In this document: piece by piece, positions 1 through 64,000 of the stretch
Position numbering within the stretch: position 1 is the first letter of the stretch
How the letters are laid out: the number at the start of each line of letters is the position of its first letter
NCBI GenBank assembly: GCA_030435675.1
Contig: CM059625.1
Location: 14,694,001-14,758,000, forward strand
Length of the DNA: 64,000 nt
From: Steinernema hermaphroditum
Lineage: Eukaryota > Nematoda > Chromadorea > Rhabditida > Steinernematidae
Reading direction: 5' to 3'
Notes under the pieces: model-generated
Seen by the model: only the letters and a program-made list of their open reading frames with translations
Databases searched by the model: none
Told to the model about the DNA's origin: nothing
Translations under genes and position numbers: made by a program

Positions 1-149
1 ATCGTTCATTCTCGAAAAAATGTATCGCTGTGTATGCACCAATCTCTTATTTTAGTTTTTATCGCTACTCGTTAAGAATCCAAATTCGAGCATCGTGCGC
101 CTTCTCGACAAAGGAATGCTAGCCGATTAGCACGGTGAAGGGATGGAGT

Positions 150-540
150 GCTGCAGGTGTTAAAGGGTATCCACGACATGGACGCTGAAGGCTTTTTGCA
201 CCGCGATTTGAAGCCGACAACATGGGCATTTTGGGTGGAGAGCAGCCAGTCGCTGTGCTGTTCGATCTGGGCATGGCCCGGATGTATACGGACTATTTTG
301 ATCAGGTAAGTGTCGGGTGGAGGTAGCATTAAATGCGCATTTCAGTTGCGAACTCCAAGAGCAAGTTGTTTTTTTTTTGTGAAACTCCCGAGTGGCCATC
401 TGGATATGCCCGGAAAGAAAGGGAGCTGACGCGCTTCGACGATATCATCGGACGGCTGTACGTGGCCTGTGAGCTGTTTGATGAAAACACGCAGCCAATG
501 CAACGCTACCGTAGACAATTCGAAATGGCAATAAGGTGAA
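150..540 (+). pseudogene. CK1/TTBK-like kinase fragment
   Basis: This is the central part of a serine/threonine kinase of the worm-expanded CK1/TTBK-like group. Around 197-306 the plus strand reads a catalytic loop HRDLKP, then after a one-base frame change DNMGIL and the Mg-binding segment VLFDLGMARMY (DFG replaced by DLG). A donor-like gtaag follows DYFDQ. The next piece begins LRTPRAS, as in the activation segment of this group. It then needs a second frame change near 390-420 to reach RFDDIIGRLYVACELF, which matches the helix after the activation loop. The N-lobe is not visible upstream and may lie outside the window. Two frame breaks make it a probable pseudogene. It is a different paralogue from the intact kinase at 56.1 kb. 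The piece directly downstream encodes beta-COP, so it is also truncated on its 3' side. Confidence 0.6.
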
Positions 541-589
541 TTTCCATGTACATTTCACGTCGATGTTATGGTTATAATTTCAATTTCAA

Positions 590-1295
590 TTAATTGTTTA
601 TTTCCAACAATTTTAGGGCACCAAGAACCGGTGAATCGATTCTCTGGCGAAGTGTTGTTCCTTCTTTCATCGATGATCCACTTTGGCAAGAGTGGTCTCT
701 GCAAAAGCCAGATTACCGAAGACGATATCGATCGGATCAGCACTGCCATTCGTCTCATTGCCGACAAATGGCCGGAAGCCACTGGAATTTTCGTGACTGG
801 GTGCAGAGATTCATTGGAAACTCGTTGATAAGCCCAGTCCCATTACGCTTGCGCCCAACGACTTTGCGAATATCAAGGTTCAGTTGATCTTACCTGTCTA
901 CGACTAACTATGTTTTCACTTTAAAGGCGACGGTCAAGGTTGCATCCACCGAAAATGCCGTGATCTTCCCTACGATTGCATACGATGTGCGTGGAGCGAA
1001 CTTCCGATCGCAACTGTGTGTATCTCCAGGACATTCATATCGACATTATGGATTACATCGTACCCGGTTCGTGCACTGATTGTGAGTTCGAATGGGAAAA
1101 TAAGGTAAAGGCCGTGCGCATGTACGTGACTAAATGCTCCCTATGTTTAGGTTATTGTGAACACCCCCATTACGGATTTGCGAGAATACTTGGATCACAT
1201 TTCAAAGAAGACTAACATGAAACTGCTAACAGCTGATGCAGCACTCGATGGTGACTGCGGACTTACGGCTGCCAACTTCTGTGCTCACTCCATCA
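590..1295 (+). pseudogene. COPB1: Coatomer beta subunit (beta-COP) fragment
   Basis: Beta-COP is a core subunit of the COPI coat that drives Golgi-to-ER vesicle budding. Three separated parts of the protein are readable. 628-826 gives NRFSGEVLFLLSSMIHFGKS and ITEDDIDRIS. About 828-945 gives LVDKPSPITLAPNDFANIK, then after a short intron [14 protein letters not shown]. 990-1290 gives [20 protein letters not shown] and, after another intron, [17 protein letters not shown] and [12 protein letters not shown]. Relative to the family about 130 residues are missing between the first two parts, and about eight residues are lost before EFEWENK. A frameshift occurs near 990. Retained introns mean it is a duplicated DNA copy, not a retrocopy. 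It sits directly behind the kinase fragment on the same strand and stops abruptly near 1295. Confidence 0.75.
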
Positions 1296-1297
1296 CG

Positions 1298-1900
1298 TCG
1301 CCCTGGTAGATGTTTGAGCTGAGTTGGGCCATCCTACACATGTGATAAATGTCGAATATTGCGTTCTGCGCGTTCATACGGCAACATGGCATGATGTAGC
1401 TGCTGTACTGGCGTTTGAAGTCGAGGAATTCCTTCAAGATTAGCACTTCGTCCTCGTATTTGCCATAGTGGCGCCTGTATTGGTCACAGCAGTTGATCAA
1501 GAGACTGATTTCGACTTCCAGGATGGTGTGCACCGACCCAAGAACCTTCTAGAAATCTGGAACATTCGAATGATGCGAGATTGGAAGACACTGCCTACCG
1601 TCACCCGAGAGTCGAACAACGAATCGCGCCACAGGCTCGCGCTGTCCCTCAGCGCAGATGATCGGCTCGCCCTGCAACGCCTTCTCCAAGAAACTGCACA
1701 AAGCTGCTTGGACGTCCACTGGATCGCCTGAACACAGAAGGCAACTCGTGGGCGCGGAGGACGGTCACATACTCCGCGAGACGTCGTGGACGTGAAGACG
1801 TCGATGACGCCGTGGCGCAGCGTGAAGCGCGCCAGGGGTGGGCGCGCCGTTGTCGGGTACCGGGTTGACCATCAGGAAAATCGTGGTGGACACACACGCG
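1298..1900 (-). pseudogene. Unrecognised coding-like fragment
   Basis: On the minus strand an acceptor-like tttctag near 1553 is followed by an open frame (KVLGSVHTILEVEISLLINC, then LKEFLDFKRQYSSYIMPCC) that reads to about 1290. A GC-rich stretch at 1640-1900 gives a second coding-looking frame (VQAALCSFLEKALQGEPIIC) with several frame changes upstream. I do not recognise the family. The long open frame, acceptor and codon composition suggest exons of a real protein on the opposite strand to the beta-COP fragment. The frame changes in the second part suggest decay. It could also be two unrelated fragments. Confidence 0.3.
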
Positions 1901-2371
1901 CTATTAGGGCTGCACCTACATGTGAGCCATCACAGGCCCTTCTGTCAAATTCCTGTAATGACGATCACGTGTTTTCTCTGCTGCATCTTGTAGAGGCGCA
2001 AAAATTGACATTCGCAATTCGCAGGGTAAAAAAAGTATAAAGAATTTCCAACAAAAGCCAGCCTCTTAGGCGAAATCCGCCAATGAAACATAGTAATTTC
2101 GATGTACTGCTGCATAGAGCTAGGCGAGCTCTATCGATTAGACCCTACTTTACTCCCCCCGGCCAAGGAAAACGGGGTAAATAGGTCATTTTATGCATTT
2201 CTACCGTATTTTCCTGCCATTAAGGGATATCGTTGCGGGACTTGAAAAAAAAACCACTACAAACAATATCCGACAACGTGTGCCCACGCCTGAAGCGCGC
2301 GCCAAAAACCCCATCGTCGGTTTCCGCTCCACTGACGCAGTAGCGTCCATCGGCGAGGGTCAGAAAATTGA
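1901..2371. other. Intergenic, nothing supported
   Basis: AT-rich spacer with short open frames only. No splice-consistent coding model, RNA gene or repeat was recognised. Confidence 0.5.
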
Positions 2372-3712
2372 ATGACATGGCCGGGTAGGCGACGTGGCCG
2401 TGGAACTCTGCAAAAGCAAACTTCTAAAAAAGGCTTCTACCACTGCACCGCCAAGAACGACGAGGATGGCCAGCTGGTTCCGGACGATGTTCAACTTGTC
2501 GTTCTGCGGGGGCACGAGCACCTTCAGGAGCAGAGGCACCTTCGTGGAACCCGCCTCGTTCGAGGCACGGCACGCGTACTTTCCGCCGTCCGTAAGCCGA
2601 TATTTTTGACGTTCGGCTCCGCGCCCCAAAGCCAGTTGATGTCCCTGGCGTCGCCCTAGCGCACCGGGAACGTCATCGTGACGAAGGCGCCGCGGAGCAC
2701 CTCGTATTTGGAGCTTCGGAGGCGTTGAAGCTGAGGAATCAGAGGAATCCGGCGCCCATCTGACTCACCGATGATTTCGAGGAGAAAGTCCGAGGAGAAA
2801 AGATTGCTCACCTCATTCTCCGCGTGGCATGTGTAGCGTTCCGCGTTCGCCGACGTCGCACTGTTGATCGTCAGGTGCGTCCTGTCGACTACCGTAACCC
2901 ACCCGTTAAGCGAGGGGCGCGCCGTCACGGACTACTCCACTTCGGGCTCCAGGTTCCCGAGGACGGGGCAGTCGATGACGATGGGGTGGCTGTGGATGAC
3001 GCCGGGATTCAGGTCGATCGTCTCGTCGATGAGGGGCGCTTACACTACGGTAACGCGGAAGGAGGCCTCCGATCGGCTGGCGGTGTTGGCGACGACGCAG
3101 GCGTAGAGACCGGCGTCGGAGCGGTGCACGTGGAGCAGCATGAAGGCCTCGGAACGCGGATTCAGGATCAGGTTCGGGGAATCGGAGAGCGGACGGCCGC
3201 CGGTAAAGTTGGAGCGGTTGCCCTCGACGACGCGTGGCGCAGGGCGCCGCGGAAGCGCGGCTTCATGAGCACGTCGACGACGAAGTCCGCCTGACTCCAG
3301 TCGGCCTCGTGCAGCGCCCGACGTCCTTCGTCTCCACCTCGCGGAGCACCAGACGCGGCTCCGAGGCGAGGACGCGGCCATCGCGCTTCCAGAGGATTGT
3401 TGGCGGGGGCACACCCGAAGCGACGCACTCCAGCGTCACCGAGCCGTTCTCCTTGACTTTCAGGACGTGCTCACCCTCGTCGATCTTCGGCGGCACCAGC
3501 ACCGAGACACGGAACTCCTTCTTCGCTATTCCCGTCATGTTCGACGCCACACATGCGTAGAGGCCCGAGTCGGCTACCATAATCCGCTGTGGGCGCTCCG
3601 TTCTTGCGCCACCCCACCTGCGGCGTCGGCCAGAGGACAAGTTTGACTTTCTGGGCGATCCAAAGCGATCCTTCTGAAAGGAGAATTCCAACGGCGAGAT
3701 GACAGAATTCAT
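2372..3712 (-). pseudogene. Hemicentin-like Ig-domain fragment
   Basis: This minus-strand, GC-rich segment encodes parts of four or five I-set immunoglobulin domains like those tandemly repeated in hemicentin (him-4), an extracellular matrix protein. Diagnostic pieces in order are ADSGLYACVASNMTGIAKKE (about 3530-3580), VPPKIDEGEHVLKVKENGSV, TLECVASGVPPPTILWKRDG, QADFVVDVLMKPRF (about 3260), RSDAGLYACVVANTASRSEA (about 3060-3120), NAERYTCHAENEVSNLF (about 2810) and GGKYACRASNEAGSTKVPLL (about 2560). Each has the Ig tryptophan or the D-x-G-x-Y-x-C signature. The reading frame changes at least three times without splice sites and there is no start, signal peptide or terminal region. It is a decayed internal fragment. 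Other long Ig proteins cannot be excluded. Confidence 0.65.
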
Positions 3713-4547
3713 GACTATGGCACGGAAATATCGGAAAGTTCGATGATATTGGGGAGGAGAAGGCCTTTATCGAAGTGAAATCCTACCCTTCATAGCTGTA
3801 TTTCATGGATATACTTTAGATGTTCAAATGGGTGGATCGTTTTGAAGTCAGTCGCTACTTCCTTTTGGCCCTCATGCATGACCTTCGAAGTAAAAGCATT
3901 TCTTTTTGTCTCTTTTCGGTCGAGTCAAGCATGTCTACGTATCGCAGACGGGAAAGCAAATGGCTTTGCTTGAACGGCAGGAACAGGATCCTCATCAGAA
4001 TCTAAAGCCTAATTAGCCGCATCGCTAAGGTGTGTTGGGACTGAAGTGTCCGTATCTCAAATGTCTCAACAACACTACGTTAGGTACATCCAGTTGCATA
4101 ACAACCTGCGATCAGCAGATCTAGTGGAAGCCCCCAGATGCTCCGTCTAAATTTCTCTCTCACAGTTCAGGTGCACGTGCTCTATTTGTTGGCTTTGCTT
4201 GCAAAGAATCTCATCTCCTGCTTCGAAACACCATCGATGAAGCACATTTTATAAACATTACAAAATGCCTTCAGACACGTATTGAATCGCATCGTCCAGA
4301 AAAAACAAATCGAAAGTAGAAAAATGGACACCGCGTGCTCTTTGAAAAGACAATGCATAGCAGTCACAAGCCTCACAGTTCGCAGGTAACACGTGAACGA
4401 GCAACCTAAGAGTACAACAATAACCTGATTCATTGAGCATGATCCGAAGAACTGATTCGGCTGGCTGCACCCGAGATCAGAAAGACAATGGAAGACAAAA
4501 AGAAGACATTCGAAGCAAAACAAGGAATGAAGAGCGCAGAAAGCACT
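3713..4547. other. Intergenic, nothing supported
   Basis: AT-rich. Open frames on both strands are short and lack codon structure. The right end is the 3' flank of the dehydrogenase gene. Confidence 0.5.
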
Positions 4548-5500
4548 TCAGAAACGAGAATGCATGCCACCGTTGATGCCAATAGTTTCACCGGTCATGT
4601 AGCTGGCTTCATCGGAGACCAAGAAGGAAACCGCCCCGGCACATTCGTCCGCTTCCCCAATCCTTCCAAGAGGAATCATGCGGCGGACATCGACATTTGC
4701 GGATGCCTCCGGATTGTCTGTCAGCATCTTGCTAAAGTCTGTGCGAATAATTCCTGTAAAACCAAAGATGAACCTATGTTTTCCATCCAGCTCTGCTTAC
4801 CAGGAGCAATGGCGTTTACTCGGATGTTACGGTGGGCGAGCGATTGAGAAAGAGTCTTGTTAACACCGATAAGAGCGGTCTTCATGATACTGTATGCTCC
4901 AATGCCTTCAATAGGAGCGTAGCCAGCAAGTGAAGAGACAAAAACGATATTGCCGTTGCCGGTCTTCTCCAAGTGCGGGACGGCTTCCTTAGTGAGCAAG
5001 AACGAGGCCTGTACGTTAAGCTGCAGCAGTTTGTCCCACTGTGCATCGCTAATAGTTAAGAGGTCACCATAATGAGGGTTAACAGCGGCATTCGAAACGA
5101 GGATATCAAGCTTGCCGTACCTAAATCATGTGCGTTCCGAAACATGACAACGAAGGAATGATGTACCTATCGAGAGTAAAGTCGATAAGCTTCTTACGAT
5201 CACCTGCGATGCCAACATGAGCGACAGTTCCATCGCAATCGACTCCTTCCAGTCGGAGCGCAGTAACAGCCTCCTGCAATATAGTAATGTATGATAAAGA
5301 TCAATGAACAGGGCGCAAATAAAAAGAAAAGGAAGCTGAAGATGGAATTGAATGATTACCTTAACGTTCCGTTCCTTTCGGCTGCTAACGACGACTGCAG
5401 CTCCGTCGAGACCAAGACGCTTTGCAATCGCGAATCCGATTCCTTTCGTGGAAGCAGTAACGATAGCTACCCGATCAGTGAGGAACTTGACTGACGCCAT
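4548..5500 (-). CDS. DHRS4: DHRS4-like short-chain dehydrogenase/reductase
   Basis: This is an NAD(P)-dependent short-chain dehydrogenase/reductase of the DHRS4 family, which reduces carbonyls such as retinal. Four exons on the minus strand (5360-5500, 5167-5273, 4801-5120, 4548-4753) join in phase to 257 codons, the usual length. Visible motifs are the Rossmann segment [20 protein letters not shown] (residues about 11-30), [23 protein letters not shown], catalytic Ser in VFVSSLAGY, catalytic YxxxK in [17 protein letters not shown], and the C-terminal [16 protein letters not shown] typical of DHRS4. The start ATG at 5500 precedes [10 protein letters not shown], and a tcatatag acceptor lies just upstream. 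The protein ends SRF where vertebrate DHRS4 ends in a peroxisomal SRL, so peroxisomal import is uncertain. All splice junctions are GT/AG and there is no frame break. Confidence 0.93.
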
Positions 5501-8500
5501 CTTCGCAACCTATATGAGAAGGTGTAAACATCAGGCATTACTTGTTTTAATGTGAGAACGCGGAGGAATGAACGCCATATGCGCACGGCGTCAACAACGA
5601 CTGCGCCTAGAGGCACGGGAAAGAGCGCGATGTAGTCGTTCAAACTCAAAATAACAACTTCTCTTACGGGCTACGCGCTGGATTCAAAAGGTTAACAACA
5701 AAATACCAGAAACCAACTTGTTCCAAAGCTCAAAGTCGGATGTTTCGCCGCGCGTTCATCGATCATCTTGTACGAAGCCAGGAAGATGCCTAATGTAAGC
5801 GACATCCAAGACGAAGGGCTTTTCCATCGAACCATTATTTTATATCTTAAGTTTTATATTGCTAGGACGTTGCTCCCATACATTCTCCTTTATCCCGATA
5901 AACTCTCAACGAAAAAGCACTCTCAACACGGGATTTCATCGTACTAAAAATCTTTGAATTGCCTGTTTTCCTTACCTGCGCTTCTAATACTTCTCTACTC
6001 TACAACTGTACTCTGTGTTGGCCACATTATGGAGACACTAAACTTTTCTTGCTCACGTCCTTCGCCATTAAACGCCACTAAACCCATTTAGCCTACACTG
6101 GCTCCCCTCGCGATCTTTCTGATTTGAATTTTACAGAGGTTCGTATCGGTGAAAGGTGATCTCGTTGGTTTCGCTCCCCACCACGTGTACGCTCGAACCG
6201 GCACTGTTTGAACGACTTCGAATAGTTCTACTGCTAGAAAAAGCTCCGTTATGACGAGTGATGTGAAAGCAAGACGAAAAAAAACATACGATCTAGCCGA
6301 AAACTTGCTAACAAAGTACATTTTACACGCGAGACGTTTCTTGCAAGGGAATTTTTACTGCAAATAGGCAAGAAGAAAGCAGCGAAAACAAATTTTAATC
6401 ATCTACTGGAAGGGGTCGCGTGTGAAATGAAGAGGACGACATGCACCCAGGAAAGAGCAGAGCAAAAACGTAATCGGCGGCGCTGGCAGCAAATAATGCG
6501 ACCCGCCGACCTGCAATTCTCCGCCCGCAGAGTGAGCGATTTCTCGTGAACTCGTTGCAAGTGATAGCGCGAGTTCGTATCAGTTCGGCCCACCGAATTC
6601 AGTATGAATGACGAAAGATGGAAGGAGCCGGGCGACAGCCGCTGGCAATGGGCGGCGAAAACAAATTGTTTGGCGCCATCACGAGTTATAACCTTGAGCC
6701 TAACCCTCGTTTCTTCATCGGTTCCGTCTTCAGACGCGGTTGTCAGGAAAGAAGACTAAAAACAAAAGGAAAACATCCATGTGCCCATCAGCCGTTGTTA
6801 TCAACTGGTGCTCAACGACAAAAACATGTTAAAATAGAATTGAAAACAAGGCGAATCTCTAGTTCAGCTATCTGCAAAACAGACAGGCGATCGACAGCAA
6901 GAAAACGCGAGTTCATAGAATGAAAAGTCGAAAGCACGCGGCGAGAAGACACGCCCGCAATGTTTCTTCGCTCTCGCATCTCTGGAGATTCATCTTGCAT
7001 CGCTCCGCTGCAGGAGCACAGACAACTGAACCCATCGAACGAGCCGGCCGGCCACCACGACTGCCAACGAAAGATAGTCGCTCGACAGAGAAGAAAGGGG
7101 ATGGACAGACAGCGCGCCTGCAGCGGACTTCCGTCCTCACAGTCACATCGCACCGGTGCGTGCGTTCATATGAACACGGCGACCTGTTCACGTGAGCGCA
7201 AGTGGGGTCACGTCTCGCGTCCCCAGCTCACAGAGGGCAAAGGACAACCAAGCAGGTGCCGCCGCCTTAGCGCTATTCTGGTATAACAGACAGCGCCTTT
7301 GTAGCCGACAAGTGCATCGGTGCAACTGCAGCTCGTTACACCATCTCGTGCTTGGGAATTCATCAGCCATCACAAAGGGCACCTCTGCAGAACAAACCAG
7401 ATTCATTAACACTTCGGAATCTTCGTCTTTTTTTAACCACACACAAAGATGTGAAGGCAAAAAATGGTGAGGGTTAGACATCCGAAACTAAAAAGTTGTC
7501 ATACTGTAGTGATCAGTTTTCAAGCTCTTTGTAGAGTGTATGTATCCTCTTCCCTTGCCTTCCATCAACATTTGAGTCACTGGCATGATCTCCAAACCTC
7601 TCCAAAACATTATGTCGCCAATGATCAAGTACCAATGAAAACACGATACACTGTCTTTACATTGCTAGTAGGTGAACTAGTACTAATAGGTCGCCGAATT
7701 CCCACAATACCCTGTTTACCACTCACAAGTTGTCAGAAGTAACTGAGACAAAACAAAAGTGCTCCACTCAATTGCTTCTCATTCCCACAAAATAGTGTGG
7801 ATCTCTGTGGACGACGGGTCTCAAATGCTTGCAAATGTCAAATAACAAATATGTTTTGTCTGGGTCGAACGATTCACACGGGAATTTTTCGAGTAGAAAC
7901 AAAAGCATCTAATACCAACACGGACAAATTAGAAAAAGGCAACGAGACTCAACTGCTGGTACAGTTGGCTATACAGGCAAATCTTCATGCACGTCGTCAA
8001 TCAGCTTATCAAACGGCGACACTGACGCAAGAGAGAATAAGAGGTTCGTTCACGTGAACTCAACAGTGAACTTGCACACATTAGTCAGAAAAACGTAGTC
8101 ATACTGGGATTACATATACACCTGTCTGCTAGGCAGGTAGACATCGCAAAATCACATAGCCCGCACGCTGACGACAAGGATAATTTTGTAGTTTCACGTG
8201 TATAAGAAGGTCTGATAAATGCACCCAGTGCATTCGTCCCCCTGCTCACAGCGTACATTTTCGACGCGATGCACTTTAAAACACGGCTGCAGCCGCAGAC
8301 GTCACAAAATAGACGCTTTTTGCTCTAGTTAATCTTAGAGGCTGCGGACGCTTTTCGCTACGGACACTAGTGCGCAATATTTTGCGCAAACTACCGTAAC
8401 GCGACATATGGGAAAAACGCGATAAAGAATGCGATGTTTTGTACGCAGTGTGAGGGCGGGAAGCAGCGCTGTCACGGAAAAATGGTTGAACGGGTTATGA

Positions 8501-9105
8501 AATCTCCGACATTCCATAAACGAAGAGGTAACGAAACGGGCGTCGTTCGCACAGGATTTAAGACGGAAAAAGGAGGGCTTAGGGGGGCCAGTTCAAATGA
8601 CGTTATATCCACAGCACACTCTGACAATCTTCATTATTTCGGACGAGCAAAAGAGAATATGACTGCCAAAGGAAAGCAAACGATGTCAGTTGAAGATGCA
8701 TTCGGGCGGAAGGGCTCTACACAATGACGTCTTTTGGGTTAGTCTTAGGATATTAAGAGGCTTCCGTTGTGCCTCCTTTCAACTCACGGTGATCATCGAC
8801 GTTAGCGTAGAACTATCTAAAAGAACACGGACTTCATCACGTTCCGCAAAAAATGCTCGCTTGAAATCTCCAGCATTTAAACGGCGCAATATCGTAGTAC
8901 TTCTTGGGATTCTCCTTCAAGAGAATCTACTTCCACACCAATATGTGGTTCTTTAATATCTTGTTCAGTGATTGACTTCGGTAAGCACTGTATCAAGTGA
9001 GCTTGCATCGAGTGAGCGCAAGCCGTAAGACACACCATCAGAGCAAACCATATTCGAAGCGACTTTACACTCACCCAAGATAGCAAACAATTGAGATCAT
9101 CAACG
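5501..9105. other. Gene-poor spacer
   Basis: About 3.6 kb in which I support no gene. Open frames up to 113 codons occur on both strands (for example 6812-7153) but overlap one another, show no recognised domain and have no convincing splice partners. The segment 6600-7400 is relatively GC-rich and could be regulatory or an old repeat. Confidence 0.45.
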
Positions 9106-9540
9106 TCAGAGTACAGAATATTCATACTTACACAGTCGGCTCTGCTCACTACTGTATCCACTCTTCACGGGCCCAAAATATCCACGCAAGCTGCTAGAGC
9201 CTATACTGAATAAATACAAGTAATATTTGCCGATGATACCTTGCCTTGACAAGCCTTGACAAGCCTCTTGACGACGGTCGCTGCCTACGGAACAATGTGC
9301 TTGAAAACCATTTTCGCTGAACATATCAGAGGGACAGGTTTTACTGCAAAGCAATCCTTGATGCGCACCGGGAACGGCTTGAGGACTCTCTTCTCAGCTG
9401 CAGCCGCTTGACTCAAAGCCAACAGGAAGGTTTCTGTAACCAAACAGTTGAGGTTGCGATGCTTCACCGCTTTCTCGATGGCTTGCTCAACACATCTCGT
9501 TGGTACTAACTGAAACAAAAAGGTAATTATACAGATCACA
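9106..9540 (-). pseudogene. QRSL1: GatA/QRSL1 amidase fragment, copy 1
   Basis: This is a piece of the amidase-signature subunit A of glutamyl-tRNA(Gln) amidotransferase (mitochondrial QRSL1). The minus strand reads VPTRCVEQAIEKAVKHRNLN, then ALSQAAAAEKRVLKPFPVRI followed by KDCFAVK, equivalent to the family's A-LAQA-AAD-R and the catalytic-lysine motif IKD-F. The downstream part reads out of frame into GSSSLRGYFGPVKSGYSSEQ, equivalent to the glycine/serine loop FGPVKNP. Only the N-terminal part is present, the frame breaks near 9240, and a short tandem duplication (ccttgacaag twice) lies at the break. Confidence 0.65.
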
Positions 9541-9904
9541 ATTTACAAGTCTCACCGATCACAGCAACTCGACCGGTCGCTAGGAGTGCAGCTCGCACCG
9601 ATTAAAAGCTTTTCAGACACTTTGGCTCATGAGACAGATGAGACCGACAGCGATCGCTGTCGACAGCCACTCAGACACTTTGGCTTTGTCAGATTCGTTT
9701 GAACCCTTCAAGCTGCAAGACACACCGCCATAGCGAGCCATATTAGAAGCGACATCCCACTCGCCCAAAATGTGGTAGCTTTCAGATAATACATCCAGCC
9801 TTTTCTAATTTCATAGCAGTGGAATTTAAAGCTCTCAGCACCATAGGAGACAGCAAATCGTTAAAGTACTCCTAAAATACAGATCCTAAATATCGTGAGG
9901 ACAC

Positions 9905-10800
9905 AATAACTCACCGAAGCTGTGGCATTTCTATCACCACACCATTCAACGACGACTTCACGTTTTCAATGCAACGGTGTGAATCGACGGTAGTCGAGTC
10001 AAAAGTGTCCCGTCCTTCCAAAAGATCTATAAAACAAAAATATTGCGTTGTGCAGCCCACTGATCTTACCGAAATAGGTCCTGCATTCGGTAGCGGATCT
10101 GGCAAGGATTAACAGAGTGTCAAGAGATCCCGACAAGGGAACCATGCCATTGTACGACAGCAACCGTAGGTGGGCCTAGATCCAAATACGCCATTAAAAG
10201 TAGCGGGATTTCTGGTAGAGCCTTCGGTATCACTACCGATCGCACTGAATGCACTAAGATAGTACAATGATACAAGAAAACTCATACTTGCACAAACACC
10301 ATTCCCAACTGAACACCAACAGCTCATCCGCCAAGCCTTTTGACGACGGTCGCGGTTATCACCCAGTCATCTTCCAGGCCCTGCTCGCTACTGTATCCAC
10401 TCTTCACGGGCCCAACATATCCACGCAAGCTGCTAGAGCCTATACTGAATAAATCCAAGTAGTATTTGCTGATGATACATCCACTTGCCTTGACAAGCCT
10501 TTTGACGACAGTCGTTGTGTGCGAACATTGTGCTTGCGAAGCATTCTCGCTGAACATGTCTGAGCATGTCAGAGGAACATGTTTTACTGCGAAGCAATCC
10601 TTGATGCGCACCGGAAATGACTTCAGGCCTCTCTTCTCAGCTGCAGCCGCTTGACTCAAAGCCAACGGGAAGGTTTCTGCAACCAAACAGTTGAGGTTGT
10701 GATGCTTCACCGCTTTCTCAATGGCTTGCTCAACACATCTCGTTGGTACTAACTGAAACAAAAAGGTAATTATACAGATCACAATTTACAAGTCTCACCG
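9905..10800 (-). pseudogene. QRSL1: GatA/QRSL1 amidase fragment, copy 2
   Basis: This is the longest of the four amidase pieces. From 10782 leftward it reads [80 protein letters not shown], then from about 10270 [20 protein letters not shown], which carries the amidase nucleophile serine motif (GSDTGGS-R-PA in the family). A further exon at 9911-10105 has GRDTFDSTTVDS. Frame breaks, an odd internal repeat of TATVVKRL and the absence of the C-terminal half mark it as a pseudogene. The catalytic Lys and nucleophile Ser are present in the remnants, so the parent gene was functional. Confidence 0.7.
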
Positions 10801-11143
10801 ATCACAGCAACTCGACCGGTCGCAAGGAGTGCAGCTCGCACCGATTAAAAGCTTTTCAGACACTCTAGCTCCGTGAGACAGACAACGAGAACAACAACGA
10901 ACGAATGTGAGCAGTTTACCAATATGCTTCAATTGGGATAGGGATGTTGTTCGTTCTTGGCGGCTTCTCAGTCGTATTTTGTCAGCGTATAGGTTTTCCC
11001 TTTACGTAGCGTTCAAACTCACGCCGACGGGGGTGTTCAAACTCGTCGCCCGTTGCCATCGCCCTCGGCGTGAGTTGGAACGAGGCCTTAGCCTTAGCCT
11101 TTTACTGTTTTAGAGATACCAATGACTCTGTTAAGATCAGGAT

Positions 11144-11490
11144 GTGGACTCATTGGGAACACATTTCGCTTCTGTTCGGTTCAAGCACACCACATTCAGG
11201 CATGTTTATGCTTTCTACAAGTTTGATGTGTTACTGGTGTCTATTAGGCTGTCGTCTCCGAAGCATCAGATTCGTTGGAACTCTTCAAGCACCCTCAAAT
11301 TGCAACTCCGTAGTGGTTTCTCGCAGTATCGCTTGGTGGAAGAGGAGTGCAATAAAGATGGATTTCTGAATGGCTCCGATCAGGTGTTTTTTCTTAAAAT
11401 GTATCCGGCTTATACTACGTTATTTAGGCTATTGATTTCGCTACACAGCTCATACGATGCAGAAACTGGCAAGGACTTCGAGCCATTATG
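11144..11490 (+). pseudogene. Unrecognised coding-like segment, copy 1
   Basis: A 115-codon open frame includes VYAFYKFDVLLVSIRLSS, QLRSGFSQYRLVEEECNKDG and FLNGSDQVFFLKMYPAYTTL. After the stop the same frame reads NEDLEKKLKVSFENGDAAHY. I do not recognise the family. The near-identical copy at 15170-15409 keeps the frame through most of the segment, which suggests it was coding before duplication. No start or splice structure is evident. Confidence 0.3.
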
Positions 11491-12170
11491 ACCGAGAAAT
11501 GCCTCGAAGTCTGTAAGCTCGATTTCTAACGAGGACCTAGAGAAGAAGCTCAAAGTTTCTTTTGAGAATGGCGACGCGGCTCATTACTTCCTGCATTCGA
11601 CAATCTTGACTGGCGAGAATATATTTCAATGTAGCAATTCCCATTATGACAAAGGATGACTGTTAATTGTTTGCATTTAGTGAGCTAGAACGGATCGTTT
11701 ATGTTCTGTGGTGTAGCAGTTTCATTCATCAATGTGAGTGGAACTCCTATCGCTAAGATGTCAGCCAGTAAGCTAGCAGCTCACAGGGATAAGATAATCG
11801 TTGCGAACGCTATGTATGTACCATTGTTGGCGAAACGATCTGTTTCATGTGTGTATTTAAGGTCGCCGGAAATCTACGACCTCCTAGCCCGTGGTCTATC
11901 ACGAATATCGACTCCATTGATTAGCAGAATGATTGAAGACTATTTATTCCGTTTGTTGGAATTATTAGGATGCGGTGGGAGAGATACGCAGTCCTGAAGT
12001 AAAACCGGAAGTTGTGTGAAGGTTTCTCGTTTTCTTATGTGTATATTTTATGTTCGGAATGTTCTTTGGTATCACTGTTTAGATGCGTGGATGTTCTTTG
12101 CTTGAAAGCGTCTGTGATTTGGTGAGATGGTGGATTTGCGTTTACGTTTCTAACTGGTCTTCGATGAGAT

Positions 12171-13189
12171 TATCAATGTATATTTAATTCGTACTCTATA
12201 GGAACGCGAAAGAAAATTAAAAATCGACGCCAAATGGTTGATTAGCAGTTCGGTAGAGAAAAGTCGGTCTTTTCCCACTTCTTTGTCTTTCGCCTTCGCA
12301 CTGATCTTCATCGGCCGTCACTGATTAGGCGCTCATTCCGCCGCTCTGGACTGATAACGGTAACCCCCACAGCAGTGCAGCGCACAAACGTTTCAAAGAA
12401 ATCTTCGTGTAGTCAGTGCTTGTCTCACGCCATTTATGGGTTTACGCCGTCGCCATTGGCTTATGAAGATAAGTTGGAGCATTCCGCGCGTCATATGAAG
12501 CACAAACAACTTTGCTATTAACAGGACTTTGATCGGTCAGCTGCGAGTACGTTTTGAACACAAGCCAAACAAGGGACTCTTGGTGCATTGCATCAATTGA
12601 TGCGGGCCATTTCCTTTGTTTTAGTCCATGTGATGACATCCTCTCGCTGTTTGAATGATAAGGTAAATCGCTTCTCAGCGAGTGCCCTTTAATCGTTGAG
12701 ATCCTTAAAATGTAAGGTTCTAAATGTTGCGCAATCCAGACGGTGCATGCTTGATGATTACCCGAAGAATTTCGATTGCATTTCCAGACTGACACTTCTG
12801 ATTTGTCTATGTCGATAAAGAAGCAAAGATGCAGTTAGCTTTGAAAATCACATTGCAGTGAGTGCATTTTTAGAACATCTATCTATTACAGCTGCTCACG
12901 CCAGCGACATGCTGAAGTCATGTGATCGAAACACATGTACCGACCAACGACGACTTTTTGTGTTTGACTGCTACAGCTGTTCGAAGCGGAACTACGAGCA
13001 CAACGGTCAAGACAGATAGCATTTATGTTTGCACCAGAATTCAGCCCTTTTCTGCATTTTTCGTTCTTATTTTATCTGTTGATAAGAGCTGATCATACAT
13101 GAGAGCGTTCAAATAAATATCAAACAGCGACGGTTATATTTTTTCGATGTGTATGAGAACGGCTACTAGAGCCTATCCTGAATTAATCC
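12171..13189. other. Spacer between duplicated blocks
   Basis: No supported gene. A 117-codon minus-strand open frame (12442-12795) and a short plus-strand stretch near 12340-12420 that resembles a retroviral-type integrase TDNG motif were seen but are too weak to call. Confidence 0.35.
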
Positions 13190-13515
13190 AAGTGGGATTT
13201 GCCGATGATACATCAGCCAGCCATGACAAGCCTTTTGACGTCGGTCGCCGTGTACAGAACAATGTAGTTGAAAAGCATCTTCAATAAAGCATTCTCGATG
13301 AACATGTCTGAGCATGTCAGAGGGACATGCTTTACTGCGAAGCAATCCTTGATGAGTACCGGGAACGGCTTCAGACTTCTCTTCTCAGCAGCAACCGCTT
13401 GATTCAAAGCCAACGGGAAGGTTTCTGTAACAAAGCAGTTAAGCTTGCGATGTTTCACCGCCTTCTCAATGGCTTGCTCATCACATCTCGTTGGTATAAA
13501 CTGAAAAAAGGGTAA
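13190..13515 (-). pseudogene. QRSL1: GatA/QRSL1 amidase fragment, copy 3
   Basis: A short N-terminal amidase piece reading KHRKLNCFVTETFPLALNQA, AEKRSLKPFPVLIKDCFAVK and HVPLTCSDMFIENA. It is more diverged than copies 1, 2 and 4 (VAAEKR for AAAEKR, VLIKD for VRIKD) and lacks downstream exons, so it probably represents an older duplication. Confidence 0.6.
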
Positions 13516-13914
13516 TTAGCGTTTCAAACAGCGATCGTTGTCTGTCTCATGAGCCAAGTTGTCTGAAAATGACTTCAGACCTCTCTGCAAATGACATCAG
13601 ACCGCTCTTCTTTGCCTCATGAGACAGACAGCGATCGCTGTCGACAGCGACTCAGACACTTTGGCTTTGTCAGATTCGTTTGAACTCTTCAAGCTTCAAG
13701 ACACACCGTCATAGCGAGCCATATAAGAAATCACATTCGCCCAAAATGTGGTAGCAAACAATCGGCTGCTCCGTGTATTTCATCAAAATCTTTCTAATAA
13801 TACATCCAGCCTTTTCTAATTTCATAGCAGTGGAATTTAAAGCTCTCAGCACCATATGAGATAGCAAATCGTTAAAGTACACCTAAAATACAGATCCTAA
13901 ATATCGTGAGGACA

Positions 13915-14600
13915 CAAAAACTCACCGAAGCTGTGGCATTTCTATCACCACACCTTTCAACGACGACTTCACGTTTTCAATGCAACGGTGTGAATCGACG
14001 GTAGTCGAGTCAAAAGTGTCCCGTCCTTCCAAAAGATCTATAAAACAAAAATATTGCGTTGTGCAGCCCACTGATCTTACCGAAATAGGTCCTGCATTCG
14101 GTAGCGGATCTGGCAAGGATTAACAGAGTGTCAAGAGATCCCGACAAGGGAACCATGCCATTGTACGACAGCAACCGTAGGTGGGCCTAGATCCAAATAC
14201 GCCATTAAAAGTAGCGGGATTTCTGGTAGAGCCTTCGGTATCACTACCGATCGCACCAAAATATATACGCAAGCTGCTAGAGCCTATACTGAATAAATCC
14301 AAGTAGTATTAGCCGATGATACTTCCACTTGCCTTGACAAGCCTTTTGACGACGGTCGCTGCCTACGGAACAATGTGCTTGAAAACCATTTTCGCCGATC
14401 ATGTCAGGGGGACAGGTTTTACTGCAAAGCAATCCGTGATGCGCACCGGGAACGGCTTGAGGACTCTCTTCTCAGCTGCAGCCGCTTGACTCAAAGCCAA
14501 CGGGAAGGTTTCTGCAACCAAATAGTTGAGGTTGTGATGCTTCACCGCTTTCTCGATGGCTTGCTCAACACATCTCGTTGGTACTAACTGAAACGGTAAT
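13915..14600 (-). pseudogene. QRSL1: GatA/QRSL1 amidase fragment, copy 4
   Basis: Minus-strand amidase remnants inside duplication copy 2. 13922-14116 is almost identical to 9911-10105 (DTFDSTTVDSHRCIENVKSS). 14120-14250 contains [20 protein letters not shown] with the nucleophile-serine motif. 14270-14585 repeats the N-terminal exon. The N-terminal exon and the GSDT exon are joined more closely than in copy 2, consistent with a deletion of the linking segment. Frame breaks prevent a complete product. Confidence 0.65.
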
Positions 14601-14848
14601 TATACAGATCACAATTTACAAGTCTCACCGATCACAGCAACTCGACCGGTCGCAAGGAGTGCAGCTCGCACCGATTAAAAGCTTTTCAGACACTCTAGCT
14701 CCGTGAGACAGACAACGAGAACAACAACGAACGAATGTGAGAAGTTTACCAATATGCTTCAATTGGGATAGGGATGTTGTTCGTTCTTCGCGACTTCTCA
14801 GTCGTATTTTGTCAGCATATAGGTTTTCCCTTTACGTAGCGACGCTAC

Positions 14849-14931
14849 GGTAGCGTTCAAACTCACGCCGACGGGGGTGTTCAAACTCGTCGCCCGTTGC
14901 CGTCGCCCTCGGCGTGAGTTTGAACGCTACC
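14849..14931. repeat. Perfect 23-nt inverted repeat (hairpin)
   Basis: Left arm 14849-14871 begins ggtagcgttcaaactcacgc and its exact reverse complement occupies 14909-14931, with a 37-nt loop. The equivalent of copy 1 (near 11006-11090) has a shorter, imperfect version. Confidence 0.85.
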
Positions 14932-15107
14932 TTAGCCTTAGCCTTTTACTGTTTTAGAGATACCAATGACTCTGTTAAGATCAGGACGTGGACTCATTGG
15001 GAACACATTTCGCTCCTGTTCGGTTCAAACACAGCACATTCAGGTATGTTTATGCTTTCTACAAATTTGATGTGTTACTGGTGTTTATTAGGCTGTCGTC
15101 TCCGAAG

Positions 15108-15189
15108 CGTTCGTTGTTGTTCTCGTTGTCTGTCCCACGGAGCTAGAGTTTCTGAAAAGCTTTTAATCGGTGCGAGTTGCACTCCTTGC
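15108..15189. repeat. Inverted copy of the 14651-14733 segment
   Basis: The roughly 82-nt segment is the reverse complement of 14651-14733 with few mismatches and sits inside the plus-strand open frame. It replaces about 8 nt present at the same site in copy 1 (near 11262). Confidence 0.8.
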
Positions 15190-15409
15190 AAAACGTTGGA
15201 ACTCTTCGAGCACCCTCAAATTGCAACTCCGTAGTGGTTTCTCGCAGTATCGCTTGGTGGAAGAGTACAATAAAGAGGGATTTCTGAATGGCTCCGATCA
15301 GGTATTTTTTCTAAAAATGTATCCGGCTTATACTACGTTATTTAGGCTATTGATTTGGATGCAGAGCTCATACGATGCAGAAACTGGCAAGGACTTCGAG
15401 CCATTATGA
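15170..15409 (+). pseudogene. Unrecognised coding-like segment, copy 2
   Basis: Counterpart of 11144-11490. It is open through QLRSGFSQYRLVEEYNKEGF and DQVFFLKMYPAYTTLFRLLI. Its upstream half is interrupted by the inverted insertion at 15108-15189. Family unknown. Confidence 0.3.
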
Positions 15410-15870
15410 CCAAGAAATGTTGGGAAGGAGTCTGTAAGCTCGATTTCTGACGAGGACCTAAAGAAGAAGCTTAAATTTTCCTATGAGAATGGCGGCGCGG
15501 CTCATTACTTCATGCATTCGACAATCTTGACTGGCGAGAATATGTTTAAATGTAGACATTACCATTTTGACAAAGGGTGACTGTTAATTGTTTGCATTTA
15601 GTGAGCGAGGACGGATCGTTTATGTTCTGTGGTGTTGCAGTTTCGTTCATCAATGTGAGTGGAACTCCTATCGCTAAGATGTCCACCAGTAAGCTAACAG
15701 CTCAGAATGATCTTTGAAGGATGTTTATTTCGTTTGCTGGCATTATTGCGGTGCGAGAGATATGAAATCCAGAAATTAAACCGTGGATTTTCTTGTTGCT
15801 TGAAGGTGTCTGTGATTTGGTCAGACGTTGGATTTGCGCTTACGTTTCTATAGATAGCTGGTCGTCGATG

Positions 15871-15977
15871 AGATCATCAATGTAGAGTCGTTCATTGAGA
15901 TCATCAATGTAGAGTCGTTCATTGAGATCATCAATGTAGAGTCGTTCATTGAGATCATCAATGTAGAGTCGTTCATT
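15871..15977. repeat. 27-bp minisatellite, four copies
   Basis: The unit begins agatcatcaatgtagagtcg and ends ttcattg. It is repeated four times without change, the last copy lacking its final base. A single diverged unit occurs at the matching place near 12163 in duplication copy 1. Confidence 0.92.
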
Positions 15978-16662
15978 CATACGGAGTCGTTCATTGCTGA
16001 AATACTGACGTATGCAGATGTGTTCCCTAATATGACAAACATCTTACCGATGCTCTGAGTGCTCGCAGATGTTTAGGTTACCGAAAAAACATCACAACAT
16101 CGGCCCCATTCATCCTCGCCTATTGTTTGGCTTTTTTGGACACCGCCGACCACTTTCTGAAACGTGTTACCGCGAACAGTAACTGTTGTTAGCCGCGCGA
16201 AGAGTCAACACAACTCATGAGCCCTGTGACTCATCGAGACTCAACCAGTTTTAGTCCATTTGAGGATATACTCACCCTGTCATGGACCATTCCCGATCTA
16301 CTAGTCGCATTTGGTGGTGCTGTCTCCGTTCGTCGTCCTACACACAGTCGCTTCCAAGGTACATAGAGCTTTCGTCATGCGCTTTCCGCTTTTTAGATGT
16401 GAGTTTGTGTCTTCCTTTTGTAATCTTAGTTGACCAGCCACCGCTTTGTTTGATTAGGGGCCATCAAAACAGGACCCGTCATCATCCAACAATGGATTTC
16501 CCTTTTGAACGCACTAAAGTAAATCGCACTAAAGTAAATCCAATACTATTCCGGACAACAATTTGATGATCGTATAAAGAGGCGATGATGATACGAGCAA
16601 CGAGACCGTATCTGTCGACACTCGCCTGTCAGCGGGAGCCCAGTAGAACTGAATTTCACTCA
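15978..16662. other. Upstream region of the PAN-domain gene
   Basis: No coding model supported. Contains a short direct duplication (gcactaaagtaaatc near 16510-16540). The right end holds the presumptive promoter of the 16.7-kb gene. Confidence 0.4.
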
Positions 16663-16670
16663 CATTTCAG
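16663..16670 (+). promoter_or_regulatory. Possible trans-splice acceptor
   Basis: The sequence catttcag lies 23 nt before the ATG at 16694, with no plausible upstream 5' exon. In nematodes this arrangement usually marks spliced-leader addition. The assignment is inferred from context. Confidence 0.4.
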
Positions 16671-16693
16671 GTTCTCTAGTGTCGAGTGGATCA

Positions 16694-17095
16694 ATGGGTG
16701 CCGCTAGTTTTCTTCTTGCCATCGGCATCGCTATCTGCTGTCAATGTAAGGCCCTTAAAGAGTAAACTCGTGCCTATTCCTGGAAATCAACCTCTTTAGC
16801 TCTCCCGTCAGCACAGTACGTCAATGGCAAAGCCTTCTATCTTCGTCAGTACATGGAGTGCAAAGGCGGGAAAGTGTTTGAAATCCAAAAAGTGCAGGTA
16901 ACTCACGAAATCACGCTACTGATCACCTTATGATTCCACCAGGACATCGACCAATGCAAAGAAGCCTGCGTAAACCACAATTGTGCTGCCATAAATCTCT
17001 TTCAGCTCGGCGAATATGAATTCATGTGCGAAATATTGGCCTATGTTCGAAATTTCGAGTACCAGCAAGGAGCGGCCTGTTATGTAGCGTACTAA
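16694..17095 (+). CDS. Small secreted PAN/apple-like domain protein
   Basis: Three exons (16694-16745, 16800-16897, 16943-17095) join in phase to a 100-residue protein. It starts with a hydrophobic signal peptide (MGAASFLLAIGIAICC). The mature part has exactly six cysteines at residues about 38, 55, 59, 64, 79 and 96, in the order expected for a PAN/apple fold (1-6, 2-5, 3-4), with the segments DIDQCKEACVNHNCAAINLF and YEFMCEIL typical of it. PAN domains bind protein or carbohydrate ligands, so an extracellular binding role is likely, but the ligand is unknown. Introns are 54 and 45 nt with GT/AG ends. An aataaa lies about 70 nt after the stop. It is too short per exon for simple ORF finding. 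PAN assignment rests on cysteine spacing, not on a search. Confidence 0.8.
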
Positions 17096-17099
17096 TGTG

Positions 17100-18436
17100 T
17101 AAATGAAGCAGACGATAATATAGCATTGTGCTTCATTAAATTAACAAAGAAATTTCCAACTTTGGAATAAATTTCTAAGCGTTCGAGTTAGGAGTGATCA
17201 CTCTGGCCGGTCGACGATGCTTGCTATTCCTTCGTTAAGCACTCCTTGCTGGCTGTTTTATTCGGCGATTTATGTTCAGAAGAAGTGGCAGTGAGGATCA
17301 GGAAAGAATCTAACCTAAAGATGACTCTTCCGGAAGAAGCATCGCCTGCGTGAAGAGGTTACTAACGAGCATTTTGAATTCAGCGTGGGTTCCAACCGCA
17401 GATACAGTAGGTAAGAGATTTAAGCGAGACTGATCGAAGGGAGGTCGGAGAGTCAGGTGAACGCGACCTGTCTAGTATATGAAATGGAAACACGGTGGCA
17501 AAAACGGGAACTTATTCAAAGACAAGACTTACACAAATTAACGGAGTTCTTCAGCACTCCACTATGAAAGGAAAGCATATGCAAGACTTTTTTTTGCCAT
17601 TTTCAGGTGGAAAGAATCGTCAGATAAGAGCCATCGAAAGCGTTCGTTTCTCTGTCTCTCCTGTGAAGGAGCGAACTCAAGTTCTAAAATGAGACATCAA
17701 ACATCATATACCACTTAACCCCGTCCCCGTCCTAAAAAGGAATTTTCACCGACGTATCACCCGAACACGAATCAATGCAGACTGTCATCCAATGATTTGA
17801 TAGGCCTTCAGTGAACCTACAGTATCAATTGAGCATCAAACATAGTGGGTTAACGATTGGCACAGCCATCATTCCAGCGATTGCCGTTCTTTCCACAAAA
17901 TTTGAACCGCTAGCAACAGGTGCCGAAACAGTTGTTATTTCTCATCGAACAGAATTGGTCACGATTGGAACTGTATATGGCGAAGTGCCACTCATGTTTC
18001 TCAGGGAGATCAATTAAAAGAACTCGTTGAGATTAGGCAGTTTTTCCTCTAAGGCTAGTCGCCGTTTTGCTCAGTGGAGCAGAAGATAGACGAATCATCG
18101 AAGTCTGAAGAGATAGCGGGTACTAATGAAGCTGGTGATGCGCTCTCGCAAAGCCGGTGGTTATGGAAATGGCGGATGGTGGCCAATTCGATGTGTTGCT
18201 TGCTTCAGACCATCTTGTAACATAATAGAATGTTCCGCTTTTAGGTTTTGAAAGGATTGAAGAAATGAGGACAGAACTTTTTTAACTTCACTGCCGAAAC
18301 AAAGAGAGTTGCATAACGAAGTATCGGGGAAGTGCGCAATTCAGGTCATTCGGTCGCGGAATTAAGGTCACCTTGACCTAGAGACTGATATTCTCTATCA
18401 TCGCCTCCTCTCGACAGTCAGTCTCGACGTCCAGCG
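17100..18436. other. Intergenic
   Basis: 3' flank of the PAN gene and 5' flank of the collagen gene. Open frames are short (for example 17811-18017) and unsupported. Confidence 0.45.
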
Positions 18437-19406
18437 ATGACCGAGAAGGGCGATCACTGCCGCGTGGCGTACGTCGCCTCCGCCGTGAGCATCTTCTGCC
18501 TTCTTACTGTTTCAATCGTTCTCCCCTTCCTCTACTATCGCCTCGACAATGCGCAAAACAACCTGCAAATGCGCATGGATGAATTCAAATTCACCGCTCG
18601 TGGCATCTGGCGCGATATCGTGATTGTGAAGAGCAATGGTCGCGCTAAGCGCCAAGGCTACGGTGCCGAGACCGTCAACGCCGAAGACAACGCCCAGTGC
18701 ACAAGTTGCGTGCAGCTCCAGTGCCCTCCTGGACCTCCAGGCCCGCCTGGAGTTGACGGAGAAGACGGTGTTGATGGAATGGCTGGCCGACCAGGAAAAC
18801 CGGGACTTGATGGACTCGACGTTCCGCTCGACCCTGAACCAAGCTTCCCATGGTGAGACACTGACGCCAAAAGCAATTTTGAGCAATTTGTTTAGCGTTA
18901 TCTGTCCCGCTGGACCGCCCGGAAATCGCGGCCCTCAAGGAGAACATGGAAGACCTGGAATTCCCGGAGAACCCGGTCACCCTGGCCTTCCCGGTCGTCC
19001 TGGAAAACCTGGACGCGTTGGTGATGCGGGACCACCCGGACCTCCTGGAGAACCCGGAGAGCCTGGAATCAAAGGTCCTCCCGGAGACGACAGCATTGGT
19101 GGAACCGGAATCAAGGGGCCCCCTGGACCTGCTGGCCCTCGCGGACCCAAAGGACCTCCTGGACCCAACGGACTTCCTAGCAACAACCCCGGCCCTCCTG
19201 GACCTATTGGAGAGACTGGACCTCCCGGTCCCCCTGGAAAACGCGGAGAGCCCGGACCTCCTGGACCCGTCGGATCTCCTGGAGAGGCTGGAGAACTTGG
19301 AGGACACTGCCCGTCCTCTTGTGGAGTACAAGAAATCGTGGGGCCTTCCGTCGTCGAACTCGACACCAACGGATGGCAAGACAACGGCCCGGGATATCGT
19401 CTCTAA
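18437..19406 (+). CDS. Cuticle collagen
   Basis: This is a nematode cuticular collagen, secreted by the hypodermis and cross-linked into the exoskeleton. Two exons (18437-18852 and 18896-19406, intron 43 nt) give 308 residues, normal for the family. The N-terminus has the Col_cuticle_N pattern with a type II membrane segment at residues about 12-34. A subtilisin/furin-like site RAKR lies at about 69-72. A cysteine cluster (88, 91, 96) precedes a short Gly-X-Y block ([15 protein letters not shown]). A second pair, C139 and C142, spans the intron. A long Gly-X-Y block follows with one short interruption ([10 protein letters not shown]), then the closing knot HCPSSC and a short acidic/aromatic tail ([12 protein letters not shown]). 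The start is the only ATG before the membrane segment. Antisense open frames across the Gly-rich part are shadows. Confidence 0.97.
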
Positions 19407-19583
19407 AAAGTCCATTTCCTTCGTTTCTTCTACGGTTAATAACTGTCTTGAACCAAAGAATGAATCAGTCAACAAAGTTAAAACTGTGTTTTAATGGCAC
19501 ACTGTAAAACCAGCTACAATACTACGCTAAGCTCAGTGCGTATGTACAGAACGTAATACTTTTCAGTGCACAGTTCGCAATTT

Positions 19584-22500
19584 TCAGCTAACATGGCACA
19601 GATCATCGGGTTTCTTTTCGGCTAGGAGCGCTTCACCCGCCATTTCGTCACCAAATATGCTGAATTTTCTCGTGATGCTGCCTCCTTTCAGGACTTCGTC
19701 GATGACGGACTGAATGATCGTTTTGTGGAGGTAAATCACAGTGTATATCGATCTCACCTTAGCCAAATAAGTGGCCGTCGAGGTTCCAAGGCTGTTTTGA
19801 TCAAGTTGATAAAACGGTGTCATATCCTTACGGTCTTTGATGCTCAGATCTTGACAGTATTTGTGGAACGCACTTTTGATTAGCTGAAAGGTGTGCATCG
19901 ACATCGTACATAACTCTTCTACCATACCCCATCACAGTTAAGCTGCTCCGAGAATGATATTTCCGGATTTCGTTCCATGATTGTGGCGATAATACAAAGA
20001 AGCTGAATTTGGCAAATGACTGTCAAGGCGGTTAAGTTGAATATACCTCCACTAACAACTGGCGATACTCCGGATGGCTGATGACGCTCATCATAGCTTC
20101 GATTTTAAATGAGAAGGTCAATTCAAATTGAGTCATATCACTTAGCGTCGGTTGCTGAAGCGCAAAGCAATGAAAGACATTAGGGTCTGTGCTTACCTGT
20201 GGCAGTAAATGACCGGCTATGACAATCCCTTTATTACATCGCTCAAGAATCTTCCAAACTCGGTCATAAAGGTTCGTGGGTACACGATTGAGTGCGCCGT
20301 TTAGACGTCGGGTTTGTAGTGGAGAGCTGAAAACGAATAAATAAACGTTTTGTCTACCGTACTTAGCCTTACAATAAGTGCCAGTTCCTCTTCGTCATCA
20401 AGCATGCTACGATATCTTTAACAAACGTCGGAGACAGATCGTAGACGCTCAACACCTGGTCTGTAATGATAGCAATGGCATCAGGTTACCATGCGTACAA
20501 TCACCTTTGTTTTTCATCATGTGTGACGGGCTCAACATTGGGAATCCCGTCTTTTTCTTTCCCGTCTCCTGGATTGTCTTCACATAATTGGCCATTAACG
20601 ACAATGCCTCCGATAGCCAGCTAAGCCGAATAGTGAGAACACCATCGAACGCCACGGGATTGTGAGAAATCTGAAGTACAAAGAAGATCGGTATGCGAAC
20701 TAACGTCGACCGTGATCTGTACCAAATCTGAGCAGGCGATAAGAAGCTCCTGCTGAAGAACGGCAGCTTGTGGTTCATCTTCATGACAACTATTGAAGAG
20801 CACTTCGGCAATTTCACTAGGTGTCATCGGCTTGTTGATAGTAACTTCACGCATGCTCTTCGTTCCCAACGTAACCTGCTTGCCGCGAACTAACATGTTG
20901 GTGATTCCAGGAGCGAGGCTGTTAATCGTCTTCCGGAGGATTGCTGCGCAGTACCGAACGATCCACCACATTCGCCAAGCGCATGCTTGCCTGTAAACCC
21001 TCTCCATGCGGATTTGCAGGGTCTCTGAAATGAACTCACTTCTAAAATCCGAACCGTTGGACATGCAATGCACCTCCTACTACAGTGAATTGAGGGGAAT
21101 AGCGTTTCCACATCACCGCTATGGCAAACGCGACCTCTCTGAGATTGTCAACGTCGTGCTTGGAGATAATCTGGTAGAGGTCGTGATCAGCGCGAGGTCG
21201 GTAATCAGCTTCTTTCGATTTGGTGTCCTCGACAGTTATGGCACGCAGACTAGTTTTCGATCTGATCAACTCCTTCTGTCTGTCGTTCACCTCTTCCAGG
21301 ATATCCAAATCGAATTCCATATCCTCAATATCGGCAAAGTCGATGTGTTCGACGCAACAATTGTTGAGCAGTTGCTAAAGTCTGTCGGCAATAAGAGCTT
21401 TCAACCGAGCCCAAACGTACGTGAACACGACCCAACCTAACACGTATTCCGTTGATGAATCCGTTCTTCAACTTCACAAGCAGATCGAGCATTGGATCGA
21501 AGTATTCACCAGAAACGTTTTCCTCCCGCAACACAATGCAGAAGGTCGGTCGCCCGGCCAATTTCCATCGTTTTGCAACGAATTCAATATCACGCTTTAA
21601 TGTTCTTTCCATGCATTGATCGATTATCACAAAACTCACTTTGATATCGTCCATAAGAACAGTCGGGTCGGAACTAATGTAGAAATCCTTGATTTCGAAT
21701 AGAAGAGGGTAACAGAGTACTGTATCACCAAAGACTCGGAACACTTTACTAGTGTTTAGGGGACCGAAAGGCCTTGGCGGTCTACCACCCAATCCCATCT
21801 TTTTGTCGCGACCGAGACTTTCGAATACCTGAATCAGATTTTTCGATCTGTCTTGCTTACACCATGTTTCTACCTTCACCATTCGCCAACTTGGCCATAT
21901 CTGGATAGGTTCCACTTCGTGAGGCGTTTGCGTACTAATACCATAGGTGGACAACATTCTTTGGAGGTTGCTTGACTCGGCAATGAGAGCAATCTGCACG
22001 ACTGGATCGCCCTCCATGCTACCCTGAAGAAAATGGTTTGCAAAATTCAGTCAATAGAATTAGAAGACCTTAAATGCAGAGTGCCGAATCGAAGTTTTAG
22101 GCCGGTGAGATGCGGGGAGGTGCCGATAGATCGGGTCAATGTCACTAGAGTGAATTAACTTCTCCTCTAAAAGATATAATGAGTAAAATGCTTTGTGTCC
22201 AGCTGTGTACGTACTAAGAAGATACGCAATCAGGTAGACTGCATTTGACCATAAGTGATGGCCAAATTCCATCGGATTCACAGCGAAGTAGTCCTGACTG
22301 TTCGGACATCTTTTTTCCGCGTCGATATGGTCTTCGTCGACGCAGTAACATTCAGGAACAAGGTTATACGACGAAGCTGAATAGGATGAGTACAGCTTTT
22401 CGAGAAACAGCTACCTACCGTAGTCGCCACCAACAAGCAAATTTTGCAGCTTGTTCCAGTAGGAATCGGCTAAAGGCTCATCTCCTCGTAGCATAGCTAA

Positions 22501-23991
22501 ACAGAACGCCTTAAGCACTTTCAAGGGTTGAGGCCGTTTTGCCTGTTATGGTGATGTAAGCGTAGAAGGCGGGGAATTGCGACTCTATCCCCTGGAACCG
22601 CGAAGTCTCATGATCATCATAAAAATGCCGAGTATGATCTTCTATTTCCGTTCTGTAGCCGTCACGGAGATATCGTCGTAGTCCGTGTCGACCTTCTAGT
22701 CGTCGAACGCATTTAGCAAACGACCGATCGTACAGCTTCTTGTCGTGTGTTGCAAAAGCGGGCCAACCGATGGCCAGAAGAAGAGCAGCGTCAGTGTTCT
22801 GAATCGTTGTTGGGAATTGTGATGTGAGTGGCACTATTCACCTTAGAATTTGACTCTCTTGGAAGAATTGTCTCAAATGTGGTTCTGTTACGATTGTGAC
22901 CATCGATATCGACATAGATTACGGACGCACTAGTTCCCGACGCTCCGAAGACGTTGAAACCGTTGATGGCTTCCAGTGCAGCCTGTAAGATCAGATACGT
23001 GAGCAAACAGAGAGATTTTGAGATTGAGCACACCAACTCGGCAGAACGTACCTTGACCATTCCGAGACTGCTGGCATGCAGCTCAGGTGCACCAACATGA
23101 TAACGACTTCCGCGCTCCCACATTCCATAATCGGGTGTACGGTACGTCCGCTCGATGTAGAAAACGAGGTTCTGCACAAATGCGACTTCACTATGTGTAT
23201 AGATGATCTGAAACCCCAGCTAAATCGTGAATAAAAAGGAGCATAACGCACCTGAACGCCTCCAGCAATCATCTGCACAAGAGCCAGAAGATACAGGGCG
23301 ATCAAGTCCATTTGCAGATGACCGTAGAAGTGGTCATTCGGGGTTTTTAGTTCAACGCCCGTCGCAAGGTCGAATCGTGAATGCAGCGCGTACTCTGGTG
23401 TGTTCTTTTCTTTGAACATGTTCAGCTGTAAAAACATGGAACGCGTCTTTGGGACAAGATGGAAAATCACCTTGTCAGCCTGTTGCATCCACGAGAACAG
23501 TATTCCTCGCATGGTTTTGACGGCGGTTTGTCGGAGCTCCGTTTGTCTTCCTCGGTCGTCATCAAGACGCCTTCAAGGGATATCGCTATATGAAAGCACA
23601 AGGAGAAGAGTGGTACTTGTATGCAATGGAGCATGCCCAGCAAGCCATGGCACAGTAGATGCTGTCCTTGACGTAGCCGACGTCCGCATCCTTCGAATAA
23701 CGAGGGAATAGTCCGCTTGTGACGCTTTGATAGTCGACGATCGTCTTTTGAACTGAATTACGAATAGTTTACTGCAAATCATCCAGTTGTTTACTTTTCC
23801 CAGCCATATTTTTTCCCGCACAAAAAGCTTTCATATTTGAAAGACTCACCCATCATGTAAATATGATCCACACGGTTCAGTGTCGACTCAACCACCCTGG
23901 TTTTGTGGTGCTGAACGGGTGTGAGGTAGGCGCGTGTGAGACGCCGAAGCCGGTGGCTCTCGCTCCGGTCATTGTTGTGTTTCCGCGGCAT
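19584..23991 (-). CDS. PHKB: Phosphorylase b kinase regulatory subunit beta
   Basis: This is the regulatory beta subunit of phosphorylase kinase, the hexadecameric enzyme that activates glycogen phosphorylase. More than a dozen minus-strand exons span 4.4 kb. Recognisable stations are the start [11 protein letters not shown] at 23991, [22 protein letters not shown] over a splice, [46 protein letters not shown] with [18 protein letters not shown], the GH15-like part [30 protein letters not shown] with [77 protein letters not shown], and the C-terminal [10 protein letters not shown]. The order and wording follow the beta subunit and not the alpha subunit. Exons stay in frame where checked, so it looks functional. 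It is divergently arranged with the RPC4-like gene. Individual exon borders were only checked near the 5' end. Confidence 0.93.
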
Positions 23992-24922
23992 GACGGGGGA
24001 CGAGTATAATTGACTCGTAATCAGGTGATAAGTGTGTCCGTTTTGAAGATTGACTAATCGGTTATCCTATAAGTGAACGTACTGATTACACCACATGATG
24101 TGACTTAGGTAAAACGACGCCGCGTAATCAGAGGACAATAGTATCTTCAAGTATTTCTATGTCGGAATCTGATAGAGACAAGTGGAGGGTGTTTAGTGGT
24201 CTAATATTCGATAGCAAAGCTTCACCCGGAGCGATCTTCTGAACAACAGCTTCAGTGGATAGTTCATCATTCAATAAAAGAAGAGTTTATGCGCTTCTAT
24301 CTTATCCCATTCAAAGTTATGCAATACATCTGACTGTACATAGAAACCGGTAGAACCGCGTTGTCATGGAATGAATCGCTCCAGAGAAGAAAGCGTTCGG
24401 CTAAGCATTAGTTCACACTGTGCACGTGACAGACAGTAGGAGATATTTTTCTTTGCCCAGTGAGCCGCCGCTTCGTGAGCAACGCAACAGGTGGTGCCGT
24501 TATTTCCGCTGATTTTTCGTTCTCGTGCAGAGTGCGAATTGTCTGTCTGGTCCCAGCACGATGAGGTTCATATTGTCTCTATTGACGAATCGGTCCTAGT
24601 TCCGGATTGATAGTGTTCAATACATGTTTATTGCGTAATATTTGTGTACTTTTTAGCAAGTTTATGTGTTTTTTGGCTACTAGAATCCCTTGCTGAATGT
24701 GCGATTGTTTAGAGTGTTTGTGATAAGTGCGATTGTTATGATTAGTTAAGTGTGAAAATGTTCAACCCAAATGCAGAACATGTAAATGGCCCGATGCCTG
24801 AGACTGATTGGCATTGCTTGAGGCTATATTCGTTAAAAATAGATTTTAATTCTTGATAACGAGTTACAGCTGCTATTGCCTATTCCATCGTGTCCTTATT
24901 ACAATAACATCTCAGAAGAAAG
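23992..24922. promoter_or_regulatory. Divergent intergenic/promoter region
   Basis: A 930-bp AT-rich spacer between the starts of the phosphorylase kinase beta gene (minus) and the RPC4-like gene (plus). It presumably holds both promoters. No specific motif was identified, apart from an acceptor-like acatctcag shortly before the ATG at 24923. Confidence 0.4.
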
Positions 24923-26400
24923 ATGCCAAGCAAACCAAAAGCCGACGAGTCGAAGCAGAAGGGGGAAGAGAAGAAACGTTCGGAGGAACAGAAGAAGAAG
25001 AAAGAGCCTGAGCAGTCCACATCCAAACGGCAAAAAGCAATCATGCGGCCCGTAATTTCTAAAGCTGCCACGACGACATGCGCGGCGCTCAACAAGCAAG
25101 ACAAAAAACAGTCCGGAAAAGACGAGAAAAAGTCAGCTGATTCAGGGTGAGACATATTTTGATGCGTCTGGATCAAATCAGCATCCTATTTAGCGGTCGT
25201 GGTCGGGGTAGAGGAAGAGGCAGAGGAGGACGTGGAGGTAGAGGAGGAGGCCGGGGTGGACACGCTCAGCACAAGACTACTTACACGGCTGCTGAGCTAG
25301 ATGAGATGGCCAGGCAGGCCGGAACGGTGGAGTTGCTTCCCAGTAATGAGCTGTTTGAAGGCTCCAAGAAGGATCGTCGTCAGCGTTTCGAAGAACGTAA
25401 GTTCATCGGTTGTCTCCACCTGAGACACTACGTATCGTTTTCAGAGGATCGAGCCAAGAACGAAAAAGTTGTTGGGTATATCGTTGAAGAAAAACGAGAA
25501 ACTAGGGTGACTAAAGACCGTAGTCAGGCTGGATTGCTCGCCTATGAAGATGAATGGCTTTCGGACCGCGAGGCCGACGAAGAGGCCATGGAAAAACTGA
25601 TGAGAGAAGGCACATCGGTAGTAATGAGATCGGTATCGCATGTGGTAAAGTTGGAATTGCAGATTCTTGACGACATCGCCGACGGTGACATAGTTCCAAA
25701 GGTGCTGCCGCACAGAGATATGCCTTCGGTCAAATCGGCATGCGACTATGACCCTAAAACGTCGTACATCGAACCGCAAATGTATGTTGTTCAGGCTGGT
25801 ATATGCTTGGAAATCTGATCGATTCATTACAGTGACATCAAAGGAAATATCATTCCGACTCCTCTGCGATCAATGGAGCATCTGATCAAGCAAGGCGGCA
25901 AGGAAATGAGGAACTTACTGGACGGTGAGTCTCGAAAAGCTCTACGGCCTTCTGACTGACTGATTTAGTTGTTAACTACGACCACCCTATTGTAATGCAA
26001 TTCCCAGCGGGTACCATGGATTTGAAGGAGATTTGGGCAGCGAGCCAAAAGAAGAAGTTAGAAAAGAAAGGTGCCGAACCTCAAGCGGTCCGAAGCTCGT
26101 TCGATAAAGCGGATCAGTTTGATACCGACGATCTAACTGTTTTTGATGTAACTTACTCTTTTATCACATTTCAAATTGACTACAACAATTCAGGATGAGT
26201 ACGTACACGGATTGGATGATCTTGACAATGGCACCAAGATTGGCAAAATGCAGTTCACCAAGAGCGGTCGGTGCTACTTGAAAATGCGAGGAAGTTCGGA
26301 GCGTCTGACTATCTCGAAGAGTGTATACGAGAACAAGATCAAGAACGTAGGCGACCAAGTGTTTGCTATGATGTATGGCCTGAATTCTTCTAGGTACTAG
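24923..26400 (+). CDS. POLR3D: RNA polymerase III subunit RPC4-like protein
   Basis: Probable orthologue of RPC4 (POLR3D/Rpc53), which with RPC5 forms a TFIIF-like module of RNA polymerase III for initiation and termination. Six exons (24923-25146, 25194-25396, 25445-25781, 25833-25924, 25969-26147, 26194-26400) join in phase to 413 residues. The N-terminus is a long lysine/glutamate-rich disordered tract. An arginine-glycine tract follows (GRGRGRGRGRGGRGGRGG), as in RPC4. The C-terminal domain has IVMQFPAGTMD (family LFLQLPDTLP) and IGKMQFTKSGRCYLKMRG (family GKL-I-KSGRV-L-LG). Introns are 46-51 nt. The assignment rests on architecture plus these two motifs. The 3' end is ambiguous: a 35-nt intron starting after GDQ and ending at ttctag (near 26393) would bypass the stop and read on into the downstream ORF. 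Confidence 0.7.
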
Positions 26401-26438
26401 CATTGATCCCGGAACGAGGTGCTCAAGAAGAAGAACCC

Positions 26439-26846
26439 ATGGCGGTGCTTGGCGTTCAAGAAGGCGGCAACTCCGAGAAGGAGAAAACCGTCGATATTCT
26501 CGGTATCGCCGAGAAATTCTTTGTCTGCTCGTTCGAGACGACGAAAATCTGCGGCAAAAATCTCAGAGATAAGGCGGACAAGCGCGATACCGAACCGTTC
26601 AGGAGCATGCACAGCCACAAGGTCTCTTACAAATGCTACCGTGAATGGATGACCGGCAAGCCAGTCGCGTACGATAAGGAAGAGGAGAAGTACTTGGAGA
26701 ATGCCAAAAAATGCCTTGAGCAGGAAATTGAAGCTCAGAAAAAGGCAGCGGTCCACATCGAAAAGAAGAACGCCCTCCTTGGTCAGCTGCTGAAGAAACG
26801 ACGAGGAAACTCATTCGAGGAGATGATTGCGAAGGCAAAAAACTGA
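26439..26846 (+). CDS. Unrecognised lysine-rich ORF downstream of RPC4
   Basis: A 135-codon open frame starting MAVLGVQEGGNSEKEKTVDI, 38 nt after the RPC4 stop. It has good GC-ending codon usage, a middle segment FFVCSFETTKICGKNLRDKA and a C-terminal charged helix (EEEKYLENAKKCLEQEIEAQ, then LLKKRRGNSFEEMIAKAKN). I do not recognise the family. Two readings are possible. It may be a separate downstream gene of an operon, though 38 nt is short. It may instead be the last exon of the RPC4 gene joined through a 35-nt intron, since the RPC4 family ends with a similar MTVLG motif. The frame is compatible with either. Confidence 0.5.
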   Translation: MAVLGVQEGGNSEKEKTVDILGIAEKFFVCSFETTKICGKNLRDKADKRDTEPFRSMHSHKVSYKCYREWMTGKPVAYDKEEEKYLENAKKCLEQEIEAQKKAAVHIEKKNALLGQLLKKRRGNSFEEMIAKAKN

Positions 26847-26969
26847 CTACCGGTTGTTGTTGTTATCAATGTTGTTATTTCTTATTTTTGTTATGCAAAT
26901 TCTTTTGATTTCTCGTAATCAGCTGACATGTCTTTCGACTACGGTGGGAGTGGATGCTTATGCTTCTGA

Positions 26970-27269
26970 ATGCTTGTGCCTAGGAAACTGGACACTGGAA
27001 CAAAAAGGCCAATCGCGCCCGCAGCTCAGGCTAGTTTTTCGGACAGAAGCCGTACCCCTTCTCATGCACACGAGAAGATGCGGGTCGAAGCAGGTTTCGG
27101 CTCAGTTTCCGGGATTGATTATGATCCATATTGGTCCAAAAGAAGCATTTGTGTAAATGTGTGCTTCCAAGGAGGTTCCAAATTTTATACCGATGGAACA
27201 AAGCAAACCGTGAACCTAAAGCGGTTCCACGTTTGGACGCTTTCGAAGACTGTCCAGGCTTCTGTTTAG
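26970..27269 (+). CDS. Possible small downstream gene
   Basis: A 99-codon open frame beginning MLVPRKLDTGTKRPIAPAAQ and containing SFSDRSRTPSHAHEK and SVSGIDYDPYWSKR. An acceptor-like tcgtaatcag about 80 nt after the preceding stop, followed by an ATG at 26929 (MSFDYGGSGC), suggests that a separate downstream transcript begins here. I could not join that ATG to the longer frame in phase. Family unknown, low confidence. Confidence 0.25.
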   Translation: MLVPRKLDTGTKRPIAPAAQASFSDRSRTPSHAHEKMRVEAGFGSVSGIDYDPYWSKRSICVNVCFQGGSKFYTDGTKQTVNLKRFHVWTLSKTVQASV

Positions 27270-30200
27270 ATGTCTTTCTACATTTTTAGGTCAGCGATTA
27301 CTGTTCTTTCGATGCTATTGGTGCAAGAATATCGTGAAAACCTACTGTACTCTTGGACATGTGAAGAAATCGTATAGCCTACACATGTCGTTCATGAGGA
27401 ATACACGTTCCATTGATTATGATGCTATTCCGTCAACAAAACAAGCATACAGGCTAATTCATTTATCGCTGATACCATAGACGAAAACACAAATTCCGGC
27501 ATTAGGCTCCATTTCCGTTTCCTAGCTTCCGCTTCCGCCTCTTTCTTAAACAAGAGAAAGAGTGGGGTGCCCACGGTTCCGCACATTTCTTCAATCGCAT
27601 ACGGTAACCAACGCTTAAGTTGTGTTACTTGTATGTTCATCTACGCCATTTGAACTTATGTTTCGTGTGGAGTTTTGTTTTTTAACAACGTCCTGGACTC
27701 GTAATTAGCACTTTAGGAGAGTCTCGGAGACGATTCGAACGATTTTTCGACTTTCCGTCAATTGGCTTTGTTAGCGCATTTCGGGTTGAATGGAGAACTC
27801 AAAGGTACAGAGCGGTTCGTCTTTTGCCGGCTGTTATCGTTATGCTTGTCTGCGGCATGGATTTTCAATAAGGAAATGCTCAATGTTTGTGCATGTCTCC
27901 GAACCGTGATCTGAGGTTCAATTCTCGTTTGTTTTTGTTATCATTTCTTTCAATACGGACCTCTCTTACAATGGAACCATTCGATTGGAACTAGTAAATT
28001 GTAAATTGGTACGCAGCTAGGTTACACATTATTGAATGTTAGCTCCAAACACTGGTCAACTCACACGCACATTTGTCGGCCCTCCCCAAAAAAGACCATG
28101 CAGACCCTCCCCAAAAAAGTTATGTCCAAAAAGTTAAAAGTTTGACTTTAACACTGAGGTTTATCTGCTTGAAATACGCAATAAGTCTTTGTTGTGTGCT
28201 CAAAGGATCTGGTATGGAGAAAGAAAAAACTGAGGAAAGGGAGTGGGTAAGGGAGTGGGCTCGAAAAATGGGAGTCAGGAGTCAAACCTCAAAAACTCGC
28301 CGTGTCAACTGTGTCAATCATCCCTGTGTAGCTAACTTATAGCTGTATAGCTCAATATGACGTTGCTTTATTAGCTAGTCACCTGCTCCTTTCCGTGGAA
28401 ACATCAATATTTTCGGAAGGTCTGACAGCAAAATGCTTATAAGGATGGTAGAAGAGATTCTACGAAAATTCAGAAACGAAATCAGCTACCCAATGAGATA
28501 AGGATTTCAAATCTTGGGTGAATAGAGTTGCTTTTTATTTCGCAAATAAATTGGTGAACTGATTCGCTTTCTATTCCCGCAACCGATTATTTACGTTTTC
28601 TAAAAGCTCGACGTCACCGATCTATAAGTAGTTTCAAAGAAGCAAAAAGTACTATTCTCCGGACTTCGCTCCAACATTCTTTACAATCATCGACCTGTAC
28701 CATTTTAATTTGATGTCAACTTGGTGACAATGTTTTTCAATGTGGCAAACATTGTTATCCTTAGCCGCACCCATTCCATTTCATCGGATTCGAATGCGTG
28801 TTTCTTGTAATGTTCCAATTCGGACGAATTCGAGAATATCTTTACCTTTCGAAATGTTTGTTTCGTCACGACGTAGGCACGCGTAGGCACGATATTAAGA
28901 TATTTCTATTACCAAGATGCTTTTAAGCAAATGTCAACTTTGATATTGTTTTGCAAGGCGCATGATTCACTGCACATCAGCATTTAATACTGAGTTCCGC
29001 TTTCCTATCGAAATGGCGTCCAGTGTAGAATTCGTGTATGGTAGCCCGCGTACAAATTTGAGCAAAAATGTACTACGCTGTGAACGTTCCCTGGAAGTAA
29101 AACGTCGACTACTTGATCAGAAATTTTTGTCAGGTTTGAGAGAAGTTGTTGGGTTGTTAAGTTGACAACAGGCCAATCCGGATGCTGCCCGCAAAGCCGA
29201 CTTTGGGGGCAGCATCCGGATTTGCAAACAAGCATCATCAGCATCCGGAGTTCACAGCCTACATGGGGACAAAAGTCAAAAAACGTTTTTGTTCCAATTT
29301 TTGACTTTGTCGTCTTATTCTTAGTGGTTTTCTCTGATATCGTCATGTATGGATGGAAACTTGGAAACATACGGTCTCGGGTAGTCGTAATTTTTGGGAA
29401 TCCAAGGGTCATTTTGTCACCTCTGTTTGCCTCTGTTTCCGTAAACTGGAGATGAGCTTGTGAAGTCGCTATAAGTGTGTTCAGCAGGTGCGACCCAACG
29501 ATATAAGTGATTACAGGTAGTCGCTGTCCATCACACAGTTAATGCTACAGGTAGTACTGGTCTAACTAGCATTTCGCAATCTCGAGGTGCCAGGTTAGAG
29601 ACCATTAAGACAGAATAGTTCTCCGAAATCGGGAAGAATGCAACGGACAACCCGCAAATCATAGTATGGGGTGAGAGTTAACTGTATTCAGCAATATTCC
29701 TGTCGATTTCACCCAGGGAGGGAAAATTACGAAAGTAGAAAACATTTGCAGCGTCACCCCTTTACAACTGAACTAGGAACCGTGGGTAATCTGCACTGCA
29801 AAGCCATTTATAATCACTTGCCAAGGTGACAGCTCCACTACGGTTTGGCCCAAATTCTAATTCTGACCGATGCGTGACCTTGTTTTGGCTTATCCCAGTT
29901 GAATGTTGTTCTGAATTTATCATGTATGAACTTTACACCCAAAAGAGTCCAAGCATAAGTTATGGGAGTCATGTGTTGTTTGTGACAGAACGGGAGGAAC
30001 CATCATTGACAAAATGTTTCTGCTTTTCTCTGTACTATTGTATTTTTGTGCATTTGCACATCGATGCACTTCATCGAAGTGACACACAGTTTGACCGGCT
30101 GTTGTGTATGCACATTAGCAGCAGAATACTCCCACCTCATCCAGATTATCACTAGGCAGACTATCGATAAAGATTAAACTCTCAACGGAAGTCGTTATAT

Positions 30201-31936
30201 CGCACTTGTCACTCGTAGCTGCAAGACTGAGCTCTGCTAACCCTTTCTCCTAAGTCTAAAGTTGGTTTAGGAGCGAACTCCTCTCAAAGCTTTTCAAGTG
30301 AAGTGAGCACTGTTCAGCGTTGTATGTACTTATTTTCTGACACTGATAGTAAAGTGCATCTGCTTAATGCAATTTGTAAATAGGGAGTGACTGAGGCACA
30401 AGTCTATGGATTTGCTAAAATGTTTACATTTGATCCGCGCACACGCATCAGGGCAGCGCTCGAAGCTTTAACAATAGCTATGGTCTGCATTTTATAGTTT
30501 CACATAATGAGTGTCTTTGTTTTCGTCTCATTGACCATAATTTCAGTTCCTCGTTGTTTGCGATTATGATGACTTTCAGAATAATGACGATCACTTTTTG
30601 ACAACGACTCTGCTATTCAATCGTCTTGAAAATGCTGTTCTTTGGTGTTATATACTGCAGTGGACGTTGTTTAAACCTTTCCTGTAACATGAAACATATC
30701 TGAAGTAAGGATAATGAAGCTATAGGCTTGTTTCTTCACAGGAGACGGTTTTTTCGGCTTTGTTTTGTGGTTCGTGTTTACATGAAATCGTCGTCGAAAT
30801 TACACGGCATCTGTGTCGGACACGTTTTCATTAAGTATGCATCACCATGTAATCATACCACATTAGTCATTTTACGTAACGTTCTTCCAGGAAGGCATTT
30901 CTGACGACCGCTAGACGCGTCTTGATTTTCAGTGTATCTAGGTTCCTGCGCTTTCTATACGCAATCTGTGGGGACAAAATTTGTCCGTTTGAAACTGTAA
31001 TTCACAGGGTCAAACAGGCTTAATTTAAAGTGTTCAGTGCGATGAGCCCACTTATAATAAATCCCTAAAAAATGGCCGACATTTAGTCGTATCAGCGGCC
31101 ACGTCAACTTTGGTCTATATGGGCTAATTAATCTCATTAATAATTGAGCAGGACGAATAATTCGTGTTGAGTAGGATGCTTTTCGCCTTCCAATTAATTT
31201 GTCCAGTTTTTGGCACTCCAATAATGCCCGTCCAAAGCGTCACTCTGCTTGGCCATATGATCATAATGGGTTCCGCCAAGCCATATGATCGCGTTTGATC
31301 TCCCGTCCTCCCGACCAACTTTGATGAGAACCGCTCCGCTTTTCTAAACGTCGCTTCATTATTCTCGATATTGAATAATCTGCACGAAGCGCGAATGACC
31401 GCGACGACAGCTGTAGGACTGCGCCAAAAATCAGCAGCAAAATCATGCAGAGCGACGTGTGCGACTCTACGGATTCGGCGTTGTGGGGCGCGGTTTTTGC
31501 GAAGAACAGCTCGGCTATAAAGAGATCGCGATGGTGCTTAATTAAATCTTAAAGTACAGGTCGGACGCGGCTCCTCCAATCTCTCAAGAGAAGAAGAAAC
31601 CTCGCTCGGGTAATTTCATTTCAGCAGGCATTGTTCCTTATTTCGGGGGACACACCACCACTTGCGGCCAGCGCACATCGCTCCAAACGCAGTATGATAT
31701 GGTGGCCAGAACAGCCTCTTTTTCGTGTTTTGTCCCCTTTTCCATTCCCCTCATTAGAGACGTATTTGTATGGGCCCGCCTTTGCTCACTTATCAGGTAT
31801 TCTCGATATTTTTGCGTCACTTCCGAGTCGCGTGCTTTGCCAAAACCTCGTGCGCGAATTCTCGTGTTAATTTAACACCTGAAGAGGAGGTACATTTACG
31901 TTCGTCTATGTTTACTTTTCTTCAGGAGACATTGCG
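27270..31936. other. Gene-poor spacer
   Basis: About 4.7 kb without a supported gene. Contents noted are a hairpin at 29175-29222, a short direct repeat (cctccccaaaaaag) near 28080-28115, and scattered AT-rich frames. The right end is the 5' flank of the GPCR gene. Confidence 0.45.
29175..29222. repeat. 16-bp perfect hairpin stem
   Basis: aatccggatgctgccc (29175-29190) pairs exactly with 29207-29222. The 16-nt loop (gcaaagccgactttgg) can pair partly again (caaag with ctttg). A third partial copy of the stem sequence (gcatccgga) follows at 29231-29239. Confidence 0.85.
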
Positions 31937-34805
31937 ATGGCCTCAAACGAGTCGATGTTGTGGACGTCGCCAGTGTCCTTTTTTAAGGAGTCTAATGAGT
32001 CTAGCCCCCTTCTGGGGGTAACTACGATGAATCCACTAATGGCGATGATAGTCACAACGACTGTACCGCATGTCACAGAAGACCATCCATACATTCGCTT
32101 CGCTCGAGAGATTTACGTTTGGCTTGTCCCCTTTATGATTGCTGTTTTGTTGGTAAGTTGCTTGGTGTACGGTAATCATATATGGAATATTAGGAGATAC
32201 ACCTCTCGTAAAGTAGTTCGTATTTTTCGAGCTAAAGACAACAAACATTGCCTCGTTTTTTTGACAGTCCGGCGCTAGTATTTGATCAAATTTCGCTTAG
32301 TAAGCGAATAAGCCACGAAAAAACAAACTAAAAATAAACAATCCATTTCATAAAGGTTTCTATTTTTGGCAATGGTATTTTCAGATCTTCCGATGGCCCT
32401 GCTTTTTTGTTTGCTTCTTTAGAAGATTGCCTGCAAAAGAATTCACCGTATGCGCGCACAGGCGAAGAGCCTTTTCTAGCTGTTCCCATTGGCAAGTCCA
32501 TGAAAAATTTTGACAATAACTTGATCTTGGACAGAAAGAGCCATTGAATTGACCCTTAGGTCACATACCAGTTATGCATGCAGTCGCGGGCCATTTTGAT
32601 TGAAGCTAATTCCGTCTCTGTTTTCGGGCGAGTCGAGACATTTACAAGGAAAACAAACTTGTTTGCCCGTCTGAACTTGGGTTTAAGAAGTTGAAAGCCT
32701 TTTTCCCAACAAGCACTTATCGTTAGACTCATCAGAGACAGGCCAAATTCCAGCGCATTTCGGTGAAATGACACCTCAATCCTCGAGCACGTCCCCAAAT
32801 AATTAATTCGTTTAGGTGGCAATATTGGGTAATGGAATTATTGTTATTTCGGCGCCATATCTGGTCACTCCTGTCAATCCATATCTGAAGATGTGCGTGA
32901 GCCTTGCCGCAGCCGACATGTGGGCCGCGTCTCTGCTCATCGCTGGTAAGTGTGCAAATGAACACTTGAGAAATGGACTTGCTCTGACTTGAAGGACTGA
33001 TCGGCAACAGTTACATGCCCGTGGTGATGCGGGTGAAGAAGAGCAGCGAGTGTGTTTCAGCTGTTCTCGAGATTTTTCGCATAGGCGGAATGCTCACTTC
33101 GGATCTTCACATTTTTGCGCTGGCTATGAACCAGTTCATCGGAATTATGTGGCCACTTAAGTACAAGGTAATGCAGCAAGTTCGAAGTGGGAAATGGTGA
33201 CTATATAAAGCAACGTTTCTATGAGAATTTTTTTCGTAAAGGTCCGTTAAAGTCAACTAAAACAAATTTTCTAGACGTGAAACTGCAGCACAGTAGTTTT
33301 TTGAGCACCTTCAATTAATCAAACGGATATTGTATCTGCATTTTGTCGGATATTGTATAAGTTCACCCAGAGGAATACTTCCGTTTTGGACCACCAACGG
33401 GGAGGCGTTCCGGGAATTGACATCTAAATGATGTGCTCACAAGATAACAACGTTCCGAGGACATCGTCTTCTGCTGTTTTCCTTGTTAAGGGGCTTCCTA
33501 TAAGGGTCTTGACCGACACTTGAATCGCCCAAAGATCGTACATAGTGTCAATTAAGCAGTGAGCGTGAGCATCGAATCACGATACATCAGAGACTTTGAC
33601 GGGATTGCTATGAAACAATTATAAATTTGGGTCCTGTAAAGACACAAGAAAAAGTCTGGCATGTGTTCGCTCTAACTTAACAGTTCATGCTGCCTATTTA
33701 TATCAGTATTCTGTATATAGATGATGATAACAACTCGTCGGATTCGACTGCTGATCTTCTTACTTTGGATCGTTCCCGTTCTTTTCCTCTTCGCTTGGTT
33801 CGTCGCCCTCGAAAACGACGGCCTGCGCCATCCTAAATGTGTCTTCATGTTCTACAGTAAACTACCGTTTCGTCTCACGATCTTCTTGTTCTTCATCATC
33901 CCACTTCTGGCCACTTATGCCCTTTACGCCATCATCTTGAGTACACTGCTGAAAGTGAAGGCGAAGTGCGATATAAACGGTAGCATTCGGTAAGGTTTCT
34001 GGCCTTTCTTCATCCACAGAGTTACCATACTTCAGACGTACCGGACATAACACATATCGAACTCGTGTCCAATCGAAGCTGAAGCTTGTATGGACGACTC
34101 TGCTTATTCTCGGAACGTTTACACTCTCATGGGGTGTTTGCGTTTTGTACTTCACGCTCGTATGCGTCGATGGATGTCTTTTTATTTATCGGCAGAGCGT
34201 GAGCTTTCATCTTGGCTTCTTCCTGAATTCGAGTGTTAATTTTTTGGTGAGTTGTTATGTGTAGACCATGATTAAGTGGGACTAATTTCAATACGGTACG
34301 CATACAGGCCAGAACGGGATGATATCCCCCCAGCTAACCGGGTCTATCATAGGTTGTAGTCAGATCACTTTACAGGCTCTCTTAACAACATTATATAGGT
34401 TGCTTATAGGTGATGATCAAACTGGCGATCAATCCATGCATCTACGCATTTCGCATTCGGCACATCCGCAAAAGTATCTTTAGTCTGTTTCGGGCAGTTT
34501 GCTGTCGCCGAGCCGCGGCTTCCCCTTACCGACCGTCTATCAGCCTCACGGCGAGCACTCATGCTGGCTTCGCAGCAATTCAAGTCACCGGCTATGCATT
34601 TGCTGAAGACCCTCGCCGAGCGAACCACGAGAACAGCCAAGATGACTTTTTGTTTGATTTTGACAGTGTCCCGTCTAAGCCCAGACGAGACAACTCTGTC
34701 GCGCTTCGTCACATTGCAATGAACGGGAATTCCGAAGATCTTTCGCTTCTGTCCGGTCTCCGGCGAAAGAAGCGTGAAATGAAAGCCCAACAGGAACGGG
34801 TGTAA
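31937..34805 (+). CDS. Class A G-protein-coupled receptor
   Basis: Six exons (31937-32152, 32816-32945, 32995-33167, 33721-33989, 34036-34246, 34410-34805) join in phase to 464 residues with seven hydrophobic segments. Visible signatures are TM1 VAILGNGIIVISAPYLV (the conserved GN), TM2 LKMCVSLAAADMWAASLLIA (L-AAAD for LAxAD), TM3 end ALAMNQFIGIMWPLKYK where DRY is replaced, TM4 LLIFLLWIVPVLFLFAWFV, TM5 LTIFLFFIIPLLATYALYAI, TM6 WTTLLILGTFTLSWGVCVLY without the usual CWxP, and TM7 INPCIYAFRIRHIRKS (NPxxY present). The extracellular N-terminus has about 60 residues with NES and NESS glycosylation sites. The cytoplasmic tail is about 110 residues and basic at its end. The family looks like an orphan nematode peptide- or amine-type receptor and the ligand cannot be inferred. 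Poly(A)-like aataaa occurs about 210 nt after the stop. Confidence 0.9.
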
Positions 34806-35502
34806 TGCTCCATTTTGCGCAATATATGAAAATGATGTGTTCTGTCGATCTCATTACCCTTCATTTTAGATGTATCTTCTGTCGCCCTTCACTGTTTGTA
34901 AATAACTGTTCCTTTGAACGGGTGTTTCTGACGTTCAGTTTGTTTTTCATTTCAATTCATGTCGTCATTGTTTCTCATTTTAAGATGTTTTCAACATTGT
35001 TTTCAGCAAACAATAAACTGTCCTGTGTACAGTTTTGTAGCTTGTGTGGCGTTAAACAAATAAAAACAAAAAGATCGAAAAATGAAGTAATGTTCATCGC
35101 TGTCGCATCAATCATGACAGTAATGCAGGTCAATAAAGGAAAAGCATCTTCTGCGTTGATGGAACTCACAAAACGGGTTACAAGATCTCTTTTCAACTTG
35201 TGTCAAACAGTTCTTCCAGTTTACGAACCAGTACAGTTAAAGGCATAATTAAATCCATCTAGATCTATTTCTGTCTATTCAATGACAAATGAAACAATTT
35301 TTATCCGTTCGTTAACGATTAGGTCAAATTCCTATTTATATTTTTTTCTGATAAAAATACTCGACAAGCAGTGGGCAATTTGCATGTGACACTGTAGTAC
35401 TGAGTGCTCTTTCTGATGGTACTGTCGCCTTTCTTCCACAGCTTTTGAAAAGACAAAAACAAGAAAAAAATTGGGTGGACCTATCATTTTGCGTCGCACT
35501 GT
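34806..35502. other. GPCR 3' flank
   Basis: Likely 3' untranslated and intergenic sequence. It contains aataaac near 35017 and aataaaaac near 35058. A 147-codon open frame here is AT-rich and follows the GPCR stop directly, so I do not call it. Confidence 0.45.
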
Positions 35503-35767
35503 ACAGTTATTGCAGAATTTTCGTTTTGGTCCCCTGCAAGGGGAGCACCAAAACAAATATAGTTTGACCGGTGGGCCTCCATGAAAACAGTCTGCAGACA
35601 GTCTCTAAATTAACTTCGTTTGTTTGTGTGCCCTGTTCATCACAGAAGGACAGCCGAGAGTTTGTTTTCCATTTGCGTGTAGCTGTTTGTGGAGGGTGGT
35701 TGCAATTGGGAATGGAAGAACGGTTGATTTCGGAAGCGAACGATACTTTTGGGTGACTGGAAAACCT
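35503..35767. repeat. Dispersed ~260-bp repeat, copy A
   Basis: Nearly identical to 42076-42334, beginning acagttattgcagaattttc and ending gggtgactggaaaacct in both. Near its left end gttttggtcccct and aggggagcaccaaaac form a hairpin. No clear terminal inverted repeats and no coding content, although minus-strand frames run through it. Confidence 0.88.
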
Positions 35768-36119
35768 TCGGGTGAAATGCTCCGAAACATTCGGGTGGGC
35801 CACGTTGGGTGTAATGTATATCACTGCTGCTCCCCGATGAGTCACAAAGAAGGGTTTCCAAGTGACAAATGCTGACTTGGTTGATGCTTTGCACACCAGT
35901 CGCCACACCGGTTCTTTTATACATATAGATCCGCGTTAGATCCTTTGAAAACGGCCATGGCTTCTGCTGCTGCGCCCACGCAAAATCGTCTTTCAGTTCT
36001 GGGAACTGCGCTTCGAACTCCGGGCTCTCATAAGGTTTGGTCGCTCTGTAAAGACCGAAAGCTACCACACTGCCGGTGCACGAGGCTATCGTGATGAGTC
36101 GGCGAACGAAATGCACCAT
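35640..36119 (-). CDS. Small N-terminal-membrane protein, C-terminus uncertain
   Basis: The minus strand starts MVHFVRRLITIASCTGSVVA with a hydrophobic segment, then FGLYRATKPYESPEFEAQFP and DFAWAQQQKPWPFSKDLTRI. A short basic amphipathic start plus one membrane span is typical of small mitochondrial inner-membrane proteins, but I do not recognise the family. An alternative upstream ATG lies at 36212. The open frame continues into the dispersed repeat at 35503-35767, so the true C-terminus probably lies before it, after a splice near TRIYMYKR or at an exon I cannot place. If the repeat is really part of the frame, it has replaced the original end. Confidence 0.45.
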   Translation of the reverse strand: MVHFVRRLITIASCTGSVVAFGLYRATKPYESPEFEAQFPELKDDFAWAQQQKPWPFSKDLTRIYMYKRTGVATGVQSINQVSICHLETLLCDSSGSSSDIHYTQRGPPECFGAFHPKVFQSPKSIVRFRNQPFFHSQLQPPSTNSYTQMENKLSAVLL

Positions 36120-36568
36120 TTTGCGAGTTTCCAGTGTTCGATTAACTCTTATAGGCCTGCGTACAAGGCTAACGATGTGTGACCGACGCGAATTGCGGTG
36201 CAGAGTTGACAAATGGATAAAATCGCACTTCTCATAGTAAAATCACACCAAGTAAGTATCTTGCTTCTCGGCAGGACTATTAGGCCTTAAACGCCAAAAA
36301 ACGGTGCGACATCGCGCCCCGAAACAGTTCGTGTGTCACCTAGGAGCACCAGTCTTACAGTCTGGGGGGCTATGTTGTCTCCGGAATCCGAATACGGCGT
36401 TCGTGTGTTTACCACCGTTCGACTTGGTGTTTTCGATTTAACAATGTTGTCAGAAAGGCTATTCCAGATAAGTATAACTATTCAAATTGCAGAACTAGCG
36501 ACGAAACCTTTCGGCTTTTCGAACAACAGGATCGATTCTGTACAGAGACCACGACGTAGTGCGAGGAT

Positions 36569-37660
36569 TTAGTGGTGGAGCAGTAAAAAATCTTCAGGGA
36601 GGCAATTGAGCTTGTTGTGAAAAGGTTTATACGTAAAGGTGTCGGGACGGGGAATTTGGAGGCTCATGTGTTTATTAATATTATCAGAGCGGATGAGGTG
36701 CGACCGCCAACGGCCGGCGCTCCTCGCACAAGTGATTGACCAACAGGCGGCGAGATCGTTCGGCACGTCTCTCGCCGCTGTAAAATCACATCTCTCATTG
36801 AACCACGACAAAGGAAAGGGTTGCGAAAGACGTCTTTTGGGCAAAGTAGATGCATTCAACATAACTAGGGAGGAAGCGTAGCGTGGAGCAAAGCTATTGC
36901 AACGGAGAAATACGGATTTCGCATATTTCTTCGCCACTGATTCTACAAGATCAGAGTCCTTTGCCGTGTGTGGTGACGAAACAATGGAACAAAATTCAAG
37001 AATAGGCCGAATGCATGAGACAAACTGCAACCATCAATTGGACTGCCTTCAACAAAGAACACTCTTGTAACCATTTTGCTGAAGCACCTGACCTTAAGAT
37101 ATGCAGATCTTAAGGTGTGGCCCGAAAGAAAACATATCATCGTATGTAATGTCCAAGTCTTTGGTAGTTGAAACTTTCTCGATGACGGTATCATTGACGA
37201 TATAGTCAACGCGGGGATTGTTACGCCCGACGTGCATTCCTGCAGTCTTGGAGGCGGCGACGGGGAGTTTCCAATCTGAGAACCATGAATCAAGACTTCT
37301 GAAGGCTCGTTTGAGGGACTTGTGATTAGAAAAAGTGTGCAACTTCAAGTCGTCTGCAATATAGAACGTAGTGGACTTCAGTCGGAAAGATTGAGACAAG
37401 ATCTTTGACATGCATATATTGCGAATAGGAGAATATATGCGAAAACCAAGGCGTGCGCCTTATGAAACACCTGATTTCACTTGGATCGGAAAAGAAACCG
37501 AACCATTGGCGTTGGCAGATAGAACACTGCCCGACAGAAAGTCTTTAATCCAATTGACTTGTTCAAGATCCTTCAATCCCGTAGACCTTCAACTTACGCA
37601 ATAAGAGCTCATGATTCACCATATCGGATGCCTTACTAAACTCAATAAAGATGCAGATTA
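36569..37660 (-). mobile_element. Decayed non-LTR retrotransposon (CR1/Jockey-like RT)
   Basis: Minus-strand remnants of a reverse transcriptase. Near 37600-37640 it reads HELLLRKLKVYGIEGS, the segment after the family's FVDF-KAFD. Near 37340 it reads FYIADDLKLHTFSNHKSL, the catalytic YxDD box with Tyr to Ile before ADD. Then follow DSWFSDWKLPVAASKTAGMH and, near 36960-37030, VSCIRPILEFCSIVSSPHTA, typical of the thumb of CR1/Jockey-type elements. Several frame breaks and stops. No endonuclease part, so it is 5' truncated. Its 3' end is not defined. Confidence 0.7.
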
Positions 37661-37860
37661 TAAACTTTTCAGATGCAAAAGCAGAGAAAGAGTTGTGAAA
37701 GAAAGCAGGTAGAAGTCAGCAACTGAACGGCGTGGCAGTGGTGTTTACAAACGATATATTAGATCAACGTATTGAGCACCACGCAAAGCAGCGCATTTAC
37801 CTTCGACCCCCGTCCTGACCCCTCGCCTCGACGAAGGCTGGAAAACGGAATGTTGGATCT

Positions 37861-37977
37861 GACTCTTCTCGTGAGGCTCTCTGCGGCTTTCCACGGTCTA
37901 GAAAAAACTTCATGTCGACAAATGTCTGTTGTTGTTCTTCCACAAGAAGGACCGTCGAGAGCCTCACTAGAAGAGTC
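37861..37977. repeat. Inverted repeat, 21-nt arms
   Basis: 37861-37881 (gactcttctcgtgaggctct plus c) is the reverse complement of 37957-37977 with one mismatch. The 75-nt spacer shows no coding signal. Confidence 0.75.
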
Positions 37978-38549
37978 GGAAAAGAAGGGCTGAAGACACT
38001 CCGACAGCAATGAAGGATAGGAGGATAACGATCAGAGTTCCGACCGACCGATCGGTCGGACCGACACTAAAAAGAAAGATCGAGATCGAAGGAACAGCCC
38101 ATTCATGAGGCGAAGCATCAGGCCATGATGAGAACGCTTCTTGGAGGATGAAAGCGCATCAAGTTGATGGAAAGAGACCTGAAGGGGCAAAACCGATCCG
38201 CGAGACCCCTTGGATCTTCCTACAGTCCAAAAGTCTCGCACTTACGTTGCAGACCATCTAGAGACTCATATTAGATCGCTTTCGGTAGTTGAAGAGGAGC
38301 TCTACGATGTCTTCGACTCCGATGATCAAACGGAGACAACTGAAACAAGAAATCAATAGTATTCGTAAATTGACAATCAGAATATCACAAACACTCTACA
38401 ACTATTTACAATATAATCCGATTTCTTCATTTTCCGGCGAGCTCGGTGCACGGCCAATTCGACACCTTTAGCACTGGCTTCGTAGGGGGGAGGTGGAGGA
38501 GGATACGTGACCGGAGAGATACGGCTCGTCGAGATGAAAGGAGATCCTT

Positions 38550-39195
38550 TAACGCTTCCTTTGCATTTTCATAACCTCCTGAAACCATGTCATGGTTCAA
38601 GATCTGATCAAATGAACGAACCTGAAGAATCGGAGTCGGTGGAGGCCTCGGTGGGGGCGGATTTTTTTTAAAGATAATATAATCGATGAAGGCTTTCGGA
38701 CCTGGTCGTCCATAGAAATCCGCAGCCGTCGAAATCACTTTGAGTGGAATGTCCGGGCAGATGCCCACAAGCAGTAACCATGCGACGCTATGAAGGCGAG
38801 ACGGTAAAGCTTGCCGAGCTTGTGTCTCTTCGGGTGCGCCGTTCAACTCTCGCATTCTGCAAACAAAGAAAAGACGTAGAGATAACAAATTTGTAAACAG
38901 TTCTTACTTCATCTTTGAGCGATCCATGAGCGAAGGGTCGATTTCTGCATCGATTTACACGATTTACACGATTTATCTTCCCGAATCAACGGCTTACGCC
39001 GTGCAGGACGTCTCATATATGCACAAAGAAGAACAGAGTCAGACCGTGGTCGCTGATTTTTTCTGATTTCGGTGGACGAGACGAATCCGAATAGAATGCA
39101 GCGTTCCCATTAGTTTGCGCGGGCATCGAAGTCGTGAAGAGCTGATTCCGGAAGTGGAATAGCGGTGGAGCAGAGCCAACGGAGCGGAGAGTCAT
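38550..39195 (-). CDS. Unrecognised small multi-exon gene
   Basis: A phase-consistent model has exon 1 39045-39195 (MTLRSVGSAPPLFHFRNQLF), exon 2 38908-38944 (IDPSLMDRSKMK) and exon 3 from 38856 (MRELNGAPEETQARQALPSR, HSVAWLLLVGICPDIPLKVI, DFYGRPGPKAFIDYIIFKKN) into a proline stretch PPPPRPPPTPILQ. A 43-nt intron with a tggtttcag acceptor then leads to a short basic end (EVMKMQRKR) and a stop at 38550. Without that last splice the frame stays open to 38427. I do not recognise the family. It has one moderately hydrophobic helix (VAWLLLVGICPDIP) and no signal peptide. Confidence 0.45.
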
Positions 39196-39957
39196 CTTCG
39201 GTTCGGCTGGCCGCGCGGACTTCGGAGTTGCAACGCTTCTTCGGCTTCTCTGGCGGCGCGGGTAGAGTCGGGCGGTCGTGACAGGCTTTTTGGCGAGACG
39301 GTGGAACTACGGCTCCCTGGTGTTCCAGGCCTTCTGGGAGCCGGGGCGATCATTGCGCCAACAACGACGGCCGAGAACGACCGCTCACTCAACTCATTCG
39401 GCTCAGACAGCCTCAGAGAGAGAGCGAGTGGACGACCCGACCGATCGCTGGGGGCACAAATGACAAGGGATTTCTGCATCATCGGTGAAAAACACGGATG
39501 TATTTTCTAATGAAGCAGTGTTCATCACGGTATGACATTCGACTTCGCGATATCTGGGAAATTGAACACTTATTATTCAATCGAAAATGAAACTCCTTAC
39601 ACTTCCTGGTCTGCTGCTACTTCCACGCGATCGGTCATCCTGAAATGCAAGAAGGAATAAATTATGGGTGAGAAAAACAAACTGACGCGCTGGCGACCCT
39701 CTCCATGGCCGGCTTGCAGGTAATCCGTTAGCGGGGAATTATTTCCGGCGTCGTGGGTGGTCCCGCAACGGCGCGCGAAAGGTTTCGGTACGGCGTTTTC
39801 CCTGGTGAGAAGGATGGTCGTGGACACGCCGCGCCCGATGGAGAAGAGCCAAGAGCGCTCGAGTCAAAATGCGGAGCTTCGGCCAGATGAGATCGAGCTT
39901 CTGCTTACTCACTTGATCATTTAAATCACGGGTTCTAAATAAACCTTCTTACAGAAA

Positions 39958-40390
39958 TGTTAGGGTGTAAGCGGCATCTAACGTTATTTCTTTCCTTCTG
40001 GAGTCCAACGACAGCGATGGCAACCATAGCGTCGCGGATCGTCTCCTCGTCGTCCCAGTTGATGTCTCCAGTCATTAGAACCTATTTCTCATGAGTACAC
40101 AGAAAGGGAAAGCCAACGAGTACCTCATTTCGGGCTGCGTTTTCTGGAACGAAATCTTTGTAGGCGAGTCCAATCGTGCGGAGACCGTCAGATGCCATGG
40201 GCTCGATGACTGTCTTCGTCATCTCGGCTTTTTGTCCATCTCCGAGTGGTGTTAGTTCTCCGTCTTTGCCGAGAATGTATGAACATCTAGACCATTGTGA
40301 ATTTAAAAGTTTTCCAAAGGTTATTCTCACCGTGACAAAACGATTTCTGACGCGCCCTTGGCATAGATCCTGTATCCGCCATTAGGCAGG
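39958..40390 (-). pseudogene. Plasma-membrane Ca2+-ATPase fragment (N domain)
   Basis: Three minus-strand pieces of a PMCA nucleotide-binding domain are seen. 40337-40383 reads GGYRIYAKGASEIVLS (the KGASE ATP-binding motif). After an intron, 40125-40288 reads CSYILGKDGELTPLGDGQ, MTKTVIEPMASDGLRTIGLA and YKDFVP. Then 39970-40080 reads DINWDDEETIRDAMVAIAVV and GLQ, where PMCA continues GIQDPVRPEVP. Here that is replaced by unrelated sequence, so the fragment ends abruptly before the hinge. No phosphorylation or transmembrane part lies next to it. The intact C-terminal half of a PMCA gene is on the same strand at 62.4-64.0 kb, so this is most likely a displaced duplicate. Confidence 0.75.
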
Positions 40391-40746
40391 CGAATCACGG
40401 TCATCAAGGACTTCTAAATGAACCTCCTTGCGAATGTGTCAGCGCGTAAGCAGTACCTGGCGTTCAACTAGTTTCCGTCGAAAGAGAGGAGGTCTCCTCA
40501 GGGCTTCAGAATTCCACAGCTGGCGGAGCTGGATCCGGTGGTAATTTAGATGACGTTCCGTCGAAGTCATTCATAACTATCGTAATATCGCGTCGTCTGA
40601 ACAACTGAGCACTCAATTGGGAATCGAGAACGAAACTCCTTACTGCTTGTCGAGAACGAAACTCCCTATCTGCTGGTCGGGAACTCACGCTTACACGTTT
40701 TTCTTCGCCTTCCAGATGCTTTACGAAATGCACTTTCGCAAGACGG

Positions 40747-40885
40747 CCATGGTACCCTGCCGATGGCGCGCCACAGCGATCGCAGAAGGAACCAACAATT
40801 CAGATCGGAATACGAGCGCGGCTGGGTGACCGGAATTGCTGGTTCCTGCCGCGATCACCCTAGCGCGCCATTGACATGGTACTGT
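40747..40885. repeat. Imperfect inverted repeat, ~53-nt arms
   Basis: The arm 40747-40801 (with gatggcgcgccacagcgatc and gcagaaggaaccaacaattc) is matched in reverse complement by 40833-40885 (gaattgctggttcctgccgc through gcgcgccattgacatggtac). Loop about 31 nt. It looks like a small fold-back element. Confidence 0.8.
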
Positions 40886-42075
40886 CTGCTTGGCTGTCAA
40901 ATCAAATTCCATCAGTTTTATCGTATTTGCTTAAGTATTCAGCCAGAATTCACTGAAAAAGAATGAAGTCGCCAGGTACAAGTTCTGCCGACTACCAATG
41001 GTTCTTTTACGATGCATATCTGACCCATTCGGAATCGATTTTGCAGTAGTAAACACAAAGGAACAAGGGCTTCATTGAATTCCACGTGCTTTTTATTGAT
41101 CACTTGAGTGGCATATCGAAGGTGAAAAAGTGTACAAGCTCTGAAATTTTAGAATATCCCGATTGGAGAGACGTTTCGACTAAAAACGTTTGATTCCTAA
41201 CGGGCTGACTCGACGCTTGCTCCTTCCGCTTTTTGGCAGGCGTGAACGTTTTTGAACTCTGGCTCATACACTGCTACAAGTTTATACTCCAATTTTTTAA
41301 TCATAACCGGCCCGTGGCATCTGGAATCGTAGGAAGCCTGCGAAGTCCACGGTAAACTCAAGAACGGCCTATTCGGATTCCGTAGACATCATACGAAAAC
41401 CCTCTAAAATGTCAACCAAATTGAACGAAGCTTAATGTGAACAATCAAAACAGCCTAAACAATTAGAATACGCCCAGAGATGCTCGAAATGACTTCATTG
41501 AGCAGCGATGCAGGCCTCGAAAAGTTTCTCGAAGTTCTTGACGGCAGTCGCGCGTGCCTTCGGATTCAAGTTACCCTATGCTTTTCGGGCACGTTTCGTA
41601 GACCTTTCTTTGTGAGATGCTCAAAACGGAATAATCAATCGTGTTCAAGTTCGCATTTGTTTTCTCACTCAAAGCGTCAGCGACGACTTTATTGTGTTTA
41701 AGCTTCACTTCTTCCCTCACAATCCCTTTTACGTTTTTTTTTTGCTGATTCTAAGGTCTCTGGCGACCTTTATTTAAAAGCTGATCCTTCTGTTGGCCGA
41801 AACAGAATACGATCTTTTTGATTTGTGCTTGTCCCCGCCCTGTGACGGGAGATTACGGTGGACTGTGGACTCTTTCATTTGTGTTTTACGGATTGTTAGC
41901 CGTTGCTGGCATAAAAGTGAGGAAATAAGCCGAAAAACAATCAATTTCCAACTTGGGAGTGAAATTCGGACTTGTTTTGGAGTCTCTGGGGTGTTCTTGT
42001 AGCGAGTGTTCTTGTAACTTCTCAGTCCGAGTCTCGAACACGTTTCGATTCAGCTTTGTTGGCCTTCTCCCGACT
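40886..42075. other. Intergenic, nothing supported
   Basis: No coding model. A stretch at 41095-41140 (tttattgatcacttgag...) resembles 42349-42400, the right flank of the second dispersed repeat, suggesting another fragment of the same repeat family. Confidence 0.4.
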
Positions 42076-42334
42076 ACAGTTATTGCAGAATTTTCGTTTT
42101 GGTCCCCTGCAAGGGGAGCTCCAAAACAAATAGTTTGATCGGTGGGCCTCCATGAAAACAGTCTGCAGACAGTCTCTAAATTAACTTCGTTTGTGTGCCC
42201 TGTTCATCATAGAAGGACAGCCGAGAGTTTGTTTTCCATTTGCGTGTAGCTGTTTGTGGAGGGTGGTTGCAATTGGGAATGGAAGAACGGTTGATTTCGG
42301 AAGCGAACGATACTTTTGGGTGACTGGAAAACCT
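42076..42334. repeat. Dispersed ~260-bp repeat, copy B
   Basis: Counterpart of 35503-35767 with a few substitutions and a 4-nt shorter tttgtttgtgtg tract. The internal hairpin (gttttggtcccctgcaaggg with ccaaaac) is kept with one substitution. Confidence 0.88.
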
Positions 42335-42555
42335 ATTGATGAAGGACACGTTTATTGATCATTAGAGGGCCATATCGAAAGCAAAAAAATATAAAAGCCC
42401 GTATGGCCCGTGCTGCATATTCTGGGAAACACCATGACAGATTTCGATGGCAATTGGCTTGTGAACTGTGAACTCAACAGATCGAGGAGAACCCTTGTTC
42501 ACGGACAACTCGGTCGTTCTGCTGATTTCGGACTGGTTCGATCGATAGACTAGTC

Positions 42556-43150
42556 TCACATTTCCTTTTTCTCTGCTGCTTCATGCGATCTGCCAGTACG
42601 TGTCCAGTGGTTTTTCTGCACGAGATCAGCGTTCACTCCTCGACAGGAAGTCCAAACCGAAGTGTGAAGCTTCTCATTCTTCTTATTCTCTTCTGGACCT
42701 TTATGAAACCACAGGCGCAGTCGGGAAGCGAGCACCGAATGGTTGCACATGATTGTAGAGTATCCGATAAAAGTAGATTTCTGTTTGGAAACGTGGTAGT
42801 TTCCTCCAGTTAACCCATGAATTAACCATATGAAATGTGCTCTTTCATAAATAGGACTGATCGATAAAAATGACCGTAAGGATGCCTTAATTTTGCACTG
42901 TTTACTCCCAGGGCAAAATGATACAATTTTAAACGAACACTCGGTAGGAACGCCACTCGATAGAAACTTCAGCTTTTTAAACACTAAGGGCAAACTTTCC
43001 CTGTTCACGCTGGCAACGTCTTCACTGTCCGCTTCGACCATCGATGCATTGGTGCTCTTCCGAGATTTACGCCGTTTCGCTTTCGCTAGCGTTGAGAACG
43101 CGCCTGGGCGGCGACACGTTATTCGTGTTCTTCCAGCTTTCTCGCCTTAA
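42556..43150 (-). other. Unrecognised long open frame
   Basis: The minus strand is open for more than 190 codons. Its upstream part has coding-like wording (TLAKAKRRKSRKSTNASMVE, DSEDVASVNRESLPLVFKKL). No homology is recognised and no start or splice site fits clearly. It abuts the palindromic element at 43258, which may have cut its 5' end. This is an open frame of unknown status. Confidence 0.25.
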
Positions 43151-43257
43151 ATGCGTGAGTAGCTCTCCTCCTCAGCACACAACACGCGAAAAATGCGGGT
43201 TGCGAACAACATAATTCTTGTGTGGTCGTGTTAGGACCACCCACCAATTTATATATA

Positions 43258-44052
43258 CTCGCCGTCAAAAAAAACAAAGTCCGCACGTTCGGTCAGCGTG
43301 CGTGTGGTCTCCCCGATTTACAAGGGAAAACCAGAGTTGAGCATCATAGAAGCTCGATTTCTCTGCGCCTGTGGCGTTTCGTCGAAATCCGTCAAATACA
43401 AATTGTTCGTTAGTGGCCAGAGCGCCGCTCGTGCCAAATTTCGCTGCTAACCGTGTACTCTTTTCGTGCGAAAAAGTGTCTTTTCTCCGTGACTAAGTCT
43501 ATTTTTCACGTTACAGGGAAATTTCAGGACAGGTTTCTGAGCAAAATGGTAACATTCCCCCGGTATGTGATCGCAATCTATTGCAGACCTTCGCTTCTGC
43601 CGAAATCTGATAGTTCGGGATCATGCAAGATGAGCTCTACTTGTGCATTGTCGTAGAGAGCGGACTATTCTTCGATTCTCATAGCATGCTCGTACCTGTC
43701 AGATTCCGTAACCGTCACGATCGGTGATAGATTGTGATCGCATACAGAACGAATTGCTGCCATTTTGCCGATAAAACAGTTCCGAAATATCTATGCAGCA
43801 TCTAAATGAGACCTAGTCACGGAGAAAAGACACTTTGTCGCACGAAAAGAGTGCACGGTTCGCAGCGAAATTTGGCACGAGCGGCGCTCTGGCCACTAAC
43901 GAACAATTTGTATTTGACGGATTTCGACGAAACGCCACAGGCGCAGAGAAATCGAGCTTCTATGATGCTCAACTCTGGTTTTCCCTTGTAAATCGGGGAG
44001 ACCACACGCACGCTGACCGAACGTGCGGACTTTGTTTTTTTTTGACGGCGAG
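43258..44052. mobile_element. 795-bp near-palindromic element flanked by TA
   Basis: The element starts ctcgccgtcaaaaaaaacaa and ends with the reverse complement gacggcgag. The outer ~240 nt of each arm are almost perfect reverse complements (43258-43497 with 43815-44052). Pairing continues with lower identity to the centre near 43655 (for example gtatgtgatcgcaatct against agattgtgatcgcatac). TA lies directly outside both ends, as expected for TA-targeting Tc1/mariner-type insertions. No transposase frame is present. Antisense open frames in both arms are mirror images of one another. It is interpreted as a fold-back MITE and is capable of forming one very long hairpin. Confidence 0.85.
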
Positions 44053-44720
44053 TATAGAAGAGTTTTCGGGAATTTTGTCCATTTCTCAGGATTGGCCTTT
44101 TTTGGCCATTGTGACCTGGAACCGTTTGCACTGGGAGATATGGAAACGCCAGCAAATCCACGATGGATGACGCGTGTATTTTGGCGTGTATTTTGATGAC
44201 GTAGTTCGGATGAGAGAGGTTCGCGGAATTTGAGAAACACGACGAATTTTCTTTCGACGAGTTCTAGAAGGCAAAACGGAAACATAAAGCCGCTGGACTC
44301 GAACTCATTTTGCGGGGAACACTTAATTAAACAGGACAGTCGATGTATTAACTATTATTCGAGCTAGAAATTTAATCTTGATACATCCGAACTCTTCTTT
44401 GAGAAAAAATGACTCTGTTTCGCTTAGACGCTTTTTAAAAATCCCTTGTCCGATGGACAATTTGTCAGGTCGATATTTGCAGATTTTGCTGAAACTGCTC
44501 TGAAGCTAGTGAGCTTCCTTTGCACTGCTCTCTGGAAGAGCGTTTCGATAAGGTCGATTTCTAGAATCCAGAGATTTTTTTGGCTCAAGTTCGGCTCAAG
44601 TAGATGTAGCGAAGGCGGCAATCGAGTCAGTCATGCTTCTTGGCCATTTTCCATGAAGCGTGACGGACCATAGATATGTTATTCTCAGAGAACGGCGCAA
44701 AAATTTAAGTTTTTGGGTTT

Positions 44721-44851
44721 TTGGCGCTCTTCGCATCAGATACTCTTCTTGCGGCACTCTTTTTTCGTGGCGCTCTTTTTGAGGCACTCTCTTTTCGTGG
44801 CACTCTTTTTTGAAACGCTGTTCTTCAGAGCGCTCTTTTTGGGGCGTTGTT
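44721..44851. repeat. Degenerate ~30-bp minisatellite
   Basis: Alternating units of the type ggcactcttttttcgtggcg and ctctttttgaggc recur about four times. On the minus strand they read as a charged repeat (KECHEKRVPQKERHEKRVPQ), probably without coding meaning. Confidence 0.75.
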
Positions 44852-45245
44852 GTGGCCATATCGTCACCTCTCTGTACACTTTCCAGTAATTAAAGCCCGT
44901 ACTCGCTTTGCTTGTACTTCTTGGGAACCATTTTTGATCGTTTCAGGAGTTTGAGAATGAGTTGTACGTTGGAGGGATGTGAGCGGTTCGTTATACAAGT
45001 CAAGAGGCATTGCTTTCCTGCTGGGAGACGCCTGTCTATAGGAGACCAGACAGCGCTGCAAGAGAGACAGAGGCAACCACTCCTCATTCCAGCGCCAGTC
45101 AGTCGAGCGATTGTCGTAGCGGTCAGTCGGTTCTTCCTCAGTTCTCCAGATCGGTCGTTCACAACTTGTCGGCTTTGGTGCGTTTCATTCTCCCCCGCCA
45201 CTTCCATGCTTGTTCCTTTCAGGTAAGAAGAGTTCTGAAGCAGCA

Positions 45246-45720
45246 ATGGCAGACCGCCCCGTTTGTTGCAATCGCTGCATTTTCTGCGCGAAGCGTTGCG
45301 GCAGCGAGCACCTTCAGAATTCTCCGACTGCGGTGAGTGGCTGGTGAGAACTGTTGTGCTTATCTCTCGCTTTCAGAAGTCGAGCAACCTGTATGAGGAA
45401 GTGAGCCTATCGAAGAAGCTGATGCACATTCCACGCAGGAGTCGTCCTAAAATGTGATTACGTAAGACGTGTGTTTACGTATTTAACTTCGTTTCTCGCA
45501 TTTTAAGAACTGTCGCACATTGTACGAAGAAGTTGATCCGCCTAAGAAGCTGATACACATTCCGCGCGGGGAAACTACCAATGCAAACCTTACGCCGGCG
45601 ACGTCGGTGCAGACGGAAAAGAAGACAAAGGACAACGTGACTGCAGGTGTTCAGCCACGCGTGTTGGAGGTGGTGCTCTTCATACGAATTATTCTGATTT
45701 TAAATTTGCTTTACAGACCA
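45246..45720 (+). CDS. Start of an unrecognised repeat-motif gene
   Basis: An ATG at 45246 opens a cysteine-rich start (MADRPVCCNRCIFCAKRCGS) ending at a gtgagt donor near 45332. An in-phase exon at about 45377 reads KSSNLYEEVSLSKKLMHIPR and another after ttttaag at about 45509 reads NCRTLYEEVDPPKKLIHIPR, so the motif LYEEV-x-x-x-KKL-x-HIPR occurs twice in succeeding exons. A weaker third echo (FKKLKHINLENEDF) lies near 45845. The exon-end phase of the second repeat is uncertain. I do not recognise the family. The cysteine pairs at the start could bind metal. Confidence 0.4.
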
Positions 45721-46139
45721 TCGCGAAAAACGGTCGTTGTGATCCTTGAACGACTCACTTATCCGGGAACGTCTTTTTCGTGCTGGCGAAAAAGGCCGAA
45801 GAGGTCTCTGAGTATGAAGGCTTCGCTGCACTGGACTTCAAGAAGCTGAAGCACATCAACTTGGAGAATGAAGATTTTGTTAAGTACGTTCTTGACCTTG
45901 GATGATATCCGCAAAATGGAGGAAGACTACTTAAAGCAAAAGAAAAAGGAAGAATGAGGTCAAGTAGCGCGAGCTACTCCCAAAACAGTGAAATCTGGGA
46001 GGAAAAAGGGCCGAAAGGGAAAGAGAAAAGCCGTGACAGGTGGGCCGAAATGATGAGCTTTTTATACGATAAAGAAAAGATTTAGAAAGTGAAACAACCG
46101 AAATTGGTATTTCCCTTGCTGAAACCAGTTACTTGACCA

Positions 46140-46434
46140 CCGACGCCCGTACTGTCTTCAACGGTCCAAGAGTTGTGTTTTCGACTACACGCTCATTTCC
46201 GATGAGCTCATCCTTTGGATTGCATACCGCACAAGAAAAGGCTACTATCGGTGAGTCTATAATCACTGTCTGTGAAGTATATTCAAAATTAAACGTTTCA
46301 GTCACTTCCCGGTGGTCGAAGAGCCAGAAGTGGTCAATTGGAAATTTCCGAAAGTCCCTTCGCAAGGTCGAGTTCTTCAATGACCTCATCAAGAACGTTG
46401 AAGACTGGACCGAGATTGACGGCAGCCTCTGATC
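46140..46434 (+). CDS. Two further exons of unrecognised gene
   Basis: One frame reads CVFDYTLISDELILWIAYRT then RKGYY. A 51-nt intron (donor gtgagtct, acceptor cgtttcag) follows, and the frame continues in phase with HFPVVEEPEVVNWKFPKVPS to a stop at about 46427. Upstream, 45960-46060 encodes a lysine/arginine-rich stretch (KSGRKKGRKGKRKA). The segment 46085-46150 is echoed at 46672-46740, followed by another basic stretch, so the locus has duplicated internally. It may belong to the same gene as 45246-45720 or to a tandem paralogue. Confidence 0.35.
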
Positions 46435-47097
46435 CCGCCCCTTTGATGTTACCCGTCCATATAAGATCATTTTGTTTTGTCGACGATGTTTAAGTAATCA
46501 ATAAGTGCCTCTATAGTGCTTTCGTTGTGTCAGTGCCTCGATAGCACACTCACTTATACGACAGTGTGCTGAACAAAGCGACGGACCAGCTGAAGCTGCA
46601 TTCAGTGAGAGAAAAGACTGAAAAGCGCAAACTGAAGTATGCGAACATAAGGTGTTGTGTTTTCGTGTAACAAAAGTGAAACGACCGAAGTTAGTTCCAT
46701 TGCTGAAAGCAGTTGCTTAATAAAACTACTGTCTTCAACTCTGCGTCCGATTCTTCTGGCTTGGAAAGGTCTAAGAAGAGCTCTAGGGGATCTCGAAAGG
46801 TTGGAACGAAGGGAAAACGGAAGACCGCAAGAATCTCTACGAACGCCCGTCTAATTTGAGATCATCGCCGGGGGATTACGAGAGAATCGACTAGCCCAGT
46901 AAGGTGAAGAAAGGTCCCAGTAACGAGGGGTAATTCCACCTTTGTGAACCTGTCATAACTTATCTAGCTTCCCAAAGAGATTATCGGTTCGAAGCGAGGA
47001 GAGCTCTACATCTGAGCTCACAAGAGCGAAATAGCCGAGCAGCTCTGTCGCCATTGAAAGACCTTCCGCGTTTACCATCGAATCCTATCCAAGAATT

Positions 47098-47578
47098 TTG
47101 TTTTTAACAACCTACGGCCGCGGAAGAAGATCGAGAAGAAGGAGAGGCCAGGCGTACAGTACGTGGAGATCGTCGATGACGAAAACTTTGAGCGGATTCA
47201 GAGAGAAGCCGTTGAGGGACAGTATGTCGGTCTCTCCGGATGCTCCCTTCCCTCCGCATGAGTACTACAGCGCTTTTCCTGCTCAGCCTTCGGCCCAAAA
47301 GTACCAGTACCTCGCCGCCCTCGGCTACCAGCACTTCGGCTTCGAATTTCCCAGCTGCAGAATGTATCTGGTGCCGAGTATCCTCTGTACACTCAGCATG
47401 TGGCAGAGGATTACTCTTCAAAATTCCCCAACTTCGAAACACAAGAATCTGAGATCAGGCTCGATCAGAACGGAATCTTCCCACCCGAAGAAGAAGAGGA
47501 ACTTGCGCCGAATTGGAACTTCCCGGACAGCTTCTCCGAATACGAAGAACAAGTTCCATCTTACAGTCAACTGCTGTA
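47098..47578 (+). pseudogene. Broken acidic-tail ORF
   Basis: Three coding-looking frames follow each other: ERPGVQYVEIVDDENFERIQ with REAVEGQYVGLSGC, then PHEYYSAFPAQPSAQKYQYL with ALGYQHFGFEFP, then LYTQHVAEDYSSKFPNFETQ with FPPEEEEELAPNWNFPDSFS ending PSYSQLL. The changes near 47250 and 47350 lack good splice signals, so frameshifts are likely. Probably the 3' end of the 45-47-kb gene family. No recognised domain. Confidence 0.4.
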
Positions 47579-47797
47579 ACTTCAATTCAGTAAAAATAAA
47601 GAAAATAACCTGATTTGTTAACGCATCTGCTTAACTGGTTCAAAAAGGGGTTATGAGCCGAACGGTCGACATTTCCTAATCGCTAGAATTTGAACAGTCT
47701 GTCTAGTCTCACCGGCTGCGTATCATTGCTTGGGCATTTCCCAATTCGCTATCTTGGCTGCGTTCCCATCGGATGCAATCGCTGATCCCTAGTGATC

Positions 47798-48701
47798 ATG
47801 ATCACTTGCTTGGCCGCCGAGCCTCTCCATATGCTCAACCTTGGATATCCGATCTATGGTGAGACATTGGTTCTGTCCACTCGAATAATTCTTTTCTGTT
47901 TAGGTCCGTCCATGGCCTTCTTTCAAGGATTCCCACAACAGCAAGGCATTGTCTATTACCCTCCATCCATGGAGCAGCTGATGCCAGTTCCGCTTGCCAT
48001 TACATTCCCGCGTGGAGCTGAAAATCAGCTCATGCAGTATGTCCATGGACCTTGCAATTGTCATGTGAACAAGTGTGTTGTTTAGAACGTTCGGTGGAAA
48101 CTACGGGCACCATAGAACATACATGCGTGATTTCACCAGCAGTTATGCTTCATTTTGCTCATCAGCTTCTGAATCTGAATCTCGCCGCTATGCTGACGTA
48201 ATACCGGAAATTCCAGCTATTATAGACTGATGAGCTATTTTTAGTACTATTGCCGAACATTGTATAAGACGGAGCAGTGCGAGGCATTTCGGAGCTCCGG
48301 AGAATGCTGCTTTGGCGACCGTTGTCACTTCGCGCATGGAGAAGAAGAGCTGCGCCCTCGTCGCCAGCCGAAGCGTGTAGTAAGTATTCTCGTTATACCT
48401 TATAGTATAGATTTATCAACTTTATGGAGTAATTATTTTAATTAACATTAATCTGATGAAATCATCTCCATAAGTCTTTCCGAATATACGTGTCTCGCTC
48501 ATTAATTAATTTCGCACTATTTAGGTTAAAAAGAAGAAGTTCAAAACGAAGTTCTGCAACAACATCGAGGAATACGGCAGTTGTCGTTATGGCGCGAAAT
48601 GCCTGTTCATTCACCCTGGAGACGACGTACACAAGAACGGTGTGCAAGAGGGCACCTTTGAAGTACGCGAAGGTGCAAATTTTGGCGAAAACTCAGGTTA
48701 A
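47798..48701 (+). CDS. Tandem CCCH zinc-finger RNA-binding protein
   Basis: Two C-x8-C-x5-C-x3-H fingers mark the TIS11/TTP-like family that binds AU-rich RNA. Worm members include POS-1, MEX-5 and OMA-1, regulators of maternal mRNA. Exons 47798-47858, 47904-48064, 48245-48379 and 48525-48701 join in phase to 177 residues. Finger 1 is CEAFRSSGECCFGDRCHFAH preceded by LYKTEQ. Finger 2 is CNNIEEYGSCRYGAKCLFIH preceded by KKKFKTKF. The linker is longer (24 residues between fingers) than in vertebrate TTP. The N-terminus is hydrophobic and glutamine/proline-rich (FFQGFPQQQGIVYYPPS). The donor at 48065 was chosen because it preserves phase and another exon could intervene. Poly(A)-like aataaa is at about 48805. 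Confidence 0.85.
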
Positions 48702-49198
48702 GCGTGCCTTTCGACGTGAAGAAGAAAGAGCCGCTTATATGTTAATTAACTATGTTGTTTTTATATGATATATTTCCTATATCTCGCTTATAATGTGCTG
48801 TGTGAATAAAGCACGCGAAGTTATTTGCGTTATAAGTTTGTCCGTGAGCAATATCTGGTTATGTCGACCGTGCACGGATGGTTTCATGTGAATATATCGC
48901 CCACTGATACACACATTATAGGATTTACGAGGTCATTTGCGTTCACAGAAGAAAAGATATATAGATTTTGACAAGCGCGCCTTATTCGTTTTTCTATGGC
49001 CACCTTCGTTTCTGGGCATTTAGTTCTGGACATCCACCGTTTCTTCTTTTTTCAAACGGACAAATCATCGTTTTTCGTGCCGATACTCATACTTCGTTGT
49101 TCTGTTTTCCATTAAATTTTTCCGAGTGTTTCTCTGAGTGTGTTGCCGTTTTTTAATCGTTTCGCTCATCAGTTACAACACAATTTTTCATTCCAGAG

Positions 49199-49416
49199 AT
49201 GGATCCGGTTGCATGTCGCTATCCTTTCGAACCAGGTCACACACTTGGCTACGGAGTCCTTGTTAAGCAGGCTGGCGGAGTATGTTCATTGTTGTCCATT
49301 CATGTGCTTAATTGTGTGCCTTGCAGGTTACCCGATACATCGCCATAGGGATGCCAACACCTGGGGACTATAAGGTCGACAAAATTCTTCCCCATCTTCT
49401 GCGCACGGCACAGTAG
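49199..49416 (+). CDS. Possible 56-residue two-exon protein
   Basis: The ATG at 49199 follows tttttcattccag directly, an ideal trans-splice acceptor. Exon 1 (49199-49279) reads MDPVACRYPFEPGHTLGYGV and LVKQAGG. A 47-nt intron ends ttgcag, and exon 2 (49327-49416) reads VTRYIAIGMPTPGDYKVDKI to a stop. Phase is preserved. No family recognised. It may be the 5' part of a longer gene whose remainder was disrupted by the retrotransposon 400 bp downstream. Confidence 0.45.
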
Positions 49417-49577
49417 TAGCCCAGTGTATTCAGAAAGTCGGAACACCATAAACGAGTAACTTATTTCGTCCGTGATTTTCGATGAACAATAGTGATTTAG
49501 TGATCTCAAGGTTGTCGTGAATGTGCGTTTCCACAACATCATCGGCCCACGAAAATGATGGATACGGTTTCGCTACA

Positions 49578-49788
49578 AAGAAAGCGGCGTGGGGCGCACA
49601 AATGAGGAAGCCCGGAGACGAGCCTGCCTCCACATTATCCACCGCATGGTTTCGGACGGTCACATTGAGGATTTACCAATCGAATGCTTCGTAATCCAAG
49701 ATGAGGAAGACAGAAAACGCTGGGAGTCCTGTGAAACTGTGCTTATAGATTTGCTTCTCTATTACATTGATGGGCGAGTCTCGTTTTG
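49578..49788 (+). other. Coding-like fragment upstream of the retrotransposon
   Basis: An open frame reads NEEARRRACLHIIHRMVSDG, HIEDLPIECFVIQDEEDRKR and ends IDGRVSF. The wording is protein-like and may continue the gene at 49199, but no acceptor clearly precedes it. Confidence 0.3.
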
Positions 49789-49925
49789 AGCGCGGTGGGG
49801 AGCGGTCGTGTCGTCCTCTGGCTCTCCTGCCTAGCGGTCGATCTCGGTCGTTCGAAATCGAACTCTGACCAGCACCCCGTTCCAATCCGTCGTGGCAGTC
49901 GTGGAACGTACGCCAATTTACAATT

Positions 49926-52754
49926 ATGTCAACTGGATTACGCAAGAAGAAGCTCTACGCCTGCTCAGTCAACGTTCGTTCTATCGCTACACCAGGAAGA
50001 TTACTTGATTTTCAACACGCAATGGAGTTTATTAGATCAGACGTCACGGGAATTGCGGAAACGAGGATTAGTGGCCACGGAAGAGTGGATTACTCGAATG
50101 GTTTTACTTTATACTACTCTGGATGCTCCGATGGACGAACCTACAGCGGTGTAGGATTTTACATCAATTCCACGATGAATAGGATGGTGAAATCGGTGAT
50201 TTATTACTCGGACCGAATGATCAGCCTGAAGTTGCGAACCGAAGGAGGCCAGACTATACGGTTTATACAGACGTACGCGCCGCACTCGGGTTATGATGAA
50301 GAAGAATACTACTCTTTTCTTGATGATTTACGAGAACTTATCGGACGAGAACCAAGCTCCTATCTGGTGATTATGGGCGATTTCAACGCGTCGATCGGAC
50401 CCAATCTCTTTGGCGAACAGTACATCGGACGGTTTACATCTGATACGAGGAGCGAAAACGGTCATATACTTGCCGACTTCTGCGAAGCCCAACGGCTGTT
50501 CATAGCTAATAGTTACTTCAAGAAACATTACTCCCGCCGCTGGACATGGAAGGCTCCAAACGGAGCGTATTGCAAAGAAATTGATCATTTTCTAACGACA
50601 AACCGACGGCTTATTACGAATACGGATGTTATAAACCGTATTAATACAGGAAGCGATCATCGAATTATCCGCTGCACTATTGCAATCCCGTGGAGAAAAG
50701 TTATCCGACAAAAGCGCAAGGAAAAACGAACATTGGATAAGCGTCTGTTTCAACCGATTCTTATATCGGAGTTACCGAAGATACGTTTAAATGGAAGCAG
50801 CAATGATTTGTACGAGCAGATTACTGGATCGATTTACCACTCATACATGAACGCGTCTGAACCAGATCAAAATAGTGAAAGGATATCAGTGGCTACGAAA
50901 TGTTTACTCCAACGCCGTCATGAACTGAAGTTTGGAATATCCACGGACCCATTACTACGAATTGAATACGCAGAAGTTTGTAAATTAGCGAGGAAAATGT
51001 TATCGGCGGATCTGAGGGAACACTACATTCGGATAATGGAAAAAGCAGTGAACGAGAATAGACTAAGACGCGGAAGGGAATCGCTACGGAACTGTTTTCG
51101 ACCGCTCACACTACTACGATCCAGAAATGACTCAGGGAATCGCGAATCTTCAAATTCAGAAGCCGTTCGCGCCGTACAAGACTTTTACAACGATTTATAC
51201 CGTTCTGAATTTACCGACATTATGGCTCCGACAACTCCGATTAACATCTCTATCTCTGTACAGGAAACGCTGGAAGTTTTACTTACTGGAAAGAGACAAG
51301 GAACACCAGGATTAGATAACGTAACTCCGGAATGTCTTCGATCCGCGGCAAATCTATTAGCTCCGATCTTTACCATACTGTTCAACTCAATCGCCCAATT
51401 CGGAGATGTCCCGGCTCAACTCGCTTTCTCCAATACTATACTACTCTACAAGAAAGGAGATGCGACCGACGTTGCCAACTACAGGCCGATTAGCTTATTA
51501 TCCACGCTCTACAAAACGCTTACAAAGATATTGATGAAACGCATCCAGCAAGCGATAGATGAACCAAGCTCTCCGTTTTCTGTGAATCAAGCCGGATTCC
51601 GCGCAGGATTTTCCACTACAGATCATCTGCAAACGCTGAACACTATCGCGGAAAAACTTTATGAATACAATATACCATTATACGCTGTTTTCGTGGACTT
51701 CTCCAAAGCCTTTGATAGTGTGGAATTTAACGCCGTCTGGGAAGCCTTACATTATTACGACATCGACTCAAATGTGATAGATATGATCAAATTACTGTAT
51801 GCGAACGGAAGATCAGCGGTATTTATTGATGGTCAAGCAGCCGCATTCGAAACAAGAAAAGGTGTTCGTCAAGGAGATTCGTTGTCGCCTCTGTTATTCA
51901 TTCTTACCCTACAATACGCGATGGACAAACTGAACTGGGACGAACGAGGACTGAAGGTTAATGGTCAACGGCTGAACTATCTAGCTTACGCAGACGACAT
52001 CGTATTATAAGCGCACAATTTCGACGAAGCGCAGGATTTACTACGAGAATTCTCCATTGCGACAAGACAGATAGGATTGAATATAAATATTTCGAAGACC
52101 AAGTGGATGAATCAAGACCGTATCCCTCACGATGGCAGAGAAATGTTACTAGGAGACGACGTTATAGAGAAGGTTGAATCGTTTACATATCTTGGGCAAC
52201 TGATGCGGTGGCCGAGAAACCACAACGCGGAAATATCTCGACGAATAGCGGCAACTTGGGCGGCATATACCCGTTACAGGCAATTTCTGATCTCCAGACG
52301 CGTGCCTATCCCTCTGAAGAAACGACTGATCGATCAATGTATCCAACCCGCGATGTTATACGGTTGCGAAACTTGGGCTCTCACGAAAGCGACTTGGAAA
52401 AGGATTGAACGCGCACAGAAACGCATGGAAAGAAGAATATTGGGTATTCGGTTAATTGACAAAATACGCAGCGAAGAAATACGACAAAGAACGAATCTAA
52501 CGGATTGGAAAGAAGCTGCAAGAAGAAGGAAGTGGAACTACGCGCAAAAACTATCAGCGGAAAAGATGAAATGGTCACAGAAAACTACTTTATGGAATTT
52601 ATCGACAGACTACGACGAACCGAAACGCTTATGTGGAAGACCTCGAGTAAGATGGGCAGACGATCTGAAGATACTACCAGGCCGCTGGAACGAAGCTTCG
52701 AATGCTGATTGGCAGACATATTGTGAAAGCTACGTTCGCTGTGAACCGAGATAG
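49926..52754 (+). mobile_element. RTE-like non-LTR retrotransposon, nearly complete
   Basis: One 943-codon frame with a single in-frame TAA at 52008-52010. The N-terminal part is an APE-type endonuclease (CSVNVRSI, VTGIAETRI, IQTYAPHSG, YLVIMGDFNASIG, TGSDHRIIRC). The middle is a reverse transcriptase (TPGLDNVTPECL, YRPISLLSTLYKTLTKIL, FVDFSKAFDS, GVRQGDSLSPLLFIL, LNYLAYADDIVL with the catalytic YADD). The C-terminus carries YLGQLMRW, MLYGCETWAL and RPRVRWADDLK, as in RTE/craniofacial-type elements. The stop falls just after YADDIVL, so the thumb is lost without readthrough. The 3' end is short and repetitive (aaatgtaaatgtaatgtaaa), typical of RTE tails. The 5' end is not defined. The low damage indicates a recent insertion. 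Confidence 0.92.
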
Positions 52755-52814
52755 CTAATAAATGTAAATGTAATGTAAATTACATTGATGTTTTCAGGTG
52801 TGTGAAGAACATTA

Positions 52815-53500
52815 TCAGCAAAAAATGAAGGAAACCTGCTTGCAGAAGAAGCCGCAACCATACATTATCATCTGAAGTAACGAATGTAACAGCGAGCTTG
52901 CCCAGGGACTGAATATCCTGACGCACTCCACGATTAGTTGCAGTTTGAGCTTCTCTAGCACTTGAAGTATGGATTCTTCACCGAAATAGACACCGACACC
53001 ACGAACGTGGTTGTGCTTGAACCCCTCGAAATCGGTCATAGCATCAGCCCAGAGGAGGTCGCACGCCAATTCGGGATCATCGAGCGGGCGTTTGATGGCC
53101 CGGATCTCGTCGAGAGACTGTAGTTTAGGCGAGATACCGCAGTGCATGCACAGGATCCTTTTTAAGACGACAGCGGCGAGCGGCAGCACGGCGAAGAGGT
53201 CGTTGAAAGCACGCCACATCTCGAGAGCTTCATCTGCGTTTCCGATCTTTCTGTTGATCTCGTCGAAAAAGCCGTAAACATGATTGATTGCTTGCGTTTT
53301 GTGGTTTGTGCGCAGCATGTTGTAGCACCCCTGACGGATCATTCTCAACGCACAGAGCGAGGTGATGCGGTCCAACAAATCCGGTCCACGATCACTGTAG
53401 TCGCCGAGAAAGAGGAGCTTCGCCAAATTCGGCTCATTCGTTGCTCTCCGCGTCGAACATCGCCATGATACGATACAAGTCCAGATACTGAAAGCAAAAG
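52815..53500 (-). pseudogene. PP1-like serine/threonine phosphatase, catalytically damaged
   Basis: The minus strand has the PPP-family order LDLYRIMAMFDAESNE, LAKLLFLGDYSDRGPDLLDR, NHVYGFFDEINRK, WRAFNDLFAVLPLAAVVLKR, ILCMHCGISPKLQSLDEIRA and ACDLLWADAM. GDxxDRG is kept (GDYSDRG). The GNHE motif reads TNHK and HGG reads HCG. The region of the C-terminal metal-binding RAH is replaced by VECVR followed by frame-shifted sequence. A frame change also occurs near 53445. No GDxHG exon was found upstream. It is one of the many worm PP1-like paralogues and most likely a pseudogene. The retrotransposon ends about 60 bp to its 3' side. Confidence 0.75.
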
Positions 53501-53514
53501 TTCTCATCCACATT

Positions 53515-54180
53515 CAGTCCGTCTTCTCGTTGATTTTTGCACTTTATTCTCATTTTGCAAAAGTCACTTTTGATTTTAAATTACCAATGAATCGGTTGGC
53601 GGACTGAAAACGAAAAGAAATTTTGTAGGATGCATCAGGTTATACACTGTGGGATATCCAAATGAATACAGAACTCCATAATTTGGAATCTAGGTCAGAA
53701 GTACTAGGATATCAGCGAACTTTCCCATCCGCGGAATTTACCATCCGCGGAATTTTCCCGATACCGGCGCTGGCGTGGCGTGCGCAAAAAATGGCGTGGT
53801 GCGACCGTCACCGTCGTCTCGCGCGCGGTCCTCAGGGCGATCGTGGCGGAGTAACTCTCGCGCCGATTACTGTATTTTCAACTCTTTCCTGACTTAGACT
53901 TAGATATCATGCGATCAGTTAGGCTTCTGCAAGTACGTTAAACATTTTAGAATGCCTTTGCAGAATGAATGCGGACCACCAACACATGTAACTCGCTCCC
54001 CATCTTAAGATTCGCTGTAAGACGTAAGAGCGGACACGTTGCAGCTTTCTGCTCGCGAAAACGCGTATAATTAGTTGCCTTTAAGGCGGTGGATTGTTTT
54101 GATTTTTGTGCGAACTTACTGGTCGTTTAACTTTGTCTTATTTCAGACGCAAGCACTCTGAGGTTGACCTATCCAATCTC
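53515..54180. other. Intergenic
   Basis: No gene supported. A short stretch near 53908-53950 (catgcgatcagttaggcttc) repeats part of the glucosidase exon at 54255-54300, so a sliver of that gene is duplicated here. Confidence 0.5.
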
Positions 54181-55910
54181 ATGGGGAGGCTGCTCGTCTT
54201 ATTGCTAAGCGTTCTAGCGCTATCTAGTGCAGTTAATAGATCAAACTTCAAAACATGCGATCAGTCAGGCTTCTGCAAGTACGTTAAACATTTTGCGATG
54301 TTAAGAATATTACATGTCTGGCAATTTAGGCGACACCGCAATCCTGCAAGCAAAGTGGAATATGCTGTCATTGCTGATTCTGTGAAGATAAACGAAACCA
54401 GTGTCAATGCCGTCTTAATGAGGACTGAAAATGAGCTGCATTTGACAGTTCCACGTTTGGAAGATTCTACTATTCGAGTTCTCATTGATGAGAATGCTAA
54501 CGCTCTCCGCGCACGTTACCAACCGCTTGATGCTTTGGCGAGGGAACGTTATCAGCAAAGGTAGGATTGTTGTAGTTCACAGAAAAGCTATACATGCTGC
54601 TTATGCATCTAGAATTGCGGAGTTTGACGTGACGAAAGGATCGGTTGCCGTAAATGTTGCCAGCGGTCACACTATCTCTGTACCATTCCGAATTGACGTA
54701 CAGAAAAAGGATGACCTTTTCTCAGTTTGAATTCATGCAGGTTTTGAGGTTTGAACATTTCCGTACTATTTCCGTATGGCGAAGGATTTTGGGAAGAATC
54801 TTTTAAGTCGCACACCGACTCGGAACCTCACGGTATGTGAACATTTGCAGTAAAGTTGCAAATATGTGCGATTACTACAGGGTCCAGCTCAGGGTGTTGG
54901 TATGAGCGTATCGTTTGTTGGATTTAAATTTGTCTATGGGCTGCTTGAACATGCTCATTCATTTGTTCTCCACGCTACTGCGTAAGTTTTTTGCAGCGGT
55001 GATTTCGTTTAGTTATATGTTGCTTTAGAGGCCAAAAGTCGTATCGCATATACAGTTTGGATGTGTTTGAGTTTGAAGTCAACACAAATATGGATCAGTG
55101 CCGTACATTATTGCTCACAATCCCAAGCAGTACGCTAGTGTTCTGTGGTTAAATGCAACCGAGACCTGGATTGATATTGATTCTTCTACTGCAGACAAGG
55201 TAATATTGAGTATCTCTTGTTGTTTTTTAATCAAACTATACAGGGTGTTCTCGCATCGCTGGTGGATAAATTCCGATCATCGCAAGAGGTTTCGCAGATT
55301 GATGCCCACTTCATGTCGGAGTCAGGACTGATTTACCATGCCCAAAGACGCCAAGCATTATGATGATTGGAAGCATAGAGATATTCACAATATTTACGGC
55401 TTTTATCAGGTACATTGTGCCATATTATTTTACTATATTGTCTTTCAGCATTCCTCAACGTATCGCGGTCAACATGTATAGCGTGGCCGGAATTCCCCAT
55501 GTTGGTGCTGATGTTGGTGGCTTCTTCAAGAACGTGGACGAGCAACTTTTGGCTAGATGGTATCAGGCACCGGCCTTCCAACCATTTTTCCGTGCGCACG
55601 CGCACATTGACTGCAAACGGCGAGAACCGTATCTGTTTAGTGAGAGGACGAAAAATGTGATTCGTTATGCTATTCGCACTCGTTATAGCTTCCTGCCTTA
55701 CTGGTACGGTATTGTCCGAATAGTCCTAGTTGTCATAAAATTTACTTTTGGTGTACTTTGTTCTATGGGCATAGCACAGTCGCAACGCCCGTGATGCCTC
55801 CTCTCTGGAGTGAATTCCCCAAAGATGAGTCCAGCTTTGATGAAGAATGTGAATGGATACTCTTATGGCGAAAATCGCGCATTTCAAGTTGTGTTTAAGG
55901 TGTTCCTATT
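54181..55910 (+). pseudogene. GANAB: Glucosidase II alpha (GH31) partial copy A
   Basis: Glucosidase II alpha trims glucose from N-glycans in the ER. This copy has a start with signal peptide (MGRLLVLLLSVLALSSA) and the N-terminal hallmark VNRSNFKTCDQSGFCK. N-domain pieces end near 54730, then come MSVSFVGFKFVYGLLEHAHS, SYRIYSLDVFE, IIAHNPKQYASVLWLNATET and ASLVDKFRSSQEVSQIDAHF. A jump follows to [20 protein letters not shown] and finally GIPHVGADVGGFFKNVDEQL with WYQAPAFQPFFRAHAHIDCK and YSFLPYWYG. The barrel segment with the catalytic nucleophile is absent. A 22-nt remnant intron near 54562, stops and frame changes (for example after NMDQ near 55096) confirm decay. Introns are retained. Confidence 0.85.
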
Positions 55911-56094
55911 GTGTATTGCAAGGGTATTTCGTCTTATATTCGTCTTATATGTATAAAGTTGCACCGCACACGAAGACGAAGATCGCTGCCTTCCTTCTTT
56001 CTAGAGTCTAAAGTCTAGACTAGACAGAAAATCCGCGCTTAAAAACCGATGCCCCTTATTCGCGCCCTCATTCGTGCTTCCAACAGACGCACGA

Positions 56095-57532
56095 ATGGCA
56101 GTAAATTTGGCAGGAATGGCTCCCCCCACCGAACCGTTCACGCCGAACTTCTACGCCGGCGACCTGATTTGCGACGGATGGACGGTGAGTCGTTTTACGT
56201 CCAAACTGTTTTTTAGCAACTGCTTTGCAGGTCGAAGGAGAAATCGGGCGAGGCGGCTGTGGAGTTGTGTATCAAGTCTCCGCTAAGGTGACCGAACAAC
56301 TCAACGGCGTCATGACGGAGCGCATCATCCACGCTGCGATGAAGTGCGAGGGCGTCGACCATGATGGTCGTTACAGTGAGACTCTTCACTCGGAGGTTAC
56401 GGTGCTCAGACGCATGCAACGTTCCGAGCACGTGTGCCGCCTCTATCGAGCCGGGCGCTTCTCCGCCTCCGTGAACGTAGTGATCATGTCGCTCGTCGGA
56501 CGCTCGCTCTCCTTCATGCGTCGCCTGTGCAAGGATCGGTGCTTCTCTACTTCCACAGCGATTCGCGTCGCATTCCAGTGCTTGGAAGCGATCCAAGAGC
56601 TTCATTTCATCGGCTACATCCACAGGTCAGTAAATAATCAACTCTCGCAGAATTTTGCAAGATTTTCATTTCAGGGATATCAAACCTTGTAACTTCGCAA
56701 TAGGCTTGTACCCTGATGACGTTCGTCGAGTCGTTCTCCTGGATTTTGGATTCTCACGCCAATATGTAAGTGCTTTCGATCAGCAGACCTTCTCGTTACA
56801 GTTACACTTCTTTAGCTTAAAAAGGGATACGATGGACAGATGCGGCATCGGTATCCCCGTAGTCGAGCCCCTTTCCTGGGAACCCCTCGCTACTGCTCTA
56901 TGAACAGTGCCGATGGCAAGGAGCAGGGTCGTTGTGACGACCTCTGGTCGTGGATGTTCATGCTCGTTGAATTTATCGAGGGTAAACTGCCGTGGAAGAA
57001 TTGTGCAACGCCTGTCGAACTTAACAGGGAAAAGCGCCAAGCACTCGATACGCTTCTCGATGGATGCCCTCATCAACTCTACCGTATCTTCGATCACATC
57101 CAAACGCTGAAGTACGCTGATCGCCCCGACTACAATATGATGTTTAGTACACTTCGCATAGTATGAAAGGAATTTATTTCCATATCTAACTTTGACGTTT
57201 AGATATGGGAAGTGGAGCAGGTGTCCCAAGAGGACCTTGTTTTAGACTGGGAAGCAGGAGGCCGTTGTCATAAGCGTTACCTCCAGGCTGAGATGTCGCG
57301 CCCACAAATGAAAAAATTGAAAGTGCGACCGGGCGTTGCGCCTATGCAGCCAATGTTGAATTTAGACTGCGCCTATTCCAGTGACAACACGGTTTCGCCG
57401 AAGACAAACAAATCGTGTCCGTCGCCTGGTTCGGCTCCGACTTCCGGACCGCGTTCACGGCGCCGTGTGCCGCGTATCATCCGCGATCTATTTTCGTGTA
57501 TTTTTTTCTGTGGTTGTGTTCATAAAAAATAA
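56095..57532 (+). CDS. CK1/TTBK-like serine/threonine kinase
   Basis: A complete kinase of the CK1 superfamily, worm TTBK-like group, many of which are germline/sperm-expressed. Five exons (56095-56184, 56231-56625, 56675-56765, 56816-57160, 57203-57532) join in phase to 416 residues. Motifs are the glycine loop GEIGRGGCGVVYQV, the ATP-anchoring lysine in HAAMKCEG, the hinge VVIMSLVGRSLSFMRR, the catalytic loop YIHRDIKPCNFAIG, DFG in VVLLDFGFSRQY, the activation end FLGTPRYCSMNS, and RCDDLWSWMFMLVEFIEGKL typical of the family. The C-terminal ~80 residues are disordered and end in a basic-hydrophobic-cysteine tail (RIIRDLFSCIFFCGCVHKK) that could be a lipidated membrane anchor. It sits between the two broken glucosidase copies but is itself intact. 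Confidence 0.93.
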
Positions 57533-57932
57533 TTATGCCGCTTTTGAGTTTTGTGCGTCGTGCGCCACGCATCCTCCACATCGTTTTTTCGTTTGTTGTT
57601 TGTTGTGGTTGCGTTGAGGATTTATGCCGGTTTTGAGCTTAAATTTTGGCATTTCGCAGTTGGCATTTTCGGGCCTGTTCCCGATGGCCTTGTTGAGGTT
57701 CGGCTCGTGCCGAGAATTTGGCCGTTGAACCGCTTTGGCTGGATGTCGAACCACTAGAGCTAGGATTCCAGTTCGCTTTAAATCTCTTTAGGTTAGATAA
57801 ATGTTTGTTTTTATGTTTGAATGCGCAACATTTGTTTCGAAAACGCTCCTTCTGGGCCACTATTTCAAACGGTGTTTATTAGCAGCCTTCGTTCTTTTTT
57901 AAACATAGTAAAACTTATGCATCTGTTTTCAG

Positions 57933-58318
57933 TCGAGGATACCAAGGATAATGAAGAAAAGCCCAAGAGGCGAGGCGTGTCGTCCAGCCGTCATTCAAGA
58001 GAAGCCCAAATGGCGCTGGTGCCACATGGTCACCGGAACTCCAAAGTAATGTCTAGCAGATCTTCATATCGCTAACTTTATGTTCACGATTTATAGATAT
58101 GCGAATCTGAGCGTCAGAAAAAATTATTCCAATGTCGTGAACGAGAACTGCGGTCGTCAGCACACGGACAAGATCGTCGCATCAGATCTAATCATTGCCA
58201 ATGTTCAAACCGATCAAAACGTATCAGAAACGAGTTGCCTTGAACTTATTGCCAACGATGATGAAGCTACTGGACTCTTCGATGTTATTTGCGATGGGCG
58301 GAAGCGGTGTCACGAGAG
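57933..58318 (+). pseudogene. Possible orphan 3' exons of a kinase paralogue
   Basis: After an acceptor atctgttttcag, the frame reads VEDTKDNEEKPKRRGVSSSR and HSREAQMALVPHGHRNSK to a gtaatg donor near 58046. A second segment from 58095 reads YANLSVRKNYSNVVNENCGR, then TSCLELIANDDEATGLFDVI to about 58318, where the glucosidase copy B begins in the middle of an exon. The first exon resembles the disordered tails of TTBK-like kinases and follows the intact kinase on the same strand, but no connecting splice was found. Alternative frames exist for the second segment. Confidence 0.3.
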
Positions 58319-59055
58319 CATGCTGAACATGCTGATTCATTTGTTCTCCACACTACTGCGTAAGTTTTTTGCAGCGGTGATTTCGTTTGCAGTTATATGT
58401 TGCTTTAGAGGCCAAAAGTCGTATCGCATATACAGTTTGGATGTGTTTGAAGTCAACACAAATATGGATCAGTGCCGTACATTATTGCTCACAATCCCAA
58501 GCAGTACGCTAGTGTTCTGTGGTTAAACGCAACCGAGACCTGGACTGATATTGATTCTTCTACTGCAGACAAGGTAATATTGAGTATCTCTTGTTGTTTT
58601 TTAATCAAACTATACAGGGTGTTCTCGCATCGCTGGTGGATAAATTCCGATCATCGCAAGAGGTTTCGCAGATTGATGCCCATTTCATGACGGAGTCAGG
58701 AATGATTGACGTGTTCATCTTCTTGGGTCCAACTCCTAACGATGTGTTCCGTCAGTACTCTACTCTTATCGGCGTTTACTCCCTTCAAGGTGTAATTGTG
58801 GTTTCCTTTTTTTATCGTATGAACAGTATTCCGGGTCAACTAAGGACTTATTTACATAGAACTACATGAATGACCCGAGCGTTTTCTGTGGTCCTGGAGT
58901 TACCACACCCAAAGACGCCAAGCATTATGATGATTGGATGCATAGAGATATTCACAATATTTACGGCTTTTATCAGGTACATTGTGCTATATTATTTTAC
59001 TATGTTGTCTTTTAGCATTCCTCAACGTATCGCGGTTAACAGCTGCGTTGGAGTT
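58319..59055 (+). pseudogene. GANAB: Glucosidase II alpha (GH31) partial copy B
   Basis: Starts abruptly at gctgaacatgctgattcatt and is almost identical to 54945-55330 of copy A, including intron sequence. It then keeps about 215 bp that copy A has lost (MIDVFIFLGPTPNDVFRQYS and a weak exon [20 protein letters not shown]), and continues [16 protein letters not shown]. In GH31 the nucleophile lies in WNDMNEPSV. Here the matching position is Tyr (NYMNDPSV), so no activity is possible. About 110 residues of barrel are missing before it. The copy ends at 59055, just after RIAVNSC. Confidence 0.82.
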
Positions 59056-59069
59056 GTTTAATCATGTGC

Positions 59070-59225
59070 TTATATGTTCCAGACGGCGATCACAAAATCA
59101 ACGTTCTGGAGAACAGTGCGCCGCTGCGTCTACGTTTACTGCGGAATCGAAGTCATCGGAACTCACGCCGGCGAGGTTTACTGTACTGGCGTCTCCATGC
59201 ACCCGACTATCCTCCACGGTGGCCT
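59070..59225 (+). pseudogene. IMMP1L: Mitochondrial inner-membrane protease subunit 1-like fragment
   Basis: One exon-sized piece reads TVRRCVYVYCGIEVIGTHAG and EVYCTGVSMHPTI, equivalent to the N-terminal membrane helix and the catalytic-serine motif (SGPSMEPTI) of IMP1-type signal peptidases, which mature proteins in the mitochondrial intermembrane space. The catalytic-lysine region (KRVIG) and everything after are absent. Sequence passes into a GBF1 exon around 59228. Short, so moderately confident. Confidence 0.6.
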
Positions 59226-59227
59226 CG

Positions 59228-60640
59228 GCATCGCCGAACGCCCGTTCTCGAGTGTCTATTGCATTTGTTGCATGTTAAACTTCTTCCAAACTCACTGACT
59301 GAAGCCGAGGATTTCGTGGACTCAAAGAAATGGGTTTCAATATCTAGAGAGCATTCCAAGTAAGTGACACAAAAGGGGTCACATTTGAAGGTATCTCTTT
59401 ACAGGAATGTCACACACAGTAAAAGCAACAGTGAATTGTTGAGTTGGTTGGACTTGGAGGCTCGAGTTCGGATTCGAAGAAAAGCAGGAAACCTACAACA
59501 GAGCATGAGGAGCTTATCAAGGTAGAGAGAATATCGTTGTCGCAAGCTTTTCGTATTTCTCCTTACAACGGAGACGTAGTTGACCCTGTCAGGTTCCACA
59601 GAAACTTGGCACACTGGCAGGTCTGTTCGCGGTCGTTCAGGTACGTCGTCGCAGATCCTACGACTACATAAAATGACCACGTTTTTTTTTGCAAAATACG
59701 CATATATGTTCATGCCTATGGGACGCTAATTGTGCTTAGTTAATCTACTGCTCAAAACCTACCAGTGTGCCAAATTCCAGCGCGACCTGAGGGGGTCAGG
59801 TTTGAACATTCCCTTGTTAGTCTTTATTGCATGTTTTATGCATCTCCTATTACTTTTCCGTTCATTGCAGAATGCTCGTTTTATGATAGCGGAATCCAAA
59901 CCGGAACAACTAATGAAGGATGTAAAGTACCTGACTTCTTCCGCTCTCACTGAGCTTATGAACAGTGTTTGTGCAGCTTCTTCCACCGTCTGAGGAACAT
60001 CCGCAGCGAAACAGACAAAGAAGCTCGCTGAACAGGAAGAAGATTCGATTATATTTTACTTTGAACTGATGATTAGTGTGGCCGTTGATAACAAGGATCG
60101 GCTGACGGTTATTTGGCCCGTTGTTGAACGTCATCTTCAGTGGCTCATGAAAGACTTCGGCCAGAATCCGCTTATCGTTGAGCGTGTCGTAGTCGGCCTT
60201 CTTCGCCTGACCGGGCGTGTTTTATACCATTTGAACGACAAGGATGAAGATGGCATTGCTGACAACGCTTTACAGTCGCTCTCCATGCTCCTTTCGCTAA
60301 AGCCTCCTTCGTGGTTCATGTTCTCGCGCCGGATTGCTTATGGGCTCCATGATCTGCTTCAAGCAAAAGCGGCCAACGTCCACCAAAGCAAGCACTGGCC
60401 ACTGATCTTTGCGTTGATGGACGCTGCTGGTGCAGCAGCCTGCGCTTCCGCCCAGGTGGATGCGTTTTCTGTGAGTAGCGGTTTTTAGATTATTCATATT
60501 GCTTCTTTTCAGTCTGTGCCCCAGAGTCGCCTAGTTCAGAGCCGAGCAAGTGGATCAAACAGTGTTTGCTGATGATCGTGGTTATACCACCGATAATCCC
60601 GCTCTTCTCCAAAAGCCGGATCTACACCAACCCACGTTAT
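59228..60640 (+). pseudogene. GBF1: GBF1 (Arf guanine-nucleotide exchange factor) fragment
   Basis: GBF1 activates Arf1 at the cis-Golgi and recruits COPI. Only the middle HDS-type part is present. VLECLLHLLHVKLLPNSLTE and AEDFVDSKKWVSISREHSK match the vertebrate LLPKAMVEVEDFVD region. Then follow SELLSWLDLE after an intron, FMIAESKPEQLMKDVKYLTS with SALTELMNSV, FYFELMISVAVDNKDRLTVI with VERVVVGLLRLTGRVLYHLN, FSRRIAYGLHDLLQAKAANV and, after a further intron and frame change, ADDRGYTTD. There is an in-frame TGA near 59991 between SSTV and GTSAAKQTKK. The Sec7 catalytic domain and both ends are missing. Confidence 0.82.
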
Positions 60641-60779
60641 GTGAGTTCATGTAGGAATGTAGATAAATTGCTTGTCGCTTTTGTTACATATAGCATATTT
60701 ATAAAGACTTACAACTTCATCGAATGCGGAGCACAGAAAAGTCGTTGCAGAAGTTGCATTCTGTCTCCTTTAGAAGGAT

Positions 60780-61202
60780 AGCTCTTTCTACTCGACCCGG
60801 TCTTCTGGGCCGGCGACCTGACGTTCTCCTTGACGTTCGCCATCGTCGTCTGCAACAGCTGCAGAGTCGCCGACGGAATCATCGTCTCGAAAATCGTCGT
60901 ATGTCTCGAAATGTTCCGAACTGTGTCAAGAGCTGTGTATTCTGTTAATGGTAACCAGTTTCTCTGGCGCCTGCTTGAGACACAGTACCGTGATGCAATT
61001 TGGTTCGCTCATCTCACCCTCTCTGGCCTTCCTCTCAAGAGCCGACGTCTTGTCATTCACCTCCATAGCCAGAAACATTCTCAGCTTTTTCACCATCATC
61101 GCCACTTGCGTCTTTCTGTGCGAAGGGCGCCTGCTTCTCATGAATCAGCACAGGAGTCACGTCTACAGAAGCATCAAAAAAGGTACTGCGGCCTTTTACT
61201 GA
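60780..61202 (+). pseudogene. Unrecognised multi-pass membrane protein fragment
   Basis: The plus strand reads LLDPVFWAGDLTFSLTFAIV and VVCLEMFRTVSRAVYSVNG. After what looks like an intron (about 60950-61040) it reads DVLSFTSIARNILSFFTIIA, TCVFLCEGRLLLMNQHRSHV and ends SIKKGTAAFY. Two or three hydrophobic segments are evident and no family is recognised. It follows the GBF1 fragment without a start of its own, so it may be another captured piece. Confidence 0.35.
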
Positions 61203-62362
61203 AAATAAGAAATGGAGACTGATAGAAAACGTTTCTGGCAAATCGTATTCCTCGTCTTCTACACTGCGTGCTTTGTCCAGACTGGCTGAACAGATGGAAA
61301 TTGATAGAAAGGAATATTCAGTTTTTTAATCTCGCGATGTACATGTACCAATCGAATAAATTCTATCACTCTTTATCTGAACAAATTCCATTTTCGAATA
61401 AATATATACATAATAATAACATTAACGTGGTTCATAATTTGCGTTCAGTGACATATACATGGACAGGGACTAAAAAGTACAAGGCGGAATTTGCATATTT
61501 CCGGCGGAATGAACCCGAGTTACCACACACAAATACGCAAATAGAAGAAGATGAAGAGACAGCGCTACTATTGGGAAGCGGGAGCGAAGCTTGCGATCTA
61601 GCAGGTGTGAGCAAAAATAATAAGTTTCGACTGGATGCGACACAATGTTGAAGAAAGGAGGGAAGGCTTCACAGGAACAATGAACGAGCACACTAACCCA
61701 CAGTAGACGAAAGGCACTTTCATCGAAATAGAACTGTTCGACTAGCGTTTTCACGTGCCGTCAGCGGAGCAACGGACCGAGCGATACAGTAATACCCACA
61801 ATACGAAATCTCATTGCATATATACAAAAAACGACGACGATTGTTTCATTTGAACAGGCGAACATGGAGAAGAGACGTCATGACAGTAGTGAAATTCTTT
61901 GCATGATTAGAATACCCTTATGTGAGTGCGCGATACGGTGGATCACGCGTTAACCGGCGTTACTGGGGTTGTATCCTTCTCAGGCGTCTCGAGCGATACC
62001 TGTCCACTGGTCCGTAGTTGATGAGACCCTAAAATACGGTTGGTAAGGGGGATGCATGCGGAGTTTAAAACAAATTTAAAACACAGCCGGAAATGATAGA
62101 GCCTACGAGAAGTGAAAAGAATATGCCTCTCGATGTTTCGCAATTTGCAGAGGATGCTGTTTTTGCTAAAACGGCTTTGAGTGTGAGATTTTCTCGTGTT
62201 TTTCATTATCAGTGATGCATAATTGTGATCTTCTTCAAAACATTCGTCTATAGTGATACGTAACTTGGCATTCTTCTGTACTTATAAGTGAGACAGAGCA
62301 GGCCTGTGTGAATAGAAAGCGCTCAGGTCTGGGAAAAAGTGCATCTATGAAAGATGAAACAA
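61203..62362. other. Intergenic, nothing supported
   Basis: AT-rich. A 127-codon plus-strand frame (61268-61651) has an acidic C-terminal stretch but no recognised domain. The right end is the 3' flank of the calcium ATPase. Confidence 0.4.
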
Positions 62363-64000
62363 TCACGAACGTTCATGTTCTCGTTCCTTAGCCAACCGCA
62401 GTCTTCTGTAGCTCTGACGAAGTCGGTCGGCGGCCGACGTTGTCAACGACGACGGATGTGATTGGTTGATGCCGGCTTGGAACGCTTTGATGACACGCAT
62501 CTAAAACCACAACACAGACTACACATGGTCACTATGTTCCGAGTTGGAAGAGAAAGAGATAGATGGTCGGTGCTTGGTCTATCGATAGGCAACGTCCTCC
62601 GGTGACCGCCGCTCAAAAGCTGCTCACGTTGGCCTATGCTGTGCTCAGTGCAATATCGAGACAGTGGTCGGGGCAAGCATTGAGTCACGACTTGGTCCGT
62701 TTTGAGGAAAGACCTTGTTTCTCACGTTCTCACTTGGTGGACTGTGAAAGAAAGGATTTACCTGAGTCTGCAGACGAGTCAGCCCAAGGAGCCAGAGGAT
62801 CTGTCCCGGCCTGTGCGCTTGCATCTCGTCCTTTCCGGCCAATACGCCAGGCGAGTCATACTCGCCGGTGACAAGGATGGATGTGGGCTGCACTTCGCCG
62901 CGTCCGAAGGAGAAGAATTTGGGGAGAATGTTCGAAGGAATTGTTGAAATGATCTAGATCAGTCAGGTCACATAAAAATTGGATGATCTATGAGATACCT
63001 GTCCCCAAACGAGTTCGAACAGTCCACAAGCAATGCAGATTGTCCACTGGATCCAGTCGAGCTTGGCCGTCCTGAACCAAAGGCCACCGTACTGTACGAT
63101 TAGGACTTGAGAGATCAGTGTGCCGAGCCAGATGATGCAGAAGATCGGGTTGGAGAAGAGTCCTTTGAAGACGTTGCGCTCTCCGTGGATCTTTCGAGAG
63201 TTAATTTCGTTGCAAAGGGTCATCAGGACAAAAGCGTTGAAGATGATGGTGAAGTGCTGCGATGGGGGCGCGTTTATGGGGGCCTTCAAACCGCTTTCGA
63301 TGTTAGGGATGATGCGATGACCTGCAATCCGATCACGATTAGATTAAATGTTCCATCGCTGCCTAATAAATGAGCTGAAAACCGAGCCAAACGTACCAAA
63401 GAAAAGAATTGTGAAGAGGACAACTAGCTGGTAAAGAGCATGTCCGACAATGTTCTTGACCATCGTTCTAGAGATCAGCGACTTCGTTCTTCCGTAGGGC
63501 TTCCTTTTCAGAAGGTCCTCACTGGGCATTTCCGTGGCCAAAGCAAGCGAAGCGAGCGTGTCCATAATTAAGTTGACCCAGAGCATTTGAACGGCCTAGA
63601 GAGGGCGGAACTGTACGCACCTGAAGGATCAGCTACTTACCCTAAGGGGAGAATCGTTGATGGCACAGGCACCGACGAAGGCAATCGTGACGGCGACAAC
63701 GTTAACAGTTAATTGGAATTGCAAGAACTTGGCAATAGAGTCGTAGACGTTGCGTCCCCACATGACAGCCTTGACGATCGAAGTGAAGTTGTCGTCGGTC
63801 AGGATGATATCCGACGCTTCCTTAGCTACGTCCGTTCCCGCAATACCCATGGCAAATCCGACATCAGCTTTCTTCAGGGCTGGCGCATCATTGGTTCCGT
63901 CACCGGTTACGGCCACAACCTCTCTGGAATTTCGGACTAATGACGTATTTCAAACGGTCAACTACCTGTTCTTTGTACACTTGCTGTCGATGATACCCTT
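62363..64000 (-). CDS. Plasma-membrane Ca2+-ATPase, C-terminal part
   Basis: P2B-type calcium pump (mca/ATP2B) that exports Ca2+ from the cytosol. It continues beyond the right edge. Minus-strand exons are about 63976 to beyond 64000 (KGIIDS), 63641-63923, 63397-63596, 62999-63321, 62762-62953 and 62363-62500. Visible are the hinge [39 protein letters not shown]5-6 [20 protein letters not shown], the Ca-site segment [56 protein letters not shown], and the calmodulin-binding domain [17 protein letters not shown] joined over an intron to [12 protein letters not shown]. That junction is where vertebrate PMCAs splice alternatively. The tail is short (45 codons after it) and basic. All frames are intact. 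Confidence 0.96.

Follow-up and report, generated by a model that had tools for sequence, protein, structure and literature searches.

The stretch of ~7 kb described here from the genome of the insect-parasitic nematode Steinernema hermaphroditum is very probably a mosaic of dead gene fragments, built up in layers by segmental duplications. It lies in a window of 64,000 nucleotides (C5:14694001-14758000; assembly of 90.65 Mb in 60 contigs) and consists of a head-to-tail chain of intron-bearing pieces of AGK (acylglycerol kinase), GANAB (alpha-glucosidase II), IMMP1L, GBF1 and Srbc-type receptor genes (Table 1). Positions without prefix refer to the window, those with the prefixes C1 to C6 to the contigs of the assembly.

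Each of the named pieces can be traced to a diverged source or relative at another place in the assembly (C5:10.11, C3:16.49, C5:14.91, C2:7.02 and C1:16.89 Mb), the divergence from the sources amounting to 3.5–22%. The main matches obtained in the genome DNA search are 142–1,534 bp long at 78–99% identity, which excludes chance similarity. Since these searches skip very common words and score the best candidates only, all copy counts given in this study are lower bounds.

An initial annotation made from the letters of the sequence had described a same-strand chain of four internal gene pieces, namely GANAB, IMMP1L, GBF1 and a membrane protein. All four are indeed found on the plus strand; the AGK piece and the IMMP1L 3′ end had been missed, the IMMP1L piece is a 5′ and not an internal piece, and the mosaic continues to the left with GANAB copy A and a protein-kinase gene copy. 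The supposed membrane protein is a fragment of an Srbc-type receptor gene as judged from its relative on C1, the open reading frame of which gives a modest Srbc match (PF10316, E 2.8e-6), and the window's own receptor frame matches no Pfam family. The kinase copy is in addition 80% identical to C5:14493594-14492310 over 56151-57440 and gives a Pkinase match (E 3.1e-9). In the genome DNA search no source was assigned to 55936-55986, 57443-57662 and 60726-60758, and the adjoining 60759-60801 has a 43-bp match of 88% at C5:14907201-14907159(-). The neighbouring phosphatase piece (52818-53513) is located on the opposite (minus) strand to the chain. A search against Rfam found nothing in the window.

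Table 1. Pieces of the gene-fragment chain and their positions in the window.
Feature	Position	Strand	Match or remark
41-bp copy of 54254-54294	53908-53948	+	97.6% identity
GANAB pseudogene copy A, from 5′ end, with internal deletions	53954-55935	+	compared with C5:10.11 Mb
Protein-kinase gene copy	55987-57442	+	84% to C2:7017613-7019082
IMMP1L 3′ end	57663-57804	+	C5:14916922-14917075 (84%), C3:16490956-16491092 (83%)
AGK-like (acylglycerol kinase) piece	57811-58319	+	C3 matches of 90% and 96.5%
GANAB pseudogene copy B	58323-59047	+	89% and 87% to C5:10.11 Mb
IMMP1L 5′ piece	59043-59242	+	91% to C3, 95% to C5:14916671-14916873
GBF1 pseudogene piece, parts of four exons with introns	59243-60725	+	88% to C3
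Annotated model QR680_002906, GBF1 remnant	60069-60569	+	residues all placed in the window
Srbc-type chemoreceptor gene fragment	60799-61197	+	78% to C1:16887110-16886708(-)

Two copies of GANAB with a common lesion

GANAB copy A aligns at 90% identity to C5:10115154-10113726(-) and continues in pieces of 92%, 91% and 92% down to 10111550, with 1,433 bp matched at 89.8%. It is recognized as a GH31 domain (E 1.5e-29) and matches GANAB structures in a PDB sequence search. Copy B aligns in two parts, 58323-58786 to C5:10114130-10113650(-) and 58812-59047 to C5:10113149-10112911(-), and its open reading frame at 58555-58869 matches structures of Neutral alpha-glucosidase AB with a best E of 4.4e-10. 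At the parental locus, open frames with GANAB-like sequence extend from a signal-peptide-like start onward, and one frame of 291 amino acids matches GH31 positions 76-326 of 328.

The two copies are 96% and 94% identical to each other and have many substitutions in common that are absent from the parent. They also share a 10-bp frameshift deletion which the parent lacks, and GANAB was thus frameshifted before it became two copies in the window. Further deletions are private to each copy, with B keeping sequence that A has lost. Introns are retained in both GANAB and GBF1 (introns A, B and C of the latter), as the initial annotation had noted. An origin as processed retrocopies is rejected for this reason, and with introns kept and sources elsewhere in the genome the earlier notion of shuffling at the DNA level is borne out.

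The IMMP1L-AGK-GBF1 cluster and its derived copies

The three remaining genes with a common source, which we take to be IMMP1L, AGK and GBF1 (names assigned by recognition), are same-strand neighbours at C3:16.4905-16.498 Mb. The search for parental loci proposed earlier has been successful, with GANAB at C5:10.11 Mb and IMMP1L and GBF1 at C3:16.49 Mb. At C3, IMMP1L consists of one open frame encoding 163 residues, with 88% identity to a protein of Steinernema glaseri, the AGK gene gives a DAGK_cat match (E 7.7e-11), and GBF1 harbors a Sec7 domain without stops at C3:16495454-16496058, upstream of the part matching the window piece. A stretch of 1,111 bp with the AGK end is present twice at C3, the two being 96% alike. 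The GBF1, IMMP1L and receptor pieces of the window are identified through the C3 and C1 genes together with the domain matches found there; Pfam searches with the short window frames of all three and PDB sequence searches with those of IMMP1L and GBF1 returned nothing.

The AGK piece matches C3:16492288-16492449 (90%) and C3:16492659-16493001 (96.5%) and carries an internal deletion of ~210 bp at 57973/57977. In the IMMP1L 5′ piece, which aligns over 59043-59245 to C3:16490554-16490760, the upstream splice acceptor is kept and the start ATG is lost, a loss common to the window and the C5 copies. The IMMP1L 3′ end contains a derived stop (CACTAG) shared with the copy at C5:14.917 Mb. The GBF1 piece as a whole corresponds to C3:16496612-16498137.

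A much closer relative of the right part of the chain is located ~160 kb away on the same contig, where GBF1 copies are found at C5:14.91 Mb. Window positions 59201-60349 and C5:14911646-14912792 are 98.9% identical over 1,149 bp, the IMMP1L–GBF1 join included. In GBF1, the window and both C5:14.91 Mb copies have lost 1 bp of exon B and show a TGA in exon C; neither lesion is present at C3. From C5 copy 1 the window GBF1 differs at 9 of 1,105 aligned bases (five shared features); from C3 it is separated by 48 differences among 601 positions of exon C and by 44 among 243 positions of intron B. Direct and inverted copies make the C5:14.91 Mb neighbourhood a mosaic as well, with a further source at C4:10.356-10.359 Mb. 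Between its two GBF1 copies, the segment C5:14913285-14915000 is 100% identical to C5:12850923-12852637(-) and is a very recent insertion.

Because the C3 locus already has IMMP1L, AGK and GBF1 side by side on a single strand, the common orientation of the chain appears to be largely inherited from this cluster. Of the eight pieces, the cluster accounts for four and GANAB for two, leaving about four independent orientations, which by our own arithmetic would agree by chance in about 1 of 8 cases.

Joins between the pieces

The joins are found at 58319/58323, at about 59041-59047 and at 59242/59243, within ~25 bp of the positions named in the initial annotation (58318, 59055-59070 and 59228). 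That annotation had placed all of them inside exons. At 58319 an AGK exon is joined to a GANAB exon and at 59242/59243 an IMMP1L exon to a GBF1 exon, both out of frame, whereas the GANAB–IMMP1L join is positioned upstream of the IMMP1L start and outside the IMMP1L exon. The IMMP1L–GBF1 join recurs at C5:14911646-14911690 with different DNA on its left flank; it was thus copied after it had formed, which argues for more than one round of duplication and not a single capture.

Signs of repair are unevenly distributed over these junctions. At 58319 an insert of 3 nt creates CATGCTGA twice, which 3% of 300 randomly chosen sites do equally well. For the AGK deletion the repeat has 5 nt, a length also attained at 42% of random sites, and at the two other tested joins there is none, so that a repeat exceeds background at one of the four. 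Located 5 bp to the left of GANAB copy A, the 41-bp duplicate of its sequence resembles a templated insertion and as such would support template switching. With this single insertion as the main point in its favour, repair with local copying may tentatively be suggested as the origin of the joins.

The GANAB–IMMP1L join coincides, to within a few bases, with the place at which the C5 copies carry ~110 bp (C5:14916558-14916671) that are lacking at C3. This breakpoint upstream of IMMP1L has been re-used and could mark the end of an element or a fragile site; its re-use counts against a purely random history. Most breakpoints, by contrast, differ between copies.

Relative ages and proposed history

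For GBF1 exon C compared with C3 a Ks of 0.161 is obtained (199 codons), and for GANAB A compared with its parent a Ks of roughly 0.164 (122 codons, in a stretch that includes intron sequence). Since the two values are close, both pieces could have moved at one time. AGK exon 2 gives a Ks of 0.043 to C3, based on 2 synonymous changes in 74 codons, and its upstream intron is ~10% diverged from C3. The AGK piece may thus be younger than GBF1 and GANAB, the synonymous counts being small. Further tiers of divergence are seen between GBF1 and its C5 copy (~1%) and between GANAB A and B (4–6%).

In the history which we propose, the intact genes at C3 and C5:10.11 Mb would be the origin, from which copying proceeded outward. 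Deletions would then have broken up the pieces, and break repair, either of polymerase-theta type or MMBIR-like, would have connected them through end-joining and template switching. More than one round of duplication would have taken place, in a stretch that keeps collecting duplications; both this order of steps and the direction of copying are part of the proposal. The frameshift and stop of GBF1 and the 10-bp deletion of GANAB, each common to the copies, imply that the pieces were dead before they were copied again, and shared lesions of this kind help to order the events. Most likely the pieces are passengers without protein function.

Alternative origins of the chain

The initial annotation had named capture by Helitrons or Pack-type transposons as a source of such chains, with segmental rearrangement or mis-assembly as further options, and of these segmental rearrangement fits. 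An assembly error that joins unrelated loci is barely credible, as it predicts pieces identical to their parents, whereas the observed ones are 3.5–22% diverged and carry lesions of their own. In addition, the 59242 join occurs a second time at C5:14911646. Two annotated proteins on C5 also include these pieces, although, being products of this very assembly, they are no independent evidence.

Transport of the fragments as cargo of a Helitron, a Helentron or a Pack-type transposon would account for several intron-bearing gene pieces in a single orientation and for a breakpoint upstream of IMMP1L used alike in the window and the C5 copies. Helitrons are present, with at least 43 Helitron_like_N match rows in the genome and genes with Rep domains. 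The orientation, however, is partly inherited from C3, and the other breakpoints as well as the divergences differ between copies. The 3′ ends proposed for inspection earlier were not found either: on both strands of 53401-61700 no CTRR followed by T is accompanied by a hairpin whose stem reaches 6 or more, although zero is also the chance expectation (0.52 on average in 50 block shuffles). Inverted repeats around the chain amount to 19 weak pairs, none of them convincingly bounding it; the pair nearest to both outer edges (53924-53939 and 60738-60753) has 16 nt at 81%. Two Helitron copies from the genome share 98% identity over 6.8 kb and terminate, in a Helentron-like manner, with a hairpin that lacks CTRR and adjoins T runs. 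Apart from 52 bp at the C5 kinase relative (E 1e-4), they match neither the chain nor the fetched source loci, in a comparison that covers one family with two copies and a defined 3′ hairpin end only. Capture by an element is not needed to explain the chain and is not supported by these data; we regard it as quite improbable, and retain stepwise segmental duplication as the preferred reading.

A 48-bp repeat just right of the chain (61248-61295), present in at least 16 other places, was considered as an element end and rejected. In the four places inspected it corresponds, at 85% identity, to an internal part of a palindromic element of ~850 bp, distinct from the ~803-bp one described below, and hence does not bound the chain; possibly it is a host exon carried by that element.

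Annotated gene models and the chimeric-gene question

Two models of the public annotation, both with protein records, include pieces described here. QR680_002906 in the window encodes 153 amino acids in two exons (60069-60470 and 60513-60569) and represents GBF1 re-started after the lesions. QR680_002925 is annotated as a GBF1-IMMP1L fusion (C5:14916038-14916319 and 14916707-14916952), in which the donor is located at the join (CCAG/GTATTC) and the acceptor is the one directly before the IMMP1L ATG at C3, the ATG itself being lost. The IMMP1L piece of the window keeps the same acceptor.

These models, together with a Ka/Ks of 0.37 for GBF1 exon C compared with C3, could speak for the chain as an expressed new chimeric gene or a non-coding RNA locus under selection. 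The Ka/Ks value, however, can also result when a parent under constraint is compared with a copy evolving neutrally, both exon-to-exon joins of the window are out of frame, and the frameshift and stop of GBF1 are common to the copies. Because of these joins and lesions a chimeric protein from the window is unlikely on the evidence of its reading frames, and a selected chimeric gene or RNA locus is very improbable. QR680_002906, QR680_002925 and similar models in S. hermaphroditum may instead be pseudogene remnants.

Judged from its position, the IMMP1L acceptor is an apparent trans-splice site. Trans-spliced genes of nematodes have at their 5′ ends a splice acceptor that is sufficient by itself. 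It is conceivable, if rather doubtful, that such a 5′ end, once moved, serves at once as a cis acceptor, so that shuffling of DNA would readily yield spliced chimeric messages, QR680_002925 being a case. If this fusion model is really spliced, trans-splicing would be tied to the birth of chimeric genes.

Other repeats and duplications in the window

To the left of the chain, exon-like pieces in 46000-49000 are 82–95% identical to C2:331-338 kb (and C2:374 kb) and to C1:17.023 Mb, and the mosaic may extend further into this part. A retroelement with endonuclease and reverse transcriptase (49918-52778) is 100% identical to C2:3834037-3836899. Its flanks match C6:125345-126143 and C6:127253-127946, which are ~1.1 kb apart there, so that the element has apparently inserted into a further duplicated block. 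A repeat of ~104 bp (53616-53719), 98–100% identical in 9 other places and with flanking inverted pieces, is like one end of a TIR element.

Further repeats comprise a palindromic mobile element of ~803 bp (43254-44056), the arms of which are 84% alike and which is 93–100% identical over at least 755 bp to at least 20 other places, and a repeat of ~510 bp (38951-39463) found at 97–99% identity in at least 14 places. Local tandem and inverted duplications of 82–1,130 bp with 79–96% identity are seen in 9138-15884. In the control stretch 26001-46000 two high-copy elements dominate and 39 of 2,533 candidates were scored; it therefore gives no gauge of the frequency of mosaics.

Comparison with known systems

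Canonical Helitrons end in TC...CTRR and Helentrons prefer TT, according to the accessible part of PMC4067079. The chain resembles their captures in its intron-bearing fragments of one orientation and differs from them in that no element ends were found. For polymerase-theta joins of C. elegans, templated insertions and tandem duplications are described in the excerpts available of PMC7368036; compared with such scars, the chain has one clear templated insertion and one suggestive join, and the other tested joins are without signature.

For S. hermaphroditum itself, 45% of the complete benchmark genes are duplicated and 43% single-copy, which may reflect real duplication or isoforms (PMC12629237, in the portion available), and among the matches listed in a full-text literature search none was on segmental duplications in this species. 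Partial and chimeric duplicates are many in C. elegans, where an initial classification put 116 of 290 duplicate pairs in the chimeric class; in the available sections of a review (PMC3449122) this number is called a likely overestimate. Like these duplicates, the pieces of the window are DNA-mediated truncated copies fused to other sequence; unlike them, several donors and more than one round are stacked in ~7 kb, together with disabling lesions.

Segmental duplications are defined as >1 kb long and >90% identical, and mosaic ones arise in two steps, aggregation and then re-duplication (PMC3878106, in the part accessible to us). The length and identity are reached by GBF1 compared with C5:14.91 Mb, the remaining pieces being shorter or more diverged. 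The chain contains low-copy intron-bearing DNA copied from identifiable other loci and, in the IMMP1L–GBF1 join shared with C5:14911646, a secondary duplication of already juxtaposed pieces. As far as these sources describe the mosaic segmental duplications and duplicon blocks of human and insects, the chain is alike in that several sources were gathered and then duplicated again, but its pieces are much smaller (about 0.14–1.5 kb, at 78–99%) and several fall below the cut-off. No description of this locus was found in these sources. The locus thus displays a known kind of genome scrambling and not a new mobile element, and it shows the stepwise building of dead-gene mosaics in a nematode genome.
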